IMG/VR virus record: IMGVR_UViG_3300031997_002780
Coordinates: 1 to 64,000 of that record
Source of the DNA: a virus
Length of the DNA stretch: 64,000 nucleotides
Direction: 5' to 3' (one strand)
This document shows positions 1-64,000 of this stretch, piece by piece. The position numbers and the translations under genes are program-made. The first letter of the stretch is position 1, and the number at the start of each line of letters is the position of its first letter. The notes under the pieces were generated by a model. It made no database searches, had not been told where the DNA came from, and saw only the letters and a program-made list of their open reading frames with translations.

Positions 1-84
1 GGTAGAATGTGGAGCGAGTACGAGATTGAAGAAGTTATAGAAGGACTTGAAAAAATACTTGAACTTGCACATTCTGGAAAATAA
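1..84 (+). CDS. 3' end of a gene cut by the window edge, unknown function
   Basis: An open frame runs from the first base to a TAA at 82-84. It encodes 27 residues rich in Glu, Ile and Leu (EEVIEGLEKILEL) that look like an amphipathic helix. The start lies outside the window. The next gene begins 24 bases downstream on the same strand, so it is probably part of the same early operon. No family can be assigned from so short a tail. Confidence 0.5.
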   Translation, partial: GRMWSEYEIEEVIEGLEKILELAHSGK

Positions 85-108
85 AATTCTGTTTTTAAAA
101 GGTGAAAA

Positions 109-309
109 ATGAGCGAAGTAGTTAAGTGTGATATATGTGGTAAGATAGATGATGGTCATGCGTTAAATGGCTTTAGTAATCTATCATTTTTTGTTCAAGA
201 AGATGGTCTTTCTAAACGGAAAAATATAGACCTTTGCCCTAAACATTCGTCAGAAATGACAAATTTGATTCTAGATTGGGTAAAAAAAGAGAAAAAGAAT
301 TTTGTATAA
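109..309 (+). CDS. Small putative zinc-binding protein
   Basis: The product is 66 residues. CDICGK near residue 8 and LCPKH near residue 42 give a Cys-x2-Cys plus Cys-x2-His set able to bind one zinc ion. The rest is charged, with a Lys-rich C-terminus. The start is preceded by AAAAGGTGAAAA, a good ribosome binding site, with a GTTTTTAA element just upstream. It lies in a run of tiny same-strand early genes. Small zinc proteins of this kind are common in phage early regions and often target host factors, but nothing here shows the partner. Confidence 0.7.
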   Translation: MSEVVKCDICGKIDDGHALNGFSNLSFFVQEDGLSKRKNIDLCPKHSSEMTNLILDWVKKEKKNFV

Positions 310-334
310 AATACAGGTTTTAAGGAAAATTTTT

Positions 335-499
335 ATGAATAAAAAAATCCATATGAAAAATATTCTTGTAATAAACAAAGACAACCAAACAGGAGAAATT
401 ATATCTTGTAAATCGATGTATGAACTACTTTTAGAAGCTATTGAAGATGTTGGATGGTCAACGATAGAAATAAAAGAGACAAATAATAATATAGGCTAA
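335..499 (+). CDS. Small early protein, unknown
   Basis: The product is 54 residues. The frame is open from 302, but the ATG at 335 is preferred: it follows AAGGAAAA at a workable distance and leaves no overlap with the upstream gene. The sequence is mixed alpha/beta in appearance (ILVINKDNQTGEII) without Cys pairs, membrane segments or a recognisable motif. A GGTTTTAA element lies at 316-323. Confidence 0.55.
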   Translation: MNKKIHMKNILVINKDNQTGEIISCKSMYELLLEAIEDVGWSTIEIKETNNNIG

Positions 500-526
500 T
501 AAAAGAGAGTTTTTAATAGGAGAAAA

Positions 527-859
527 ATGAATCAATATCATTTAAAAAATTTGGGCGAATTACATAATTTCATGAGTGCATCAGTTGTAACCCCATTACA
601 AACGAAAAAGATGAATTTATACTTATTTGATATAGCTGTTTACCCATCATTTTACGATATTGGTGTATTTGATTCCTTAGATGAAATAAATGTATATATA
701 GAAAAAGTACTAGGAAAAGAGTTTCCAGTTAGATTTAAAAAAGATAACGAAGAAATATTATATAAAAAAGGAAATAGACAAATATTTTTCGGGAATACCA
801 AACTGGAAATAAATAAAGGTTATGATTATATTATAGAAGAAATCATGGAAACGGAATAA
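527..859 (+). CDS. Hypothetical early protein
   Basis: A 110-residue soluble protein of unknown function. AATAGGAGAAAA precedes the ATG, giving a clear ribosome binding site, again with a GTTTTTAA element immediately upstream. The middle contains several aromatic residues (YLFDIAVYPSFYDIGVFDSL) and the C-terminus is acidic. There is no signal peptide, membrane span or known catalytic motif. It belongs to the early cluster transcribed rightward. Confidence 0.65.
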   Translation: MNQYHLKNLGELHNFMSASVVTPLQTKKMNLYLFDIAVYPSFYDIGVFDSLDEINVYIEKVLGKEFPVRFKKDNEEILYKKGNRQIFFGNTKLEINKGYDYIIEEIMETE

Positions 860-874
860 AAGAAAGGTTTTAAT

Positions 875-1261
875 ATGACAAAAATTTTACATTTCAATCT
901 TTCGGGAAATCGTCTATTTGAGGATGAAGAACCAAACATTATTATGAAAGACTTGGGACATTGTATGGGAACTGAAACCGAAGAGGAGGATGAAAAAGCC
1001 GATGAATATTTCTATAAACACATGACAACATTAAGAGATATTTCTGTTTTGTTGAATCAAGCTTGTGGACAAGGTGTTATGTGGAATTTTTCTAGAGAAA
1101 TGGCTGATGAGTTAAAATTAGACAAGAAAGATGTTGAAATTGCTCTAGAAAATATAGTAAGAAAATATGCGGAAATGTCAGAAGAAGAAGCTAGAAAAAA
1201 ATATGATGAATTAGCCGTCTATATCAAGACAAGAGAACGTGGACCAGAAGAAATCAAATAA
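875..1261 (+). CDS. Hypothetical acidic early protein
   Basis: A 128-residue protein of unknown function. An acidic segment near residues 38-46 (TETEEEDEKADE) is followed by predicted helices, and the last third is rich in Glu and Lys. The start context is AAAGGTTTTAATATG, so the AAAGG acts as the ribosome binding site and the GGTTTTAA element is part of it. It lies 15 bases after the previous stop, consistent with one operon. Confidence 0.65.
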   Translation: MTKILHFNLSGNRLFEDEEPNIIMKDLGHCMGTETEEEDEKADEYFYKHMTTLRDISVLLNQACGQGVMWNFSREMADELKLDKKDVEIALENIVRKYAEMSEEEARKKYDELAVYIKTRERGPEEIK

Positions 1262-1279
1262 AGAAAAAGGTTTTAAAAA

Positions 1280-1438
1280 ATGAGATTACATTTTCATATT
1301 TGGAAAAATGGAAAAGAAATGCGCCTAACCCCCGAAGGACTTTGGGCACATTATAGGCGTTGTGTTATTTGTGGAAAACGACAATATCATTGGAGTTTTT
1401 GGAATTCTGATGGTTGGAAAGATGAGGTTTTAAAATGA
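1280..1438 (+). CDS. Small Cys/His-containing early protein
   Basis: A 52-residue ORF starts after AAAAAGGTTTTAAAAA and ends in an ATGA overlap with the next gene at 1435. It has a CVICGK pair at residues 28-33 and many aromatic and basic residues (HYRRC, YHWSFW), suggesting a mini zinc- or nucleic-acid-binding protein. Coding status rests on the shared start motif, the tight spacing on both sides and the stop/start overlap. Function is unknown. Confidence 0.55.
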   Translation: MRLHFHIWKNGKEMRLTPEGLWAHYRRCVICGKRQYHWSFWNSDGWKDEVLK

Positions 1439-1653
1439 AAAGCATTAAAGAAGGTAAAATAGCTTTAGATAGAAGTATGAAATATTTTAGAGGAAGAACG
1501 AGTAAATATATAACTTCTTTTGAAGATATTCGGCTAGAGGATTTATTTCCTGTTGGATATCCAGATGAAGATATAATCAACGAATATGATGAGCATTATA
1601 GAGTAAATATAGATATTTGGAACATAGAAATTATTGTTCAAACAAGGTCATAA
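1435..1653 (+). CDS. Hypothetical small early protein
   Basis: A 72-residue protein whose ATG overlaps the stop of the preceding gene (ATGA), implying translational coupling. Its start context is GAGGTTTTAAAATG. The sequence is basic at the N-terminus and acidic towards the C-terminus (PDEDIINEYDEH). No motif is recognised. An opposite-strand frame across this region lacks a ribosome binding site and was treated as a shadow. Confidence 0.55.
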   Translation: MKSIKEGKIALDRSMKYFRGRTSKYITSFEDIRLEDLFPVGYPDEDIINEYDEHYRVNIDIWNIEIIVQTRS

Positions 1654-1668
1654 AAGAGGATTTTTAAA

Positions 1669-1902
1669 ATGAGATATCATATGGCAGACACCGATGTTTT
1701 TCATAAACTGAAAGACGAAACATTCGAAATATTCTTGACCAGAACACTTAATCAGTTAATAATTTTTAATAGACCTATTGAAACAACCAGAGTTCATATA
1801 GATTTTAATGATAATACAAAAAATTCTAATTGGATTGCGGTTGATTATATTAATTTATCAAGTGAAAAAGATGATACTTTTTGTATTACAAAACGCATAT
1901 AA
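1669..1902 (+). CDS. Hypothetical small early protein
   Basis: A 77-residue protein whose ATG follows AGAGGATTTTTAAA, another version of the recurring start element. Predicted beta-rich C-terminus (NWIAVDYINLSS). Its last 32 bases overlap the start of the glycosylase-like gene at 1871. No family recognised. Confidence 0.55.
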   Translation: MRYHMADTDVFHKLKDETFEIFLTRTLNQLIIFNRPIETTRVHIDFNDNTKNSNWIAVDYINLSSEKDDTFCITKRI

Positions 1903-2284
1903 ATCAGAGAAACACCAATTTAAAAACGAAGAAGAATGGAGTCGAGAGTTGGCTAATTCTCATACTGGTAGGCGTTTAAAAGAAATGATACCGGAAGGTA
2001 AAGAATATAAGGTTATTAATTCTTCTAATATAATAGGGGATAACCCCGATTCTTGTTATGATGCAGACATAGTACATATGAAAAAATTAGTTAATGAAAT
2101 AAACCCAACCGTTATATGTGCCTGTGGTAAAGTTGCTCAAAAAGGTTGTGCGGACTTAGGTTTAATTTTTATACCTGCACCTCATCCCGCATGGAGACAA
2201 TTGTCTAAACAGGATTCGAATAATATAAAAAATCAAATTTTAAAAAAAGAGGAAAAATGGAAACAATTACAATTAGAAAAATGA
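1871..2284 (+). CDS. Uracil-DNA-glycosylase-superfamily-like protein
   Basis: The predicted protein is 137 residues from the ATG at 1871. The frame is open from 1808, but only from 1871 does it begin with a core-like strand (ILFVLQN). Seen features fit the UDG-like fold: an N-terminal ILFVLQNAY strand, a Trp-containing helix followed by TGRRLKEMIP, a VINSSNIIGD strand-turn near 48-57, a VICACGKVAQ strand and a C-terminal PHPAWR (104-109) resembling the HPS loop that grips DNA in uracil-DNA glycosylases. Members excise or bind modified bases. No catalytic Asp or Asn can be assigned with certainty, so it may be a non-enzymatic relative. It overlaps both neighbours by about 30 bases. Confidence 0.45.
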   Translation: MILFVLQNAYKSEKHQFKNEEEWSRELANSHTGRRLKEMIPEGKEYKVINSSNIIGDNPDSCYDADIVHMKKLVNEINPTVICACGKVAQKGCADLGLIFIPAPHPAWRQLSKQDSNNIKNQILKKEEKWKQLQLEK

Positions 2285-2679
2285 AACCGAAATATATCGA
2301 GGTTCAGAGTGATGAATTTGAGAATATAGAAACCTATAAAGCATCAGATGGAAAAATATTTGCTGAACTCCGTGATGCAACTCAATATGAAGCAGAATTG
2401 AAATTTGGAAAAGCAGAAAAAATATTTTTTTGGTTTCCAATGATAGATGATGTATGGTATAAAGCCAAAAATGAAGACGAATTAGAATTCTTAAAAAATC
2501 ATGTTGCCAAGACTTATGGAAGACGATATGGAGAAAGTCACCTAAAAGTTGGAGAATGGTTCACTGTTGTGCATAAAGACCGGGATGGTAATGGGAATTT
2601 AGCCGACCATTTTGTTTCTTTGAGCAAACTTAAAGAATCTTTTTATGAGTTGCTAAAAATATTAGAAACAGGAGAATAA
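2257..2679 (+). CDS. Hypothetical phage early protein
   Basis: A 140-residue soluble protein. The ATG follows AAAGAGGAAAA inside the end of the upstream gene. The N-terminal part, with YKASDGKIF and a following Ala/Tyr/Glu helix, resembles a pattern common in small phage proteins of unknown role. The middle is aromatic (FFWFPMIDDVWY). No catalytic motif is visible. It ends one base before the next gene, so it is co-transcribed with it. Confidence 0.65.
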   Translation: METITIRKMKPKYIEVQSDEFENIETYKASDGKIFAELRDATQYEAELKFGKAEKIFFWFPMIDDVWYKAKNEDELEFLKNHVAKTYGRRYGESHLKVGEWFTVVHKDRDGNGNLADHFVSLSKLKESFYELLKILETGE

Positions 2680-2680
2680 A

Positions 2681-2875
2681 ATGTCATCAAAATACAAACA
2701 ATTTTCACCTGCTGAATATAAGAATATACATGAAAAATGTTGGATTGAATTTGAATGCCCTATCTGCCATGAAGTTTTGGATACTGACTCAGAAGAAGAC
2801 CCTATTAAATGTAGTTGCGGAAGCAGATATCGTGTTTCCGCTATTTTATATCATGTAATAGACGGGAAAAAGTAA
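2681..2875 (+). CDS. Zinc-ribbon protein
   Basis: A 64-residue protein containing CPIC near residue 26 and CSCG near residue 46, a four-cysteine zinc ribbon with an acidic loop between the pairs (DTDSEEDP). The ribosome binding site AGGAG lies 6-7 bases before the ATG. The stop overlaps the next start (TAATG). Zinc ribbons of this size generally bind nucleic acid or protein partners; which applies here is not shown. Confidence 0.65.
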   Translation: MSSKYKQFSPAEYKNIHEKCWIEFECPICHEVLDTDSEEDPIKCSCGSRYRVSAILYHVIDGKK

Positions 2876-3294
2876 TGACACCCGAATTAGAATATATTGA
2901 AATTGTATTTGAAAATACTGATTCGGTTCGTATACCATCGTCTCATATTTTAGGAATGAGTTTTGAGAAAATTACAAATTATTTATGGGCAAATTTTTCG
3001 CACCAGTTGATAGAAGAAAATGTATGTGAAAAATTTGAGATAGATTTAGATAATATTGCATTAAAATATCAAACTCATTTTCAAAATATAATTGATGATG
3101 GAAAAGATGATTTTAAATATCATTTAGATGTTGCAAAAGATATTACCCATATTAATGTAAAACCAAGCAACAGAGAAGGAATATATATAGCTGTACCTTG
3201 GAAATCAGGGGAGCAAGAGACAACAAATATTTATCAAAAGACTATATTCCAAAAAGATTCTTTTATAATATCCTGTGAGAAGATAGAAGAATAA
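2875..3294 (+). CDS. Hypothetical early protein
   Basis: A 139-residue acidic protein. The start is placed at the ATG sharing an A with the upstream TAA (TAATG). The longer in-frame ORF from 2815 overlaps the zinc-ribbon gene and has no ribosome binding site. The N-terminal pattern LEYIEIVFENTDSVRIPSSHI looks like a small beta-sheet domain. Function unknown. Confidence 0.6.
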   Translation: MTPELEYIEIVFENTDSVRIPSSHILGMSFEKITNYLWANFSHQLIEENVCEKFEIDLDNIALKYQTHFQNIIDDGKDDFKYHLDVAKDITHINVKPSNREGIYIAVPWKSGEQETTNIYQKTIFQKDSFIISCEKIEE

Positions 3295-3298
3295 AACG

Positions 3299-3364
3299 AT
3301 GGAAAATATATTGGAAAAATTAAAATCAATGAATGGAGCGTTCAATTGGATAAAGAAAAATTAG
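3299..3364 (+). CDS. Possible 21-residue leader peptide
   Basis: A short ORF (MENILEKLKSMNG...) starts five bases after the upstream stop and overlaps the start of the PAPS-reductase-like gene in another frame. It would couple translation into the TTG start at 3346. Its ribosome binding site is weak, so it may be untranslated. Confidence 0.25.
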   Translation: MENILEKLKSMNGAFNWIKKN

Positions 3365-4167
3365 ATAAATCTTTAGAAATAATACAAGAAGCCAACGATA
3401 AAGCAAATGAATCCGAAACACCTTTGTTTATTAATTTTTCTGGTGGTAAGGATAGTTCCTGTTTAATTTTGCTTGCTGAACAATTAAATATTAAAACAGA
3501 ATTAATTTATATGATATCTAGACTTGAACTACCGGGAACAATTGATTTTGTCAAAGAGCAAGCTGCCCGTTTTAATTTGCCCTTGCATATGATTGACCCT
3601 GTAGAACATTACATGGGAGATTTTCCATATTGGGTACGCAGATTTAATTATTTCCCGGGTCGTCAATATACCTATTGTAGTAGCAGACTAAAATTGCGCC
3701 CCGCACGTAAGTATCTACGTGGAATTTATGGTAGAAAACATGTTTATAAAATGAATGGTGTCAGAAGGTCAGAAAGTTCAAGAAGGCAGAAGATTTATGC
3801 CAATAAACCTTATATATATCCTGATTATGAGGCTTCTGGACATTTTTTAGTAGAACCTATAAGGAATTGGTCAGGACAAGAAGTAGTAGATTTTCTCAGC
3901 GAAAATAATTTTGAAGTTCAGAAATTGTATGAAGAAGTAGGAGTAAGTGGTTGTGCGTATTGTCCGTTTTACCAGAAAGATATATATTTTCGTATTCTGA
4001 ATATCTATCCAACTATTTACGACGAAATAATTCAAGTTGAAGACGAGATAAAAAAACCATCCGTGAACGGTGGTATATTTTTACATCAATTGAAAGATGA
4101 GTTTTTTTCTAACCGCGAAGAAATTATGTCCCGATTAAACAAAAAAGGGATAAAAAATAAAAAATGA
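3346..4167 (+). CDS. PAPS reductase/ATP pyrophosphatase-family protein
   Basis: The 273-residue product carries the P-loop of ATP pyrophosphatases, SGGKDS at residues 32-37, which binds the nucleotide phosphate in PAPS reductases, thiouridylases and DndC. Further conserved points are YCSSRLKLRPA (Cys111), the basic GVRRSESSRR near 138-147 and GCAYCPF (Cys203, Cys206), a possible metal or Fe-S pair. Such phage proteins are usually annotated as PAPS reductases but may act in sulfur transfer or DNA modification. The start is TTG, chosen because GGAG lies 7 bases upstream and no ATG precedes it in frame. Its stop overlaps an HNH remnant (ATGA). No dnd partner genes are seen. Confidence 0.8.
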   Translation: MDKEKLDKSLEIIQEANDKANESETPLFINFSGGKDSSCLILLAEQLNIKTELIYMISRLELPGTIDFVKEQAARFNLPLHMIDPVEHYMGDFPYWVRRFNYFPGRQYTYCSSRLKLRPARKYLRGIYGRKHVYKMNGVRRSESSRRQKIYANKPYIYPDYEASGHFLVEPIRNWSGQEVVDFLSENNFEVQKLYEEVGVSGCAYCPFYQKDIYFRILNIYPTIYDEIIQVEDEIKKPSVNGGIFLHQLKDEFFSNREEIMSRLNKKGIKNKK

Positions 4168-4220
4168 CTCTTTTTAAAGATTTAACAGGAAAAAGATTTG
4201 GAAAATTAACCGTAATATAG
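4164..4220 (+). pseudogene. N-terminal remnant of an HNH homing endonuclease
   Basis: An ATG overlapping the upstream stop opens 18 codons, MTLFKDLTGKRFGKLTVI, then TAG. The [LT]G[KQ]RFG[KR]LTV signature is the N-terminus of many free-standing phage HNH endonucleases, and the intact HNH gene at 15063 has the related NKKFGKWTIL. The rest of such a gene is absent, so this is probably what remains after deletion. A promoter follows 36 bases downstream. Confidence 0.55.
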
Positions 4221-4255
4221 AATTTATGAATATAGACATAAAAAACAAGAAAGCC

Positions 4256-4284
4256 TTGACAAAAAGGAAATAATGTGGTATAAT
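4256..4284 (+). promoter_or_regulatory. Sigma-A-type promoter with extended -10
   Basis: TTGACA (4256-4261), a 17-base spacer and TATAAT (4279-4284) match the consensus exactly, with TGG directly before the -10 (extended -10). Transcription should begin near 4291, the start of AAGGAG, giving a leader of about 10 bases before the ATG at 4301. It drives the small genes 4301-5421. Confidence 0.85.
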
Positions 4285-4300
4285 ATAAGCAAGGAGAAAA

Positions 4301-4510
4301 ATGAGTGATTTTTATGCTGATAATCGTTATTATATAGATTTTTCAAAAATAGTTTTTATTGAGAATGGTGGTAGTTTAGTTCAAAGAGCTATATCTATAT
4401 CATTTTTAAATGGAGAAACACATACTTTTTATGAAAATGAGGACAGAGACTATAAAGCATTTATAGCTCTTAGGGCTTGGCATAACGAAAAGATTAAGGA
4501 GGTAAAATGA
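4301..4510 (+). CDS. Hypothetical small protein
   Basis: A 69-residue protein directly downstream of the strong promoter, with AAGGAG five bases before ATG. The sequence suggests a small beta-sheet (KIVFIENGG, AISISFLNGETHTFY) followed by a helix; the pattern resembles a single-domain PH-like or Sm-like fold, but this is a guess. It overlaps the next gene by ATGA. Confidence 0.6.
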   Translation: MSDFYADNRYYIDFSKIVFIENGGSLVQRAISISFLNGETHTFYENEDRDYKAFIALRAWHNEKIKEVK

Positions 4511-4755
4511 CATTGGGATTTCATTTCCTATTATTAGCAATTGGTGAAATATTAAAGATAGAAGATTATTGCACACCTCAAGATGTTCAAGACTATATTC
4601 AAAATGACGATGCTTTTGGAGTAAGACCTCCTTTAAATGATTGTAGATTGGCTTTAAAATTAATGGAAGATAGTGGGTTTGTTGTGCTTTGTGAAGACGA
4701 TAAATATTGCAGAGATAAGCACTTGTTTGATTGGAGAAAAGCACATGGATGTTGA
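4507..4755 (+). CDS. Hypothetical small protein, possibly winged-helix-like
   Basis: An 82-residue protein translationally coupled to the previous gene (ATGA). It begins with a hydrophobic stretch (TLGFHFLLLAIGEIL) and continues with TPQDVQDYI, a Pro-Pro turn, LALKLMEDSGFVVLCEDD. This helix-turn-helix-then-strand order resembles a small winged helix; no key residues confirm it. The opposite-strand frame here is a shadow. Confidence 0.5.
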   Translation: MTLGFHFLLLAIGEILKIEDYCTPQDVQDYIQNDDAFGVRPPLNDCRLALKLMEDSGFVVLCEDDKYCRDKHLFDWRKAHGC

Positions 4756-4969
4756 TGAAAAAGCATTGCCTAATTATGGAGAATTAATGAGTTTACAAGA
4801 CTTTATTCAATTTTCTGGAGAAGGATTATATACAGATAATAGTGGTAGCGGATATTATTCTGATGGGAGGATATATTGGGAAGATAAACCTGCGAAGCCA
4901 TCTGATATGGTTAGATATAAAGTAAGTTTTAATACTAAACATAGATATGTTATATGGTTTAATAAATGA
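4745..4969 (+). CDS. Hypothetical small protein
   Basis: A 74-residue protein. The ATG at 4745 is chosen because GGAG lies 8 bases upstream; the longer frame from 4673 would overlap the previous gene by 83 bases. The sequence is Gly/Tyr/Asp-rich (GLYTDNSGSGYYSDGRIYW), suggesting a small beta domain. Unknown function. Overlaps the next gene by ATGA. Confidence 0.5.
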   Translation: MDVDEKALPNYGELMSLQDFIQFSGEGLYTDNSGSGYYSDGRIYWEDKPAKPSDMVRYKVSFNTKHRYVIWFNK

Positions 4970-5181
4970 ACAAAGGGCAAGAGTATTTAGATAACTTGCT
5001 TCGAGAAATCGAACTTGCTAAAGAACAGAATAGAAATGGAATTTTTAAGATACGAGAAAAAATGAGTGATAGCACAGCTACATATGTAAGAGATTATCTT
5101 ATCTCACATACCCCTTACCGTATCGATTTCAGAAAATGTCCTGCTTGTGCTTTTGAGTGGGATATTATGGTCATATTTTAG
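4966..5181 (+). CDS. Hypothetical small protein
   Basis: A 71-residue protein, coupled to the previous gene by ATGA. The N-terminal half is a Glu/Lys/Arg-rich helix, the C-terminal part has one CPAC pair near residue 58 and a hydrophobic end (FEWDIMVIF). A single Cys pair could dimerise around a metal. No known family. Confidence 0.5.
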   Translation: MNKGQEYLDNLLREIELAKEQNRNGIFKIREKMSDSTATYVRDYLISHTPYRIDFRKCPACAFEWDIMVIF

Positions 5182-5190
5182 GATAGAAAT

Positions 5191-5421
5191 ATGGGCGAAA
5201 TAAAACAATATTGCATGTCTTGTATCTATTTTACTCCTATAAGCCCTTATGCGGGATATTGCCATATGCTAGGGGTAAGTATAGAAAAAGGTGTGGCAAT
5301 CATAGATACACTTTCAACTTTAGAGTTATTAAGAGACCATACAGGTGAAAAAATCTATGATTTTTCGGTTGTGCAAAGTCGTTTCGGATGTATATGTTAC
5401 AGAAAGATTAGTATGTTATAA
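5191..5421 (+). CDS. Small cysteine-rich protein
   Basis: A 76-residue protein with five cysteines (CMSCIYF, GYCHM, FGCICY). The spacing CxxCxYF...GYCxM is typical of small phage or prophage Cys-rich proteins that bind a metal. The upstream spacing is 9 bases and the ribosome binding site AGGATAG is moderate. Just after its stop is a perfect AAGGAGG (5420-5426). Confidence 0.55.
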   Translation: MGEIKQYCMSCIYFTPISPYAGYCHMLGVSIEKGVAIIDTLSTLELLRDHTGEKIYDFSVVQSRFGCICYRKISML

Positions 5422-5431
5422 GGAGGAACAA

Positions 5432-5470
5432 TTGCACCTTGACAAAACAGAAGAAGTGTGGTATAATTAA
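5432..5470 (+). CDS. Possible 12-residue ORF behind a perfect ribosome binding site
   Basis: AAGGAGG at 5420-5426 stands five bases before a TTG that opens 12 codons ending at 5470. The frame runs through the -35 and -10 boxes of the promoter at 5439. It could be a regulatory mini-ORF or the relic of a lost gene start; translation is unproven. Confidence 0.2.
   Translation: MHLDKTEEVWYN
5439..5467 (+). promoter_or_regulatory. Sigma-A-type promoter with extended -10
   Basis: TTGACA (5439-5444), 17-base spacer and TATAAT (5462-5467), with the same GTGTGG before the -10 box as at 4256. The expected transcription start falls at about 5474, on or next to the first ATG of the downstream gene, so its mRNA would be nearly or fully leaderless. 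Confidence 0.85.
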
Positions 5471-5473
5471 GGA

Positions 5474-5827
5474 ATGGAAAATATGAAAATTGTTATTTTA
5501 GTAGATAGTAATATACAATGTTTTGATAAGATGGTAGACTTGGTTCAAAATAAGGATATAATCCTGATTGATACCGAGCGGTGTGATGAAGCTAATGAGT
5601 ATCGATATTTAATAAAAACAATCGATGAATTCTCTAAATCTAATAGTGAAATCATGCTTGGCAAGTTCTCTGGTAGAGAGAGCGTTATTAAAGAATTAGG
5701 TGATGAGCGTTCAGAAATGATACTCGCACTAAGTTCAAAGAAGAACAGTCGACATTATGCGGGGAAACCAATCGACATGTTCTTAAATCTTATCAGTATG
5801 TTTGAAAAGGAGATTATATCGACATAA
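5474..5827 (+). CDS. Hypothetical protein from a near-leaderless transcript
   Basis: A 117-residue soluble protein (114 if the second ATG at 5483 is used). AAGGA at 5469-5473 is spaced correctly for the 5483 start, while the predicted transcription start coincides with the 5474 start. The N-terminus looks like a beta-alpha-beta unit (IVILVDSN, IILIDTERCDEANEY), as in nucleotide-binding folds, and the C-terminus is helical. No catalytic motif recognised. Confidence 0.65.
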   Translation: MENMKIVILVDSNIQCFDKMVDLVQNKDIILIDTERCDEANEYRYLIKTIDEFSKSNSEIMLGKFSGRESVIKELGDERSEMILALSSKKNSRHYAGKPIDMFLNLISMFEKEIIST

Positions 5828-5882
5828 TATATTACAAGAACAACTCATAATAATAGACAAAATTAACGAAAAAGGAGACTAT

Positions 5883-6257
5883 ATGAAAGCAAAAAGAATA
5901 TGCGGAATATATTGCATTGAAAATATTCTTGATAATAAGAAATACATAGGTTTCTCCTCAAATATCAACAGAAGATGGATAGAGCATAATTACTCATTAA
6001 AAAATAAAAAAGATACTCGCCATCTTCAAAACGCATGGGATATATACGGAAAAGAAAATTTTATATATTATTTACTTGAAACTTGCTTGCCCGAACACTT
6101 GGAAGAAAAAGAAGTATAATGGGTATCTACAATAACAGTAAATAAAAAACTTATATGGTTGGGATATTGCAAAAGCGAGGAAGATGCTGTTGAAAAATAT
6201 AACAATTATATAATTACAAATAAATTATCTAATCCACCCAATTATTTTTTAAATTAA
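5883..6257 (+). pseudogene. Degenerate GIY-YIG homing endonuclease
   Basis: The first 78 codons (5883-6119) give a GIY-YIG nuclease start: GIYCIENILDNKKYIG, NINRRWIEH and YGKENF. An in-frame TAA at 6117-6119 ends it. Reading on in the same frame, 6120-6254 encodes an AP2-like DNA-binding piece, WVSTITVNKK...EEDAVEKYNNYIITN, matching the end of the intact gene at 59676-60362 (KWVAGICLNGK...YIITNNLSNP). The NUMOD middle is missing. The simplest reading is an internal deletion that joined EKEV(Y) to the C-terminal domain and left a stop. The start at 5883 follows AAGGAGAC; the longer frame from 5802 is rejected. It sits just ahead of the RecA-like ATPase gene. Confidence 0.8.
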
Positions 6258-6270
6258 CAAAGGAGATACA

Positions 6271-7290
6271 ATGAGTTTGCAGTTAGTTAAAGCTCAAAGA
6301 GCTAAAGCATATCTAAAGTTAGGAATGTCTGCACCATCCGGAGGAGGTAAAACTTTAAGTGCTATTTTTATAGCATATGGACTATTAAAACAAGCCCACC
6401 CCGAATGGAATGAAGTTGAAATTTGGGAACACATTGCAATCATCGACACCGAAAATGGTTCTGCTCAACTATATGTTGGCGGCGAATTCTATAATATTAA
6501 AATCGGTGTATACAATGTGGTTACTTTAACCGCCCCATTTGAAGCAGAAAAATACACTCAAGCAATTGACCTTTGCAGAGATGCGGGAATGGAGGTTTGT
6601 ATTATTGACTCCACAACCCATCTTTGGAGTGGTACAGGTGGTTTGCTAGAGCAACAAAATAATGCTGCAAAACGCGGTGGAAATAGTTATACTGCTTGGC
6701 GTGATATTACCCCTCAGCATAATCACTTTGTTGAGACAATGCTTCAAACCCCTATGCATATTATTGCAACCATGAGGTCAAAACAAGAATATGTACAGGA
6801 AAAAGATGCAAATGGTAAAACAAATATTCGTAAGGTCGGAATGGAACCTGAACAGCGCAAAGGTATGGAATATGAATTTACTATGTTCTTTGAAATTAAT
6901 AATGAACATGAAGCCTTTGGTGCTAAAGATAGAACAAGCCAATTTGACCAGAAAACTTTCAAAATCACCCCTGATGTTGGTAAACTAATGATGAAGTGGC
7001 TGGAGGGTGGTACAGATAAACCTGCCGAAATTGTAAAGGAATCTATTGAAAAAGCAGACCCTAAGAAAGCTTTAGACGGTGCTCATGAACAAGTTCTTGA
7101 AAAAATCAAGAAGCTTGGCGGTAGAGAAAATGCTGCCTTAATGGAACTCTTAAAAGAGAATACCCCTGACGGGAATGCAAATCCTAATAGCATTAAAGAT
7201 ATAAGAACTCTAACAGACTTGTTTATTAAGCTAGAGGACTTGGAAGCAAAAATGCAAGTAAAAACAGACGCAGAACTACAACCTGCATAA
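6271..7290 (+). CDS. RecA/Sak4-like recombination ATPase
   Basis: The 339-residue protein has a Walker A APSGGGKT at residues 21-28 and a Walker B-like VCIID at 109-113, followed by a long polar segment with PQHNHFV. Phage ATPases of this type (AAA_24/Sak4-like) are RecA-core proteins that load on single-stranded DNA and support annealing or strand exchange, usually beside an SSB. The SSB gene indeed follows 41 bases downstream. The C-terminal third is helical and may bind partners. AAGGAGATAC precedes the ATG. It is the first gene of the replication-recombination block. Assignment to the ATPase fold is firm; the exact recombinase subfamily is inferred. Confidence 0.8.
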   Translation: MSLQLVKAQRAKAYLKLGMSAPSGGGKTLSAIFIAYGLLKQAHPEWNEVEIWEHIAIIDTENGSAQLYVGGEFYNIKIGVYNVVTLTAPFEAEKYTQAIDLCRDAGMEVCIIDSTTHLWSGTGGLLEQQNNAAKRGGNSYTAWRDITPQHNHFVETMLQTPMHIIATMRSKQEYVQEKDANGKTNIRKVGMEPEQRKGMEYEFTMFFEINNEHEAFGAKDRTSQFDQKTFKITPDVGKLMMKWLEGGTDKPAEIVKESIEKADPKKALDGAHEQVLEKIKKLGGRENAALMELLKENTPDGNANPNSIKDIRTLTDLFIKLEDLEAKMQVKTDAELQPA

Positions 7291-7331
7291 TTAAATCAGA
7301 GACTAAAAAACAAAATTGGAGACTATAGAAA

Positions 7332-7739
7332 ATGGCTAATCAAGTACAATTGGTAATTTATGAAGGATATTTAGTAAACAACCCCGAAATGCGTTACACC
7401 CCCAAAGGGCAAAATGTTACAAATTTTCGTATGGGTTCGAACAGTAGCTATAAGGATGCTGACGGAAACCAAGTAAAAGAAGTTACTTGGCTTAAGGTAA
7501 CTGTTTGGGGTAAACTCGGGGAAATCGTAAACCAATGGACAGAAAAAGGTTCACAGGTTATGGTGTTCGGGAAACTTCGTCCGGGCAAGAACGGTTCACC
7601 TGAAGTTTATAATCTGAAAGACGGTACACCCGCAGCATCTTATGAGATTACTGCTAGAGATGTTCGTATTTTAAAGGGCAAGCAAGGTGCTCCTGTAGAA
7701 AATGGTGTCCCCGATAATGACGAAGAACTTCCATTCTAA
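7332..7739 (+). CDS. ssb: Single-stranded DNA-binding protein
   Basis: A 135-residue SSB. The OB-fold pattern is clear: an N-terminal strand with GYLVNNPEMRYTPKGQNVTNFRMG, then TWLKVTVWGKLGEIVNQWTEKGSQVMVFGKL near residues 55-85, and the acidic DNDEELPF tail that recruits replication and repair partners in bacterial SSBs. It coats single-stranded DNA during phage replication and probably works with the adjacent RecA-like ATPase. Length is shorter than the E. coli protein (about 178) but normal for phages. GGAGAC lies upstream of ATG. Confidence 0.95.
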   Translation: MANQVQLVIYEGYLVNNPEMRYTPKGQNVTNFRMGSNSSYKDADGNQVKEVTWLKVTVWGKLGEIVNQWTEKGSQVMVFGKLRPGKNGSPEVYNLKDGTPAASYEITARDVRILKGKQGAPVENGVPDNDEELPF

Positions 7740-7761
7740 ATAAATAGATAAAAAAATAGAA

Positions 7762-7799
7762 AACGAGAGATTGTTTGTGTAATCAGGCAATCTCTCGTT
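7762..7799 (+). terminator. Stem-loop after ssb
   Basis: AACGAGAGATTG (7762-7773) and CAATCTCTCGTT (7788-7799) form a perfect 12-bp stem with a 14-base loop. The downstream U-run is poor (CTTTC), so it may attenuate or process the transcript and stabilise the upstream ssb mRNA rather than stop it completely. Confidence 0.65.
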
Positions 7800-7820
7800 C
7801 TTTCAGGAGAAATAAATCAT

Positions 7821-8642
7821 ATGAGATTAACTGATTATATTAAAGGTTTAGGACGGGTAGTTGCTTTTTATCCAAATTTAAAAAAAATAACAAATTCTAC
7901 TGTTGCCAGCATTTTGCTTTGTCAGCTTTTATATTGGACAGATAAGACTAATGATGGCTGGATTTATAAAACTCATTATGATTTAGAAGAAGAAACGGGT
8001 CTTACTCTTTATGAGCAAAAAACAGCCAGACAAGTATTAATCGATTTGGGAATTATTGATGAGGAGTATAGAAGATTAGAACACAAAATTCGTTTTAGAA
8101 TAAATCAAACAATATTAGATGATTTATGGGAAAAAGAGAATCATGTTTATACAGGAAAAGAAGAACCTGTAAGTTTAAGTGATTATAGGGAACCCGGAAT
8201 AATCATACCTTATAAACAAACTGAAAATCGTCTTTCTGTTGAAAAACAAGAAAATAAAGATATGATGGATGGAATGTTATTCTACCAATCTAGTTCCCCG
8301 GGTGCTAAAAAAGAAACAGTTAAGAACGCAATCATGGATAAGATAGAAACAAAACTTCATATCAACGTAACAGGTAAAAAGTGGAAAGAATTTATTGAAT
8401 ACGCATATGGTCGTCAAGAAAGGCATGGGGAGCCAATTGATAGATTTATTGATTGGATGCTAAAAAACAATCCAAATTCTACATATTGGACACCAGAAAG
8501 ATTTCAAATGCTTTACCCACAAGCTTTTACAGATGACCAAAATAAGCCAAAAGAAAACTTTGCTGCACCCTTACCTCCTCGTGAGGAAAAAGAACTTGCA
8601 CCAATGCCAGATGAATTAAAGCGTAAAAGAAATTTAACTTAG
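7821..8642 (+). CDS. Winged-helix replication protein (DnaD/initiator-like)
   Basis: The 273-residue protein begins with a winged-helix domain: VASILLCQLLYWTDK, DGWIYKTHYDLEEETGLTLYEQKTARQVLIDLGIIDE, a pattern typical of phage replication initiation or replisome-organiser proteins. The middle is linker-like, and the C-terminal part near residues 170-225 (KWKEFIEYAYGRQERHGEPIDRFIDWML) could be a DnaD-like helicase-loading helix set. The position directly before the primase-helicase gene supports a role in origin recognition or helicase loading. CAGGAGAAATAAATCAT precedes the ATG. Specific origin binding is not shown by the sequence. Confidence 0.65.
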   Translation: MRLTDYIKGLGRVVAFYPNLKKITNSTVASILLCQLLYWTDKTNDGWIYKTHYDLEEETGLTLYEQKTARQVLIDLGIIDEEYRRLEHKIRFRINQTILDDLWEKENHVYTGKEEPVSLSDYREPGIIIPYKQTENRLSVEKQENKDMMDGMLFYQSSSPGAKKETVKNAIMDKIETKLHINVTGKKWKEFIEYAYGRQERHGEPIDRFIDWMLKNNPNSTYWTPERFQMLYPQAFTDDQNKPKENFAAPLPPREEKELAPMPDELKRKRNLT

Positions 8643-8658
8643 ACTATAGGAGTAAATT

Positions 8659-10944
8659 ATGGCAAGCATGTTAGATGAGGCGCTAGAATACGCTCGTCGT
8701 GGCTGGAAAGTTTTTCCATGTCGAGAAAAACCCGGTGCAAGTTTTATTAAAAACGGTGAAATTATAACCCCGCAAGAAAAAACCCCTTATATTGCGGGTG
8801 GATTAAATAATGCAAGTATTGATGAAAATCAGATTACAGCATGGTGGACAACATGGAAAGATGCACTAATTGGTATTAATGCTGGCGAATCTGGTTTATT
8901 TGTGCTTGATATCGATAAAAAACATGTTAATGGGTTGGATACCTATAATACGTGGAATATTAATGATTCAGCAGGGCTTCAATCAATTACACCATCCGGG
9001 GGTATGCATATCATCTTTACGGGTACTGGAAAATCTAGTACTAATGGTAAGACAGGTATCGATACTCGTGGTACGGGAGGTTATTTTATTGCACCTCCAA
9101 GCAAAATTCTAGAAGGTGAATATACAGGTGAATATAAACGCTTTAATGATTGGAGCAACCCTCCCGGAATTATTCCCGATGGTTTAATGGGAAAATTATT
9201 TCCCGAAAGCACCATAGAATATGTGCGTGGTAGTTCTACCCCTGCTGTTGATGGAATAAAGAAAAAACTAAGTAGAACAACTAGTGATTTTATGACTCTC
9301 GGGGCTATGCCGGGAGAAAGAAATAGTAAGTTATATAATGCTGCCTGTGATTTTGTAGGTTGCGGTTATACGCGAGAAGAAACCAAGGGATTTTTATTTC
9401 CTATAGTTGAAAGAATGGAATTATCAAACTCTGAATTTGAAACAGTACTAGAGCATGCTTATTCTAAACCCCGTACTCCCTCTATCCCCGACTCTATTCA
9501 AGAAAAAATTATGGAGGGTGGAAAAGATGTTGCTAGTAAAATTACTTTTGAAGAACAAGCAATTATGGAAAATGCTGTACTTGCTTGTATGATGTTGGAT
9601 AATACATCTATTCCTGTTATACAAGATATTTTAAATTTCGATGATTTTCGTGTAGTTAAGAATAGAATTATCTATCGTACAATTAATCGTATGTACATGT
9701 CTGGTATGCGAGTTGACCATTTAACTGTTGCTAGTGAAGTAGAAAAAGAAACCGATAAAGTTTCCTTAGATGATGTTTCTAAATTAACCAGTTTGTATTT
9801 TGTCAATACCGATAATGCAACAACTTATGCTGATATTATTAAAGAAAAATCATCTTTGCGTAAGCTGGAATCATTACTAGACAACAAGGAAAAATATATT
9901 AAAGGTAATTTAATTGAGAGTATTAGTACTTTAGAAAAAGATGTAGCCGATATTGCTTTGGGAAGTGGGATTAGGTCTACCGCAGTATTAAACTCTTCTC
10001 AAGCTACTGAACTAGTTACTCAAAGAACCGAAATGATGATGAGCGGTCAAATTGAACAATTAAAAATTGGATTTTCTGATTTTGATTATCATGTGGGTGG
10101 GTTTTATTCAGATGAGTTGGTTATGTGCGCCGCTCGCTCGGGAGATGGCAAGAGCGCCTTTATGCTAAGTGTTTTAAATCATGTTTCAATTATACAGGGA
10201 AAACCAGCCGTTATATTTTCTTTAGAAATGTCTACCCATGAATCAATTTGTCGTCTTATTTGTCAGTTAACAGGGATAGCTTATAAAGATGTATATCAGG
10301 GAAAAATGAGTACTGATGAGTGGAAAGAGTATAGGATTGCTATGGAAAGAATTGCCAATAGTCCCTTATACTTTGACGATGGCTTCGGTATGACTGTACC
10401 AGAAATTCGTTCTAAAGTTAGAAAACTGATGGACAAAGGTTTGGTTCTAATTGGAATTGACCAATTAGAACAAATTAAAGGGCATGATGGTATATCAGTC
10501 GCAGAACAATATAACAAAAATGCTTATGATATTAAAAACATGGCTAAAGAATTTAATGTCCCTATTCTTTTGAACCATCAATTGAATAGGAACATAGCAG
10601 ATAGGAAATTAAAGAATGTACAACCTATAACCGCCGATTTGAATCAGGCAGGAGAAAAAGCTCCTGACCAAGTTCATATTATATTGCATAATAGAGACGA
10701 AAATAATAAAATTATGCAATCAAAAATTCAGATTATTAAAAACAGAAATGGTCCAACAATCGATTATCCAGTTATTTTTGTGGGTACAAGAATGTTGTTT
10801 TCTAATCCTACAAAATCCGAAGATAAAATTCCATTTAAGAATAAAGCTGTCGATGAAGAATATACTAGCGATAACCCTTATCAAGATTCACTTAATGCGC
10901 AAGCAGATAGTGCTCCTTGGTGGTCAAAGAAAGAAGATAAATAA
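8659..10944 (+). CDS. PrimPol-DnaB primase-helicase fusion
   Basis: The 761-residue protein joins three domains. Residues about 5-170 are an archaeo-eukaryotic-type primase/polymerase: VLDIDKKH supplies Asp84 and Asp86, GGMHIIF supplies His117, and DTRGTGGYFIAPPS completes the signature. Residues about 297-400 match the DnaB N-terminal helical domain (AIMENAVLACMMLD...). Residues about 470-720 are a DnaB RecA-like helicase, with Walker A ARSGDGKSA near 493-501, Walker B LIGIDQLEQI and the arginine-rich NRNGPT segment. It would unwind the fork and make primers in one chain. Most phage PrimPols pair with SF3 helicases, so a DnaB partner is less common. It overlaps the next gene by TAATG. Confidence 0.9.
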   Translation: MASMLDEALEYARRGWKVFPCREKPGASFIKNGEIITPQEKTPYIAGGLNNASIDENQITAWWTTWKDALIGINAGESGLFVLDIDKKHVNGLDTYNTWNINDSAGLQSITPSGGMHIIFTGTGKSSTNGKTGIDTRGTGGYFIAPPSKILEGEYTGEYKRFNDWSNPPGIIPDGLMGKLFPESTIEYVRGSSTPAVDGIKKKLSRTTSDFMTLGAMPGERNSKLYNAACDFVGCGYTREETKGFLFPIVERMELSNSEFETVLEHAYSKPRTPSIPDSIQEKIMEGGKDVASKITFEEQAIMENAVLACMMLDNTSIPVIQDILNFDDFRVVKNRIIYRTINRMYMSGMRVDHLTVASEVEKETDKVSLDDVSKLTSLYFVNTDNATTYADIIKEKSSLRKLESLLDNKEKYIKGNLIESISTLEKDVADIALGSGIRSTAVLNSSQATELVTQRTEMMMSGQIEQLKIGFSDFDYHVGGFYSDELVMCAARSGDGKSAFMLSVLNHVSIIQGKPAVIFSLEMSTHESICRLICQLTGIAYKDVYQGKMSTDEWKEYRIAMERIANSPLYFDDGFGMTVPEIRSKVRKLMDKGLVLIGIDQLEQIKGHDGISVAEQYNKNAYDIKNMAKEFNVPILLNHQLNRNIADRKLKNVQPITADLNQAGEKAPDQVHIILHNRDENNKIMQSKIQIIKNRNGPTIDYPVIFVGTRMLFSNPTKSEDKIPFKNKAVDEEYTSDNPYQDSLNAQADSAPWWSKKEDK

Positions 10945-11741
10945 TGAGTGATTTTGGTTTTATAATTGAAAATATAAGATTTTCATATTCGTCTTTAACA
11001 ACATATTCTACTTGTCCCTACTCATTTCGCCTTACATACCTAGACAAATGTGATAGAATAAGCAATTTTTATGGGCAATATGGGAACCTGATTCATGATA
11101 CAATGTTTCAATACTTTGCAAGTAACTTAGATGTGTTTGAACTTTCTGGTTATTTTACAAGCAAATATGATACTGTAATGTTAGCACCCCCTCCAAGCTA
11201 TCCTATTGGTATGGAAGAAAAATATAAAGAAGCAGGTTTAGAATTCTTCGATAACTTTTCTTTTGATAAAGATTTGTATGATATAATTTTAAACGAAGAA
11301 AAACTAGAATTTGAATTTGATGAAGGTGCAATGTTTGTTGCTAAACCTGATTTAGTATTATTTGAAAAACCAACTGGAAAATTCCTTTTATATGATTATA
11401 AAACAGCCGCACCATTTAGGATAGATAAAAGAAGTGGACTTGAAACAGTTGATAATAAAAAGTTAGAAGGGTATTATAAACAAATGTACATTTATACTTA
11501 CGCTTTGCGTAATTATAAATTTACTCCAATAGATGAAATAGTTTTATGGTTTACCAGACCTGATAGAAAGGTCACAGTTCCTTGGAATGAAGATAAAGAA
11601 GAAGAATCTATTAACTGGTTACACAAAATGATTAGTAAAATAAGAAAAGATGAAAATTTCTTTCCTAACAATAGCAATAGTTATTTCTGTTTGAATTTGT
11701 GTTCAGTACGAGATTCCTGTGAATTTAAACCCGGGGTATAA
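10944..11741 (+). CDS. Cas4/RecB-like PD-(D/E)XK nuclease with Fe-S cysteines
   Basis: A 265-residue nuclease of the PD-(D/E)XK superfamily. SYSSLTTYSTCPYSFRL near residue 15 is the usual N-terminal helix; GNLIH, AKPDLVLF and YDYKTA supply the His, Asp and Asp-x-Lys catalytic residues; QMYIYTYAL is motif QxxxY. Four cysteines (Cys24, Cys249, Cys253, Cys259) match the Fe-S staple of Cas4, AddB and related 5'-3' exonucleases. It lies between helicase-primase and polymerase and probably trims DNA ends in replication or recombination. No CRISPR array or other cas gene is present, so this is not a Cas adaptation module. The upstream stop overlaps its ATG. Confidence 0.85.
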   Translation: MSDFGFIIENIRFSYSSLTTYSTCPYSFRLTYLDKCDRISNFYGQYGNLIHDTMFQYFASNLDVFELSGYFTSKYDTVMLAPPPSYPIGMEEKYKEAGLEFFDNFSFDKDLYDIILNEEKLEFEFDEGAMFVAKPDLVLFEKPTGKFLLYDYKTAAPFRIDKRSGLETVDNKKLEGYYKQMYIYTYALRNYKFTPIDEIVLWFTRPDRKVTVPWNEDKEEESINWLHKMISKIRKDENFFPNNSNSYFCLNLCSVRDSCEFKPGV

Positions 11742-14000
11742 ATGATTACTTATTGCTACGACATAGAATCTTTTCGGAATCTTTTCACAGCCACTTTTGT
11801 CAATGTTGAAGATGAAAGTGAAGAATATGTTTTCTATGTGGGTTTAGATAAAGAAGATTATTCTGATATTAAGAAATTTCTTAATCGGGAAATGGTTTTA
11901 ATTGGGTACAATAATCATTCTTATGATGACCCTATGTTGCGCTTTCTTATGTCGTATGAGGGAGATAAATTCGCTCTAGAATCATATAATCTTACATCTA
12001 AATTACTCGATGAAAATTTCAAGAACGATAAAGCAATATTGGCATTACGTTATCCAAGAAATGTTATTTATCCTTGGAAATCAATAGATTTAATGAAGAT
12101 ACTTGCTTTTGATAAATTAGGAATTTCTCTAAAACAGACCGCCATCAACTTAAAATGGTACAAAATTCAGGATATTCCTATTAGTCCATTCTCTACTGTT
12201 AATGTTAATCAACTACAGTCTGTCCTAGATTATAATAAAAACGACGTTTTAATCACTAAGAGATTGTATGAAGAAATAGCCCCAATCCGTCAATTACGTA
12301 CTGATTTAAGTACCCTTTACTCTATTGACTTGACATCTGCATCTGATTCAAAGATGGCTAATTTAATTCTAGAAAATATTTATTCTAATGAATTGAAAAT
12401 GGATATTCGAGCAGTTAGAGCTATGCGTACTCCTAGAGAAAAGGTTCTACTTGGGGAATGTGTTGCTAAGTTCGTGAATTTTCAAAGTCCCGAACTCAAA
12501 GAAATGTTAGAAAGAATTTCTGCAACTTATGTTTATAATTATAACAATTATAGATATTCTGAAACTGTTTATTTCGCAAACTGCAATTTTTCTTTGGGTA
12601 TCGGAGGTCTACATACTGAAGATTCCCCGGGAGTTTTCACTACTGATGAAAACTTTATTATTCAAGATATGGATGTTGCCAGCTATTATCCTAGTCTTAT
12701 AATTAATAATGGGTTTTATCCAGAACATTTGGGACCAAACTTTATTTCTGTTTTAAAGAAGATTACCGCAGAACGTTTACAAGCTAAAAAAGACAAAAAT
12801 AGAGTAAAAGCGGATGGTTTAAAGATTACAGTCAATTCTATCTTTGGTAAAATGGGTTCGGAACATTTTTGGCTTTATGACCCTAAAAAATTCTTGTCTA
12901 CTACCATTAGTGGTCAAATGGGGTTACTGATGTTGGTTGAGGGGATGTATTTAAATGGAATAGAAGTAATTAGCTCTAATACTGATGGTGTAGTATGCCG
13001 TATTCCTCGTAACTTAGAAAAAAGATACTATGAAGTTGCCCACGCTTGGGAGAAAGCAACTAATCTAGAATTAGAATTTACTGAATATAGAAAATATGTT
13101 AGACGTGATGTTAATTCATATATTACTGAGAAATCAGATGGTTATACAAAAGAAAAAGGCGCTTTTTTAAAAGAAGTAGACTTAAAAAAATCTTATCACA
13201 TGCCAATTGTGGCTAAAGCACTTCATGCTTACTTTATTAATGATGTACCTGTACGCAATACCTTGGAAAATTGCAAAGATATTATGGAATTTTGTATCTC
13301 TCAGAAAAGCGCCAAAACCTTTTCAATCGAACTCCATAAAGGGGGGCAAAATATAGAAAAATTACAAAAGACAAATCGCTTTTTTATTACTACTAAAGGC
13401 GGCGCTTTAATTAAAAGAGCAGAATTTACTAATAAACTAATTGGTTTATATGTTGGAAGACAAGTTCAAATTCTTAATGATTATGATGCTAAGATTCCTT
13501 TTGATGATTATCATGTAGATTTATCCTTTTACGAAAAAGAAGCAATGAAAATCATAGACGATATCGAACCAAAACAAATGATTTTGTTTGATTTGTCGTT
13601 TGAAGATTCTGGAAAGAAAACAAGATTTGAAATTCCAGCAAGAATAAAACCCAAAGAAGAAAAAAATGCTACTTCTAACGATATAAATAAGCTAGGTAAA
13701 AATCAGTTGATTAAACGAATAGAGGCAATTGTTGAAAATAATCAAAAAATTGATGGAGTAGACCCCCGTTATGTTTATATAGATGCTTTTAATATAAAAT
13801 CAATGACAGCTATTGTTTATTGTTTAGCTAAAGGGGTAAGACAACCCATTCTTATAGATAAACAAGCTTATAAAAAAGCCAAGATAGAAATAGGGCAAAT
13901 AGTCTATTGTAATAAATTTGAAAAGAAAGAAGGTCTCTTTTCTATAGCGGATTATCGTATCACTGAGAAACTGGAGGAGATTGGTGAGAAGCTACTTTAG
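11742..14000 (+). CDS. Family B DNA polymerase with 3'-5' exonuclease
   Basis: A 752-residue replicative polymerase. The exonuclease domain shows YDIES (Asp7, Glu9; ExoI), an Asn/Asp ExoII NNHSYDD and a Tyr-x3-Asp ExoIII YNKNDVL. The polymerase domain has motif A DMDVASYYPS near residue 309, motif B KITVNSIFGKMG near 361 and motif C SSNTDGVV near 411, where the usual DTD is NTD followed by Gly. No terminal-protein gene is recognised in the window, so priming is presumably by the PrimPol. The ATG directly follows the previous stop, with GGGG as ribosome binding site. Just after its stop is a strong promoter. Confidence 0.92.
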   Translation: MITYCYDIESFRNLFTATFVNVEDESEEYVFYVGLDKEDYSDIKKFLNREMVLIGYNNHSYDDPMLRFLMSYEGDKFALESYNLTSKLLDENFKNDKAILALRYPRNVIYPWKSIDLMKILAFDKLGISLKQTAINLKWYKIQDIPISPFSTVNVNQLQSVLDYNKNDVLITKRLYEEIAPIRQLRTDLSTLYSIDLTSASDSKMANLILENIYSNELKMDIRAVRAMRTPREKVLLGECVAKFVNFQSPELKEMLERISATYVYNYNNYRYSETVYFANCNFSLGIGGLHTEDSPGVFTTDENFIIQDMDVASYYPSLIINNGFYPEHLGPNFISVLKKITAERLQAKKDKNRVKADGLKITVNSIFGKMGSEHFWLYDPKKFLSTTISGQMGLLMLVEGMYLNGIEVISSNTDGVVCRIPRNLEKRYYEVAHAWEKATNLELEFTEYRKYVRRDVNSYITEKSDGYTKEKGAFLKEVDLKKSYHMPIVAKALHAYFINDVPVRNTLENCKDIMEFCISQKSAKTFSIELHKGGQNIEKLQKTNRFFITTKGGALIKRAEFTNKLIGLYVGRQVQILNDYDAKIPFDDYHVDLSFYEKEAMKIIDDIEPKQMILFDLSFEDSGKKTRFEIPARIKPKEEKNATSNDINKLGKNQLIKRIEAIVENNQKIDGVDPRYVYIDAFNIKSMTAIVYCLAKGVRQPILIDKQAYKKAKIEIGQIVYCNKFEKKEGLFSIADYRITEKLEEIGEKLL

Positions 14001-14004
14001 ACCC

Positions 14005-14033
14005 TTGACAAAAATAGAAAAATGTGATATAAT
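14005..14033 (+). promoter_or_regulatory. Sigma-A-type promoter for the nucleotide-metabolism block
   Basis: TTGACA (14005-14010), 17-base spacer, TGA and TATAAT (14028-14033), starting five bases after the polymerase stop. Transcription should begin near 14040, giving a 16-base leader with GAAAGGA before the ATG at 14056. The spacing and extended -10 are the same as at 4256 and 5439. Confidence 0.85.
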
Positions 14034-14055
14034 ATATGACCCGAAAGGAAACTAC

Positions 14056-15063
14056 ATGGCACAAACTTTTGAATTTGATGAAATACAATATTATAATTTT
14101 GAACAAGGGTTAGACTATGATGACGTTTTAATAAAACCCATTTTATCTAAAGTTAATCATAGAGAAGATGTTGATATTTCTGTAAAATTATCAGATACAC
14201 TAACATTGGAATTTCCTTTATTGGCAAGTCCAATGCGAGGAATTGTCGATGCTTCTTTTTGTATAAAATTAGCGGAACTGGGAGGTTTAGGGATTCTTCA
14301 TCGTTTTTATGATACAGACGAAGAATGGTTTTCGGAAATAAAAGAAATTTCTAAAGCAAAACAATATGGATTATCTATAGGTTATAACGACGATGTTTAT
14401 AAAAAAGTTTTAGAATATGAGCCAGATATATTGGTTATAGATATTGCAAATGGCTATACAGAATCTATTGCAAAATTCTGCTTGAAAGTAAAAGAATATA
14501 TCATAAATAAAAAATATAAAACTTTACTGATGTCAGGAAACGTAGCGACAAGCAAAGGTGTTTCCCAATTAGAAGAAAATGGGGTGGATATTGTTCGTGT
14601 TGGGATTGGTTCAGGAGGACTTTGCTCAACTCGTAATGTTACTGGAATTGGAATTCCCCAAATTACAGCATTGCTAGATTCTTCTAGATATAGCAATGCT
14701 TTTATTGTCGCAGACGGGGGAATTAAAAACAGCGGAGATGCAGTAAAATCATTTATAGGAGGAGCAGATTTATGTATGGCGGGTAGTTTATTTGCACAGA
14801 CTTTTGAAAGTCCAAATGATTATAAAATTTTTGGTATGGCTAGTAGAGAATTAATGGAACTTAAACATACGCAGATTAAATCAGTGGAAGGATTTTCTAA
14901 GATTATAGAAAAAACAATGTCTTTAAAACAATTTGTTGATGAGTTTACTTGGGGCATAAAAAGTGCCGGAACATATTTGAGCGCCTATAATATTGGTGAA
15001 ATTAGAAAAAACGGTTCTTTTATTCTTACCGGAAAAAATTCTATAAAGAAAGAGTATTCATAA
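14056..15063 (+). CDS. GMP reductase/IMP dehydrogenase-family protein
   Basis: The 335-residue TIM-barrel protein carries the family signature GIGSGGLCSTRNVTGIG, with the catalytic loop Cys near residue 189 that forms the covalent purine intermediate. YDDVLIKP near the N-terminus, ADGGIKNSGDAVKSFIGGAD and MAGSLFAQT (phosphate site) are also conserved. No CBS domains are present and the length matches GMP reductase (about 330-350) better than IMP dehydrogenase, but which reaction runs is uncertain. It would change the balance of purine nucleotides during infection. The start is the ATG after GAAAGGA; the frame extends upstream to 13981 but overlaps the polymerase and the promoter. Its stop overlaps the HNH gene (TAATG). 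Confidence 0.85.
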   Translation: MAQTFEFDEIQYYNFEQGLDYDDVLIKPILSKVNHREDVDISVKLSDTLTLEFPLLASPMRGIVDASFCIKLAELGGLGILHRFYDTDEEWFSEIKEISKAKQYGLSIGYNDDVYKKVLEYEPDILVIDIANGYTESIAKFCLKVKEYIINKKYKTLLMSGNVATSKGVSQLEENGVDIVRVGIGSGGLCSTRNVTGIGIPQITALLDSSRYSNAFIVADGGIKNSGDAVKSFIGGADLCMAGSLFAQTFESPNDYKIFGMASRELMELKHTQIKSVEGFSKIIEKTMSLKQFVDEFTWGIKSAGTYLSAYNIGEIRKNGSFILTGKNSIKKEYS

Positions 15064-15683
15064 TGGAATTCCATGATAAAAAATTTTTAATACCGGATAA
15101 AGATTTGATTAATAAAAAATTTGGTAAATGGACCATATTAAAAAAGGCAGGACAGAGCAAAGACGGATGTTCGTATTGGTATTGTAAATGTGATTGCGGA
15201 ACTGAAAGAGCAGTTAAAGAATATAATCTGCTTCTCGGTAAAAGTAAATCTTGCAGAAAATGCTCAATCAATCATCGAAAAGAATACCCGCCCCTTAAAA
15301 GAGGTAGACAAAGAAAACCTGATGGGATTGCGTGTCGTAATCATGTTTATTATGAATATAAAAGACGTGCCATCAAGAAATGGGGTGCTTTTAAATTAAC
15401 AGAAGATGAATTTATATATTTAATATCTGGCAATTGTTATTATTGCGGAAAAGAACCAAATAATATTAAAAAAAGTCTTAGTAATAGCGGAGATTATACT
15501 TATAACGGAATAGACAGAATAGATAATACTAAAGGATATAATGTTGATAATTGTGTATCGTGTTGCGAAACTTGCAACAGAGCGAAATTAAAAATGACCA
15601 AATTTGATTTTTTAGAATGGGTAGATAAAGTATATATTCATCAGCACAAATTAACTGACCACGCAATTAAAAAAGGATTATAA
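15063..15683 (+). CDS. HNH homing endonuclease
   Basis: A 206-residue free-standing endonuclease. The N-terminal part (NKKFGKWTILKK, CKCDCG, CRKC) is the zinc-binding start seen in many phage HNH proteins. The HNH core near residues 120-180 shows CYYCGKEP, GIDRIDNTKGY and DNCVSCCETCNRAK, giving two Cys pairs and the catalytic Asp-Arg-Asp segment. Its start and stop overlap both neighbours by TAATG, so it was inserted without disturbing the operon. It is a selfish element and may spread by cutting related genomes lacking it. Confidence 0.88.
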   Translation: MEFHDKKFLIPDKDLINKKFGKWTILKKAGQSKDGCSYWYCKCDCGTERAVKEYNLLLGKSKSCRKCSINHRKEYPPLKRGRQRKPDGIACRNHVYYEYKRRAIKKWGAFKLTEDEFIYLISGNCYYCGKEPNNIKKSLSNSGDYTYNGIDRIDNTKGYNVDNCVSCCETCNRAKLKMTKFDFLEWVDKVYIHQHKLTDHAIKKGL

Positions 15684-16330
15684 TGGAAAATGGATACCCT
15701 TTTAGTTTTGATTATCCTAATTTGCATGCTAATTATATTACAAGAAAAGAGAAAGGACGGGCAGAAATGTCCAGAAAAAAACAAATGAAAATTGTCTATA
15801 TTGATGTTGACGATGTATGTGCAAAACTTTCTACTGTATGGTTAGGACGTTATAATAAAGATTATGATGACCATTTAACAGAAGAAGATATTACTGATTG
15901 GGATATACATAAATTTACAAAACCAGAATGTAATTTAAAAATATATAAGTATTTAGAAGACCCCAATATGTATAACGAAGTAATGCCGAGAGAAGGTGCG
16001 TGTGATGGTGTAAATTCCCTTAGAGAAATGGGTTATAGAGTTTTATTTGCCACATCTTGTCCAGTAGAGGTGGCAGGAAGAAAATTCTATTGGTTAAAGC
16101 AATGGGATTTTATAAAAAAAGAAAGGGATTATATCGAGATACGAGATAAAAGCTTGTTAAAGGGAGATTACATGATTGACGACAATTATGATAATTGTCG
16201 TGGCTTCACTGGTTATGGCTACCTATTAAAAGCACCTTGGAATATAAAATATAAATGGTATCATCGGGTAGAAGATTGGGCAGAGTTTGTTGCAATATTA
16301 AAAGATAAGATAGGAAAGGGAATGGGATGA
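15683..16330 (+). CDS. 5'(3')-deoxyribonucleotidase-like HAD phosphatase
   Basis: A 215-residue HAD-fold phosphatase. IDVDDVCAKL gives the DxDD nucleophile and acid near residue 41; VLFATSCP gives the motif II Ser/Thr, and MIDDNYDN the motif IV acidic pair. A Pro-Arg-Glu-Gly-Ala cap segment is as in NT5C-type enzymes, which dephosphorylate dNMPs. It fits the surrounding dNTP-supply genes. The frame starts at 15683 by TAATG overlap, but the extra 35 N-terminal residues are unusual; internal ATGs near 15768 or 15786, after AAAGGACGGGC, may be the true start. Confidence 0.7.
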   Translation: MENGYPFSFDYPNLHANYITRKEKGRAEMSRKKQMKIVYIDVDDVCAKLSTVWLGRYNKDYDDHLTEEDITDWDIHKFTKPECNLKIYKYLEDPNMYNEVMPREGACDGVNSLREMGYRVLFATSCPVEVAGRKFYWLKQWDFIKKERDYIEIRDKSLLKGDYMIDDNYDNCRGFTGYGYLLKAPWNIKYKWYHRVEDWAEFVAILKDKIGKGMG

Positions 16331-16650
16331 TTGAAAAAACAGCACCTACATTTTGGGCTAAGATTTATATTAGTGGTCCCATTGAAATAGCCGAACAAAT
16401 AATTCGTCAAGAATGTTTACGGGAAGGTTTGTGTGTTACAATAGAACCAACTAAATTTATCTATACTGGCGGAGAAGAAGATGGTTATGTTGTTGGTTTA
16501 ATAAATTATCCAAGATTTCCAGCTACACCAAATGATATTGTAATTAAGGCAATGTATTTGGCAAATTTATTATTAGAAGGCACATATCAACATTCGGTTT
16601 TAATTATGACACCAAACAACACAAGTTGGCTAACAAAAAGGGAAAACTAA
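16327..16650 (+). CDS. Conserved-type phage hypothetical protein
   Basis: A 107-residue protein overlapping the previous stop by ATGA. The order strand-helix-strand (AKIYISGPIEIAEQIIRQECLREGLCVTIEPTKFIYTGGEE) is like small alpha/beta proteins seen next to nucleotide-metabolism genes in phages. No catalytic residue identified. Function unknown. Confidence 0.6.
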   Translation: MIEKTAPTFWAKIYISGPIEIAEQIIRQECLREGLCVTIEPTKFIYTGGEEDGYVVGLINYPRFPATPNDIVIKAMYLANLLLEGTYQHSVLIMTPNNTSWLTKREN

Positions 16651-16651
16651 A

Positions 16652-17107
16652 ATGCCACCTAGTAAGCGCTTTATGGAATTAACAGAAAAAATGAAGGACA
16701 TCCATATTCGAAAAAATGCTGGATATGCGGGAGATTCTCCTGATGCTTTTAAAAACTTCAGAGAATCAGAAGATTTTGAAGTTCCCGCATTTAAGGGTTG
16801 CATGGTTAGGATGAGTGATAAGTGGTCTCGAATTAAGAGCCTATCAAAAAATCCCAAGAATGATATGGTTGGAGAATCTATTAAAGACACCTTAATAGAT
16901 TTGGCTAACTATTCAATTATCGCATATTGTTTATATGAAGAAGAAGAAGCGATAGTAGAAAAACAAAAAATAATAGTTCAGGAAGAAAAAATCAGAAAGG
17001 AGAATATTAATGAAGGAACTGTTTCCACAAGTGAGACCCGTCTCGAAGACGGCAATGAACATTCTGAAACAACGGTATTTCGGGGATGGAGAGGTAATGT
17101 GGGATGA
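16652..17107 (+). CDS. DUF1599-like protein (nucleotide-modification-associated domain)
   Basis: A 151-residue protein. Residues 1-115 match the DUF1599 pattern: KNAGYAGDSPDAFKNFR, KGCMVRMSDKWSRIKSL and GESIKDTLIDLANYSIIAYCLYEE, a helical fold related to dUTPase/MazG-type all-alpha pyrophosphatases. It is associated with modified-nucleotide or dNTP handling in phages. The last 98 bases overlap the start of the ribonucleotide reductase gene in another frame, so the tail after about residue 119 may be unconstrained. Confidence 0.75.
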   Translation: MPPSKRFMELTEKMKDIHIRKNAGYAGDSPDAFKNFRESEDFEVPAFKGCMVRMSDKWSRIKSLSKNPKNDMVGESIKDTLIDLANYSIIAYCLYEEEEAIVEKQKIIVQEEKIRKENINEGTVSTSETRLEDGNEHSETTVFRGWRGNVG

Positions 17108-17475
17108 TGTAGTTAATAGAGTAATTGACTACGTTATTCCAGAAGCAAGTGAGGAAAGAAAAGAAACTACAAGAGAAATGATGTTGAATGGGTATTTTAT
17201 ACCCAATAGTCCTTGTCTTGTAAACGCTGGAAAATCAAACGGAGGTTTGGCGGCGTGTTTTGTAGTGGATTTTCCAGATAATATAGAAGGTATTTATAAA
17301 ACAAAGTTAGATTTTGCACTTATTGCACGTAAGGGCGGGGGTTGTGGTACTTCCCTTACAAAAATTAGACCAGAAGGTGCGAAAGTAGCAGGTAGTACAC
17401 ATGGCTATGCGGGAGGAGGAGTCAAGTTTGCTGATACGATTTCTCATGATGCAGATGCTCTTACACAATCAGGAT
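17010..17475 (+). CDS. nrdJ: Class II ribonucleotide reductase, exon 1
   Basis: Exon 1 of a split gene; with exons 2 (18371-18702) and 3 (19560-20468) it encodes 568 residues. The joined protein is an adenosylcobalamin-dependent ribonucleotide reductase that makes deoxynucleotides for phage DNA. Exon 1 holds NSPCLVNAG and AACFVVDFPDN (redox Cys region) and RKGGGCGTSLTKIRPEGA. It starts after AAAGGAGA. Exon 1 ends with T17475 within TQSG; joining to T18371 restores TQSG-F-RAMAIMF, whereas reading through the intron gives TQSGLSLSSPYRK and a stop. Class II is judged from the monomeric layout and the C-terminal zinc ribbon; no small subunit is seen. Confidence 0.9.
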
Positions 17476-18370
17476 TAAGTTTATCGAGTCCCTATAGAAA
17501 GTAATTTCTATAGAAAACCTGAATATCGGTGAAAACCTAGTGATAGACAACACCGAGGCACTAATTATTTAGAGCCGTAACGACTAAGAAATTCATTATA
17601 GTAGAATTAGCTTTTTAGCTAAATCGAAGGAGTTTTATGATTACATTTGATTCGTTTGTTATATCTTCTTTATTAGGAGATGGATATTTACCAAAAGAGA
17701 GTATCTATTATTACGGATTGTTTTTTCAACATTCCTTAAAACAAGAAGAGTATGCTTTATATAAAAAAAATATAGCTGAAAGTCTTGGTATGGATACAAA
17801 GGTTTATTATATTAATAAAAATTTTCCAGCAATAAGAGTTAAATGCTCTTTGGATAAATCCTATTTTAAAAAAATGAAGCATAAAATTTATCCAAACGGA
17901 AATAAGACAATAACAAGAAGTTTATTAAATTTATTAGATGCGGATGGTTTATCTTTGTGGTGGCAAGACGATGGGTGTTTATCAATATATAGACACCCCA
18001 TAAAACATAACACAAGCCGTTATGGAAAACTATGCACACACGGATTTTCAAAAGAAGAAAATATTATTATTTCCAATTATTTTTCTACAGTGTGGAAAAT
18101 TGAAACACAGGTAACAATGGAAAAAGGAAAGTATTATTTTCAACGTTTAAATGCAACTAATTTAAATAAATTCTTTGATATAATAAATGTACACGAATCA
18201 ATGAAGTATAAAACAGATATGAAATATACGAATTTCGTTCCAAGGGTATCCTAACTGAAAAGAAGGATAATGGTATAGTCTGAACTGCAACTATAATCTA
18301 AAAACGAAATTGCAGAAATAAGCAGAAATGCTTATTCGCCTACTTTGTAGGTCATAAAAGTAACAGAATG
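17476..18370 (+). ncRNA. Group I intron 1 of nrdJ
   Basis: An 895-base intron. The upstream exon ends in U and the intron ends in G, as group I splicing requires. GGAT (17472-17475) pairs with GTCC (17488-17491) as P1 with the U-G wobble at the splice site. Core elements are visible: ATCGGTGAAAACC, ACACCGAGGCAC, GAGCCGTAACGACTA (P7 5' strand) near 17572-17587, and TAGTCTGAAC (P7 3' strand) near 18276. It carries a LAGLIDADG ORF between the two P7 strands. Splicing restores conserved reductase sequence exactly. Confidence 0.9.
17637..18254 (+). CDS. LAGLIDADG homing endonuclease in intron 1
   Basis: A 205-residue endonuclease with two LAGLIDADG-type helices: VISSLLGDGYL near residue 9 and LLDADGLSLWWQDDGCL near residue 98, each supplying the catalytic Asp. 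It is of the short double-motif type (LAGLIDADG DNA endonuclease family). AAGGAGTTTT precedes the ATG. It lies within the intron between core strands, so it probably drives homing of the intron into intron-less reductase genes. Confidence 0.88.
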   Translation: MITFDSFVISSLLGDGYLPKESIYYYGLFFQHSLKQEEYALYKKNIAESLGMDTKVYYINKNFPAIRVKCSLDKSYFKKMKHKIYPNGNKTITRSLLNLLDADGLSLWWQDDGCLSIYRHPIKHNTSRYGKLCTHGFSKEENIIISNYFSTVWKIETQVTMEKGKYYFQRLNATNLNKFFDIINVHESMKYKTDMKYTNFVPRVS

Positions 18371-18702
18371 TCCGAGCAATGGCAATTATGTTTACTGAAT
18401 CTGTTTATCATCCAGATATCTTAAAATTTATTGTTGCAAAGCATGAAGAAGGGCGCATATCTAACGCAAATATTTCAGTAGTAGTCGATGATGCGTTTAT
18501 GAATGCAGTAGTAAACGATGAAAAATATTGGACAGAATTTAATGGTGTTAAATATCAAGAGTATAGGGCAAGAGATGTATTCGAACTTATCGTAGAAGGC
18601 ATGTGGAAAAACGGAGAACCCGGAGTACTTTTCAAAACAAGGATTGATGATTCTCCTTATAAATATTCAGGACAAGAAATATTTGGTACTAACCCGTGTT
18701 CT
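18371..18702 (+). CDS. nrdJ: Class II ribonucleotide reductase, exon 2
   Basis: Exon 2, 332 bases, between the two introns. It encodes RAMAIMFTESVYHPDILKFI, the conserved helix after the substrate site, a segment with NANISVVVDDAFM, and ends in FGTNPCS, the catalytic motif whose Cys abstracts hydrogen from the substrate ribose. Intron 2 interrupts the gene one codon after this cysteine. The frame alone, without splicing, ends at 18708 (NPCSS-stop). Confidence 0.9.
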
Positions 18703-19559
18703 AGCTGATTGTTTGGAACACGTTAAAATTCCGTAAATTGCTGGAAACCCCAAAAGGGCAATCAGCAGCCAAGGCTCGAAAGAGCAAGGTTCAGAGACTA
18801 AGTAATAAATCAGGAAAGGAAATCTCTTCAATGAAGAAATTGAATTCAAAACAAATAAAGAAAGCATTATTTGGAATAACTCTTACAGATGGCAGTTGTA
18901 TTGGTCAAAGGTTTTCTATATATCTAAAAAACGAAGATTTTGTAAACAATATAGGGTTTATTTTGAGCAATATATCAGGAATATCAAAAATTCACAAAAA
19001 GGAAATTATAGATACTAGATTTAATCCTCCTGCTATTGGATATAAACTTTGGACAACTAATCATGTTTATTTTGGAAAATTAAATAAAATCTTTTATGAA
19101 AACGGAAGAAAAAGAATAAACAAATATATTGTAGATAGATTAGATGAAACAGCTTTTGCTTATGCTTGGATGTGTGATGGTTATTTAGAGCACAAAAAAA
19201 ATAGAAAAGCAAATAAAATTCAAAACGAAGGTTGGTTTTGTTTAGAGAGTTTTCCAAAAGAAGAGTTAAGCTTAATAATAAATAGACTTAAATATTATAA
19301 TATAGAATCGAGAGTTTCCCCTGTAGAATGGGGATATGGATATAGAATTTTAATAAGTGGTTTAAATTTACAAAGATTTATAGATATGATATATCCATAT
19401 ATTCTGGATTCTTTTAAATATAAAACAATTATGTATTATAAGTCTATAGCTTCTGAATATGTTTTAACTGATTTATCCAACACGGAACACATTATTAAGC
19501 AATATAATAATGTTGATGATATAGTCCGACACTCTTAGTAATAAGAGATTACAGAAATG
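18703..19559 (+). ncRNA. Group I intron 2 of nrdJ
   Basis: An 857-base intron starting after U18702 and ending at G19559. P1 is strong: CGTGTTCT (18695-18702) pairs over 8 bp, with a terminal U-G, to GGAACACG (18715-18722). Core elements follow: AAATTGCTGGAAACCCC, GGGCAATCAGCAGCCAAG, GGTTCAGAGACTA (P7 5' strand), and ATAGTCCGACA near 19521 (P7 3' strand). Joining the exons gives NPCS-EQPLPPNGVCNLGS, the intact reductase active site. It carries a second LAGLIDADG ORF. Confidence 0.92.
18831..19538 (+). CDS. LAGLIDADG homing endonuclease in intron 2
   Basis: A 235-residue endonuclease. The two catalytic helices are KALFGITLTDGSCI near residue 11 and TAFAYAWMCDGYLEH near residue 107. The ATG at 18831 follows AAGGAAATC; the longer frame from a TTG at 18738 would run through the intron's core RNA and is rejected. 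It is only distantly similar to the intron 1 endonuclease, so the two introns probably arrived separately. Confidence 0.88.
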   Translation: MKKLNSKQIKKALFGITLTDGSCIGQRFSIYLKNEDFVNNIGFILSNISGISKIHKKEIIDTRFNPPAIGYKLWTTNHVYFGKLNKIFYENGRKRINKYIVDRLDETAFAYAWMCDGYLEHKKNRKANKIQNEGWFCLESFPKEELSLIINRLKYYNIESRVSPVEWGYGYRILISGLNLQRFIDMIYPYILDSFKYKTIMYYKSIASEYVLTDLSNTEHIIKQYNNVDDIVRHS

Positions 19560-20468
19560 GAACAACCGCTCCCTCCCAACGGGGTTTGCAATTTAGGTTC
19601 TATTGACTTATCAAAATTTTATTGTAAAGATGGAAACAAAAAAATAGATTGGCTAAAATTACAATATGTGACACGTTGGGGTATACGTTTTTTAGATGCT
19701 GTAATTAATAAAACATCATTTCCCACAAAAGATATTGAGGAATGGGCTTTAAATAACCGTCCGGTAGGTTTTGGTGTAATGGGATATGCCGACCTTTGTT
19801 TAATGCAAGAAATTGCTTATGGCTCACCTGAAGCATTAGAACTCCTGAGTGATATATTACGCTTTATCTCTATAGTTGCAGAAAACGAATCGATAAAAAT
19901 GGGAAAAGAATATGGTGTACCAAAGGCTTGTGAGAATTTACCTATTCCACGTAGAAATGTGACACTCACCACAATTGCACCTACAGGCACAATTAGTCTT
20001 TTAGCTAGTTGCTCTAGTGGTATAGAACCAATTTTTTCTGAGATTACTATACGAAATGACAAAACTGGAAGTTACACTTTTGAAAATAATTTAGCCGATA
20101 AAGAATATTTTCGCTGTGCTGTTTCTTCGAATGGTGCTAGAGAAGTAACTTGGGAAGAGCATATTATGACTTTAGCCACGGCACAAAAATATATTGATAG
20201 CGGGGTTTCAAAAACCATTAATTTTCCCACTCATACCCATAGGGAAACAATTGGAAAAGCTGTTGTTATGGCATGGAAAGAAGGCTGTAAAGGTTTGGCT
20301 GTCTACCGTAATGGTTCACGCCAAGTAGAAGTTTTAACTCCAAAGAATATAAAAAAGGACAAATGCCCGATTTGCGGAGGAGATATGGTACACGTAGATG
20401 GGAAGCACAAATGTTTGATTTGCACAAAAGACAATGTTTTAGAAAAAACCGTAACTTACTATGATTAA
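19560..20468 (+). CDS. nrdJ: Class II ribonucleotide reductase, exon 3
   Basis: Exon 3 encodes the last 302 residues. EQPLPPNGVCNLGSIDL continues the active-site loop from exon 2, IAPTGTISLLASCSSGIEPIF binds substrate and phosphate, and EGCKGLAVYRNGSR is typical of the B12-dependent NrdJ group. The C-terminal CPICGGDMVHVDGKHKCLIC is a zinc ribbon that also provides the Cys pair used to re-reduce the active site in this class. The apparent start ATG at 19557 is intronic; its G is the intron's last base. Confidence 0.92.
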   Translation, partial: EQPLPPNGVCNLGSIDLSKFYCKDGNKKIDWLKLQYVTRWGIRFLDAVINKTSFPTKDIEEWALNNRPVGFGVMGYADLCLMQEIAYGSPEALELLSDILRFISIVAENESIKMGKEYGVPKACENLPIPRRNVTLTTIAPTGTISLLASCSSGIEPIFSEITIRNDKTGSYTFENNLADKEYFRCAVSSNGAREVTWEEHIMTLATAQKYIDSGVSKTINFPTHTHRETIGKAVVMAWKEGCKGLAVYRNGSRQVEVLTPKNIKKDKCPICGGDMVHVDGKHKCLICTKDNVLEKTVTYYD

Positions 20469-20477
20469 GAGGATAAT

Positions 20478-20831
20478 ATGAAACTAAATGATTATGTAGA
20501 TTGGACAAAAAATACATCTGCAAGATTAGAATCACCGGGAGACGATATTACCCATATGCTCTTTGGAATGGTCACGGAAATTGGTGAATTGATTGATATT
20601 TTTAAAAAAGATATGGCATATAAGAAGGAAGTTGATTGGATTAATGTAAATGAAGAAATTGGAGATTTAATGTTTTATATCGCCGGATTCTGTCGAATTA
20701 ACTATCTTGATTTGGAAAAGATTATTGAAACCAATGTAGCTAAATTGGAAGCACGTTATCCAGAAAAGTTTACAGAACATCATGCAAAGAATAGAGATTT
20801 ATTACACGAAAGAGAAATCCTAGAGAAGTAG
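20478..20831 (+). CDS. MazG-like nucleotide pyrophosphohydrolase
   Basis: A 117-residue all-alpha NTP pyrophosphohydrolase. GMVTEIGELIDIFKKD gives the ExxE metal site near residues 34-38 and EEIGDLMFYI the ExxD site near residues 60-64. MazG-type enzymes hydrolyse (d)NTPs or ppGpp; phage copies may tune the dNTP pool or blunt the stringent response. It is the last gene of the + arm, 9 bases after the reductase, and stops just before the bidirectional terminator. Confidence 0.85.
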   Translation: MKLNDYVDWTKNTSARLESPGDDITHMLFGMVTEIGELIDIFKKDMAYKKEVDWINVNEEIGDLMFYIAGFCRINYLDLEKIIETNVAKLEARYPEKFTEHHAKNRDLLHEREILEK

Positions 20832-20842
20832 AAAACAGTAAA

Positions 20843-20878
20843 AAAATGGGTACGCAAAATTTGCGTACCCATTTTTAT
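20843..20878. terminator. Bidirectional terminator between the convergent arms
   Basis: TGGGTACGCAAA and TTTGCGTACCCA form a 12-bp perfect stem flanked by A-run and U-run (AAAAAA...TTTTTATTT), so it can stop transcription from both sides. It lies exactly between the last + gene (ends 20831) and the last - gene (ends 20882). Confidence 0.92.
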
Positions 20879-20881
20879 TTA

Positions 20882-21079
20882 TTAAGCTTTTAAAGCTTTT
20901 ACTTTCTTATCGACAAATTTCTTTGTCTTTCTAGCTGATTTTTGAAATTTTACTTGATATTCTTTTGCAAGCATTTTTACTTGCTTTCTATTATCTTCAT
21001 CTTTCAAATATGCAACTAGTGCTGTGGATATAATACCGACCACCGCTATAGCCAATCCTCTAACAATTTTTTCCTTCAT
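20882..21079 (-). CDS. Small single-span membrane protein with basic tail
   Basis: A 65-residue protein. After MKEKIVR, residues 8-25 (GLAIAVVGIISTALVAYL) form one membrane span; the remaining 40 residues are strongly basic (Lys-rich helix ending KKVKALKA). It follows the papain-like protease and a tiny membrane ORF at the end of the lysis region and may assist membrane disruption. ATTAGGAGG lies upstream of ATG. It is the promoter-distal gene of the late operon within the window. Confidence 0.65.
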   Translation of the reverse strand: MKEKIVRGLAIAVVGIISTALVAYLKDEDNRKQVKMLAKEYQVKFQKSARKTKKFVDKKVKALKA

Positions 21080-21162
21080 TTAATCCTCCTATTTTTAAAC
21101 ATATATAATATTATAACCAATGAACCTACCATAAAGCAGATTATTGGAATCCAAATAGTCAC
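21076..21162 (-). CDS. Possible 28-residue membrane peptide (GTG start)
   Basis: A GTG two bases after the protease stop opens 28 codons that encode a single membrane span (IWIPIICFMVGSLVIILYMF) and a basic end (KNRRIK). Its stop overlaps the next ATG (ATGA), a coupling seen for real genes. No good ribosome binding site precedes it, so translation would depend on coupling from the upstream gene. Confidence 0.45.
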   Translation of the reverse strand: MTIWIPIICFMVGSLVIILYMFKNRRIK

Positions 21163-21163
21163 T

Positions 21164-21916
21164 TTACATCCATTCTGATACTGATACTAAGTCTTTTTTA
21201 AGTGCAGCAAAATCAAAACCGGGTGCAAATTCAGGATTTTCTGCTTCAGGAGGAAGAACGACATAAGCTTCATCCACACACCAATCCCACCAACCCCATG
21301 TTGCACGTTGGGTATTTCCCCAAGTAAGAATATTTAAACCGTCTTTATCATAACCTGTTATAAAAACAGCATGACCTGAATTTAAAAGTTTTCCCGGTTT
21401 CCAAGGTGTTCTATTTTTAAATTCTTCTAAGCATTTTTCTTGTACTTGAAATCCTATAAAGAGTCCTCCAAATAAATTAATTGCTTGCTTAACATGTGTG
21501 TGATTATGAGAATTAAGACTCATATATGCATATATTGTTTCTCCGAGTATTTTGTTTTTTCTAAAATAATCTAATACTGTAAGCATAGCTAATCCCGTAT
21601 CGTCCCCACCAGTTAAATGAAAATATATTTTCCTAACTAATTCGGTTGAATAAATACTTTTGTTTCCTACTAAACCACTCCATACTGTATCCCCATGTGC
21701 CATTCCTACAATTGTGCAATCCCCAATTTGGTCATTGTCCATCATTGGAAAAAGAATAGTTGGGTCATCAGGGTCAATATTTTCATATACCCTTTTTAAA
21801 GATTCAAAACTATCGGGTGGTGTTGGGACATCATCTCGCAAGTAATTTTGAAGTAAAAATGTGCGATAATCTCTAATGGGAGGACGCTTTCCAAAACGCA
21901 AATTAAAATTTTCCAT
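21164..21916 (-). CDS. Papain-like cysteine peptidase
   Basis: A 250-residue protein with papain-family (C1A-like) active-site spacing: Gln63 and Cys67 in NDQIGDCTIVG, His182 in NSGHAVFITGYD and Asn201 in TWGNTQ, where Gln forms the oxyanion hole. No signal peptide or membrane span is present. It lies between the endolysin and small membrane proteins, which suggests cell-wall or cell-envelope protein cleavage at lysis, but a structural or injected role is equally possible. GGAGAAAAAT precedes ATG. The fold call rests on the triad; the substrate is unknown. Confidence 0.7.
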   Translation of the reverse strand: MENFNLRFGKRPPIRDYRTFLLQNYLRDDVPTPPDSFESLKRVYENIDPDDPTILFPMMDNDQIGDCTIVGMAHGDTVWSGLVGNKSIYSTELVRKIYFHLTGGDDTGLAMLTVLDYFRKNKILGETIYAYMSLNSHNHTHVKQAINLFGGLFIGFQVQEKCLEEFKNRTPWKPGKLLNSGHAVFITGYDKDGLNILTWGNTQRATWGWWDWCVDEAYVVLPPEAENPEFAPGFDFAALKKDLVSVSEWM

Positions 21917-21928
21917 ATTTTTCTCCTA

Positions 21929-22945
21929 TCAAGGCAATCTTGTAAGTTCTTTTTTGATATATATCTTTTTACCTAATTTGTACCATTCTTTTCCGTAGGC
22001 ATCCTTCTCAATTGCCTCGGGATATAATTTTTGACCCATTTTAGAACTCCCGCATATAACGCTCGGGTCAGTTGGATTAGGTGCGTGACGTAGGTTTGCT
22101 TCTCCTGTATTTACAATTACTACTTCCGGTACAGTGCCGGGAGGTGGCTGAGGAGGAGGAACTTCCCCTCCAATCGGTACAATATGAGTACCATATTTTG
22201 CGTTGAATTGAACGCATGTACCGTTGAACCTATCCAAGTCCATATCGGGGTCTCCGTTTGTCGAACCATACTCGGCTGCTTTTTGATTCCCATCTGCGCT
22301 CCATTGCCAATGTGACCAACCAACCCAATCATAAGGTATTGTCGGGGTATCTCTGGTAGTCCAATTAGCATCCCACAAGTTTCTCCCTGTCCAGTAACTG
22401 CTTCTAGCAACTTTTGAGTTCCAAAAACCAGCGCTTGTATAAATCATAGCTTTTTTACCAGTTAAAGCTGTTAATTTTGCATCACATGCCTTTAGCCAGT
22501 TTAATGTACCAGCGGGGTCTAAAACAGTAGATTCGGCATCTAAAACAACATCTAGTTGCGGAGAGTGAGTAGCTATTTCTTCCGCAAAACTTGTTGCTGT
22601 CAAATTAGCATCCTGTCCTATGTTACAGAACCAATAAACACCAACAGGTATATCTTGTGCTCTTGCATCTCGATAGAATGTATCACAACTAGCGTCTTTC
22701 CATTGTGTGCCATAACCTAATCTCATAATTACATATTGGCACTTTGTCTTAGTGACTGAAAAACTCATGTTTCCATTCCATTTAGAGATATCTATTCCCT
22801 GTACTTCCCAACTCACTGCACCATATAAAGCACTATATACTCTATCATATATACTTAATTTAGGCAGTACTCTTTTTGGGGGATATCCGCATGTAGGGCA
22901 GTTTACCTGTGTGCCACCACATACGGGACATATTTTAGCGCCCAT
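21929..22945 (-). CDS. GH25 endolysin with N-terminal zinc ribbon and C-terminal SH3-like domain
   Basis: A 338-residue lysozyme. Residues 6-19 hold two Cys pairs (CPVC, CPTC), a zinc ribbon not usual in endolysins. Residues about 48-240 form the GH25 catalytic barrel: GIDISKWNGN, VVLDAEST (acid pair), HWQWSADG and DMDLDRFNG. A Pro-rich linker (PPPQPPPG) leads to an SH3-type wall-binding domain near 275-338 (GEANLRHAPNP...KEWYKLGKKIYIK). GH25 muramidases cut the glycan strand of peptidoglycan to release progeny. No signal peptide is seen, so export needs a holin. It overlaps or abuts its neighbours within one base. Confidence 0.9.
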   Translation of the reverse strand: MGAKICPVCGGTQVNCPTCGYPPKRVLPKLSIYDRVYSALYGAVSWEVQGIDISKWNGNMSFSVTKTKCQYVIMRLGYGTQWKDASCDTFYRDARAQDIPVGVYWFCNIGQDANLTATSFAEEIATHSPQLDVVLDAESTVLDPAGTLNWLKACDAKLTALTGKKAMIYTSAGFWNSKVARSSYWTGRNLWDANWTTRDTPTIPYDWVGWSHWQWSADGNQKAAEYGSTNGDPDMDLDRFNGTCVQFNAKYGTHIVPIGGEVPPPQPPPGTVPEVVIVNTGEANLRHAPNPTDPSVICGSSKMGQKLYPEAIEKDAYGKEWYKLGKKIYIKKELTRLP

Positions 22946-23521
22946 TTATTCCTCCGTTTCTATTTTGTTTTTGAATTTATTTTGATTAATATTTATTATT
23001 TCATCAATGCTTTGTTCAGTATAAAACTTGATTCGCTCTTTATCATCAGTGTGACCATTCGCTATTTTCTCAATGGTTTGATTAGTATAAAGCTTGATTT
23101 TTTCTTTCTTTTCTTCCGCTGTTTTTAAAACATCTTCTATCTTTTTGTCTATTTCTGTACTGCTTCCACTTGATTTGCTTTTTCTTTTAATTTCAAAAGC
23201 GTCTAAACGTAACTGCAAACCCTCTAAATTATATTCTAATTTACGAATTTCAGAATCTTTATCGACACTTGTTTCCATTAACCTGCCTATTTCAGTAGTT
23301 TTTTCTATCAGTATTTTTTCAAGGTCTAGGACTCTAGTTTGTAATCTCGTTACTTCGCTTTGTAATGGAGCAATGATAGTTACCGCTGCATCTTGAGTAG
23401 CTTTTCCTAAATCTATTTTTGATTGTATACTATCCTTTTTTCCTTGATTAATGAGCGCCCATGCGCCCGGAATTATTGCAACTACAGCAATAACGATTGA
23501 TGCGATAAGAGTAGAATCCAT
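22946..23521 (-). CDS. N-terminally anchored coiled-coil protein
   Basis: A 191-residue protein. Residues 4-24 (TLIASIVIAVVAIIPGAWALI) are one membrane span; residues about 55-115 are heptad-rich (VTRLQTRVLDLEKILIEKTTEIGRL) and form a long coiled coil. Near the end is a twofold repeat, IKLYTNQTIEKIANGHTDD and IKFYTEQSIDEIININ. Anchor-plus-coil layout resembles spanin- or XhlA-type phage lysis helpers that sit beside holin and endolysin genes, which is its position here. The exact role is inferred from position. Confidence 0.65.
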   Translation of the reverse strand: MDSTLIASIVIAVVAIIPGAWALINQGKKDSIQSKIDLGKATQDAAVTIIAPLQSEVTRLQTRVLDLEKILIEKTTEIGRLMETSVDKDSEIRKLEYNLEGLQLRLDAFEIKRKSKSSGSSTEIDKKIEDVLKTAEEKKEKIKLYTNQTIEKIANGHTDDKERIKFYTEQSIDEIININQNKFKNKIETEE

Positions 23522-23811
23522 TATTTTTTACCTCCTAAATATTGTATAAATATTACACCAATAATAATCAAAATAGTTGTCCCATGTATGGATACTATAT
23601 CTCCCCAAATTACGAAAATACTTTTTGAAAGCAAGTTAAACTCTGCTGAAATACCAAATAACAAGGCATTAATTGAAAATAATATAGGTGCTATAGCATA
23701 ATTTCTTTGACATTTATTTTTAAAACTCCAGTAAGACCATACCCCTAAGCTAATAAAAAGTCCAAGAATCATAAAATAATGTAGAAATGAGTCTAGAATT
23801 ATATAATCCAT
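23521..23811 (-). CDS. Three-span membrane protein, paralogue 3 of 3
   Basis: A 96-residue protein with three predicted spans (near 8-27, 36-58 and 68-92). The signature YAIAPILFSINALLF...FVIWGDIVSIHG matches its two upstream neighbours. It ends just before the anchored coiled-coil gene and its start abuts the previous stop. No charged lytic motif; a holin-type role is possible because it stands in the lysis region. Confidence 0.65.
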   Translation of the reverse strand: MDYIILDSFLHYFMILGLFISLGVWSYWSFKNKCQRNYAIAPILFSINALLFGISAEFNLLSKSIFVIWGDIVSIHGTTILIIIGVIFIQYLGGKK

Positions 23812-24110
23812 TATTTACCCCCTCTTCCAATTGGAAGTCTTAATGGCATCGTAAAGAGCATCAATACAAATAAGAATAATGCATGTAAAATAATTATACC
23901 TTCCCACAATTCGTTTCCTTCATGAGTAAGCATATTCAATCGTAATGCAGTGGTATATAAGAATGTATTTAAAAAAAAGAAAAGCGGGGTAAGTATATAT
24001 TGCCAACCTTTCTTATTACGAGACATCCATATAAAAGACATAATTATTCCAAAAACAGATATTCCAAGCATTACCCCATATACCGAACTAAATTCCTGTA
24101 TTGTTGTCAT
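23811..24110 (-). CDS. Three-span membrane protein, paralogue 2 of 3
   Basis: A 99-residue protein with three spans (near 9-27, 38-60 and 70-92). YILTPLFFFLNTFLY...ELWEGIIILHAL shares the Pro, Asn, Trp and His positions of paralogues 1 and 3. The C-terminus ends in a short basic GRGGK. Tandem copies with 1-4 base spacing point to duplication within the phage. Confidence 0.65.
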   Translation of the reverse strand: MTTIQEFSSVYGVMLGISVFGIIMSFIWMSRNKKGWQYILTPLFFFLNTFLYTTALRLNMLTHEGNELWEGIIILHALFLFVLMLFTMPLRLPIGRGGK

Positions 24111-24113
24111 AAT

Positions 24114-24431
24114 TTATTCTTTCGCCTCCTGTTTCTTGTTATATCTTACTGGTGTAAAAACAATGAAACCTATAAGTAAAAGTAAAGAGTGTAAGCGTAC
24201 TACTCCTGACCATATTTCTAACTGATTAAAAGTTAAAATATTCATTCCCCATATATAAGTTGCATGTAAAACTAAATTATAAAAGAATACATTTAAAAAA
24301 TAAGTAAGGGGACCAATAATATATCCCCTCTTATCATTATATTTCCATATAAAAAATAAAGAAATAAGTATTCCCAAAAAAGATACTGCCCATATTAGTG
24401 TATGTATCGGGCTTATTACTATATCAACCAT
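24114..24431 (-). CDS. Three-span membrane protein, paralogue 1 of 3
   Basis: A 105-residue protein with three spans (near 9-29, 37-62 and 74-95). YIIGPLTYFLNVFFYN...EIWSGVVRLHSLL is the fullest copy of the shared signature Y-x3-P-[LI]-x-[YF]-x2-N ... W-x2-[IV]-x2-[LI]-H. AAGGAGGTTTG precedes ATG. It opens the lysis region, after an 82-base spacer from the giant fibre gene. Confidence 0.65.
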   Translation of the reverse strand: MVDIVISPIHTLIWAVSFLGILISLFFIWKYNDKRGYIIGPLTYFLNVFFYNLVLHATYIWGMNILTFNQLEIWSGVVRLHSLLLLIGFIVFTPVRYNKKQEAKE

Positions 24432-24513
24432 ATCAAACCTCCTTTAAATTTGTGTGAGTTACTTATTATAATGAAGAACGTTTCCTCTGAGTATGCAACA
24501 TAAAATGTGCCTT

Positions 24514-27500
24514 TTATATTCCAACGCCTTTTTTACCAATTCCAAATGATATCTTTCTATGGGCATATATATATTTTTTAGTACCACTTCCAAGAAGTAT
24601 ATTTTCTGATGTTATAATTTGAGTAGAATCGATAATCATTCCTAACATATATATACTTGTTTCTATTCTGATATTATCAGAAAATTGTATTTGAACAGAA
24701 GCTTGGGCTATTATTATATGTATATTTGTTTCTATTCTAAGATTATCCCCTGTTTGAACTTGCGAACAATTATTCATCACTAGGGTCAGAGGGTTATATA
24801 CTATTGTAATATTAGTAGCAGTTTGGATTTGTATTGCATTTTTAATAACTGATTCCCCTATTGCTAAATACATAACCCAACAACCGGACGGGTCAGGGGT
24901 ATCCATAACTGTTGTGAAACCAGTAGAATCAAGAGATTTTAAATCCATCTTTCCTATAACACCATCGTCTTTTATGTTAACATAAACAGCATCATCATAA
25001 ACAGAAAAAGCTGTTTCTGTATCTGGAAGACCATTCTCACTCCAAAAAGAAGATGCTATACGATTACTAGTAGAAGTTGCAGCCCCTATGCTCATAGAAC
25101 CTTGTACTGAGTTTACATCTCTAGTATTATGGGCACGATTAGCACTCATAAATAATAATGTTTTAGGTTTAAAACCAACAGTTTCAACAATATCACTTCC
25201 ATCTGTAACAGTTGTTAAATCTCCAACACTATACCTACCACCTTTAATACACACATAAAAGAAATAAAGCGCTGCTGCACCATCCATATTATTTAAAGTA
25301 AAACCATCGTTATCAAATGATACAAACGAATTACGTCTAGAGCATGTGGTAGAACTAAATGTTAAATTAGCAGTAACATCTTGATTATTTCCATAACCCC
25401 TTGCGTTAGATGTGGTTTGATTGTCTGCTGTGGTTGTTGAGATTACACCTTGATTAGAACTACTTGTTGCCATACCAATACTATGATAAACCTGAAGGCT
25501 CCCGAGAGGTAGAGAAGCTGTAAATCCTGTAAAGAATAATGCCGCATCCGGTTTAAATCCAACACCTGTGTAGCTCTTATTTCCAGTAGGAACGGGGAAC
25601 GTATCATAACCTACACGGGCATTTGTTACATCAGAACCTCCGAGTGCTAAGTAATTTATGCGATATGTTTTCGTAAACTGGTCATTTACAATAACTGTAA
25701 AACCATTTGAATCTATCGAATAAAAATCAAGAATTCCATCTATGGTATCGGTGTCTGTATATATACGAACAATTTCTACAGCAGACGAATAACTATATGC
25801 ATCTGTTGAAGCTTGGTTGTCTTCTGATATAGAAATATGCATGCCTCTATTAGTACCACTTGTAGCTGAACTAATACCAAAACTGATTGTACTTCCCGAA
25901 ACTTCATTGATTATTGATGTGCTCCCATGCCACCAGAATAAAATAACTTTTGGTTGAAATCCTAATTCTCTAATAGATTGAGTTTGCCCTACTGTTTTAC
26001 TTGTATCAATATTAAAACTACCAACCTTAGAAAAATATGGACCACTTTCGGGAGCAGTATAGAAAGTTAAAGAGATATTATTTGATGTTTGTATTTGTGC
26101 TGTATTGTTGATTATTAAACTAAAAGATTCTCCGTGTCCTGTTATTATTACATTATTACATAACTGTAGTTGAGTAGAATCATGAACTCCTAAAATTCCA
26201 ACTGTAAGTATTTGTACATTATCCGAAAATTGCAAATGAGTAGCATTTAAGATAGATAAGATATTATGCTGTGTTAATACTACATTGTCAGATGCTTGTA
26301 ATTGAGTTGAATAGCTGATTGTTAGATTATAATGTTGTGTTAATAGTATATTGCCAGAAATTTGTAAATGTATAACATTATTAATAACTAAAACTTGATT
26401 TTGAATTAATAATATATTGCCTGATATTTGTAATTGTATGGCATTATTGCTAATTAGAATTTGATGTTGAATTAATATTACATTGTCTGAATTTTGTAAT
26501 TGTGTTGTATTATTAATTAACAATATATAATTTTGGACAAGATTTATATTATTGGAAATTTGCAGTTGAATAGTGCTATTTATTGAAAGTGTGTGATGTT
26601 GAGTTAATATTATATTATCACATGCTTGCAATTGAATAGAATTATTTATTGATAATATATAATATTGGGTTAAAATAATATTACTCGATATTTGCAACTG
26701 TGTTCCGTTTTGTATTTCTAGGACAAATGCTTCTTCTGCATGATAATTTAATATTATATTATCAACAACTTGTATTTGAGTAACATTATTAGTTATTAAT
26801 ATATTGTTCTGAGTTAAACTTATATTATCGCTGGCTTGAAAATGTGTAGAATTATTAATTGCTAATACACTATGTTGAATTAAATCTATATTATCAGAAA
26901 TTAAAATTTGAGAAGTATTATTAATTATTAAAAGATAATGTTGAGTTAAATCTATATTATCACTGGTTTGTAAATGTGTAGAATTATTAATCGCTAGTAA
27001 ATAATGTTGAGTTAAACTTATATTATCACTAGCTTGTAAATGTGTAGAATTATTAATTGTTAATACATAATGTTGAGTTAAACTTATATTATCGCTATTT
27101 TGTAATTGAGTAATATTGTTAATTGTTAAAAGATAATGTTGAATTAAGTTTATATTATCGCTATTTTGCAATTGAGTAATATTGTTAATTGTTAAAAGAT
27201 AATGTTGAATTAGATTTACATTATCGGAACTTTGTAATTGTGCCGAATCTTGAATAGTAAATACAATAGCCATAATAAAAGTTATATTATCGCTTGTTTG
27301 TAATTGAGTAATGTCTTGAACTATTAAGCTAAAACGAAGGTTATATTCAACCATTATTGCAGCACTAGTTAAAGTTGCGCTAGGTAAATTTGTATATTCA
27401 ACTATTATAGCTGCACTAGTTAAAGTTGCACTAGGTAAATTTGTATATTCAATAATTATAGCGGAATTAGTTTGATAAGCTATATTATAATGACTGGTTA

Positions 27501-29301
27501 ATATTATATTTTCAGAAGTTTGTAATTGTATTATATCTTGTATTATTAAATCTGGAATTTCCAGATTATAGGTTATTATTACATCATCGGATGTCTGTAA
27601 TTGGGTTGTATCTTGTATTGTTAAAGTCAGAGGCTCTGGAATATAGGTTATTATTACATTATCAGATGTCTGTAATTGAGTTACATCATTGACCAACAAA
27701 TCTACATGTAAATTATATTCAACCATTATTGCTGCATTACTTACTAGCATATAAGAATCTACTTCATACTCAACCATTATAGCAGCATTACTTTGATAAA
27801 AATTGATAAGAGGAACTAAAATTGTATTTTCACTGGTTTGTATTTGGACAGCATTGTTAACTAGTAGTATATGTTCCCCTATTCTCGGATTTCCACCAAT
27901 AGCAAGATATGTAACCCAGTTTCGGGCATTATCTACAATACTCGTTTTTGTGTAAAAACCATTTGTTGCTACATAGGGAACATCCATTAAATATACTGCC
28001 GAACTTTCATATTGATGTATATTTGCATAAACAGCAGTATCATAATTTGCGTTATAAACATACATAGTACCTAAGTTGTCTACATCAACCATTGCGGTAA
28101 CAGCCTGGGTAATAGAAGTATCTATATTATTTGCCATTGCGCCTATAGATATTCTGTTATCGACTATAGGTATATCCTGAGTACATTGGGGTTGTCCTAT
28201 AGATGCAAACAATACAGCAGATGGTTTAAAACCCAAGGTATTAAATTCTAGATTTGTGTCTGTTCTTGTGTTTAATTGATTTACTTGATAAATTCCACCT
28301 TTAAAAGCGATATAATGTATAAGTCTGCTTGCTGCACCTTCAAGATGGTTTAATATAAACCCATTATTGGTAAAATCAACAAAAGATTCTCTTAATCCGA
28401 TAGTTCCCGGAGTGCCAGCTACTGTTGTAGACGTAATAACTTCTCCCCCATATCCATAAGCCATTGTATTACTGGTTCCACCTAAATAGTTACTTTCTCC
28501 TGCGATAGTTCCCTGTCCGCCATTTGAAGCAGCCCATCCAATTTGAAATTTTGCATCTGTTCGATATATATCAGATGTACTATCAGTATTTGCAAATATA
28601 ATTGCATCAGGCTTAAAGCCTACACTTGTAGTATAATTTCCTAAACTTGTAGGGGTATTTAAACTACCAACATATATTTCTTTTAATTCATCACCCCCGA
28701 GAGCGAGATAAGAGATACGATAATCATTAACAAATTTAGTATTAACAATGAGAGTAAATCCATCTAAATCCATTGATTGTAAATTGAATTCTCCACCGAG
28801 ACTATCATAATCACTATATATACCTATTACATTAGTTCCTGACATTGCTGAACTGGTAAGTGATGTTGTTGTAGCGTCTTGCAGAGATATATCTACATAA
28901 AATATACTAGAAGCACTGGTTCCCACACCAAATCCATTATTGGAATTGTTTTTGACAACAGCATCTATTGTACTATGTGAACCTGTCCACCAAAACAAAA
29001 CAACTTTAGGTTGGAAACCAATTCCACTGATTGCCTGTGTTTCTCCTATGTTTTTGACGGTATCCGCATTAAAAGAACCGACTTTACTTAAAACAGTGTT
29101 GCCGGGATTATGACTATTTATTATTGGGTTTTCAGATGTTATTGCTTGAGTTGTATCGTTAACTCTTAATGCAATCCCTACTGGTTGGGAATATTGTGCT
29201 TGATTAGTGCTGTTGACAACAAGACTGAGACCTTGTTCACTAAGTTTGATACCAAAGGTATTTCCTGAATCCCATAAAAATATATCATGAGAGTATGCCA
29301 T
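24514..29301 (-). CDS. Giant repeat-built tail fibre/adhesin
   Basis: A 1,595-residue virion protein. Residues about 72-468 and 1089-1483 are two copies of one domain that begins KVGSFNxDT and IGFQPKV(V/I)LFWW-type sequence; each copy holds three sub-repeats with GF[QK]PxxxLF, a DGFTL or NGFIL strand and a YLALGG or similar strand. Between and after them lie about 24 plus 4 units of a 22-residue repeat of consensus INNxTQLQxSDNIxLTQHYxL, with alternating polar/hydrophobic residues typical of stacked beta-strands. The domain order suggests globular binding heads on a beta-rich stalk. It lies downstream of Dit/Tal and other fibre genes, so it is probably the largest host-binding fibre. AAAGGGAGGTG precedes ATG. 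No enzyme motif is visible. Confidence 0.75.
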   Translation of the reverse strand: MAYSHDIFLWDSGNTFGIKLSEQGLSLVVNSTNQAQYSQPVGIALRVNDTTQAITSENPIINSHNPGNTVLSKVGSFNADTVKNIGETQAISGIGFQPKVVLFWWTGSHSTIDAVVKNNSNNGFGVGTSASSIFYVDISLQDATTTSLTSSAMSGTNVIGIYSDYDSLGGEFNLQSMDLDGFTLIVNTKFVNDYRISYLALGGDELKEIYVGSLNTPTSLGNYTTSVGFKPDAIIFANTDSTSDIYRTDAKFQIGWAASNGGQGTIAGESNYLGGTSNTMAYGYGGEVITSTTVAGTPGTIGLRESFVDFTNNGFILNHLEGAASRLIHYIAFKGGIYQVNQLNTRTDTNLEFNTLGFKPSAVLFASIGQPQCTQDIPIVDNRISIGAMANNIDTSITQAVTAMVDVDNLGTMYVYNANYDTAVYANIHQYESSAVYLMDVPYVATNGFYTKTSIVDNARNWVTYLAIGGNPRIGEHILLVNNAVQIQTSENTILVPLINFYQSNAAIMVEYEVDSYMLVSNAAIMVEYNLHVDLLVNDVTQLQTSDNVIITYIPEPLTLTIQDTTQLQTSDDVIITYNLEIPDLIIQDIIQLQTSENIILTSHYNIAYQTNSAIIIEYTNLPSATLTSAAIIVEYTNLPSATLTSAAIMVEYNLRFSLIVQDITQLQTSDNITFIMAIVFTIQDSAQLQSSDNVNLIQHYLLTINNITQLQNSDNINLIQHYLLTINNITQLQNSDNISLTQHYVLTINNSTHLQASDNISLTQHYLLAINNSTHLQTSDNIDLTQHYLLIINNTSQILISDNIDLIQHSVLAINNSTHFQASDNISLTQNNILITNNVTQIQVVDNIILNYHAEEAFVLEIQNGTQLQISSNIILTQYYILSINNSIQLQACDNIILTQHHTLSINSTIQLQISNNINLVQNYILLINNTTQLQNSDNVILIQHQILISNNAIQLQISGNILLIQNQVLVINNVIHLQISGNILLTQHYNLTISYSTQLQASDNVVLTQHNILSILNATHLQFSDNVQILTVGILGVHDSTQLQLCNNVIITGHGESFSLIINNTAQIQTSNNISLTFYTAPESGPYFSKVGSFNIDTSKTVGQTQSIRELGFQPKVILFWWHGSTSIINEVSGSTISFGISSATSGTNRGMHISISEDNQASTDAYSYSSAVEIVRIYTDTDTIDGILDFYSIDSNGFTVIVNDQFTKTYRINYLALGGSDVTNARVGYDTFPVPTGNKSYTGVGFKPDAALFFTGFTASLPLGSLQVYHSIGMATSSSNQGVISTTTADNQTTSNARGYGNNQDVTANLTFSSTTCSRRNSFVSFDNDGFTLNNMDGAAALYFFYVCIKGGRYSVGDLTTVTDGSDIVETVGFKPKTLLFMSANRAHNTRDVNSVQGSMSIGAATSTSNRIASSFWSENGLPDTETAFSVYDDAVYVNIKDDGVIGKMDLKSLDSTGFTTVMDTPDPSGCWVMYLAIGESVIKNAIQIQTATNITIVYNPLTLVMNNCSQVQTGDNLRIETNIHIIIAQASVQIQFSDNIRIETSIYMLGMIIDSTQIITSENILLGSGTKKYIYAHRKISFGIGKKGVGI
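26230..27260 (-). repeat. 66-bp coding repeats (22-residue TQLQxSDN units)
   Basis: About 16 imperfect in-frame units of 66 bp inside the giant fibre gene. Neighbouring units can be nearly identical at DNA level, for example two successive copies near 27110-27230, which implies recent unequal recombination. Unit length is kept at exactly 22 codons through most of the block, with a few longer units at 26 or so codons. Confidence 0.85.
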
Positions 29302-29315
29302 TTTTGCACCTCCCT

Positions 29316-31301
29316 TTAAACTGCTAAAGCGCTAGCAGACCTTCCTATGTGGGTTGCATCTTGACTTGCGGATGCAAAATAAGGGTAAACATTATCCATT
29401 ACAAGAGCGGAGAACGAACCGCTCGCCGTACTTAAGACTGAACCACTCCAAAAATTGTCATCAACTCTATAAATATTTACTTGAACATTTTCTCCTAGTC
29501 CTGCTGGACCAGTAAATGAACCACTGACAGTAAAGGTATTGGTATGATAAGTAAGATAGGTTTTTAACCAAAAAAGCGCTGCCGTAGAATAAGTCAAACG
29601 ATATGTACGCGCAATTTCTATATCCATTTTACCTCTACTTCGTTTTCCATCAATATTAAAATAGTCTAAAGCATCCTCAATCTGTCGATAACTAGATAAT
29701 TCACCGTCGTTTGTGGAATACCATGAGCAAAGGGTTTGCCACCCGTCTTCATTGTATTCTCCGGTTAATTTGTCCCCATATAAATAAATTAAATTGCTCG
29801 CTACTCCAAATCTTGAATTTATTTCATAACCTACTCCGTTTAAATAATAATCGGTGGAAATTATGGTTGGTGTACGTTGACCAGTAGTTAAAACATCATT
29901 TTCGGTGGCTACTGTACCTGTCGAAAGCTGAGATGTATTATACCATATAGTTGTATGGCTGTGACATTTTTCACCACCAATCGCAGAATTTGAAGTATAA
30001 TTTAAATATAAAAAACCTGTTAGTGTATTTGCCGCACCAGTAGCAGCAGTTGTATATGCTTTTATATTAATAGTATTTTTTCCTCTAACTAGGGTTGCGC
30101 CGGAATTATGGTCAATTCTGTGTACTAAAGAATGTCCTCCAGAGTTAACTAAAGCGGTTAAAGTATAGGGACGTACTGTTTGAGAACCTGCACCAATATT
30201 TAAAGTAGCGCCACCCGCAGATTGTACATATAATAATACCCCCGATTGTGCTAATATTATATTAGATTCCGTTATCCAAAATTCCTTTCCGTTTACATTA
30301 GCATTAGAAGCCGATGTACCCATAACGTTTGCTGAATCAGTATCAAATGGTAGAATTACTGAATTCATTACACTTGCAGATGTAGAATCATATTCATATG
30401 TGACATAGAGCAAACCCCCGAATGCATCAAATCTATTTGTTAAATCTGAGTAAGCTTTAAAAGCACTAGCAGCGCTTGCGCTGATTGTATAAGCGTCTGT
30501 TATTACACCAGAACCATTATTATATTTTGTTAGCCAAATATCGTGGAAAAATGTTCCTGTACTTAAGGCTTCTTCTAAATGACACCTAGGAGCAATTGCA
30601 CCAGTATTTATTTGATAATTGGCTTTAAAATCTGTAGTTGCTGCGCCTCCATCATTTCCAAACATTTCAAACCATGTTGATTGATAAGTTTTATTTGTTT
30701 CGGGGAGAAATGTATCTAATGCCGGAATTTGATTAGCGGGTGCAGGAGTTGTACCACCTGTACCAATTTCAATTGCAGCAGCCGTTAGGAGAGAGCTTCC
30801 GCTCTGAATCGGAATCCGTACAGTTTTTATAGTTCTTGATGCTGATGCTTCATATTCATAAGTTATATACAGTTTTGCTGATATATTTGCTACACAAGCA
30901 GATGTAGCGGTTGACATTGCAAAACTGGCTTGACAACTATTACTCGCACTTGTCCCAAAATTACTGTTGAAATAATCGGTAACATCACGTATAACGCAAC
31001 TGGTTTCATGGTCTCCTGTATTAGCTATAGCAGTCGGGGTATAATCTACATCGCTGGCAGCATTACTTCCACAGGTAATGCCTAAACGCCAACCAGAAGT
31101 ATTGTAAACAGTAGTAAAAGCATCCCTATAATAACATTCTAATATTACTGATTTAAAATTTCTTGATGCTATTTCAGGTATAGTTATACCAATTAAAGTA
31201 AAATCATAGCGTGTTGATGCCCCCAGTGATGTACCCGTTCCTATGTTGCTTCCGCTAGTAGCAAAAGCATATTCAACAGTTTTTTCCGCATTGGCTGCCA
31301 T
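29316..31301 (-). CDS. Tail fibre/baseplate-associated protein with internal repeats
   Basis: A 661-residue Ser/Thr/Ala-rich protein without membrane spans. Three similar strands end internal modules: LYITYEYEASAS, LYVTYEYDSTSAS and LYLNYTSNS, each followed by a basic/hydrophobic segment (TIKTVRIPIQSG, VMNSVILPFDTD), so it is probably a threefold repeat of a beta-sandwich. The C-terminal 100 residues contain FTVSGSFTGPAGLGENVQVNIYRVDD, an Ig-like or carbohydrate-binding-type sandwich. It belongs to the fibre cluster. Function as a structural or receptor-binding component is inferred from position and composition. Confidence 0.6.
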   Translation of the reverse strand: MAANAEKTVEYAFATSGSNIGTGTSLGASTRYDFTLIGITIPEIASRNFKSVILECYYRDAFTTVYNTSGWRLGITCGSNAASDVDYTPTAIANTGDHETSCVIRDVTDYFNSNFGTSASNSCQASFAMSTATSACVANISAKLYITYEYEASASRTIKTVRIPIQSGSSLLTAAAIEIGTGGTTPAPANQIPALDTFLPETNKTYQSTWFEMFGNDGGAATTDFKANYQINTGAIAPRCHLEEALSTGTFFHDIWLTKYNNGSGVITDAYTISASAASAFKAYSDLTNRFDAFGGLLYVTYEYDSTSASVMNSVILPFDTDSANVMGTSASNANVNGKEFWITESNIILAQSGVLLYVQSAGGATLNIGAGSQTVRPYTLTALVNSGGHSLVHRIDHNSGATLVRGKNTINIKAYTTAATGAANTLTGFLYLNYTSNSAIGGEKCHSHTTIWYNTSQLSTGTVATENDVLTTGQRTPTIISTDYYLNGVGYEINSRFGVASNLIYLYGDKLTGEYNEDGWQTLCSWYSTNDGELSSYRQIEDALDYFNIDGKRSRGKMDIEIARTYRLTYSTAALFWLKTYLTYHTNTFTVSGSFTGPAGLGENVQVNIYRVDDNFWSGSVLSTASGSFSALVMDNVYPYFASASQDATHIGRSASALAV

Positions 31302-31320
31302 AGTATCTCCTTCAAATTAA

Positions 31321-32322
31321 TTATTTTTTAATAATATATTCTAACAAATTTAGGTCAGAAGCTGTCCACGCAAGACCTGTAACCGGGTTGGCACTAGCGC
31401 TAGTCCCTACTACTGCACTATAGGCTATACCAACAGTTTGTGAACCTGATAATTGGTCTGTACCCCCGCTAGGAAGATAACCTACTTCTATAGTCGAACT
31501 ATCTCCTCTTGTTTTTCTAATTCTAGTTTCTGGATAAATTCGAAGTATATTTTTCCCTGCACCATCAAAAGTGCTCATCCTATATTGGTCTTTATCACCA
31601 GTAGAACTTGCAGAGACGTAAACATTGCTTGTATCTCCATCACTTGGAAATTCATCTACATAAGTATAATTACTACTTCCAGAAGTACTACCGCTGTTAA
31701 GAAAATTATTGACAGTACCCGAACCACTAGGAGTGATTTTTACTACAATTCCATCCCCACACCAACTATTATCCACAACCCCGGCAGTATCATTCAAAGC
31801 GAGGTCGTCATACATTCCTTGAACTCCCCCGTTTTGGTCAAAATAAAAATTATTAAATGTAGTTGCTGTGGCGGGTTGAGTATCACCTGTATAGTCAATT
31901 ACCAGATTTCCATCCACATAAACTACGAACTTTCCATTAGGAGCATTATCTTCTTTGAACCATACTTCAATTAGATACCATGTGTTATTATCGGCTACCA
32001 TAAGGGAAGTTCCTACTACTCCTACAGTAGTAACGGAAGCTTGAAAATGACCAGTTGCATTGAACTTTAATGCAGCGACGACAGTTGCGTCAAGCCTGAA
32101 ACTAGGAAATGCAGGGCTTGTATTATTAACATTATTGCTTCGGTATCTTACTCTAAGATAGCATTCGGATAATGCAGCGAAGTTTTTATAGGCTTGTTGA
32201 GCATTGTTAATATAGTAATAAGGACTTATAGCTGGAGTAGCTGATGCTACAGAAACACCAAGCGTTATATCCCAAAAACTTATATCCTGCATCTCTGCGC
32301 CATCAGTAAATATTCTAGTCAT
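31321..32322 (-). CDS. Concanavalin-A-like lectin fibre protein, paralogue B
   Basis: A 333-residue paralogue of the next gene upstream, sharing MTRIFT[DE]GAEMQD, FKExNAPNGxFV, DGNxVIDYTGDTQPA and NSWCGDGIVVKITPSGSGTVNN. The order of strands with a DDLALND turn is the LamG/ConA-like jelly-roll found in phage adhesins that bind sugars. The C-terminal 120 residues form a second beta domain. It is about 40-50% similar by eye to paralogue A, enough to show an old duplication. Confidence 0.7.
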   Translation of the reverse strand: MTRIFTDGAEMQDISFWDITLGVSVASATPAISPYYYINNAQQAYKNFAALSECYLRVRYRSNNVNNTSPAFPSFRLDATVVAALKFNATGHFQASVTTVGVVGTSLMVADNNTWYLIEVWFKEDNAPNGKFVVYVDGNLVIDYTGDTQPATATTFNNFYFDQNGGVQGMYDDLALNDTAGVVDNSWCGDGIVVKITPSGSGTVNNFLNSGSTSGSSNYTYVDEFPSDGDTSNVYVSASSTGDKDQYRMSTFDGAGKNILRIYPETRIRKTRGDSSTIEVGYLPSGGTDQLSGSQTVGIAYSAVVGTSASANPVTGLAWTASDLNLLEYIIKK

Positions 32323-32336
32323 ATTATCCCTCCTCT

Positions 32337-33344
32337 TTAACTCATCTCTATAACATATTCTAGGGCATTAACATCAGCTACAGTCCATGCAAGTCCTGTG
32401 ACCGGATTAGCACTGGCACTAGTTCCTATTGCTTGTGCATATGTTGTATAAAGAGCAACCGAACCACTCATTGTATCTGTTCCTCCATTCGGAAGATATC
32501 CTAACTTAATTGTAGTTGAATCGGCTACTTCTTTTTTAATCCTTGCTTCTGAAAATATACGGGTAATACTTCCTATTCCTCCACCAAGATTGCTCATGGC
32601 ATATTTATCTTTAACACCAGTAGAACTTGCGGAACAATAAGTATATGTAGTAGTATCAGAAGGATATTCATCTACATAAAGATAATTAGCACTTCCGGAA
32701 ACACTACCGCTATTTGACCAGTTATTTACAGTACCTGAACCACTAGGAGTAATTTTTACAACAATCCCATCCCCGCACCAACTATTATCCATGAGTCCGC
32801 TGGTATTGTTGAGAGCGAGGTCGTCTATATCAAAGCTGTCATTAGTACTGGCTGACCGAAAGTAGACATTATCAAATGTAGTGTCGGCTGCTGGCTGAGT
32901 ATCACCTGTATAGTCAATGACTATATTTCCATCTACACTGAGCACGAACCGACCATTGGGAGCATTGGCTTCTTTGAAATATACTTCAAGAAGATACCAA
33001 CTGTTGAGTATGATTACTCCTACGGATGTGCCAACTACACCCACCGTTGTTACATTTGCTATCCAGCGGTTTAGTGCATCTTCCGCTATATAAGCGACTG
33101 TGGTGCTGCTTAGTCTGAAAGATATAAATGTATGACCTTGTGAATGGGACTTTACTCTCAATCTTACTCTTGCGTAACATTCTGAGATGGCAGTAAAGTT
33201 TTTCCATGAGCCCACGTCATATCCATAATGATAATAATAAGAACTTGCAAACGGTGTGGTATTACCAATTGTCACAACCTGGTATAATCCGCTCCAAAAT
33301 ACAGTATCCTGCATTTCTGCGCCTTCTGTGAATATTCTAGTCAT
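32337..33344 (-). CDS. Concanavalin-A-like lectin fibre protein, paralogue A
   Basis: A 335-residue protein. Residues about 1-190 show the jelly-roll lectin pattern (ECYARVRLRVK, WYLLEVYFKE, VDGNIVIDYTGDTQ, IDDLALNNTSG) and about 195-335 a second sandwich with a YVDEYPSD segment. Such proteins bind carbohydrates or act as fibre subunits. A 15-base gap separates it from paralogue B; ribosome binding site AGGAGGAGTT. The role on the virion is inferred. Confidence 0.7.
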   Translation of the reverse strand: MTRIFTEGAEMQDTVFWSGLYQVVTIGNTTPFASSYYYHYGYDVGSWKNFTAISECYARVRLRVKSHSQGHTFISFRLSSTTVAYIAEDALNRWIANVTTVGVVGTSVGVIILNSWYLLEVYFKEANAPNGRFVLSVDGNIVIDYTGDTQPAADTTFDNVYFRSASTNDSFDIDDLALNNTSGLMDNSWCGDGIVVKITPSGSGTVNNWSNSGSVSGSANYLYVDEYPSDTTTYTYCSASSTGVKDKYAMSNLGGGIGSITRIFSEARIKKEVADSTTIKLGYLPNGGTDTMSGSVALYTTYAQAIGTSASANPVTGLAWTVADVNALEYVIEMS

Positions 33345-33359
33345 AATAAACTCCTCCTT

Positions 33360-33776
33360 TTATATTTGGTGATATCCGTATTCCATACGAACAATCATAT
33401 CATCAGCAGAAGCATCAATTGCATTATTGTCCCATATTCTTATGGTTTGTCCTGCTCCTAAAAACTGTGCACCCATTAAAGGGGTTGTTATGTAACTAAT
33501 ATCTCGGGTTATTGTAGAATCTGGAATTCCTCCACCAAATAAATAGTTATAAGTAAGTCCTTCGGGCTGTGTTACTCCTGTTTGCCATTGAGCAATTATA
33601 TTTCCAGTATCTATAATTTGGATTTCTAGTTGCCTTATTCCAGCCGTTGCTGTTGACGTATATTCTACCCAAATCCATAATATTTCCCATTCTACACCTA
33701 TTGGTACAGTAAATGTTTTGTCACTATCATTTTCAGTTATATCCTGAGTAAGAGCAATTCTCCATGCTGTAGTCAT
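33360..33776 (-). CDS. Stand-alone copy of a fibre domain
   Basis: A 138-residue beta-rich protein that matches an internal domain of the next gene upstream (about residues 170-300 there): both have LTQD-type start, DSDK[TI]FTVP, EWxILW[IV]WVEYTSTAT, RQLEIQI, GLTYxYLFG and IRIWDNNxxDASADDM. It is therefore a free copy of a fibre module, either a capping subunit or a duplicated remnant still read. GGAGAAGATATT precedes ATG. Confidence 0.7.
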   Translation of the reverse strand: MTTAWRIALTQDITENDSDKTFTVPIGVEWEILWIWVEYTSTATAGIRQLEIQIIDTGNIIAQWQTGVTQPEGLTYNYLFGGGIPDSTITRDISYITTPLMGAQFLGAGQTIRIWDNNAIDASADDMIVRMEYGYHQI

Positions 33777-33793
33777 AATATCTTCTCCTTTGT

Positions 33794-35542
33794 TTATACC
33801 AATGTTATTTTATCAGAAATAGATATTTGGTTTGAATTACTAATTCCCAATTGTCCATTGTATAATATATTTTGTAGTGTTATTTTGTCAGAAATTAATT
33901 TAGCATCTGTATCTTTAAGGGATAGAGGTTTTTGATTTTGTGTTAACATTATTTTATCGGAGTTTTGTGATTGAATAGAACTATTTATTGCCAAAGTGGT
34001 CATATTGCTAAATGTAACCTTATTAGATGTTATCAATTGAATTGCATTTTTCATTGATAAAGTTGGTTTGTTAGTAACCATCATTCCGATATCGCTAATT
34101 GCTTGCAATTGAGCAGAATCATTCATTACTAAATATTTTGAACTGCTAAATAATATTATATTCTCAGACGTTTGTGTTTGAGAAGAATATTGAGTATCTA
34201 CTCCTGAATATAAGGTTATTTCTATATTATCAACGGTTTGAGTCATTTCTATATTTTGAAGTAATACATAAGAATGTTCTATTATTGATAATGTTGTTTT
34301 GTCACTAATTAGTTTTTGACTTATATTGTGTATTATCAATATTTGATATTGGGTAAGCGTTACATTTTCAAAAGTTTGTAATTGAGTTGAGTTATTAACT
34401 ATTAATCCGTGAGTTTGTGCTGGTAATGTTATTACACCAGAAGTTTGTATTTGTACTGCATTATCAGTTGTTAATACCATGAAGCGCCATGATAGTATAG
34501 GCTTACTAGAAGTTTGTAACTGAGTAGAATTATTAATTGCTAAAATACGATATTGAATTAATTGTATCTTATCAGATGTTTGTAACTGAGTATTATTATT
34601 AGCTCCCGTAGGAGGATTGAAATCTTCTATGCTCAAATTGCGAGACGCATATTGTATTCTAACTACCATATCATCAGCAGAAGCATCTACTGTATTATTG
34701 TCCCATATTCTTATTTTTTGTCCCGCTGATAAGAATGTGGCTGCCCCTAGTGGGGTTGTTACATTATTATCATCACGAACAGTGGTTAAATCCGGGACAC
34801 CAATTCCAAATAAATATTTATAAGTAAGTCCTCCAGATTGCGTAACCCCTGTTTGAAATTGACCAATTACATTACTGCTAGCATCTTGAATTTGAATTTC
34901 GAGTTGCCTAGTACCCCCTGTGGCTGTTGATGTATATTCCACCCAAACCCATAATATTTGCCATTCATAACTTTCTGGAACTGTAAATATTTTATCACTA
35001 TCATCTGTGTTTGTATCTTGAGTTAAAGTAACTCTCCAATCAACAGGGCGATAAGCCACCCACGAGCCTGTAGAAGCATTCCAAGAAAGTACATCCCCAT
35101 CATTGGGGGCAGGAACATATACATTTTCAATATTGTCTAATGTTGTTATAGTACCGGAAGTAGGACTCCAAATAGAACTTCCAGAACCATCTGCTGTTAA
35201 TACAGAACCATATACAGCCGCCCCACTACTTAAATTAGATGCAGTAATTTTACCGCCTTCTGCACTTCCACTATGGTCATGTACAGCGTCTGACCATACA
35301 TTATCCCAACCTAATTTTCCACCATCGCCAACTTGACTTCCGGAATGAGAATGATTGATTACTGAAGAACCAGAACCTCCTTCTGAATCGTGAACATGGC
35401 TTCCAGATGCCGCTTGAAAAGCCCCAATACCTAAACTGTGATGTATAGCACTTGCGCTTGTGTCAATATCATTTGCATGTAAAGATTGGTAAGATGCTGA
35501 ATTCCAAGCTGAACGGTCTCCTCTAAGTGGTATAGCTGGCAT
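33794..35542 (-). CDS. Tail fibre with His-x-His sites and TQLQ repeats
   Basis: A 582-residue fibre. The N-terminal part has HVHDSE, NHSHSGS and HDHSGS, the His-x-His pattern used by trimeric phage fibres (as in T4 short fibre) to bind a metal on the threefold axis. Residues about 170-300 form the globular module also found alone at 33360. Residues about 310-582 are about 12 degenerate units of the TQLQxSDxI repeat shared with the giant fibre at 24514. The order is attachment and collar, head, repeat stalk. It probably assembles as a trimer; this is inferred. Confidence 0.7.
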   Translation of the reverse strand: MPAIPLRGDRSAWNSASYQSLHANDIDTSASAIHHSLGIGAFQAASGSHVHDSEGGSGSSVINHSHSGSQVGDGGKLGWDNVWSDAVHDHSGSAEGGKITASNLSSGAAVYGSVLTADGSGSSIWSPTSGTITTLDNIENVYVPAPNDGDVLSWNASTGSWVAYRPVDWRVTLTQDTNTDDSDKIFTVPESYEWQILWVWVEYTSTATGGTRQLEIQIQDASSNVIGQFQTGVTQSGGLTYKYLFGIGVPDLTTVRDDNNVTTPLGAATFLSAGQKIRIWDNNTVDASADDMVVRIQYASRNLSIEDFNPPTGANNNTQLQTSDKIQLIQYRILAINNSTQLQTSSKPILSWRFMVLTTDNAVQIQTSGVITLPAQTHGLIVNNSTQLQTFENVTLTQYQILIIHNISQKLISDKTTLSIIEHSYVLLQNIEMTQTVDNIEITLYSGVDTQYSSQTQTSENIILFSSSKYLVMNDSAQLQAISDIGMMVTNKPTLSMKNAIQLITSNKVTFSNMTTLAINSSIQSQNSDKIMLTQNQKPLSLKDTDAKLISDKITLQNILYNGQLGISNSNQISISDKITLV

Positions 35543-35634
35543 AATTCACCTCACTTTATTTCATAAAGAATACTATTTTCCAAAAAATAACAATTTAAAA
35601 TATATACATTATCTCTACTTAAATATATCATCCT

Positions 35635-36930
35635 TTATACTAATACATATATACTATACCAATGATTAAAGGATGAAGACTGTTGCATATTTTCACAATA
35701 GACAAGACTGTTATTAAGATTATCCAACCACCCCGTATACGGATGTGCACGATTTGGAATACTGTAAGAGCCTATTGTATCACCAGAAAGACTTCTATGT
35801 TTTATTGTATCGTCAGTTTCATCAACAAACCAATAGCTTTCATCGTCGTTCATAAGCTGTGCTCCATAGAATGTCATGTAATATTGTGGAAAGGTTCCTA
35901 CGTTACTAAGGTTATGGCATCTTATGATATTTCCTGTACCACTAGGTGTTGTTTTGAAGCAATAAGCATAATTTTTGCTTGTCTTAATATACCCACCAAC
36001 ACCAGAACCTACGAGATTAGGATGAGATGAATCAGTATATACCGAGGTTATTGTTGCTGCTACAGGGTCTATTTTTGATATTTCCATAACGGATGCATAA
36101 TGGTCAGGGAAATAGATATTATCTGGTCTCGCTTCCGTACCAATACAATAAACGCAACCAGTTTCATAATCCCCTCCTAAGCCACGAAGAAAAGCACGAG
36201 TGTTATGTTCACCAGTAGCCATCACTAAACCGTTGGTTGTTTGTACAGTACCGTTTACTATATCAACAATATCTGCATATAAATTATATCCATTTGTATA
36301 TGGTGATACCCAATATCTATCTTGAACAAAAGAATAATCCACCCAATTCGGATTGATACTAACACTATTCCAAACTCCATTTTGAGTATAGTTCTTTATA
36401 TAAAGAACATTTAGACTATTGATGATAATATATATATCCCTATTTTCTCGCTGCGCAGTACTAACAGCCCATATTACAAATTCTTCGTTTATATCAGTTT
36501 TCGAGAGGTCTTCAAAGTCTACAATATACAAAAGCTCTTCTGCGTCATTACCAGGATAACAAATAACTTTTCTACCTTCGAGATAAGCTATAAATCCTCT
36601 CCAACTGCTAGAATCGGGGTTGGAATAAAGTGTTACTGATTTGATTGTACCTGTAGCTATTTCGTATTCATGTGCAACAATATCTCCGTAATACAAATCA
36701 TCAGGTAATATTATGTAATAGATATATTGTTCAGAACAACAAGAAACTTCATCAAGGAAAGTACCATTTACACTATATCCTACCCTATCCCAATCTCCAT
36801 TGAAATTCTCATAAGTGCGACTTGTACCCATTTCCACAGGTGGTCCATTACGAACACCTACAAACCTCAGGGTTGGACAAATTGTACCGCTACCTTCGAG
36901 TTCTATGTTATCATATTCTTTGTATGTCAT
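35635..36930 (-). CDS. Fibre-cluster paralogue C1 (propeller-like)
   Basis: A 431-residue protein. It starts MTYKEYDNIELEGSGTICP, matching the starts of the next two genes. The body is a run of beta-strands separated by Asp/Asn/Gly turns (IYYIILPDD, YIVDFEDLSK, CVYCIGTEARPDN, SYWFVDETDD), which looks like a seven-bladed propeller, but no blade signature is certain. Aromatic and Asn-rich composition suits sugar binding. Part of the fibre block; unknown function. Confidence 0.6.
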   Translation of the reverse strand: MTYKEYDNIELEGSGTICPTLRFVGVRNGPPVEMGTSRTYENFNGDWDRVGYSVNGTFLDEVSCCSEQYIYYIILPDDLYYGDIVAHEYEIATGTIKSVTLYSNPDSSSWRGFIAYLEGRKVICYPGNDAEELLYIVDFEDLSKTDINEEFVIWAVSTAQRENRDIYIIINSLNVLYIKNYTQNGVWNSVSINPNWVDYSFVQDRYWVSPYTNGYNLYADIVDIVNGTVQTTNGLVMATGEHNTRAFLRGLGGDYETGCVYCIGTEARPDNIYFPDHYASVMEISKIDPVAATITSVYTDSSHPNLVGSGVGGYIKTSKNYAYCFKTTPSGTGNIIRCHNLSNVGTFPQYYMTFYGAQLMNDDESYWFVDETDDTIKHRSLSGDTIGSYSIPNRAHPYTGWLDNLNNSLVYCENMQQSSSFNHWYSIYVLV

Positions 36931-36944
36931 AGTTTCACCTCATT

Positions 36945-38417
36945 TTATTCTAATAAATACCATCTTTGACTATATTCATATGGTATAATATCAGTTCGAG
37001 AGTATATCAAAACAATACATTTTCCATCTAATATTCTGAGATATGCCATACGATTCCAATTATTAAAAGGAGGACCACCAATAGGATAAAAAAAACTCAA
37101 AGGTGGCTCAATTGGGATGTCTCTGCTTATTCCACCATTGAGAGATTTTCCTTCGAGTTTATCTAGTTGAAGGTTCCATACTATATTATTATCCATATCC
37201 ATTTCTCTATATAGAGCACCACCATCCCCCCAACCTTTAACTAGAGATAAATAAATTTCATCTATATAATTTAAGTTAGGAAAATCATAGAATGGAGCCA
37301 TTCCTGGCATTGAACTACTACTCGGTTCATCAAATAGATATCCACGATTATGCCCTTGGTCATAGGTTCCAAACGCTAATGATAAAGGTAAAGAAATCTC
37401 TTCATCTAGAATAGCTATAGGATTATTAAGGTTTACACTATATACACTAGAACAACCATTAGCTTCATACCATGCCGAAAAATAATACTTGTTATTCGTA
37501 TAATCTAATGCTCCACCATCTATATACCAATATTCGGGGTCTTTCAATATATTATTTAAAATGGTTATATTTCCGTTTATTATATCCACCATAACAATTT
37601 CAATTTGAGGTGCTGGATAATATGGTGGGTTGTAGTTGTCCCATAAACCATTTTCACAACAAACCCCAAAAACAATTAGATTATTGTGTATAGTAGCGGT
37701 AGTATGTTGATAATATAGTGAATATAGGTCAGCATTATAATCAAAAAGTTTTACCCAATTATCGAACACTTGACCAGTTGCAATGTTATATACAATACTT
37801 CTGCAAACATAATCGAATCCGTCTCCCTCATCTAACATATATAACCAGAACAAATATATACAATCATAAGCTCCATATTTTACATGAAGTGTATGAATAT
37901 TATCCCATATTCCATATATCGAACCTTCCCATATATCGTAATATTCCCATGAATATATGTTTTCTGTTGTTACGTCATTATCAGTGAAAGTAATCTTTTG
38001 AAGACGCATAATATCTTGTACATTTTCAATATAATCTTCTACGATTATATATACTTCATTATCGCTAACTGTAGCCATATCATAAATCCAACCCTCGGGA
38101 GGTATATAATGCACAGCATCACCGACTTCATTTGTTGGTATCCAGCATAAATGAGTATCAAAAGTTGGGTCTTCCCAACGAGGTATCATTATAAAAGCAT
38201 GATTTGCAGACATTTCACAAAGAAAACCATCGAAGCCATATAATGGTGTTAATATCTCCCTTGGTGTCAGTGTGGTAACATTATTCGGTATTGTTTGTCC
38301 TAGTTCCCAGGGGTAATAGACCTTGAATCTATAGTCTGCACCTCCTGACATGTGATGTATTAAACAAGGTATCTGGCTTCCCTCAAGAAATAAATTTGCA
38401 TATTCGTTGTATGTCAT
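36945..38417 (-). CDS. Fibre-cluster paralogue C2 (propeller-like)
   Basis: A 490-residue protein beginning MTYNEYANLFLEGSQIPC, homologous at the N-terminus to C1 and C3. The body is strand-rich, with very many Tyr, Asp and Trp residues (WEYYDIWEGSIYGIWDN, LIVFGVCCENGLWDNY), as in carbohydrate-binding beta-propellers. It is the most aromatic of the three. Its start lies 9 bases after the stop of C3; its role is inferred from position. Confidence 0.6.
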   Translation of the reverse strand: MTYNEYANLFLEGSQIPCLIHHMSGGADYRFKVYYPWELGQTIPNNVTTLTPREILTPLYGFDGFLCEMSANHAFIMIPRWEDPTFDTHLCWIPTNEVGDAVHYIPPEGWIYDMATVSDNEVYIIVEDYIENVQDIMRLQKITFTDNDVTTENIYSWEYYDIWEGSIYGIWDNIHTLHVKYGAYDCIYLFWLYMLDEGDGFDYVCRSIVYNIATGQVFDNWVKLFDYNADLYSLYYQHTTATIHNNLIVFGVCCENGLWDNYNPPYYPAPQIEIVMVDIINGNITILNNILKDPEYWYIDGGALDYTNNKYYFSAWYEANGCSSVYSVNLNNPIAILDEEISLPLSLAFGTYDQGHNRGYLFDEPSSSSMPGMAPFYDFPNLNYIDEIYLSLVKGWGDGGALYREMDMDNNIVWNLQLDKLEGKSLNGGISRDIPIEPPLSFFYPIGGPPFNNWNRMAYLRILDGKCIVLIYSRTDIIPYEYSQRWYLLE

Positions 38418-38426
38418 AATTTCACC

Positions 38427-39782
38427 TTATGTTATTATATAATGATTCCAACCATAATTATAACTTGATGGTTGTTGAATTTTCATATTTACTATAATTC
38501 TATCTCCCGCTTGCATACAACTACTATTATATCCTGCAACCCATTCGGCAGCGGGTATAGAAATATTACGCATGATTGTTCCATCAAACGCTAATTGTTT
38601 TAATGATAGATTTTCCCAATCGAACCACCATAAAGAAGGACCATACTCGTCTATTAAATTAGCTGTACTAGACCAAACGCCGGAAGAATCAAGCGGTAAT
38701 GTTCCCTGAGATATCATTCCATCTACTTTGTAAAGGCTTCCGGTAGAACTAGATATAATATATGCATTATCTTTTGTTGAAAAAGGTACAGGGTCAAGAA
38801 TGTCTGTTATTCTTGATATATTGTTGGTTTCGGGATAATATATTATAAATCCTTGGTCTGTAGATGTAAATATTGCAAACTTATTTTGGTTATCAGGAGC
38901 AGAACCATACAGCTTCATACTGTTTCCTCCAATTTCTCCGTATACAGGAGAACTAGTTATTAATGAATTATCGCTTAATTTTAGGGAGTGTGCCACAATA
39001 AGAGGAGGTCCTCCACCAACATAATAAGAATTACAAACAACCAAATAGTCTTCTCCTAAAAATACAAAATCAAAATTTGGTACATCATCATAACCAATAA
39101 TTTCTGAATTATAACCAAGTATTTCCCACGCTGTATTTTGTGTATAGTTTCTATACATAAAATGATATCCTGTATATTCTTCAATTTCCGAGTCATATGT
39201 ATAACTCCATAGATATATCCATAAATCCCCGTTGGATTTCATTAATATTGCCAAACTTCTTGGGTCAGTAACAATACCGTAGTCCACAGATGAACCTGTT
39301 TCAAAATTTAAAAGATAGATAGGACATTCCCAGTATGGCTCAATCGAGTAAGACCTTGGAACAACTAATATTTTTCGGTCTTCCAAAAATGACATTAATA
39401 CACCTGAAGATAAAGAAAAATCATCAAATGTGTTTACCGTTATTTGAGTATTTCCTTTCGTAATAATATTATATTCAGTTATCACTAATGTATCTTGACC
39501 AATCCCATGACCAGTAACATCTAGAAAATATATATAGTTTTCATTCACAATATGAGGGTCTGTCCAACAAACCCAATCTTGTCCTATTCCTAATAACACA
39601 CTTCTATTTTCCCACATGAGGTCAACATTTTCGCTAAGATTTATTGTATTTCTGGTATCCCTTGTTTCTATTCCCATTCCCATAGTGTTAATACGATTAT
39701 GTCCTGAATTACGTAAGAATCCCGTTCTACAAGGCGTTTCACTACTATTTAAATACACATTACTATTTTCTTTATATGTCAT
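38427..39782 (-). CDS. Fibre-cluster paralogue C3 (propeller-like)
   Basis: A 451-residue protein beginning MTYKENSNVYLNSSETPC, with the same N-terminal 18-residue pattern as C1 and C2. Repeated strands such as NYIYFLDVTG, ILVVPRSYS, YLVVCNSYYVGG and FAIFTSTDQGFIIY are consistent with a propeller. It follows the Tal-like gene by 24 bases. The three copies have diverged strongly beyond the first 20 residues, so they may bind different receptors. Confidence 0.6.
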   Translation of the reverse strand: MTYKENSNVYLNSSETPCRTGFLRNSGHNRINTMGMGIETRDTRNTINLSENVDLMWENRSVLLGIGQDWVCWTDPHIVNENYIYFLDVTGHGIGQDTLVITEYNIITKGNTQITVNTFDDFSLSSGVLMSFLEDRKILVVPRSYSIEPYWECPIYLLNFETGSSVDYGIVTDPRSLAILMKSNGDLWIYLWSYTYDSEIEEYTGYHFMYRNYTQNTAWEILGYNSEIIGYDDVPNFDFVFLGEDYLVVCNSYYVGGGPPLIVAHSLKLSDNSLITSSPVYGEIGGNSMKLYGSAPDNQNKFAIFTSTDQGFIIYYPETNNISRITDILDPVPFSTKDNAYIISSSTGSLYKVDGMISQGTLPLDSSGVWSSTANLIDEYGPSLWWFDWENLSLKQLAFDGTIMRNISIPAAEWVAGYNSSCMQAGDRIIVNMKIQQPSSYNYGWNHYIIT

Positions 39783-39806
39783 AAAATACCTCTTTTAATC
39801 ATCTTC

Positions 39807-42182
39807 TTAAATATCGTGAAAAACTTCTGTTTTAGCATAATATTGACTGTGATATACGTTACAATTTCCACCGTTACTTGAAAAAGCATAACCCACTCCA
39901 CCATTGCTATCTGCAACAATAGTAGAATTTTCCACAAGCAGGTCTACCCCTAAACCACTTATATATACAGAAACCGTAGAGCCAGAACCACATTGATAAG
40001 CATATATTTCACAACCCTTTATCCTAGAAATTTCACTTCCGCTAGTAGTTTCTGTGGCAATCACTGTATAAATTCCATCAGCACTATTTGCTTGATTTAT
40101 AATCTTTAAATTTTCTAAAAGACAACCGGGTTCTATTGTGACTTGTCCTTCAATGATACTTTCACGGCTGCTAACTCCAACTAAATTAATCCCAGTGGGG
40201 ATAGAGAAATTTCCAGTTATATCTACATCGGGAAGAAATATTACATCCCCCACTCTTGCCGCAGTAATTGCCGCATTAAGACCAACAGGAGTTGGGTCAT
40301 ACATTGCCACACTAACCCCACCTGAAAATAAAGTTATTTTAATTTCGGTAAGACCGCTTCCACTTCCCCCACCTCCTACTAAGCCCCATAGATTAAGGGG
40401 TATGCCATTCCATAGCAAAGCATTTGATATAAGATTTATACTACCGGGATTAATATCAATTTTTTCTGCTGGCTGTATGCCTCCTACTGTTATTCCGGTG
40501 GTTAGATTTAAATATCCGGCTTTATAATCCCTTGTCCAATTGTTAAATGCTTGGGAATTTAGATTTATAGCTGTTCCCGCATTCAACGCCTTAGTCATTA
40601 AATCATTAAAGCGATATGTCTCATCATTTAGACGTAAACGATTTCCAAATATTAATTTAAAATTTGTGGGATTATCAAAATCTATATCTGCCCCTAATAG
40701 TATGGGTAACAAATATCTTCCTGGTTCTATTTCTAATGTAATTTTTTTTCCTAAGTCTAATTGCGCTCCGAAGGTTTGTAAATCTTTAATTTGCAAGAAA
40801 TTAACACTATCGATTTCAAAACTATATCTCGGCATTGATATTTTTTCTAAAATACCTACGGCTTGATTATATAACGATGCTTGTTGTAATAATTTCGATG
40901 CAGAAGTCATAATATCTGTTAATATAATATTATCATTAACATATGATGATTGTATTATAAAAGGTTGTAGTTGATTTAATTGGTTCATACTGAAGTTAGC
41001 AGGATTATTAAAACTTAAACTATCTGCTATTCCAGCAAGAATTGTAAAATGTCCATCCATATTGCTCTCTAATATTGCTATTTCTGCTTGTACAGCACTT
41101 GCCGCTGTATATAGTACCATCAAATATTCATGAATTTCTACCATTGTTTGGTCATCTATACTGCTTCCGCTTTGCAAATAAAAATTATATTGTGTTTGCC
41201 ATGTGAGAGCAGAACCAGAAATGGTTGCTAATTGAATATCGTGGTCCATTTTATCTTCACTATCTTCAAATAAACTTAATATTTGAAAACTATATGATGG
41301 CATAAAATCTGAATATTTATTTTCCCATTCCCCTATAGCGTCTATTAAAGATGAATCCATCCATTCTGTATTTTTAAAATATTGAAAATTATATATATAA
41401 TTATTTCCTAATGGATTAACATAAGTGATACCTAAATCACCACCACCAACAACAAAAAGGCAAGTAGCTAATTCATCTGTTACTTCATCAACTGTCATTG
41501 ACGTAATTACATTATCATGTGAGATAAATATATCTGTTAATTCTATATCTTCATTGGCATCATAAACAAATATCACATCATTAATCGTATCGAAATCAAA
41601 GATGCATTCATAGGCTTCTTCGATATCAGTCATTAAAAGATTATAAATACTCGTATCTGCTACATCAAAACTTCTGTATTTAGTATCAATTATATCAGGA
41701 ATAATATCAAACGTCCAACCAGCAAGATATTGCTGTAATTCAATATATAATTGTGTTAGAGTAACAGGAATTGGACCAAGCGATATTAGACTCCCGCTTG
41801 AATCATATAAACCATTTCCAGATACAAACGATGTTAATTTTCTAGATGACAATTCTACTTCTAAAGATTGGCAATCAACTTCTTTATATTTAATAATACC
41901 GTCATTATTTTCATTAATACCAGTTATCATGAAATATCCTATACTATCAACATATACTAATCTTCTATTGACAATATATGCATAATATGGCATTAAAATT
42001 CCATCAATATATTCATCTGCTCGAAAATTTAATTCGGAAATAGCATTGTATCTTGGAGTATATTTTCTTTCTGATATTCCCCCTAGTGCATATAATTTTT
42101 CTTTGTTCGGGTTACATAATGTGAAGGTTGGAATCTCCGCTAGATTAAAAAAATCGAAGTTTATACTTGGAATTCCTGTCAT
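39807..42182 (-). CDS. Tail-tip (Tal-type) protein with C-terminal beta-helix
   Basis: A 791-residue protein directly after Dit, the place of the tail-associated lysin or hub (Tal) in siphoviruses. The N-terminal 380 residues are the beta-rich hub domain typical of phage tail endopeptidase-family proteins. A helical linker leads to a Gly/Ser hinge (GGGGSGSGL) near residue 608, then a pectate-lyase-like right-handed beta-helix near 620-791 (AITAARVGDVIFLPDVDITGNFSIP, GVSSRESIIEG, IKGCEIYAYQ, VENSTIVAD). It probably closes the tail tube and contacts the cell surface. No clear peptidase triad was found. Confidence 0.75.
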   Translation of the reverse strand: MTGIPSINFDFFNLAEIPTFTLCNPNKEKLYALGGISERKYTPRYNAISELNFRADEYIDGILMPYYAYIVNRRLVYVDSIGYFMITGINENNDGIIKYKEVDCQSLEVELSSRKLTSFVSGNGLYDSSGSLISLGPIPVTLTQLYIELQQYLAGWTFDIIPDIIDTKYRSFDVADTSIYNLLMTDIEEAYECIFDFDTINDVIFVYDANEDIELTDIFISHDNVITSMTVDEVTDELATCLFVVGGGDLGITYVNPLGNNYIYNFQYFKNTEWMDSSLIDAIGEWENKYSDFMPSYSFQILSLFEDSEDKMDHDIQLATISGSALTWQTQYNFYLQSGSSIDDQTMVEIHEYLMVLYTAASAVQAEIAILESNMDGHFTILAGIADSLSFNNPANFSMNQLNQLQPFIIQSSYVNDNIILTDIMTSASKLLQQASLYNQAVGILEKISMPRYSFEIDSVNFLQIKDLQTFGAQLDLGKKITLEIEPGRYLLPILLGADIDFDNPTNFKLIFGNRLRLNDETYRFNDLMTKALNAGTAINLNSQAFNNWTRDYKAGYLNLTTGITVGGIQPAEKIDINPGSINLISNALLWNGIPLNLWGLVGGGGSGSGLTEIKITLFSGGVSVAMYDPTPVGLNAAITAARVGDVIFLPDVDITGNFSIPTGINLVGVSSRESIIEGQVTIEPGCLLENLKIINQANSADGIYTVIATETTSGSEISRIKGCEIYAYQCGSGSTVSVYISGLGVDLLVENSTIVADSNGGVGYAFSSNGGNCNVYHSQYYAKTEVFHDI

Positions 42183-42183
42183 T

Positions 42184-42987
42184 TTAGCCTCCTATTTTAA
42201 ACCTCTCTGTAAATTTAATTTCAAATAAATCAACTGTTTGCGGAGAAGAAACTGCTACAAGATTAATTTTTGGTATTAACCTAAACCAATAATTATTAAA
42301 ATAAGTTAATAAACCAGTTGTATCTGATGTTATCATTTGCATATCATTATTTATTGTAGCTTCTATTGAAGCAGATGGCATATCTGTAAAACCAAACATC
42401 CTCTCATTATCTGAATAATTAGTCATGTAAAAAGATGAGGGGGTTGCCCCACTCATTATAAAATGAACTGTTGGATATAGATATTCATCTTCGCTGGATG
42501 AGTTATAAATTTCAAGCATTGCTGTGGATGTAGAAGAAGCACTTCCTGAAATAGTTTTTTCTGGTCCATAAGCCCAAGGACTATCACAAGATACTGTACA
42601 TGTGAAAGCATAGTTCATGTTTCCTATATATTGAGGTTCTGGATTAGTCATAAAACAATTAAAATAAGCCCCGTTTAAATCGTCTTGTAAAATATACAGT
42701 TTTTTATATTCCGCTCTACCAAACAACCACGCAGAAATAAGGTCTCTGTCCATTGCACTGATAGGTCTTTGTGTAGCAAAAGTTAGGGGGAACTCTAAAA
42801 CCGGTTCCTGTGTTCTGCCCAAAAAATAAATTTTTGATTTCCTTAAAACTCTTTGCGACAAAATATTCACATTCGCACTCCCCACACCAGAGAAAAGCCC
42901 GGCGCTCTCAAAGGTTACAATCTTGAGGTCGAAAGTTGCAGATGGAATTCCATCATAAGAAAAGTCGAACGCATAGAAAGAACTCAT
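42184..42987 (-). CDS. Distal tail protein (Dit)
   Basis: A 267-residue protein of the siphovirus distal tail family. The N-terminal half carries the core of Dit: FDFSYDGIPSATFDLKIV, VNILSQRVLRKSKIYFLGRTQEPVLEFPLTFA, MDRDLISAWLF and KLYILQDDLNGAYFNCF, and the C-terminal half is a sandwich. Dit forms the ring joining the tail tube to the tip. It is placed between tape measure (with an inserted endonuclease gene) and Tal, as expected. GGAGGTTAAAA precedes the ATG. Confidence 0.85.
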   Translation of the reverse strand: MSSFYAFDFSYDGIPSATFDLKIVTFESAGLFSGVGSANVNILSQRVLRKSKIYFLGRTQEPVLEFPLTFATQRPISAMDRDLISAWLFGRAEYKKLYILQDDLNGAYFNCFMTNPEPQYIGNMNYAFTCTVSCDSPWAYGPEKTISGSASSTSTAMLEIYNSSSEDEYLYPTVHFIMSGATPSSFYMTNYSDNERMFGFTDMPSASIEATINNDMQMITSDTTGLLTYFNNYWFRLIPKINLVAVSSPQTVDLFEIKFTERFKIGG

Positions 42988-42989
42988 TT

Positions 42990-43814
42990 TTAACCTCCTT
43001 TTTCCATAAACATATTATATATATGTTTCCAACTCTCCCCTTTTAAAATATGATTAATATTTTTAGAAGAACATTTTTTTGAATATTTATCTGAAATTTC
43101 TTTTTTTGTAAATTTTTTAATAAAAAATGAATCTAGAATATCTAAAACATCTGATTCCTTAAGTATTGCTTTAGGGTTGTTTTCTCCTGTTCGGTTAGGA
43201 TGATTTTCGGACATATTCTTTTTTGTCTCTTCAGAATGATGTTTTCCGAAAAAAGGATTATTTTCTCCAGATGAATCCCAATGATTTTTAGACATTTTCT
43301 TTTTTGTTTCTTCTAGCCTAGTTTTTCCTTTGTTAGAATTTGATATTCTTGTTTTTGTTTCTTCTGAACAATGTTTTCCAAAATTAGGATTATTTTCCCC
43401 TTTGTTAATTTCTCTTAATTTGTTTTTTGTTTCTTCCGAGAGATGCCTTCCTTTGCCTAACTTTTTATGAGATTCTCTTAATTTTATTTTTGTTTCTTCT
43501 GATGTAACACGTCCGGAAGAACCATCCCCTCCTTTTGTCATATTATAACCAAATTCCGGATTATTGGTTTTATATTCCTTTATCCAATATATTTCTTTTT
43601 CTAACAAAATATTTTCTTCACAGTTTTCTATAATCCATAATTTAAAATTTTCTTTTCCATATTTACACCATGCTTTTCGAAGATGGTCATTTTTATGAAT
43701 ATTATTATTTAATTCTCTTTTATGAGCATTCCATCTTTTATTAATATTTACTGATTTTCCTATATATTTTTTATTGTTTATCATATTTTCTATACAATAG
43801 ATTCCTGTTTCCAT
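42990..43814 (-). CDS. GIY-YIG homing endonuclease (tape measure-Dit gap)
   Basis: A 274-residue endonuclease. Residues 3-90 form the nuclease domain: GIYCIENMINNKKYIG, NINKRWNAHKRE, YGKENF and EKEIYWIKEY. Then come about five NUMOD3-type motifs (SEETKxKLRE, SEETKTRISNSNKGK, GENNPFFGKHHSEETKKNMSENH) that contact DNA, and a C-terminal helix-turn-helix (LKESDVLDILDSFFIKKFTKKEISDKY). It lies between the tape measure and Dit genes and ends three bases before dit, whose ribosome binding site falls at its 3' end. Confidence 0.88.
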   Translation of the reverse strand: METGIYCIENMINNKKYIGKSVNINKRWNAHKRELNNNIHKNDHLRKAWCKYGKENFKLWIIENCEENILLEKEIYWIKEYKTNNPEFGYNMTKGGDGSSGRVTSEETKIKLRESHKKLGKGRHLSEETKNKLREINKGENNPNFGKHCSEETKTRISNSNKGKTRLEETKKKMSKNHWDSSGENNPFFGKHHSEETKKNMSENHPNRTGENNPKAILKESDVLDILDSFFIKKFTKKEISDKYSKKCSSKNINHILKGESWKHIYNMFMEKGG

Positions 43815-43830
43815 TCTATTCTCCTGTACT

Positions 43831-43901
43831 CCAAAAAATAAGAATGGGAAACGGGAGTCTCGTTTATCGGATGATTCATGAGGTCATCCTATCCCATTCT
43901 T
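43831..43901 (-). terminator. Branched terminator-like RNA after the tape measure
   Basis: On the - strand, AAGAATGGGA (43901 side) pairs with TCCCATTCTT (43840-43849 side) over 10 bp; two short hairpins (GGATGA/TCATCC and AACG/CGTT) sit inside, making a three-way junction. ATTTTTTGG follows on the - strand as U-run. It lies 7 bases after the tape measure stop and ahead of the GIY-YIG gene. Confidence 0.7.
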
Positions 43902-43907
43902 TTTAAT

Positions 43908-46900
43908 TTATATAGCAAACGAATCCGCTGTCCTTCTTATACCCCTTCTTTCGAGGCTTTTATTTATTTCTTTGATTACATCTTTTTTAAGTTTAGGTAA
44001 TACTGTTTTATCTAAAGAACCGTTTACATTTATGTTCATTTCAAAGTTCATATCCCTATAAGTATTTTCACGAGGATTGGATGATATTGGTCTTGTCAAT
44101 TCTCCCGAAGAACGTTGAGTTGGAGAGATTATTTTAATTGCTTCTATATTAAAACTGGGAGGTTGAGGAGAACCGTTTTTACCCATTGGCTCTACATCTA
44201 ATCGATTTTTCCCTCTAAGTTTTAAAGATTTCTCTTTTTCTGAGAACATATTATTGATTTCTGTAGCTATATTAGGGAGTGTTTTTCTCAAGAAGGTTTT
44301 CATTTGGTCTTCTGTAGCTACATATTCCCCTTTTAATAGTTTAGCAAAAACTTCACTGTCTTTTAAAGTTCCTTCAAATACATCTGGTCCATGTTCAGAA
44401 GCAAAACCACCTTCATGACGAGGAGGACGAGGAGGAGGAGGGATGACGGGAGGAGTGACGGGAGGAGTAGTAGGAACTATTATTGCTGGACCCATAGGAG
44501 GTGTCCAACCGCTAGGTCCGGGATTTAGAGGTCCAGCATTAAACGCCGCCTCTGCTGCTGCTCTTGCATTATTGCTTTCTGTTATTAATCGTTTCATTTC
44601 TTCTATTGTTACATTGATAGCTTTTGTTAAATCCCCATATTTTGCAATATTAATATCAAGCATTCTCTGCATTGCTGCGTCATTAAATGCTCCCACTATC
44701 CCGTTTTCTATCATTTTTAGTCTTAATTGTTCAAGAGCCGATAGCATACCCCCGCCACCGGGACCACCACCCATAGCCTTTGTAATTTCATTAATTAAAT
44801 CTAATTCATCCTGAAGTACTTCTATTTTATCGCCTATTAATTCTATTTGGTCTTCAATAGGCTTTTTTAAATCCTCTATTGCTCGCTTTTCATCCTCGTA
44901 TTGGTGTATTATTAAATCAATGGCTTCTTGTTGCAGAGTAAGTGGATATATTAGTTCATCTAAAGCTACTTTTTGCTGTTCTAGCGGGTATATTAAGTCT
45001 TCTATTCTTATTTTTTCTTGTTCTAAACGAAATATAGCATCTTCTATTGGTATCTTTTGTTGTTCTAGACCATATATTATGTCATTTATTCTTAGTTTTT
45101 CAGCTTCAAGAGGTACTATTAGAGCGTCTATCGCTTCTTTTTGTGTATTATATTTGTCTATAATCTCTTGAATTTTAGCTATTTGGTCATCGAGTAATGC
45201 TTTTTGCGCATTCATACCCTTTTCAAAAGCCGCATATGCATCATCTAAACCGCGTACTTGAAGGTCATATTCTCTATCTTCTTGAGTCTTAGCTAAATCT
45301 TCTCTAGCTGCGGCAGCTTCTTCTTCTAATTTTAATCTTCTTGCTATACCTTCTTCGCTGGTATCTAAAGATGCAATAGCAATTTCGGCTTCCAAGTTAG
45401 CGAGGGCTTTGTTCTTTTTAGTAAGTTCATCTAAGAAGTCCGCTTCTTCTTTTCGAAGTTGTAAAGCTTCTTTTTGTAAATCGATAGCTTCTTTAAAACT
45501 GCTAAGTTGTTTATCAATTGCATCTTTCTGCTCTTCCAAAGGTTTTATTAATTCTTCTTGAGCATCTATTAAACTATCAATAAGCTCTTTTTGCCGTTCA
45601 TACATTTCTATTTCACGGTCAATTAAGGATATTTCCCTTTGATACATTTCTATTTGACGGTCAATTTCGGCTGTTAGCCTATTGAGCATTTCTACTTGAC
45701 GGTCAAGTAAATCTATCTGCTGTTGAAGTACATCTATTTGACGGTCAATTGCGTCTTTTTGCTTTTCATAAATATCTATCTGGTCTTGAATTACTTCTTT
45801 CTTTCTATTTTCTATTTCTATTAAATCATCAATGGCATCTATTTGTTCATCATAGATTTCCAATTGTTCTTGCATTAATTCTATTTCGTCTTCGTATGCT
45901 TTTATTTGTTTTTCAAGCGCTTCTGCTCGTGGGTCTTTCTTTTGACCACCGCCACCAGATGGGGCAGCAGGAAGATTTATAGGGGCAGGTTCATATGGAG
46001 TTAGATTTGTAACAAACTTAAAAAGGTCTGCCATATATTTAGCTAAATCAGCCATAATTTTAGCTGTTTTTTGACCTGATTGTATAGCTGCACTTTCAAA
46101 ACTCAATAGTTGTGCCGCTAAAGCCGCTTGTAATTGTTGAACGGTAGTTAGAGAATTACCATTTATATCTGTAAAAACAATACCTTGATTTTCGGCTATA
46201 GAAAACAATTGTTGTGCTATAGTTTGAGTCATTTGTGTCCATTGAGCTTCAGTTACAGCAGCCATTGCTCCAGTTTCATTTGTATATTCAACTAAAGTAG
46301 TGTTTGCAGTACCAGCTAAAGCAATCAGTTTATTTATTAATGAATTATATAAAATATCATTGGTAGACAATAAATCTGCATTAGTCATCATCCAAGAGAT
46401 TAATTCTGTTCTATATGCTTGTACCTTTGCGGGGTCTAATGCTGTTCCAGCCGCATTATCAAGGTCATTAAATGATTTTATTGGAATTTCTAAACCTGTA
46501 TCTTTGGCTAATTTTTCTAACTCGGTATTTGTTTGAAGTATAGCATCTGAAAGAGCAATACTATTATCACCCGTTTGCATTAAAGCTTTACCAAGAGCAT
46601 CAAGAGATGGAGAAAGTTGGTCTATAATTTGCATTTGAGCTTTAAATTCAGCATTTAATTGCTCTGTTGTTGCTGTAGCTGATGTTGCACCATATTTTTC
46701 ATAAAATGCTTTTTCTGCTGCTAAACGTGCTTCTCCTATTTGATTTTGATAATCTACTTCCGCTTCTTTCATAGCTGCTAATAATTCAGGATTATTTGCA
46801 GCAGCTAGTTCCATTGCCATTCTAATATTTTTATATTCAGGCTCTGCCCGATGAGCAACCATCATATACATCTTTTTCCAATCGTTTGCTTGCTTACTTA

Positions 46901-49742
46901 TCAAGCCTTTATTACTGGAAACAGACGAACTTGCTGCTTGAACCCAACCAGTCATCATATTTTGAAGTACTTGCCCTGATGTTCCATCTTTCATTGCTTT
47001 TTCGAGAGCATCGGCAAGGTCTTTATCCATTTGAGTTGCTGTAGGAACAAAAACAGATTTTCCACCCATTACCGGAATCCATTCCCCTTGATTTTTTACA
47101 CTATCTATATAGGCTTTAGCTTCTGCATCTATATTTTCAGTACCTTTTTCAATTATTCCGTTTAAAGTGTTCCGTTTTTGTATTGCTTCATCTATAGCTT
47201 TATTCGCATCGGTTGTCATTTTTGCTTGGTCAGAAAAATATGTTGCAATATCTTGATTTCCTAATGTTGTTGCAAGATAATAATCTACAGTAGCTTTTTC
47301 TAAATCTTCCATGTTTTGACCAGCAACCAGTGTAGCATTTCCGAATTCATCAAAACTATATTTTAAATTAGGAACAACACTATATAAATCATTATATAAT
47401 TTTGTTAATTTTTCTTCGTCTTCAGTACTTAATCCTTCGCTTGAACGTCTAGCTATCATAATTTGTATTTGATTGTACAAATCTATAGCGGTTTTTTGTT
47501 TTTCAGGAAATTCATCAAGAATTCCTAGATAATCATTTACTGCTTTAGTAAGTTCTTCTTGAGCCTTTTTTACATTATCGAGATTTTTTTGATATGCTTG
47601 CCAAATAGCAGTTATTGCTATAGCAGCTATTCCTAATAAACCCATAGCTGCGTTGAGTGCTGTTGTTGCTGCTGCTGCTCCTGTTGCAGCAATCTTATAT
47701 GTCCCTGCTGCATATCCCATTCCCTCCAAAGTAACAACCAAGGAATCTCCTGTAATCATAGATAAAGTTTGAGCAATGGTCATATCTATCTGAGAAATAG
47801 TTGCAAGTTTTTGTTGTGTAACCAAAGATACAAGACTCATAACAAGGTTTTTAATATTTTTTCCGGTATTTATTAAAGTATTCGTAATTGATTCTCTGTT
47901 GAAAATTATCATTAGAGCAATTATTTCTACAAGTAAAGGAGGTATTCCCCCGATAGAATCTATAAACTTTACTACAGCAATAGCTGCATCTAGGAACCAT
48001 TTTATCATATTAGAATTAACTGTTCCACTATAAAGAGCTTGCATTGCGGCTGTAAGTTGACCTTGTTTAGCTTGAACACTTTCTAAATAAATACCATAAC
48101 GGTTCATTGCTAAACCAGTAGCATCAGTTTGGGCTGCTTGATATTGAAGAGCTTTGTCCATATTATTCATCAAAACAAGAAATGCCTCTTTTTGACGTAC
48201 ACCACCAATAGCGACAGCGATTTCTATTTGTTCTCTTTCGCCTAAAGTATCCCATTTAGCAGCGGTATCTTCTAACACATCGCCCATATTACGGAAAGTA
48301 CCATCGGCTTCTTTCATAGAAATACCAACAGCATCTAATGATTTTTGAACTTTACTGATTGTCCAACCTTCTTCGTCTGTACCACCCCCTTGAATAAGGG
48401 TCATTCTAGCAAACATGGTCTTGAATGCTTGACCAATCATTTCTGCGTTCTGTCTGGTAACAGTAGAAACAGTACCAATATATGAAATTAATTGTTCCAT
48501 ACCAACACCAGCTAAAGCAGCCGATTCAGAAGTATATCTTAAAGCAGTTGCAAGTTCACCTGCACTGGTTGCGGCTATATTATCAACCGCAATAAGTTTA
48601 TCAACAACAGTTGCAGTATCACTAACCGATACTTTAAAAGCATTTGTGATAGATGTTAAATAGTTAGTAGCATCGGCAGAATCCATTGCACCCAATTTAG
48701 AAAGCATCATAGATGCTCTCATAAGTTTCTGAGTTTCATCAACCGTTCTACCCTGTCTAAACCATTCCACACTACCTTTTGCGATTTCAAGAGTAGAAGC
48801 TCCCATCTCCTGACCTAATTTGTTAAAAGATTGGGCTAAATCATTAATTTGTTCTGGTGTTTGTGCTCCTTCTGCTTGAAGTACCTGAATTTTAGTCATT
48901 TCAGTATTCAAATCAATGGCGTATTTCACAGCATCGTTGAATAATTGTTGAGCTTTATATACTAATCCAATAGAAAAAGAATAGGCGATGGTCTGTTGGA
49001 TGGCATTAGCAATTCTATTGGAAAAACTCTGAAATACATTTGCACCAGTTTTTGTACCTTCCATTGCAGTATTCATTCCCGCAAATGCGTCTCTCAATTT
49101 TTTCACATTATCTGCGGTGAGTTCTCCCGCTTTCCCTAATCTTGTAAAAGTTTCTATCTCATTTTTTAGTGCAGCAACAGATTGTTTTGCTGCACTAACC
49201 TGAGTACCCCTCATTCCAGATAATTTTTTTTCGTTTTTATCAGCCGCAGCAGTATATCTTGTTAAATCACCTGCCATTTTGTCAGTATCAGTTGAAGTCA
49301 ATTTTACTATCTGCTGAAACTTTTCCATAGCCTGAGATTCTGAAAGAAGTTTAACTTTCCCTTCGTCTATAGCTTTCTGTAAATTTTTTTCTGTCTGCGT
49401 ATAATCTTTTGCTATTTTTGTAGTTCCACCAAATGCATCTCCGAGTTCTTTAACTTCCCCGGTTTGAATTTTAAATATTCCTTTTTCTGTTTTAATAGTT
49501 TTAAAAGTTGCTATTAATTTTCCAGTTCCGAGAGTAGCCGCATCAGTCATTTTTGTAAATTCTTCAATACCACCTAGCATGTTAACCATGCTTTTACCTT
49601 CCCGCATAGCAGGTAAGTCAAGCTTAAATGACTTGGATGCTTGGGAAAGTTTAGCATTCATATCGGCTACCGTTTTATCAACAGAACTCGGCATAAACAC
49701 TGTCGTGACAGGAAATACAATCTCTAAACCACCACTAGCCAT
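43908..49742 (-). CDS. Tail tape measure protein
   Basis: A 1,944-residue tape measure that sets tail length; at about 0.15 nm per residue the tail would be near 290 nm. Residues about 290-460 match the TP901-type tail-length domain (WFRQGRTVDETQKLM, SVSDTATVVDKL, ALRYTSESAALAGVGMEQLISYIG). Hydrophobic segments near 598-615 and 690-715 may cross the host membrane. Residues about 1265-1650 are a long coiled coil made of 14-residue repeats (DxxxxQIDxLxRQI-like). A Pro-rich stretch lies near 1738-1780. A chain of 1,944 residues is large but normal for long-tailed phages. AGGAGGTGCT precedes the ATG. Confidence 0.93.
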   Translation of the reverse strand: MASGGLEIVFPVTTVFMPSSVDKTVADMNAKLSQASKSFKLDLPAMREGKSMVNMLGGIEEFTKMTDAATLGTGKLIATFKTIKTEKGIFKIQTGEVKELGDAFGGTTKIAKDYTQTEKNLQKAIDEGKVKLLSESQAMEKFQQIVKLTSTDTDKMAGDLTRYTAAADKNEKKLSGMRGTQVSAAKQSVAALKNEIETFTRLGKAGELTADNVKKLRDAFAGMNTAMEGTKTGANVFQSFSNRIANAIQQTIAYSFSIGLVYKAQQLFNDAVKYAIDLNTEMTKIQVLQAEGAQTPEQINDLAQSFNKLGQEMGASTLEIAKGSVEWFRQGRTVDETQKLMRASMMLSKLGAMDSADATNYLTSITNAFKVSVSDTATVVDKLIAVDNIAATSAGELATALRYTSESAALAGVGMEQLISYIGTVSTVTRQNAEMIGQAFKTMFARMTLIQGGGTDEEGWTISKVQKSLDAVGISMKEADGTFRNMGDVLEDTAAKWDTLGEREQIEIAVAIGGVRQKEAFLVLMNNMDKALQYQAAQTDATGLAMNRYGIYLESVQAKQGQLTAAMQALYSGTVNSNMIKWFLDAAIAVVKFIDSIGGIPPLLVEIIALMIIFNRESITNTLINTGKNIKNLVMSLVSLVTQQKLATISQIDMTIAQTLSMITGDSLVVTLEGMGYAAGTYKIAATGAAAATTALNAAMGLLGIAAIAITAIWQAYQKNLDNVKKAQEELTKAVNDYLGILDEFPEKQKTAIDLYNQIQIMIARRSSEGLSTEDEEKLTKLYNDLYSVVPNLKYSFDEFGNATLVAGQNMEDLEKATVDYYLATTLGNQDIATYFSDQAKMTTDANKAIDEAIQKRNTLNGIIEKGTENIDAEAKAYIDSVKNQGEWIPVMGGKSVFVPTATQMDKDLADALEKAMKDGTSGQVLQNMMTGWVQAASSSVSSNKGLISKQANDWKKMYMMVAHRAEPEYKNIRMAMELAAANNPELLAAMKEAEVDYQNQIGEARLAAEKAFYEKYGATSATATTEQLNAEFKAQMQIIDQLSPSLDALGKALMQTGDNSIALSDAILQTNTELEKLAKDTGLEIPIKSFNDLDNAAGTALDPAKVQAYRTELISWMMTNADLLSTNDILYNSLINKLIALAGTANTTLVEYTNETGAMAAVTEAQWTQMTQTIAQQLFSIAENQGIVFTDINGNSLTTVQQLQAALAAQLLSFESAAIQSGQKTAKIMADLAKYMADLFKFVTNLTPYEPAPINLPAAPSGGGGQKKDPRAEALEKQIKAYEDEIELMQEQLEIYDEQIDAIDDLIEIENRKKEVIQDQIDIYEKQKDAIDRQIDVLQQQIDLLDRQVEMLNRLTAEIDRQIEMYQREISLIDREIEMYERQKELIDSLIDAQEELIKPLEEQKDAIDKQLSSFKEAIDLQKEALQLRKEEADFLDELTKKNKALANLEAEIAIASLDTSEEGIARRLKLEEEAAAAREDLAKTQEDREYDLQVRGLDDAYAAFEKGMNAQKALLDDQIAKIQEIIDKYNTQKEAIDALIVPLEAEKLRINDIIYGLEQQKIPIEDAIFRLEQEKIRIEDLIYPLEQQKVALDELIYPLTLQQEAIDLIIHQYEDEKRAIEDLKKPIEDQIELIGDKIEVLQDELDLINEITKAMGGGPGGGGMLSALEQLRLKMIENGIVGAFNDAAMQRMLDINIAKYGDLTKAINVTIEEMKRLITESNNARAAAEAAFNAGPLNPGPSGWTPPMGPAIIVPTTPPVTPPVIPPPPRPPRHEGGFASEHGPDVFEGTLKDSEVFAKLLKGEYVATEDQMKTFLRKTLPNIATEINNMFSEKEKSLKLRGKNRLDVEPMGKNGSPQPPSFNIEAIKIISPTQRSSGELTRPISSNPRENTYRDMNFEMNINVNGSLDKTVLPKLKKDVIKEINKSLERRGIRRTADSFAI

Positions 49743-49851
49743 CTAGCACCTCCTTCTCCATCTCTTTTATCACTTCTTCGCTTTTTTTAATGTCGAAGAC
49801 AGTTGCAATAGGGAAGATAATTTCTATTCTGCTTCCAGAAGCTATTGTCAT
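49735..49851 (-). CDS. 38-residue paralogue of the tape measure N-terminus
   Basis: This ORF begins after AGGAGGTTTAT, overlaps the tape measure start by 8 bases and carries the tape measure's ribosome binding site. Its product, with ASGSRIEIIFPIATVF at residues 4-19, aligns with the tape measure start ASGGLEIVFPVTTVF, and both continue with a Lys/Val-Glu/Asp-Met helix. It is either a small real protein (cap or chaperone contact) or the relic of a duplicated gene start. The strong ribosome binding site favours translation. Confidence 0.6.
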   Translation of the reverse strand: MTIASGSRIEIIFPIATVFDIKKSEEVIKEMEKEVLDG

Positions 49852-49878
49852 ATAAACCTCCTCAATAAAACCATAAAA

Positions 49879-50874
49879 CTACAATTTTAAGTTCTCTAAA
49901 CCCTCATATATTCTATCTCGGGCTGATGTGTCGTCGTAAATTTGAATCATATCACTTGACCACCCCATTAATTCTTTAATTAATTGTGGGGGTATATTTT
50001 TCTTTGAAAATAATGTTACTAAATAATGACGGACCGCATGGGCGTAAAAGGGTACACCTAAATATTTTTCAAAGCCTTCAATCCAACCTCGTACAGTAGC
50101 ACCAGTAGCAGGAGTTCCGTCTTGTTTAATAAATAAAAAATTATGATTTAATTTTTTTTCTTTTAAAATTTTGGCTCTTTCTTTAAGCCATTCTTTATAA
50201 TAAGGCATAAACTTTTCTTTTAAAATATATTTATAAAGTAATTTTCCTGATTTTCCCTTGCCTTTTGTACGGATTTGCTTTGTGGTTTCGATAAATAAAT
50301 CTCCAAACGCAGTTCTATTTTCATCAATTAAATCTGTCTCGAAACATAATAATTCTGTAAATCTAGCACCGCTAGTTGCAGCGAGGGCGAGCCAACACGC
50401 TTGTTGCTTTTCATTTTTACTTAAGTGTTCTAAAAGATTTTCCATTTGTTCGTCTGTTAAAATAGTTTTTTCTCTCCGCATTTCTTTGGGACTCGATTCT
50501 ATAATATTCAAAATCACATTGCGAAAATTAGGGTATTCTTCGTCATAGAACTTAGTAATAAAATTAGATAGAGAAGATAATGTGCTTCTAAGATTATTTA
50601 ATCTAGCCGAACCTAGTTTTAATTCTTCTGATGCATAAGAGAAAAATTCGGAAAATTCTAATTTTTTAATATCTGTAAATTTTTTATTGTTATTATTTAA
50701 AAGATTCCATGATAAAAACATTGTCAAATTTGACTCATAAACTGTAATAGTTTTAGGGCTAACCCTTATTTGTTTATCTTTTAAAAACCTATTCATTAAA
50801 GATATATTTTCAGAATTTATTTGTGATGTTAATTCATCAGATGTTATTATTTTTCTAAATGTTTTTCTTGGCAT
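49879..50874 (-). CDS. Tyrosine recombinase
   Basis: A 331-residue recombinase of the lambda integrase/XerD family. The N-terminal 120 residues are a SAM-like core-binding domain (VYESNLTMFLSWN). The catalytic domain has Arg171 (SGARFTE), a Lys in the TKGKGKSGK hairpin, His279-x2-Arg282 (AHAVRHY), Trp305 (LMGWSS) and the nucleophile Tyr313 (QIYDD). The set is complete, so it should be active. It lies in the late operon, in the same direction as the tail genes and close to a RuvC-like gene, not beside an attachment site or repressor. Its role may be genome or concatemer resolution rather than lysogeny. Confidence 0.88.
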   Translation of the reverse strand: MPRKTFRKIITSDELTSQINSENISLMNRFLKDKQIRVSPKTITVYESNLTMFLSWNLLNNNNKKFTDIKKLEFSEFFSYASEELKLGSARLNNLRSTLSSLSNFITKFYDEEYPNFRNVILNIIESSPKEMRREKTILTDEQMENLLEHLSKNEKQQACWLALAATSGARFTELLCFETDLIDENRTAFGDLFIETTKQIRTKGKGKSGKLLYKYILKEKFMPYYKEWLKERAKILKEKKLNHNFLFIKQDGTPATGATVRGWIEGFEKYLGVPFYAHAVRHYLVTLFSKKNIPPQLIKELMGWSSDMIQIYDDTSARDRIYEGLENLKL

Positions 50875-50876
50875 TT

Positions 50877-51593
50877 TTATTCTCCGTTTTGATAATCTTG
50901 AGGAAAATTAAGTTTACCTAAATCATGATAAAATTCCCAAGATGATTTGTCAAAAGTTTTTGCAGCTTCGATGATATCCGAGTAATAACCTAAATATATT
51001 CTATTCCTATTTGTAGGATTAACAATTCTAACTATAAAATAATTGTGTTTATCTTTTGTTATTCCTATATATCCTAATTTATTGTTTTTATTTTTTTTAC
51101 AAGACGATGAGTTGCTTGCTTTTTTTCTTGATTCCTCGGAAACAACTCTTCCCTTTAGTGCTTTGGATATTTTATCTAATGTTTCTTTAGATAATCGTTT
51201 TCCGTACATGGGGTTGTTTATACCAGAAAGAGCCACTCTTAGTTTTTCTCTATGCTCATCTGTAATAATTACATTTCTCATTGGGGTGATTCCTCCCCAC
51301 GATATATTATATCCGCTTTCTGTGGAGTGAGAATGTAATTCTTTTATCCAATAAATCTCTCTTTCATCCAATAAGTCTATATGGCATTTCTCTATAATAA
51401 AAAACTTAAAACAATCTTTTCCATATTTATTCCATGCCTTTTGAAAGTAGACATTATTTGATTTATTATTTTCAAGTTCTCTCATGTGTCTCTTATATCT
51501 TCTATTTATATCTTGAGTTTGACCTATATATTTTTTACTATCTATTATATTTTCAAAACAATATATACAAGAACAAGTGTCTAATTTTCTCAT
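50877..51593 (-). CDS. GIY-YIG homing endonuclease (RuvC-recombinase gap)
   Basis: A 238-residue endonuclease. The nuclease domain (residues 8-95) has CIYCFENIIDSKKYIG, YGKDCFKFFI and EREIYWIKE. NUMOD3-type motifs follow (GINNPMYGKRLSKETLDKI, KGRVVSEESRKKASNSS). The end is AP2-like (GYIGITKDKHNYFIVRIV, YLGYYSDIIEAAKTFDK). Its ATG overlaps the RuvC stop by ATGA and its end provides the ribosome binding site GGAGAAT for the recombinase gene. Confidence 0.88.
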   Translation of the reverse strand: MRKLDTCSCIYCFENIIDSKKYIGQTQDINRRYKRHMRELENNKSNNVYFQKAWNKYGKDCFKFFIIEKCHIDLLDEREIYWIKELHSHSTESGYNISWGGITPMRNVIITDEHREKLRVALSGINNPMYGKRLSKETLDKISKALKGRVVSEESRKKASNSSSCKKNKNNKLGYIGITKDKHNYFIVRIVNPTNRNRIYLGYYSDIIEAAKTFDKSSWEFYHDLGKLNFPQDYQNGE

Positions 51594-52054
51594 TTTATAA
51601 CTCCGCTCTTAATGAAGAATGTAAGCCCTACAGAAAAAGCATCTGACTCGTCATAATTCTGAAGTTTTATTTTTGGGTATTTCTCTTTAATCACCCAATA
51701 TATTTCTTCTTTAGTCATATTCCCCTTTCCTCCAACTATCTTTTTTACGCTGGATGCCGGATAATAGGTCTGTTCATATTCTGCAAATAAATAATTTACT
51801 AAACCATGAACTCTAAAAATCATTTGAGTACTTTGATTATAACGAGTAAACCCTTGTTCAATCACAAGTATTTCGGGCGCATATTCTTTTGCTATTTTTT
51901 TTAATTCATTTCCAATAATTTGTAGCTTAAGCTTGGTTTCATTTTCGCTTTTAGTATCTATGGTAAATGCTTTTACAAATTTACCATCATTGGAAAAAAT
52001 ACATACCCCTGTAGAATTTAAAGATAAATCTAATGCATATACATATGTTTCCAT
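51590..52054 (-). CDS. RuvC-like Holliday junction resolvase
   Basis: A 154-residue RNase H-fold nuclease. Asp9 (ALDLSLNSTG), Glu66 (VIEQG) and Asp135/Asp138 (NYDESDA) give the four acidic residues of RuvC. It may resolve branched DNA before packaging, which fits its late-gene placing. The ATG at 52054 follows GGGAGGT; the frame also opens at a TTG (52066) which lies upstream of that site and is rejected. Confidence 0.85.
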   Translation of the reverse strand: METYVYALDLSLNSTGVCIFSNDGKFVKAFTIDTKSENETKLKLQIIGNELKKIAKEYAPEILVIEQGFTRYNQSTQMIFRVHGLVNYLFAEYEQTYYPASSVKKIVGGKGNMTKEEIYWVIKEKYPKIKLQNYDESDAFSVGLTFFIKSGVIK

Positions 52055-52061
52055 TATACCT

Positions 52062-52102
52062 CCCAAAAAAAGAAGGGAGTATATTATTCATATACTCCCT
52101 TC
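52062..52102 (-). terminator. Rho-independent terminator
   Basis: On the - strand GAAGGGAGTATAT pairs with ATATACTCCCTTC (13 bp, about 5-base loop) and is followed by TTTTTTT. It lies between the small membrane protein gene (ends 52116) and the resolvase gene, so the recombination island is separated from the upstream structural genes. Confidence 0.9.
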
Positions 52103-52115
52103 CTAAATAGATAGA

Positions 52116-52487
52116 TTATTTAACTGGTTCTTTTCCAGCGTTTGCTTTGGCTTCTGCTCTTTGTTGATTTTTCTCATAACTAAAACCAAACAAAGGTGTA
52201 CCTTTAATGGTGTTGTAAGTAAGTTGACCACCCAAGATTTGAATGACATAACCCAAAATAAATGTAAGTAACTTGAGCCATTCGTTTACATCTGACCATA
52301 CAATAGGTACTTTTAAGAAGTAAACAACTGTTACTGCAAGGAATACAAAGAGGCTGATTCCTTGATACCATTGTTCTGATTGACCATCTTTAATTACACC
52401 AACTTTTTTAAGTACACTTATTAAAATAGAAACAAATGCACCTAATCCGGCTAATCCGGCAATAATCATTAAAATATTTTCTAACAT
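52116..52487 (-). CDS. Three-span membrane protein, holin-like
   Basis: A 123-residue membrane protein. Predicted spans are near residues 5-26 (ILMIIAGLAGLGAFVSILISVL), 44-60 (GISLFVFLAVTVVYFLK) and 71-91 (KLLTFILGYVIQILGGQLTY); the C-terminus is polar and basic. Size and topology match phage holins, but it lies 29 kb from the endolysin gene in the late operon, before the tape measure. It may instead be a virion or injection protein. AAGGAGAATAAAAA precedes ATG. Confidence 0.6.
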   Translation of the reverse strand: MLENILMIIAGLAGLGAFVSILISVLKKVGVIKDGQSEQWYQGISLFVFLAVTVVYFLKVPIVWSDVNEWLKLLTFILGYVIQILGGQLTYNTIKGTPLFGFSYEKNQQRAEAKANAGKEPVK

Positions 52488-52525
52488 TTTTTTATTCTCC
52501 TTTTTTAAATAAGTATTTTATTTTT

Positions 52526-53731
52526 TTATGTAAGTTTACTTCTATCAAATCCAAACGATGGCATAGTTTTATCTGTCAAACTCATATAAAAAGACGTTCC
52601 TTTTCTTTGTCTTTCGAATATATTATTATCATAAGTAATCATATCATATCTTTTCGTATATAAATTTTGTAATGTTTTAAATGTTTGCATCATCGGATTA
52701 ATTTTATTACGACTTAAAGCTCCTCCCTCAAATGTTGCATAAAAATCTAAATTTTCCATAGATATTTTAAAAGTTTCTTGAACTGTAATTTTTCCGCTTA
52801 CTTCTACGGTTTCAAAATCAGAAGTTAATCTTTCAAATCTAACAATTGGACCCGGGCTTGTGGAAGTATCTTTTAGATAATCTCCGGAATTCGGTATAAA
52901 ATGTTTTTGAGGAGATGTCATTGCTTCTGCTATTCCTCTTTTTACTAATTTTCTTATTTCTCTTATTTTAAGTTCTACATATAGCGCCATTGCGACAAAA
53001 ACATATTGTCTAGATATCGCAGTACCTCCCGGAGAATATGGTTCGGAAATTATCAGTAAAAGATTTTTCATTTTTATATATAATTCTAGTAGAGCCATTG
53101 CTTCCATTTTTTCTGCTTCTAATAGTATATCTCTTGCTTTTTCAATACTTGGTTCTGATTCATCGATTATCATTGCTATTGTGTAGGAAGCAACTTTTAT
53201 TTCTCCGGCTCTTTGTGTTTCTTTTATTTCTGCAACTCCGGGAATATCCGGTAATGGACTATTTCCAGGACTACTTACATTATTAAAAATTAATACATCT
53301 TGAAAAAAATTTCCCAGTTGTTGCTTGTTAATTGGAACATCCCCTAGGAATTTTATAATCCCTTTATCAGTTTCATAACTTATTTGCTTACTGGGTAATC
53401 CGGTTTTTTCATCTACAGCTAGTGTATATACTCCTTTTGCCGCAGCATTTCCCGCTGCTGTTTCTAACATGTTTTTAATTATTGTAAATTTATCCTCTAC
53501 AGCTTTTGCCACATCGTTAGGAACATTCGCAGCCCCAAATAAATCCTTTGCTACCAAAGACATATTACCAGAATATTTCTTATACGTAGAATCTACTGTA
53601 TCTTCTTGTATATCTTGGATAAAATCTACAATATCTTTAGAAGTAAGACCTTTTCCTAATCCGTATTTCATTGCTTCCGATATTCTTTCTTTATGAGTAA
53701 AAAATGGATTTCCTACTTCAATATTCATCAT
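52526..53731 (-). CDS. Probable virion or assembly protein
   Basis: A 401-residue protein of unknown family. The first half is helical and charged; hydrophobic helices occur near 212-235 (LELYIKMKNLLLIISEPY) and 240-255, but no clear membrane span is certain. The C-terminal part ends FGFDRSKLT. Its place between the tail-chaperone genes and the membrane protein suggests a tail assembly or minor tail role. AGGAGGTAAAATATT precedes the ATG. It is not recognised. Confidence 0.55.
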   Translation of the reverse strand: MMNIEVGNPFFTHKERISEAMKYGLGKGLTSKDIVDFIQDIQEDTVDSTYKKYSGNMSLVAKDLFGAANVPNDVAKAVEDKFTIIKNMLETAAGNAAAKGVYTLAVDEKTGLPSKQISYETDKGIIKFLGDVPINKQQLGNFFQDVLIFNNVSSPGNSPLPDIPGVAEIKETQRAGEIKVASYTIAMIIDESEPSIEKARDILLEAEKMEAMALLELYIKMKNLLLIISEPYSPGGTAISRQYVFVAMALYVELKIREIRKLVKRGIAEAMTSPQKHFIPNSGDYLKDTSTSPGPIVRFERLTSDFETVEVSGKITVQETFKISMENLDFYATFEGGALSRNKINPMMQTFKTLQNLYTKRYDMITYDNNIFERQRKGTSFYMSLTDKTMPSFGFDRSKLT

Positions 53732-53786
53732 AATATTTTACCTCCTTATAACTATAATTTACAAGAAGGTCCATAAAATTATCCTT

Positions 53787-53999
53787 TTAAAAGGCTAAAT
53801 CATCTTCTTGTCTGCGTATCCTTTTTTGCTCCATTTCTCTTTCATACCCACAATTTTTATTAGAACAAGCAATGTATTCTTCAGCAACAACAACAGGAAT
53901 TCCATTTCTTATTTCACTTATGTCTCTCACTCTAATTTGAAGTATGCTCTTACATTCCGGACAACGTTCACTAAGGGAACGCTTTAGTCTGCCTATCAT
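53787..53999 (-). CDS. Small zinc-ribbon protein
   Basis: A 70-residue protein with CPECKS near residue 13 and CSNKNCGYE near residue 46, a four-Cys zinc ribbon, and a basic C-terminal helix. It starts 2 bases after the upstream stop. Its place after the chaperone-type gene invites a frameshift product, but the frames do not connect by a -1 shift. Function unknown. Confidence 0.6.
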   Translation of the reverse strand: MIGRLKRSLSERCPECKSILQIRVRDISEIRNGIPVVVAEEYIACSNKNCGYEREMEQKRIRRQEDDLAF

Positions 54000-54000
54000 T

Positions 54001-54600
54001 TTATTCCTTTTTTATCCCATCATTCAGTTCGTCTATTAAAGGTTGCTCTATAGAAGCTAAATCAGAAGGGTTTCTCATGATATTAGCTTTTTCTAAATCA
54101 TCAATAAGTCCCATTCCAACATTTTGTAATTCCTTAATATCGTCCGGGGAAATCTTGTTTATTTGGTCTATAAATCCTTCGGCTTTTGCTAATAAATCAG
54201 AAAGAACTTTTCCGAGTGAGTTGTCTAACTTTTCTTGTTCTTTTACTTCATAAACAACTTCGTCTAATCTTCTTTTAAAATTCCAATAATTAGTAATTTC
54301 TCTAGTTATCATTTCCCAAAGTTTATCATCGACGTATATATTATTATCCACATCACTCATGTCAATGTTTGTGTTGAGTTGGATAATATAAAACATTAAC
54401 CTACATTCTGCTTCAAAAACATGATATTTAGTTTTTTCTACCACAATTTCAGTTATGTCTCCAAAGAAATCTTTAATATATTCGTTGATTAAAAGTACTT
54501 CTTCTGAAAAATCGATAAATGGGTTTATTTCTATACTTACCCCATCATATTCAATTATTTTGTTTTCCGGAGTTTTTATCTCCAATTTAACCTTATCCAT
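54001..54600 (-). CDS. Probable tail assembly chaperone
   Basis: A 199-residue acidic helical protein. The N-terminal part (VKLEIKTPENKIIEYDGVSIEINPFIDF) is a beta-rich start followed by helices, as in tail assembly chaperones, and it lies after the tail tube and before the tape measure as these do. A heptamer A AAA AAG stands right before its stop, but a -1 shift gives only three codons more. No specific family match can be shown. Confidence 0.5.
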   Translation of the reverse strand: MDKVKLEIKTPENKIIEYDGVSIEINPFIDFSEEVLLINEYIKDFFGDITEIVVEKTKYHVFEAECRLMFYIIQLNTNIDMSDVDNNIYVDDKLWEMITREITNYWNFKRRLDEVVYEVKEQEKLDNSLGKVLSDLLAKAEGFIDQINKISPDDIKELQNVGMGLIDDLEKANIMRNPSDLASIEQPLIDELNDGIKKE

Positions 54601-54614
54601 TATTTCTCCATTTT

Positions 54615-54662
54615 TTTAAAAAAGATAAAAAATACACCGTCATTTTTCAATGACGGTGTATT
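54615..54662 (-). terminator. Rho-independent terminator
   Basis: On the - strand AATACACCGTCATT and its complement (54631-54644, 54649-54662) form a 14-bp stem with a 4-base loop, followed by TTTTTTATCTTTTTT. It lies between the 135-residue structural gene (ends 54674) and the chaperone-type gene. Confidence 0.9.
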
Positions 54663-54673
54663 CTTATATGTTA

Positions 54674-55081
54674 TTATGTTCCGTAAGCAATCCAAGATAC
54701 AAGGGCATAGTGTGCCGCCATGCTTCCTGAAGCTGCAATCAAAGGTGTCCAGCTTGCGCTAGTAACCATCCAAGACGAGACCCAAATAACCCCCGCAACA
54801 CTACCTGTAGTAGCCGTAACCTTACTGTGTATGTTTGTAGGACTTCCCGATAACTCAGCTACAACCCCGAGAACAGTTGATAATCCTGTAACTATTGGTA
54901 TAACTGGACCACTCGGGGTAAAAGACCCACTGATAATCCTTTTATAGCCAGATACGCTACTTCCAGAAATAACTATACTTCCAGAAGTTACTAAAGCATC
55001 TAATACACTCCCTAGCGCTACATCTTGTGCGGCGCTCATGGAGTTATTCAAATTTGTAATTTGTGTTGAAGTTAAAGCCAT
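54674..55081 (-). CDS. Small structural or decoration-type protein
   Basis: A 135-residue Ser/Ala/Val-rich protein with no charged core motif. GLSTVLGVVAELSGSP and VSSWMVTSASWTPLIAASGSMAAHYALVSWIAYG form alternating strands like a small beta-sandwich seen in phage decoration or tail proteins. It is bracketed by the tail tube gene and a strong terminator, consistent with high expression. Which virion part it joins is not known. Confidence 0.6.
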   Translation of the reverse strand: MALTSTQITNLNNSMSAAQDVALGSVLDALVTSGSIVISGSSVSGYKRIISGSFTPSGPVIPIVTGLSTVLGVVAELSGSPTNIHSKVTATTGSVAGVIWVSSWMVTSASWTPLIAASGSMAAHYALVSWIAYGT

Positions 55082-55101
55082 AATTTAATCCTCCTTTATA
55101 A

Positions 55102-55395
55102 TTAGCTTTTAGATACATAAATAATATCGCCAGCTTTTAATTTCTTATTTTTATATTCTTCCGGGATAGCGATTTCTGTTCCGCTTCCATTGCTATCAAT
55201 CCCATAAAATCCCGCAGAATCGACTCTAAGAATTGTAAAGGGAAATTTATCAGATGTAGGTTTTGATTCTACAGATTTTTCAATTTCTTCTATTACTTCT
55301 TCACTTTCTTTCAAATCGAAAACAGGTTCAACGGGAAATTCTATACTTTCTTTTTCTCTATTGTCTATATTTTCTTCAATATTCTTTTTTGGCAT
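55102..55395 (-). CDS. Hypothetical acidic protein with C-terminal beta domain
   Basis: A 97-residue protein. The first half is charged and disordered-looking (Glu, Lys rich), the second half (FPFTILRVDSAGFYGIDSNGSGTEIAIPEEYKNKKLKAGDIIYVSKS) is a small beta-barrel-like domain ending with a GDIIYV turn. It follows the tail tube gene. Possibly a minor tail or capsid component; unknown. Confidence 0.55.
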   Translation of the reverse strand: MPKKNIEENIDNREKESIEFPVEPVFDLKESEEVIEEIEKSVESKPTSDKFPFTILRVDSAGFYGIDSNGSGTEIAIPEEYKNKKLKAGDIIYVSKS

Positions 55396-55415
55396 TTTGT
55401 TTTCCTTAATATAGA

Positions 55416-55438
55416 AGGGGTAGTTTTATTCTACCCCT
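55416..55438 (-). terminator. Stem-loop after the tail tube gene
   Basis: AGGGGTAG (55416-55423) pairs with CTACCCCT (55431-55438), 8 bp, 7-base loop; on the - strand it is followed by TCTATATT, a weak U-run. It may be a partial terminator or a 3'-end stabiliser of tail tube mRNA. Confidence 0.65.
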
Positions 55439-55442
55439 ATTA

Positions 55443-56495
55443 TTATGCGGCAACTGTAACTCCGACATACCCGATAATTGTAGAAGCCGACGTAGCTGAA
55501 GCCGATATAACAACCGAGCCAGCCGCCAATGCTACAACTGAACCACTATGAGGTGCAGCACTTACGCAACTCGCAGCAGTGGAGCTAAAAGAAAGATATA
55601 CATTAGGAACTTTAAAAGCGCTCCCTGTATAAGGAATAGCATAAACCACAAAGGTTTTACTTTCACCAACTGTTAATGAAACATTTCCACCTGAAAAAGA
55701 TAATGACGAAATATTATCATACCAGTTTGTATTATCTATAATTTCAGTAATTGTAGCATAGTATGAATCAACTGTACATGCATCTGCACCTGTAGCGGTT
55801 GGTGTATAAGCAAGAGCCGTACCAGTAAGCGGTGTATTGGATACACCATCAGCTTTCATGGAGATTGTAAAAGCTCCTGAAAGTTGTGCTCTAGGTACAA
55901 TAATTTGTACCATACCAATCTTATTTGTAGTAACATCAGCAGAATTCAACTGAGTTTCCATAACCAATTTCAAAACTTGTGGAATCATACTTGCTTTGAT
56001 GGTGATACTTTTTCCAGCACTTACGTTTGCTGTAAGATAACGTACACACCAATTTCCACTTGTTTCAGTTCCTACAACAGGAAAACTTCCTATTGAACCA
56101 CTGAATGTAACTCGTTGGGTAACACCCAAAGGAGAAGTTGCCCAACCATATATGGTTGTACCTGTGAACGCTAAAGGTATTTCACTAACAGAACCAGAAC
56201 TACCTTGAACTGCTATGGTTTCTTGCACATAATAGTTACCAAGTTCATATGTACCACCCACTGTTGCTCCAACTAATTCTAGATTCCATTGCGCTTCTGT
56301 TAAGTTAAATTTCATTTCCGCAGTGTGATAGTAAGTATAAAGCAATTGATTACCACGTCCACCACGAACAGGTGCTGAACCTAGAGAAACTTCGATAGAA
56401 CTGTCTAGCAGTGTCTTTGCTACGAAAAGCAGATTATCATCGTTGTCATACCCAAAAACGTCTGCGACACTTGTCAAGAATTTCTTTATAGCCAT
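55443..56495 (-). CDS. Major tail tube protein with Ig-like C-terminal domain
   Basis: A 350-residue protein. The N-terminal 260 residues carry a tail-tube-type beta-barrel (FLTSVADVFGYDNDDNLLFVAKTLLDSSIEVSLGSAPVRGG, RVTFSGSIGSFPV, ADGVSNTPLTGTALAY). Residues about 265-350 are a Big2/Ig-like decoration domain (SLSFSGGNVSLTVGESKTFVVYAIP, SGSVVALAAGSVVISASATSA). It forms the tail tube that carries DNA. A hairpin just downstream fits strong expression. AGGAGGTTTAAA precedes ATG. Confidence 0.8.
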   Translation of the reverse strand: MAIKKFLTSVADVFGYDNDDNLLFVAKTLLDSSIEVSLGSAPVRGGRGNQLLYTYYHTAEMKFNLTEAQWNLELVGATVGGTYELGNYYVQETIAVQGSSGSVSEIPLAFTGTTIYGWATSPLGVTQRVTFSGSIGSFPVVGTETSGNWCVRYLTANVSAGKSITIKASMIPQVLKLVMETQLNSADVTTNKIGMVQIIVPRAQLSGAFTISMKADGVSNTPLTGTALAYTPTATGADACTVDSYYATITEIIDNTNWYDNISSLSFSGGNVSLTVGESKTFVVYAIPYTGSAFKVPNVYLSFSSTAASCVSAAPHSGSVVALAAGSVVISASATSASTIIGYVGVTVAA

Positions 56496-56528
56496 AATTT
56501 TAAACCTCCTGTATTTTTTTAATAAATG

Positions 56529-57317
56529 CTATTTTTTAGCACTGTCGAATGATACTTTATCTTGCATTTCTTGCAAGTCTATAGTAACATCATCGTACTC
56601 ATTTTTATCGTCTAAATCTGTTAACCAGTGTTTAATAAACGACTTATCTTTGAACTCAACCATCCCCGACATACTTGCTCCTAGATAAATTTTATAGTGT
56701 ATTAGATTATCCATTCTCCTTATGCTCTTTATAAATTTCCTTATGCTCATAGAGTATATATATTCATGAGTCCATCCTGTTGAAACAGAAAGAGAGATAA
56801 TATAATCTTCAATAGATGCAACCCCTGTACCAGCTATTTTTCTTTTAAATTCTCTGGCTTTTTCCATAGAATCCCTAACTTCTTTAGAAATATTTTCGTC
56901 TATTAAGTCTACAAGATTTTGTGTTGCTATTATTTCTTTTATTTTATCAAAATCATCAGATGTATATTTCTCTTCTTTAATAAGGAAAAAGGGTTTCTTT
57001 GTTTCATCGTCGTATCTATATCTTTTTATGCTTTCTTGTATTTCTGTAAATGTATCATCTTCTTTCAGACACATTGCCAATAGCCTATCGAACCATATTA
57101 GGTAAGGATAATCTACTGGATTTTTTTCAGTAATATTAAAAACATATTCCATATAAGTCATTGAGATTATTTCCGGGTTGGGGATGCTATTTTTATCTAT
57201 ATTTAAGCATTGAGAATAAATATTAAAGAGTATATAGTCTTTTACTGTTACCGGATATATATTTATATTTTTATACGGAATAGGTAAATCATAAGTAATA
57301 TAATATGAAATATCCAT
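56529..57317 (-). CDS. Hypothetical tail-region protein
   Basis: A 262-residue protein of unknown family, mostly helical after a 20-residue beta-start (DISYYITYDLPIPYKNINIYPVTVKDY). A conserved-looking segment is SIRRMDNLIHYKIYLGASMSGMVEFKD near residue 205. It lies between a tail completion-like gene and the tail tube gene, so a role in tail assembly or chaperoning is likely. No catalytic motif; the order suggests a chaperone-like function but this is unproven. Confidence 0.55.
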   Translation of the reverse strand: MDISYYITYDLPIPYKNINIYPVTVKDYILFNIYSQCLNIDKNSIPNPEIISMTYMEYVFNITEKNPVDYPYLIWFDRLLAMCLKEDDTFTEIQESIKRYRYDDETKKPFFLIKEEKYTSDDFDKIKEIIATQNLVDLIDENISKEVRDSMEKAREFKRKIAGTGVASIEDYIISLSVSTGWTHEYIYSMSIRKFIKSIRRMDNLIHYKIYLGASMSGMVEFKDKSFIKHWLTDLDDKNEYDDVTIDLQEMQDKVSFDSAKK

Positions 57318-57321
57318 ATTT

Positions 57322-57882
57322 TTATGCCGAGTAAGTTGAGAATATTATTTGTTTTCCACCAAACGGTATTTGACCAGCTTGGAATAAGCGAGAACTTTGG
57401 TCAATCATCCTATCTATAGCCATCAAGCCCAATATACCTATATTTACACCATTGAATAAAGCAAGAAGTTCTCCCGCAATTGTATCAATTCTAGTAGTAT
57501 AATTAGACAAATGATTTATTTTATAATGGGAAAATATTTCCATGCTTACTTCAATAACACCAATAGTACGATTATAACCCATAGCGTAATGCGGCATTAT
57601 TCTTACCAATGTTACTTCTTCTACTAAAACATCGGGTTGTTTCCCATCCATAAAAACATTATATTTTGAACTATCTTGTTGTCCAGCATATATTAGAGCC
57701 GCTTTTTCTTCTTGTGTTAAATCTGGTTTATTCCAAGCATCAGGGCTAGTATATTTCAATAATTTCCAAACTGATTCATTATTATCCATCATGTGTTTTA
57801 TACAAGTATACGATATTTGGTTAAAACGTTGAAAATCATTATAGGCTATAAACCCGATGTCTTGTGTTGGTATATTTGGCAT
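57322..57882 (-). CDS. Probable tail completion or head-tail joining protein
   Basis: A 186-residue protein located between the neck genes and the tail tube gene, the usual place of tail completion (Ttc) or joining proteins. Strands such as KQPDVLVEEVTLVRIMPHY and TIGVIEVSMEIFSHYKI with a helix between resemble this fold. GGAGAAAAACA precedes ATG. Assignment rests mainly on gene order. Confidence 0.55.
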   Translation of the reverse strand: MPNIPTQDIGFIAYNDFQRFNQISYTCIKHMMDNNESVWKLLKYTSPDAWNKPDLTQEEKAALIYAGQQDSSKYNVFMDGKQPDVLVEEVTLVRIMPHYAMGYNRTIGVIEVSMEIFSHYKINHLSNYTTRIDTIAGELLALFNGVNIGILGLMAIDRMIDQSSRLFQAGQIPFGGKQIIFSTYSA

Positions 57883-57894
57883 TGTTTTTCTCCT

Positions 57895-59223
57895 TTAAGC
57901 AGTATCAAATTGCCATGCTCCACGTAAGAAAATATCAAACGATTTTGGAGCTACAACGGAACCAGTTGTGCATTGTACTGTCAGGTGAGATGTTAAATCT
58001 TTTAACATATTTGTAACTTTAAAGTGATTTCCATCAGTTTGAGAAAATATATAACTAGTAGATGGAACATTACTACCGCTACATGTAATAATAAACGAAC
58101 CAGACGATTGAATATTATTTTCATATAGATAAACTGAATATGTTCTATTAGTTCCCTCTAGAATATAATTTGTATTTGGACTGATTAGTATATTGTTATT
58201 CATTGTTGGGCTAGCACTAACAGTCACCCAACAAGTATCACTTGCTGGATTTCCATAGACAGAAGCCGTTATTGTGCAATTTCCATTTGTGTTGAAAGCA
58301 ACAAGAGTACTTCCGCTGCTTCCACTAACGGAAGCCACTGTAGGGTTAGAGCTTTTCCATTCTATTGCTCTTATAACACTGTCTCCATTATAAATAACAT
58401 TTGCATTTAATTGTATTGCCCCAGTGGGGGAACCTGATATACTCCCACTATTTAAAGTAACATGATAAACATTAGTATGTACATCACAAATACCGTTAAC
58501 AATATCATCCAATTCCTCATTAAGAAAATTAGCAATTAAATCTAATGTTAGTATGTGAGCACTGTTATTGTCATAAGTTGTAACATTTGTAAAGTCATTT
58601 ATACCTGTTCCTGTCACTTTATAACATACCCAATGTTCAGGATTTCCAAACAAGAACCTTTGGTTTTCATTTATTTTACCACTTCGCTCATTTAATTGAG
58701 TTATAATATGTAAAAATCCACCGGGAGTTGGGAAAGGCGAACCTTGTGTAATATAATCTCTTGGTTCTTTTACCAGATATTCTATAGCACAAGGTTCTTC
58801 ATAATAAACACCTGTTGCTTCATCAATCCATCTAAGTGTATTATTACACCTTCTAATTGTGCATGTTGCTGCTATATTTTTGATTACTTCGGTGTTTATA
58901 ACTATCCAAGTGTTATTATCAAATATATAGCGTAGTCCTAAATCTAATTGATGATTTAGGTCAGGAAACAAAACTGTTTTCCAGTCGTCTCCAAGTTTTA
59001 AACCAGTTTCTGCGTTGATAACATGATTTATACGAACATCCATGTTAGCATATTTTTCAGTACCTATTCCTGTTTCTTCTCGAATAGTCCACCAACTTGA
59101 AGAGTTATAAAATTGTTCATTAAGAGTTTGTTGGAATAAATCAATATATTGTTGTTTAGGGTTTTCCCCTTTTTTTGCTCCTGCATACATTGAAGCGGGG
59201 ATGGATTTATATTCATAAGTCAT
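57895..59223 (-). CDS. Neck or head-tail joining protein with Ig-like domains
   Basis: A 442-residue protein. The first 250 residues are a mixed alpha/beta joining domain; residues about 265-345 and 350-440 look like Big2/Ig-like domains (GAIQLNANVIYNGDSVIRAIEWKSSNPTVASVSG, TITASVYG; YILEGTNRTYSVYLYENN). Ig-like domains on phage structural proteins usually stick out and bind sugars weakly. The start at 59223 follows GGGGGTG; a longer frame from 59268 would overlap the previous gene and lacks a ribosome binding site. Confidence 0.65.
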   Translation of the reverse strand: MTYEYKSIPASMYAGAKKGENPKQQYIDLFQQTLNEQFYNSSSWWTIREETGIGTEKYANMDVRINHVINAETGLKLGDDWKTVLFPDLNHQLDLGLRYIFDNNTWIVINTEVIKNIAATCTIRRCNNTLRWIDEATGVYYEEPCAIEYLVKEPRDYITQGSPFPTPGGFLHIITQLNERSGKINENQRFLFGNPEHWVCYKVTGTGINDFTNVTTYDNNSAHILTLDLIANFLNEELDDIVNGICDVHTNVYHVTLNSGSISGSPTGAIQLNANVIYNGDSVIRAIEWKSSNPTVASVSGSSGSTLVAFNTNGNCTITASVYGNPASDTCWVTVSASPTMNNNILISPNTNYILEGTNRTYSVYLYENNIQSSGSFIITCSGSNVPSTSYIFSQTDGNHFKVTNMLKDLTSHLTVQCTTGSVVAPKSFDIFLRGAWQFDTA

Positions 59224-59224
59224 A

Positions 59225-59683
59225 TTACACCCCCGAGAATGATTGGGTATACCAATCAGTCCAGTCATTTCTTTTATAACTATAATCTTGTAATAGCTGA
59301 GAACATTGTTCTTTTACTATGTTTAGATGATTTGATTTTTCTCTTAGATTTTGTGCTTCAGAAGCTATCTTAAAATCTCGGTCAGTTATATGCAAATTTA
59401 GTTGGGTTATATCTCCCACAACCTTTTGGAGCCAATATCTCATCATTAGCGTAGCTAAGATGGTTTTATTGTCCCGGCTTAATTCAGCCGGGAATTCTTT
59501 TGTGGTATTATTGTAATTTAGGTCTTGGTCACATACTTTAAAATCTACAATTGCAAAATCTAACCATTTTTGTAGATAATCTTCAAAATCCGGGAGAGAT
59601 GTATTAAACAAATCTATGAGCCTATAATCAGTAACAGTCATAAGAAAATAATCGTAAATCTCAGATAAACTTGTATTAGCCAT
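59225..59683 (-). CDS. Head-tail connector-type protein
   Basis: A 152-residue mainly helical protein. The start is the ATG at 59683 behind GGAGGCGAAA; the frame also opens at 59695 without such a site. Helices such as FEDYLQKWLDFAIVDF and the linker IYDYFLMTVTDYRLI are typical of small connectors that bind the portal. It follows the endonuclease gene inserted after the 216-residue head gene. Inferred from gene order and helical content. Confidence 0.6.
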   Translation of the reverse strand: MANTSLSEIYDYFLMTVTDYRLIDLFNTSLPDFEDYLQKWLDFAIVDFKVCDQDLNYNNTTKEFPAELSRDNKTILATLMMRYWLQKVVGDITQLNLHITDRDFKIASEAQNLREKSNHLNIVKEQCSQLLQDYSYKRNDWTDWYTQSFSGV

Positions 59684-60362
59684 TTTCGCCTCCATATGAA
59701 AAGTTAAGCGGATTGCTTAAATTATTTGTGATTATATAAGAATCATATGCTTTTGCTGCATCTTCTTCTTTTTCATAAATTCCTATATATTTACTTTTTC
59801 CATTTAAACATATTCCAGCGACCCATTTGTTATTGGGTTTTTTAAAACATACGCCTAAAAACTTAGAAGAGGTGATTTTTCTTTTCTTTCCAAAAAAAGG
59901 ATTATTATTTTTAGAAATATCTGCGTGATTTTTAGATATATTTTTTTTATGCTCCTCTGAAAAAACTTTTCCTTTGGAAGATTTTGACATTCTCTCTTTT
60001 GTTTCTGCCGAATGGATTTTTCCTGTTCTAGATTTTGACATCTTTTCTTTTGTTTCTTTAGAATGTCTTCCGTTCCTTCCCGCTGTTTTTATATTATATC
60101 CTTTATCCGGATTAAGAGTATCGTAGGCAATAATCCAATAATTTTCCATTAAATCTAAAAGATTTTCATTACATTCTTGAATAATAGAAAATTTAAAATT
60201 TTCTTTACCATACCTATTATATGCTTTTTGGAGGTGATTATTTCTATGTCTATTATATTTCAAACTATTTCTATGTCTTATTATTCTATTACTAATATCA
60301 ATAGCTTGACCGACATACTTCTTATTGTTCACAGTATTTTCGATACAATAGATGCCAATCAT
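59676..60362 (-). CDS. GIY-YIG homing endonuclease (head-neck gap)
   Basis: A 228-residue endonuclease. The nuclease domain (residues 3-90) has GIYCIENTVNNKKYVG, IIRHRNSLKY and YGKENF. Two NUMOD3 motifs follow (SKETKEKMSKSRTGK, SAETKERMSKSSKGK, SEEHKKNISKNH), then an AP2-like domain (KWVAGICLNGKSKYIG...AYDSYIITN). Its last codons (GGENG) contain the ribosome binding site for the connector gene, so insertion preserved downstream translation. The broken gene at 5883-6257 ends in the same AP2-like domain. Confidence 0.88.
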   Translation of the reverse strand: MIGIYCIENTVNNKKYVGQAIDISNRIIRHRNSLKYNRHRNNHLQKAYNRYGKENFKFSIIQECNENLLDLMENYWIIAYDTLNPDKGYNIKTAGRNGRHSKETKEKMSKSRTGKIHSAETKERMSKSSKGKVFSEEHKKNISKNHADISKNNNPFFGKKRKITSSKFLGVCFKKPNNKWVAGICLNGKSKYIGIYEKEEDAAKAYDSYIITNNLSNPLNFSYGGENG

Positions 60363-60382
60363 TTGACCTCCTTTTGATTATT

Positions 60383-61033
60383 TTATTGTTGTTGGTTCTG
60401 TTCAACCAATTCTTCTGCTAAAGCTTTCTCTTCTTCTGCTTTTTGTGCAATATCAATTTTTGATAATCTGGAAATTCTATCTACAGTATACAAATTTACA
60501 GAGCCAGAGTCATTCTTTACTTTTTCAATAAGCAATTGTACAATTACTTTTTGCTGATTTGAATTGGATGAATTATAAAGGTCGATACAATATTCTGTGT
60601 TTATATTGTTTAGTATTTCTTCTATTTTTTCCTTTGTTAATATTTTGGAGTAAACTTCATCCAGACCATGCTGGCGTATAACTAACGGGTCAAGTATATA
60701 AAAATATCCTGATTCCATGAAAGTTCGATTGACTTCTATTATATCTACCAAATCTTTATAAAGAATGTTTTTCACTTCCCCAAACTTGGTAAATTTTTTA
60801 ACATCTCCCTGCCCACCTTCTTTAGTTGATAGGTTTAACCTATAAGGCAAAAGGCTCATAACAGGTACATAATCGTCTAGCAGAACTTTATTTCTTCCAG
60901 TTTCTATTGTACGTTTTCCCATTTCTGGTTCTACGGTATCAATGGTTGGTTCTAATTCGGCTAGTCTTGCTTTCAAAGCTTCGACTTCTTTTTTTTCGTC
61001 GGCTGAAAGCTGTGTAGATGATTTTTTGTTCAT
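60383..61033 (-). CDS. Hypothetical head or connector protein
   Basis: A 216-residue protein, helical and charged at both ends (KKEVEALKARLAELEPTID at the start; EEEKALAEELVEQNQQQ at the end), with a middle that has YRLNLSTKEGGQGDVKKFTKFGEVKNILYKDL. Placed directly after the major capsid gene and before neck genes, it is probably a head protein. No motif recognised. AAGGAGAAAAATG gives a good start. Confidence 0.6.
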   Translation of the reverse strand: MNKKSSTQLSADEKKEVEALKARLAELEPTIDTVEPEMGKRTIETGRNKVLLDDYVPVMSLLPYRLNLSTKEGGQGDVKKFTKFGEVKNILYKDLVDIIEVNRTFMESGYFYILDPLVIRQHGLDEVYSKILTKEKIEEILNNINTEYCIDLYNSSNSNQQKVIVQLLIEKVKNDSGSVNLYTVDRISRLSKIDIAQKAEEEKALAEELVEQNQQQ

Positions 61034-61057
61034 TTTTCTCCTTAATATTTTTTAGGA

Positions 61058-61077
61058 AGGGGCGGTTTCCCGCCCCT
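61058..61077 (-). terminator. Stem-loop after the major capsid gene
   Basis: AGGGGCGG (61058-61065) pairs with CCGCCCCT (61070-61077) around a GAAA tetraloop (as read on the - strand), 8 bp, mostly G-C; then TCCTAAAAAATATT. The U-run is weak, so it may be a partial terminator and 3'-end stabiliser. Confidence 0.75.
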
Positions 61078-61090
61078 ATTCTATAATAGA

Positions 61091-62218
61091 TTATGCTAAT
61101 TGAATTGTTGCAGCAACAGCGTTAGTTGCAACAGCGGTACCCCAACTCTTAATAAGGGTTGAAGTTTGAATTAAGTTAGCGTTTGCGTAAACATCACTGG
61201 TATATGAAAGTACATTACCTTCCAAAACAACCTTGATGAGTTTTTGTGACGAAGGGGAAACAAGCCAGATACGAGAATCTGAGAGTTTCAAACCGAATGG
61301 GGTCTGCCAATCAGCTACCTGTGGGAGTACCATAATATCGGTTCCTTGGAAATCACGTAGATAACCAACTTTCACGTATTCGCTTTGGAAATCATAGCGA
61401 TAGTTGGCGTTTGCAGGAAGAATGCTCGCTAAAGCGCGCTGAGTACCGATAGCAACCGCTTTTGAACCACCATTCCACGCAGCAACAGTTTGTGAAAGAC
61501 GAACAAATTCTGACTGAGTATAGCCAGCTACAAGTAAACCAGTGCTTGCAGTAGCGTCAACAGCATCCATTGCAGTGTAGAAAGCATTGTACACGTCAAC
61601 AGCTAATGCTGTCTCGAATGAACGTACCATCTTCATAACAAAGTCTGCTAAAGATTCTTTTCCTGCAAGAACTTTCATTAATGACACAAATACTGTCATT
61701 TCACGAGGTTCTGGAATAACTGTAATCTGACCTTTGAACTGCTTGTGTAGTTCGGTTGTTCTCTTGCTACGACCTGCTTTAGAAACGATGAATAAATCAC
61801 GAGGACTTACATCGAACGCCGCTGAGTCGCCCCAACCGATTGTACGAACTTCGGAGTAAATTCCAATACTGTCAATGATAGTTTCTGGAAGAATCATATC
61901 AATAACAGCAGAAATAACTGCGAAGGTTGCCCACTTTAAAGCAGGGTGATTTGCCCAAGTCTCAATAGAGAACGTGTCAAAATTTTGAACACCTGCTACA
62001 CGTAAAATTTCACGTTTTAAAGCTGCATTTAATTTTTCCTCTTTTTCTGAGAAGCTAAGAGGTACAACTGCACCCTCGGGTGTAATTGTATTTTGTTGAT
62101 ATTCAACATTTTTCGCACCGTTTAAAGCACGATAGTGATTCCAATAATCAACGAACATTTTATAAGGTGTTAAGTTCTGTTCACCTGCGAAAGTAAGTAC
62201 TTGATTTGGGATTTTCAT
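61091..62218 (-). CDS. Major capsid protein (HK97-type)
   Basis: A 375-residue protein with the order of an HK97-fold capsid: a helical N-terminal arm (residues 1-75), then WATFAVISAVIDMILPETIIDSIGIYSEVRTIGWGDSAAFDV (spine and strand E-loop region), a central P-domain, and a C-terminal A-domain with a SYTSDVYANANLIQT strand. No large cleaved delta domain is seen at the N-terminus, so a scaffold is probably separate. It forms the capsid shell. GGAGATATATATT precedes ATG and a G-C-rich hairpin follows the gene. Confidence 0.85.
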   Translation of the reverse strand: MKIPNQVLTFAGEQNLTPYKMFVDYWNHYRALNGAKNVEYQQNTITPEGAVVPLSFSEKEEKLNAALKREILRVAGVQNFDTFSIETWANHPALKWATFAVISAVIDMILPETIIDSIGIYSEVRTIGWGDSAAFDVSPRDLFIVSKAGRSKRTTELHKQFKGQITVIPEPREMTVFVSLMKVLAGKESLADFVMKMVRSFETALAVDVYNAFYTAMDAVDATASTGLLVAGYTQSEFVRLSQTVAAWNGGSKAVAIGTQRALASILPANANYRYDFQSEYVKVGYLRDFQGTDIMVLPQVADWQTPFGLKLSDSRIWLVSPSSQKLIKVVLEGNVLSYTSDVYANANLIQTSTLIKSWGTAVATNAVAATIQLA

Positions 62219-62243
62219 AATATATATCTCCTTTTATCCAAAA

Positions 62244-62777
62244 TTATATAGAAACGCATTCCAGCTTATAAGCTGCAACACGCTGGTTATCAATAGCACC
62301 AGTAGCAAGGGAAATATATGTTGTTGCAATATATTTGTAGACCAGACCTGTTCCTTGTGCATTTGCCCATTCTAACTTATAACTATATGCGATAGTACCA
62401 GCATAGGTATTAGATGAGAAACTTCCGGTAAAAGCATCGGCTGTAAGTACTATAATGTCTCCAAGTTGTGGCTTGTAAGCGGAAAATACCTTACCTGCCG
62501 CATTGAAGAAATTACGTGGGTCAGGGTCAAGACCTTTGTATTGAGCGTTGGTAACAACAATTTCGTCACCAGAATATGCCATCCATAAATTCGTAGCGGA
62601 ACCTGCAACTGGTGGAGTAACAGCAAATACTTCTGTTAAACTACCGGAAGTGTACTCCGCACCCATTAATAAAACGTTACCATTATCTAATGCAACAGAG
62701 CCACTCATAACGCTTCTATTTAAAGAATCGATGTTCATTGCTGCAATTGCTGATGGAATTAAAACTGCATGTGCCAT
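62244..62777 (-). CDS. Capsid decoration or stabilisation-type protein
   Basis: A 177-residue beta-rich protein without motifs, placed between the scaffold-like gene and the major capsid gene, where head decoration or stabilising proteins are commonly found. Strands include GNVLLMGAEYTSGS, EVFAVTPPV, DEIVVTNAQY and DIIVLTADAFTG. Composition is Ala/Ser/Val rich and low in Lys, as in capsid surface proteins. Assigned from position and fold-like pattern only. Confidence 0.6.
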   Translation of the reverse strand: MAHAVLIPSAIAAMNIDSLNRSVMSGSVALDNGNVLLMGAEYTSGSLTEVFAVTPPVAGSATNLWMAYSGDEIVVTNAQYKGLDPDPRNFFNAAGKVFSAYKPQLGDIIVLTADAFTGSFSSNTYAGTIAYSYKLEWANAQGTGLVYKYIATTYISLATGAIDNQRVAAYKLECVSI

Positions 62778-62822
62778 AATAAAAACCTCCTGTTTTTAAA
62801 TTAAATTGATATACCCTTGGTT

Positions 62823-64000
62823 TTAATCCCAAAGGCTTTTTTGTTTCTTGGTTGCACCACCAAAAGGTAGTCCAACTTCTATAGTGCCCTTGCTTTGGGG
62901 AATCCTGATTGCAAAATCAAATGATTTTGCTTTGCAGGAATTTTTCCATGCTTCCATATTTGCTAAAGTATAATTTGCGGCATCCGCTTTCATTTCTGCT
63001 TTAACATCATCAGGAAGATAGACAGACACAGAGAGTTCTTTCAAAGTTTCATTAATTGCAAACTCTTTCTGTTGACCCTCTAATTCTGCTTTGAACTTCT
63101 TGAGTTCTTCGTTTTCTGCCATATATGCTTTTTTCTCTTCAGCCATTAATGCCATCTTATTACATAGCTTTTCGATTTTTGCAAATAGACCATTCATAAC
63201 GATTCCGAAGTCTGCTTCTTTGCCTTTGGCGCATTCCACCTTAGCCATTTTTACATCATCTTCATCGTCATCTGCTGAGAACATTTCACCACATTTCTCA
63301 ATGGGGAATTCAAATTTCTTTGATTTCTCTTCTTCTAACTTTTTCTTTGCTTCCTCTGCTGCTTTAGCTTTTGCTTCATCAACAGCCATTTTTTCAGCTA
63401 CTGCTTTTTCAGCAGCAACCTTTGAATCAGCAGCCATTTTTGCCTTAGCTTCTTCATCAGCAGCCATTTTTGCTTTTTCTTCTACCTCAGCAGCCATTTT
63501 TGCCTTAGCTTCTTCATCAGCAGCCATTTTTGCTTTTTCTTCTACCTCAGCAGCCATTTTTGCATCTGCTTCGGCTTTTTCAGCAGCCATTTTTGCATCT
63601 GCTTCGGCTTTTTCAACTGCCATTTTTTCTTCTTCGGTCATAGTATCCTCCTTGATAAAATCTTCTGTATCGTCCGCAGACGCTTTTACAGTACTACCTT
63701 CGTTTTTTACCCATTTTTCATCTTCTACATGATGAGTTTTCTTAAACGAACTTATTGCAATAGCCCAACCATTTTTCTTATCATCTGAACCAATCGAATC
63801 TGCTTGCGCAGCAATCGCATTAGCTTGGGCGAGAGAAATGGGAGGGGTAATACCCTTTAAAGATGGATTCACATCCGCCTTTGACTTATAAGGAAATGTG
63901 ACAAGTTCGTTGTCAATTTTTTCTGACATATTTTCTGCCCATTCCTTTGCATAATCTCCACCGAAAAGAAGCCAGTCAACGGTTTCTCTGCTATGTTTGT
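62823..64000 (-). CDS. Scaffold-like protein, open at the window edge
   Basis: The frame has an ATG at 63929 with no ribosome binding site at a workable distance and stays open to the last base (WLLFGGDYAKEWAEN precedes the ATG), so the gene probably starts outside the window. The N-terminal part includes ISLAQANAIAAQAD and GWAIAISSFKKTHHV. Residues about 95-200 (from 63929) form an Ala/Lys/Glu-rich coiled region with repeated AKMAADEEAK units, followed by a second coil region near 245-285. Ala/Glu/Lys-rich coils before the capsid gene are typical of scaffolds. A protease domain may lie upstream, out of view. Confidence 0.7.
   Translation of the reverse strand, partial: KHSRETVDWLLFGGDYAKEWAENMSEKIDNELVTFPYKSKADVNPSLKGITPPISLAQANAIAAQADSIGSDDKKNGWAIAISSFKKTHHVEDEKWVKNEGSTVKASADDTEDFIKEDTMTEEEKMAVEKAEADAKMAAEKAEADAKMAAEVEEKAKMAADEEAKAKMAAEVEEKAKMAADEEAKAKMAADSKVAAEKAVAEKMAVDEAKAKAAEEAKKKLEEEKSKKFEFPIEKCGEMFSADDDEDDVKMAKVECAKGKEADFGIVMNGLFAKIEKLCNKMALMAEEKKAYMAENEELKKFKAELEGQQKEFAINETLKELSVSVYLPDDVKAEMKADAANYTLANMEAWKNSCKAKSFDFAIRIPQSKGTIEVGLPFGGATKKQKSLWD
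63427..63563 (-). repeat. Exact 60-bp tandem repeat in the scaffold-like gene
   Basis: Sequence 63427-63503 is identical to 63487-63563, a 60-bp unit repeated 2.3 times. It encodes a 20-residue Ala/Glu/Lys unit (with AKMAADEEAK). A related 30-bp unit occurs twice just beyond, near 63556-63615. Perfect identity implies recent slippage or unequal exchange; the copy number may vary between isolates. Confidence 0.88.

Follow-up and report, generated by a model that had tools for sequence, protein, structure and literature searches.

A 22-residue His-or-Gln repeat family in putative tail-fibre genes of environmental phages

Two array-bearing genes in a tail-tip module

Two fibre-like genes of an environmental phage encode series of a 22-residue unit, which raises the question of what such an array is and what it does for the appendage that carries it. 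The stretch analysed here, referred to as the window, comprises 64,000 bases of a 71,918-base IMG/VR virus record (IMGVR_UViG_3300031997_002780). Protein A (1595 aa; 24514..29301, minus strand) is tail-fibre-like and the main array carrier, and protein B (582 aa; 33794..35542, minus strand) is the second array-bearing protein; the ORF list has both reading frames exactly where the original prediction placed them, and the repeat profile described below recovers both. Gene order runs from the tape measure protein (1944 aa; 43908..49742, minus strand; PHROG 4211, E 4e-64) through the distal tail protein Dit, which starts the tail-tip/fibre module (42184..42987, minus strand; PHROG 33, E 2e-12), a minor tail protein (39807-42182) and a structural-looking run to A, small membrane proteins and an endolysin (21929-22945). 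A is the final large structural gene ahead of the small membrane proteins and endolysin, and a 661-aa structural protein lies upstream of it (29316..31301, minus strand). Because A and B come after the tape measure and Dit genes and before the endolysin, they fall within the tail-tip/fibre module; from this position we infer that both are tail fibres, or perhaps other parts of the tail tip. The tape measure protein itself indicates that the phage is long-tailed.

Several other features of the window were recorded. Two adjoining, similar proteins of ~335 aa (31321-33344) match PHROG 2448/6368, of unknown function, the first also giving a weak LamG-type match. A homing endonuclease-type gene (42990-43814; PHROG 314 and a GIY-YIG family match) sits between Dit and the tape measure, and an integrase-like gene (49879-50874; PHROG 1) adjoins the tape measure, an unusual place within a structural module. 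Tandem repeats of 30 bp occur at 63426-63635, inside the gene at 62823-63929 (minus strand). When a near-identical record (L006) is compared with the window at 35146-36905, the flanks are 99.5-99.9% identical and the N-terminal part of B together with the upstream gene is swapped for diverged sequence, a local allelic exchange at the fibre locus.

The 22-residue repeat in A and B is real. Lag-22 identities number 213 in the main block of A (residues 530-1085) against 52.9 +/- 6.7 in 1000 shuffles, and 43 in B (residues 310-582) against 21.0 +/- 4.3. We derived a 22-state profile from 941 unique units, all taken from other phages with the window phage excluded; it gave 28 matches in A (26 above zero bits; E 3e-101) and 11 in B (7 above zero bits, about 8 units; E 5e-18). 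All other ORFs of the window stayed below 1 bit, and the four genes that separate A from B lack the unit. Among 600 shuffled copies the top score was 11.6 bits. The predicted pitch of 22 residues is thus confirmed, and the predicted counts, 28 units in A and about 12 in B, were close. The array of B (residues 312-538; 33929..34609, minus strand, about 8 units by profile) is degenerate and makes a weaker case than that of A.

What had been described as a long array is, in A, discontinuous. Its main block holds 19 units of 22 aa (residues 659-1083; 26053..27327, minus strand), delimited by self-comparison and profile and modelled by AF2, with a spacing of 22 throughout except for one of 26 and one of 25. 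Four irregularly spaced units, starting at residues 479, 535, 560 and 585, precede it (27484..27867, minus strand, by profile). Within the array region, Tandem Repeats Finder and translation also show 17-aa repeats, TNLPSATLTSAAIxVEY, with a 51-bp period (27342..27462, minus strand). Weak units lie near both ends, among them three at residues 1484-1551 (24649..24852, minus strand; profile scores 6.8, 4.5 and -0.7 bits) that follow the second of two copies of a ~400-aa domain. The claim of near-identical neighbouring units at 27110-27230 holds for one pair, units 703/725, which share 91% DNA identity in direct comparison but lie at 27064..27195 (minus strand); this pair is the latest duplication of the A array. 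Adjacent units average 66% DNA identity, so the array is mostly old. A reading of rapid turnover from unit similarity was mostly rejected, the units being old outside a few blocks.

A phage repeat family with a His-or-Gln pair

A tblastn search of A against named phages led to Microcystis phage Mae-JY22, protein XAI95683.1, whose units read LxVxDATHAHPxD. IMG/VR was scanned for DATHAHxxD, DALHAHxAD and DATHGHxAD, and the matches were then scored by the repeat profile. These three patterns all require HxH, so the scan was extended by two Gln patterns, which brought in additional contigs with QxQ or mixed arrays, some of 57-72% GC (L219, L221, L217, L218). Arrays of 3 to 27 units were present in 65 of the 89 records examined, a set that includes the window, two near-copies and Mae-JY22; in all, the repeat occurs in about 70 IMG/VR contigs and the one cultured phage. 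The family consensus is LxVxDATHAHTADNVxLTQxHx, and the window phage carries a Gln form (TQLQ). The original prediction recognised no named family for the TQLQ unit, and the repeat region is indeed without a match in Pfam, PHROGs, NCBIfam or PDB sequences; it overlooked, however, that TQLQ is a Gln variant within a widespread family whose repeats mostly carry HxH.

The best conserved positions are 1, 5, 8, 10, 13 and 17, and conservation is weak at 2, 4, 9, 11, 16, 18 and 20-22. Among 969 unique units, positions 8/10 read HxH in 576, QxQ in 264, HxQ in 68, QxH in 28 and something else in 33. Only His or Gln stands at both positions in 96.7% of the 941 units that exclude the window phage; the search patterns fixed the pair in only a minority of each array's units, and arrays lacking both His and Gln would escape them. 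The window follows the same rule: 24 of 27 units in A have the pair (19 QxQ, 5 HxQ), as do 7 of 7 in B, all QxQ, and HxH, found in most relatives, occurs in no unit of either protein. An origin of the Gln in AT bias was considered and rejected, QxQ being present in contigs of 57-72% GC. Positions 1, 3, 15 and 17 are hydrophobic in 0.97, 0.85, 0.78 and 0.96 of the 941 units, so that two hydrophobic pairs (1/3 and 15/17) and one polar pair (8/10) follow one another at spacings of 7, 7 and 8 residues, as for three faces of a coil.

The family looks phage-associated on present sequence searches: DATHAHxxD gave no array among the at least 116 matches listed from bacterial and archaeal genomes, and a plasmid search gave none. 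A literature search yielded no occurrence of the unit sequence and no mention of Mae-JY22. Within the databases and literature searched, the repeat has not been described as a family before; its general kind, a beta repeat in phage appendages, is known.

Two features of relatives deserve mention. In many array proteins (e.g., those of L022, L041, L184, L191 and L213) the array is followed by a short C-terminal tail in which an RTxxVxxxxRTxxV-like pattern recurs; this tail may serve for capping or attachment. The relative L212 (1-2535 and 10737-14285) has genes that are 59-89% identical to window 61094-63998, and its QxQ array gene lies about 8 kb upstream from these, a position unlike that in the window.

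Array length, predicted fold and competing readings

The original prediction held that the array still changes length. A comparison of unit number among related phages, which it had proposed, reveals large differences, while the near-identical records of the window phage (the window, L005 and L006) agree in their array and show no length difference. The most extreme relative, contig L246 (IMGVR_UViG_3300035701_000059), carries the array in three genes, with unit numbers of about 25, 127 and 16. One of them is an ATG-started ORF of 3,394 codons (5732-15916 of the extract, 24231-34415 of the contig) whose about 127 units form the longest array found here, preceded by two domain copies of ~220 aa that are 62% identical mutually. 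The homologue of A in this contig has about 25 units at 41% identity, and upstream of it, as in the window, lies a protein 68% identical to the 661-aa protein at 29316-31301. Units 6-8 and 11-13 of L246 share 88-100% DNA identity at a distance of five units, a block duplication, against 57-61% for average unit pairs. The unit numbers together with this duplication argue that arrays alter length over evolutionary time, in part by blocks.

Domains have also been gained or lost. A contains two copies of a ~400-aa domain, at residues ~71-469 (27895..29091, minus strand) and ~1090-1482 (24856..26034, minus strand), the second 38% identical to the first. Both copies resemble part of UOF79175.1, a protein of a Manatee Spring podovirus, at about 27-29% identity. 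A link to DUF1565 and beta-helix proteins through that protein was examined and set aside, its match being to the N-terminus, outside the part in common with A. The domain is missing from the L246 homologue of A and was therefore either inserted in the window lineage or lost from L246.

Structure prediction favours ordered beta structure over disorder for the A array, in keeping with the original prediction. The AF2 monomer of nine units, from 34 sequences, reached pLDDT 67 and pTM 0.57 with three short strands per unit. The 19-unit block, from 46 sequences, reached pLDDT 78 and pTM 0.65 and is all beta and repeating, with pLDDT 84-87 over the first 140 residues and no segment below 50; unlike the nine-unit model, it has one short and one 13-residue strand per unit. 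Foldseek searches of both models against the PDB ranked parallel beta-helix proteins first, with poor superposition (TM mostly 0.2-0.47), and the best viral match was an entomopoxvirus protein of unknown function (TM 0.67). These models also bear on the least credible reading, that the array is low-complexity sequence of an AT-rich gene, either disordered or driven by composition: the 23.6% GC of the A gene and a repeat sequence rich in Asn, Gln, Thr and Ser would suit it, but we regard it as highly improbable given that sequences shuffled at unchanged composition fail to score, that the 22-residue unit, Gln form included, occurs in the GC-rich contigs named above, and that 360 of 425 residues have an AF2 confidence of 70-90.

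We favour, with a probability of roughly 0.6, the reading that the array is a length-variable, beta-solenoid-like spacer between globular domains of tail appendages. Each 22-residue unit would form one coil of about three short strands, wound by a single chain or by each chain of an oligomer; L1/V3, the His or Gln at 8/10 and V15/L17 would face the core, with D5 and D13-N14 at turns. Repetition of the coil may produce a stiff rod that grows in proportion to the number of units, its length changing through duplication or loss of units and unit blocks. Globular domains stand before, between or after arrays, as with the domain copies within or before the array in the window and L246, and the arrays would therefore hold these domains apart in tail fibres or tail-tip appendages. 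The array would thus probably set the reach of the globular domains from the virus particle. That positions 8/10 are confined to His or Gln points to a core with a polar ladder or layer, which in the window phage Gln would form without metal.

Given the standard 0.48-nm spacing of beta strands, each unit would add about 0.5 nm to the rod in a single-chain solenoid, or about 1.4 nm in an intertwined trimer. On these figures the 19-unit block of A would span about 9 or 27 nm and the 127 units of L246 about 60 or 180 nm, respectively.

The trimer is a serious, though lesser, possibility. Here three chains would wind about a common axis as an intertwined homotrimeric beta-helix, the 22-residue unit being one turn per chain. 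Each level would join three copies of the 8/10 strand, so that HxH arrays would contain a six-His octahedral metal site per unit, like those in the shafts of T4 gp37, P2 gpV and R-pyocin fibres, and QxQ arrays would be metal-free layers, with a length per unit about three times that of the single-chain solenoid. Phage fibres are usually trimers, and the 7, 7, 8 spacing suits a trimeric as well as a single-chain helix. HxH, the form in most arrays (576/969 unique units), is moreover well documented as an iron site of trimeric phage and pyocin fibres (PMC6116203), so that a metal role of the HxH form deserves attention. Against a trimer with an essential metal stand the 264 QxQ and 96 mixed units, since a repeat in which Gln freely replaces His cannot depend on metal. 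The repeat also lacks the gp5 motif VxGxxxxx, having no 8-residue period and Gly at no more than 0.22 at any position, and the AF2 monomer is fairly confident over much of the block.

It is unlikely that the units are instead receptor-binding modules of a multivalent adhesin, in which copy number would set avidity and not reach. The nine weakly conserved positions could vary for binding, and tail-associated BACON arrays of gut phages have been proposed as host-binding (PMC6949934). However, the variable positions are mostly small or polar, and the arrays often adjoin separate globular domains, some of lectin type (LamG x3 in L012 and CBM96 in L008, in each case before the array).

Returning to the spacer reading, a more specific extension is that the core follows a binary code, a phage solenoid rod built either with HxH, where a column of metal ions is possible, or with metal-free QxQ, and expanded to well above 100 coils in one gene. 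We consider this extension doubtful. If it were true, HxH arrays would be fibres regularly loaded with metal, at far more sites than in the phage fibres known so far, and QxQ arrays would supply a natural control that lacks metal.

Significance and comparison with known systems

Although environmental phage contigs commonly carry the family, it has neither name nor structure, and the search of named phages turned up only one cultured member. With units of equal length, from 3 to about 127 per array, the regular arrays offer a natural series for relating unit number to appendage length and host reach, and the His-or-Gln restriction provides a natural comparison on whether environmental phage fibres carry iron. 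Modular 22-residue coils would also be useful as a protein rod.

The closest known protein is XAI95683.1 of Mae-JY22 (225 aa, hypothetical), which shares the 22-residue repeat in seven to eight units and is 29% identical to A over 172 aa without gaps; unlike A it has HxH or HxQ in place of QxQ and no domain insertions, and it is unannotated. The shafts of T4 gp37, P2 gpV and the R1/R2 pyocin fibres contain HxH, as does the majority form of the family, and there it is the iron site of a trimeric fibre (PMC6116203), but known structures have one to seven such sites and no long regular arrays. The octapeptide VxGxxxxx of the gp5-type triple-stranded beta-helix is absent from the repeat, which lacks an 8-residue period and a conserved Gly. 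Tail-fibre repeats of Alteromonas phages (R22Y gp12 and V19 gp4), HTHxxxDIxGL, have a 22-residue pitch (PMC11705849) and one HxH per unit, as in the HxH form of the family. Their Asp, however, stands one residue further from the second His, they are without the LxV..LTQ core, and neither protein gives a meaningful score against the unit profile. The parallel beta-helix and beta-solenoid proteins that head the Foldseek matches, PL6 and PL3 lyases, EtpA and SRRP, have weak structural scores and no sequence relation to the repeat. The BACON tandem arrays in tail proteins of crAss-like phages (PMC6949934) resemble the family in being tail-associated and in growing via duplication; Pfam BACON has no match in the array proteins, and whereas the BACON unit is a whole domain, that of the present family is a 22-residue coil.
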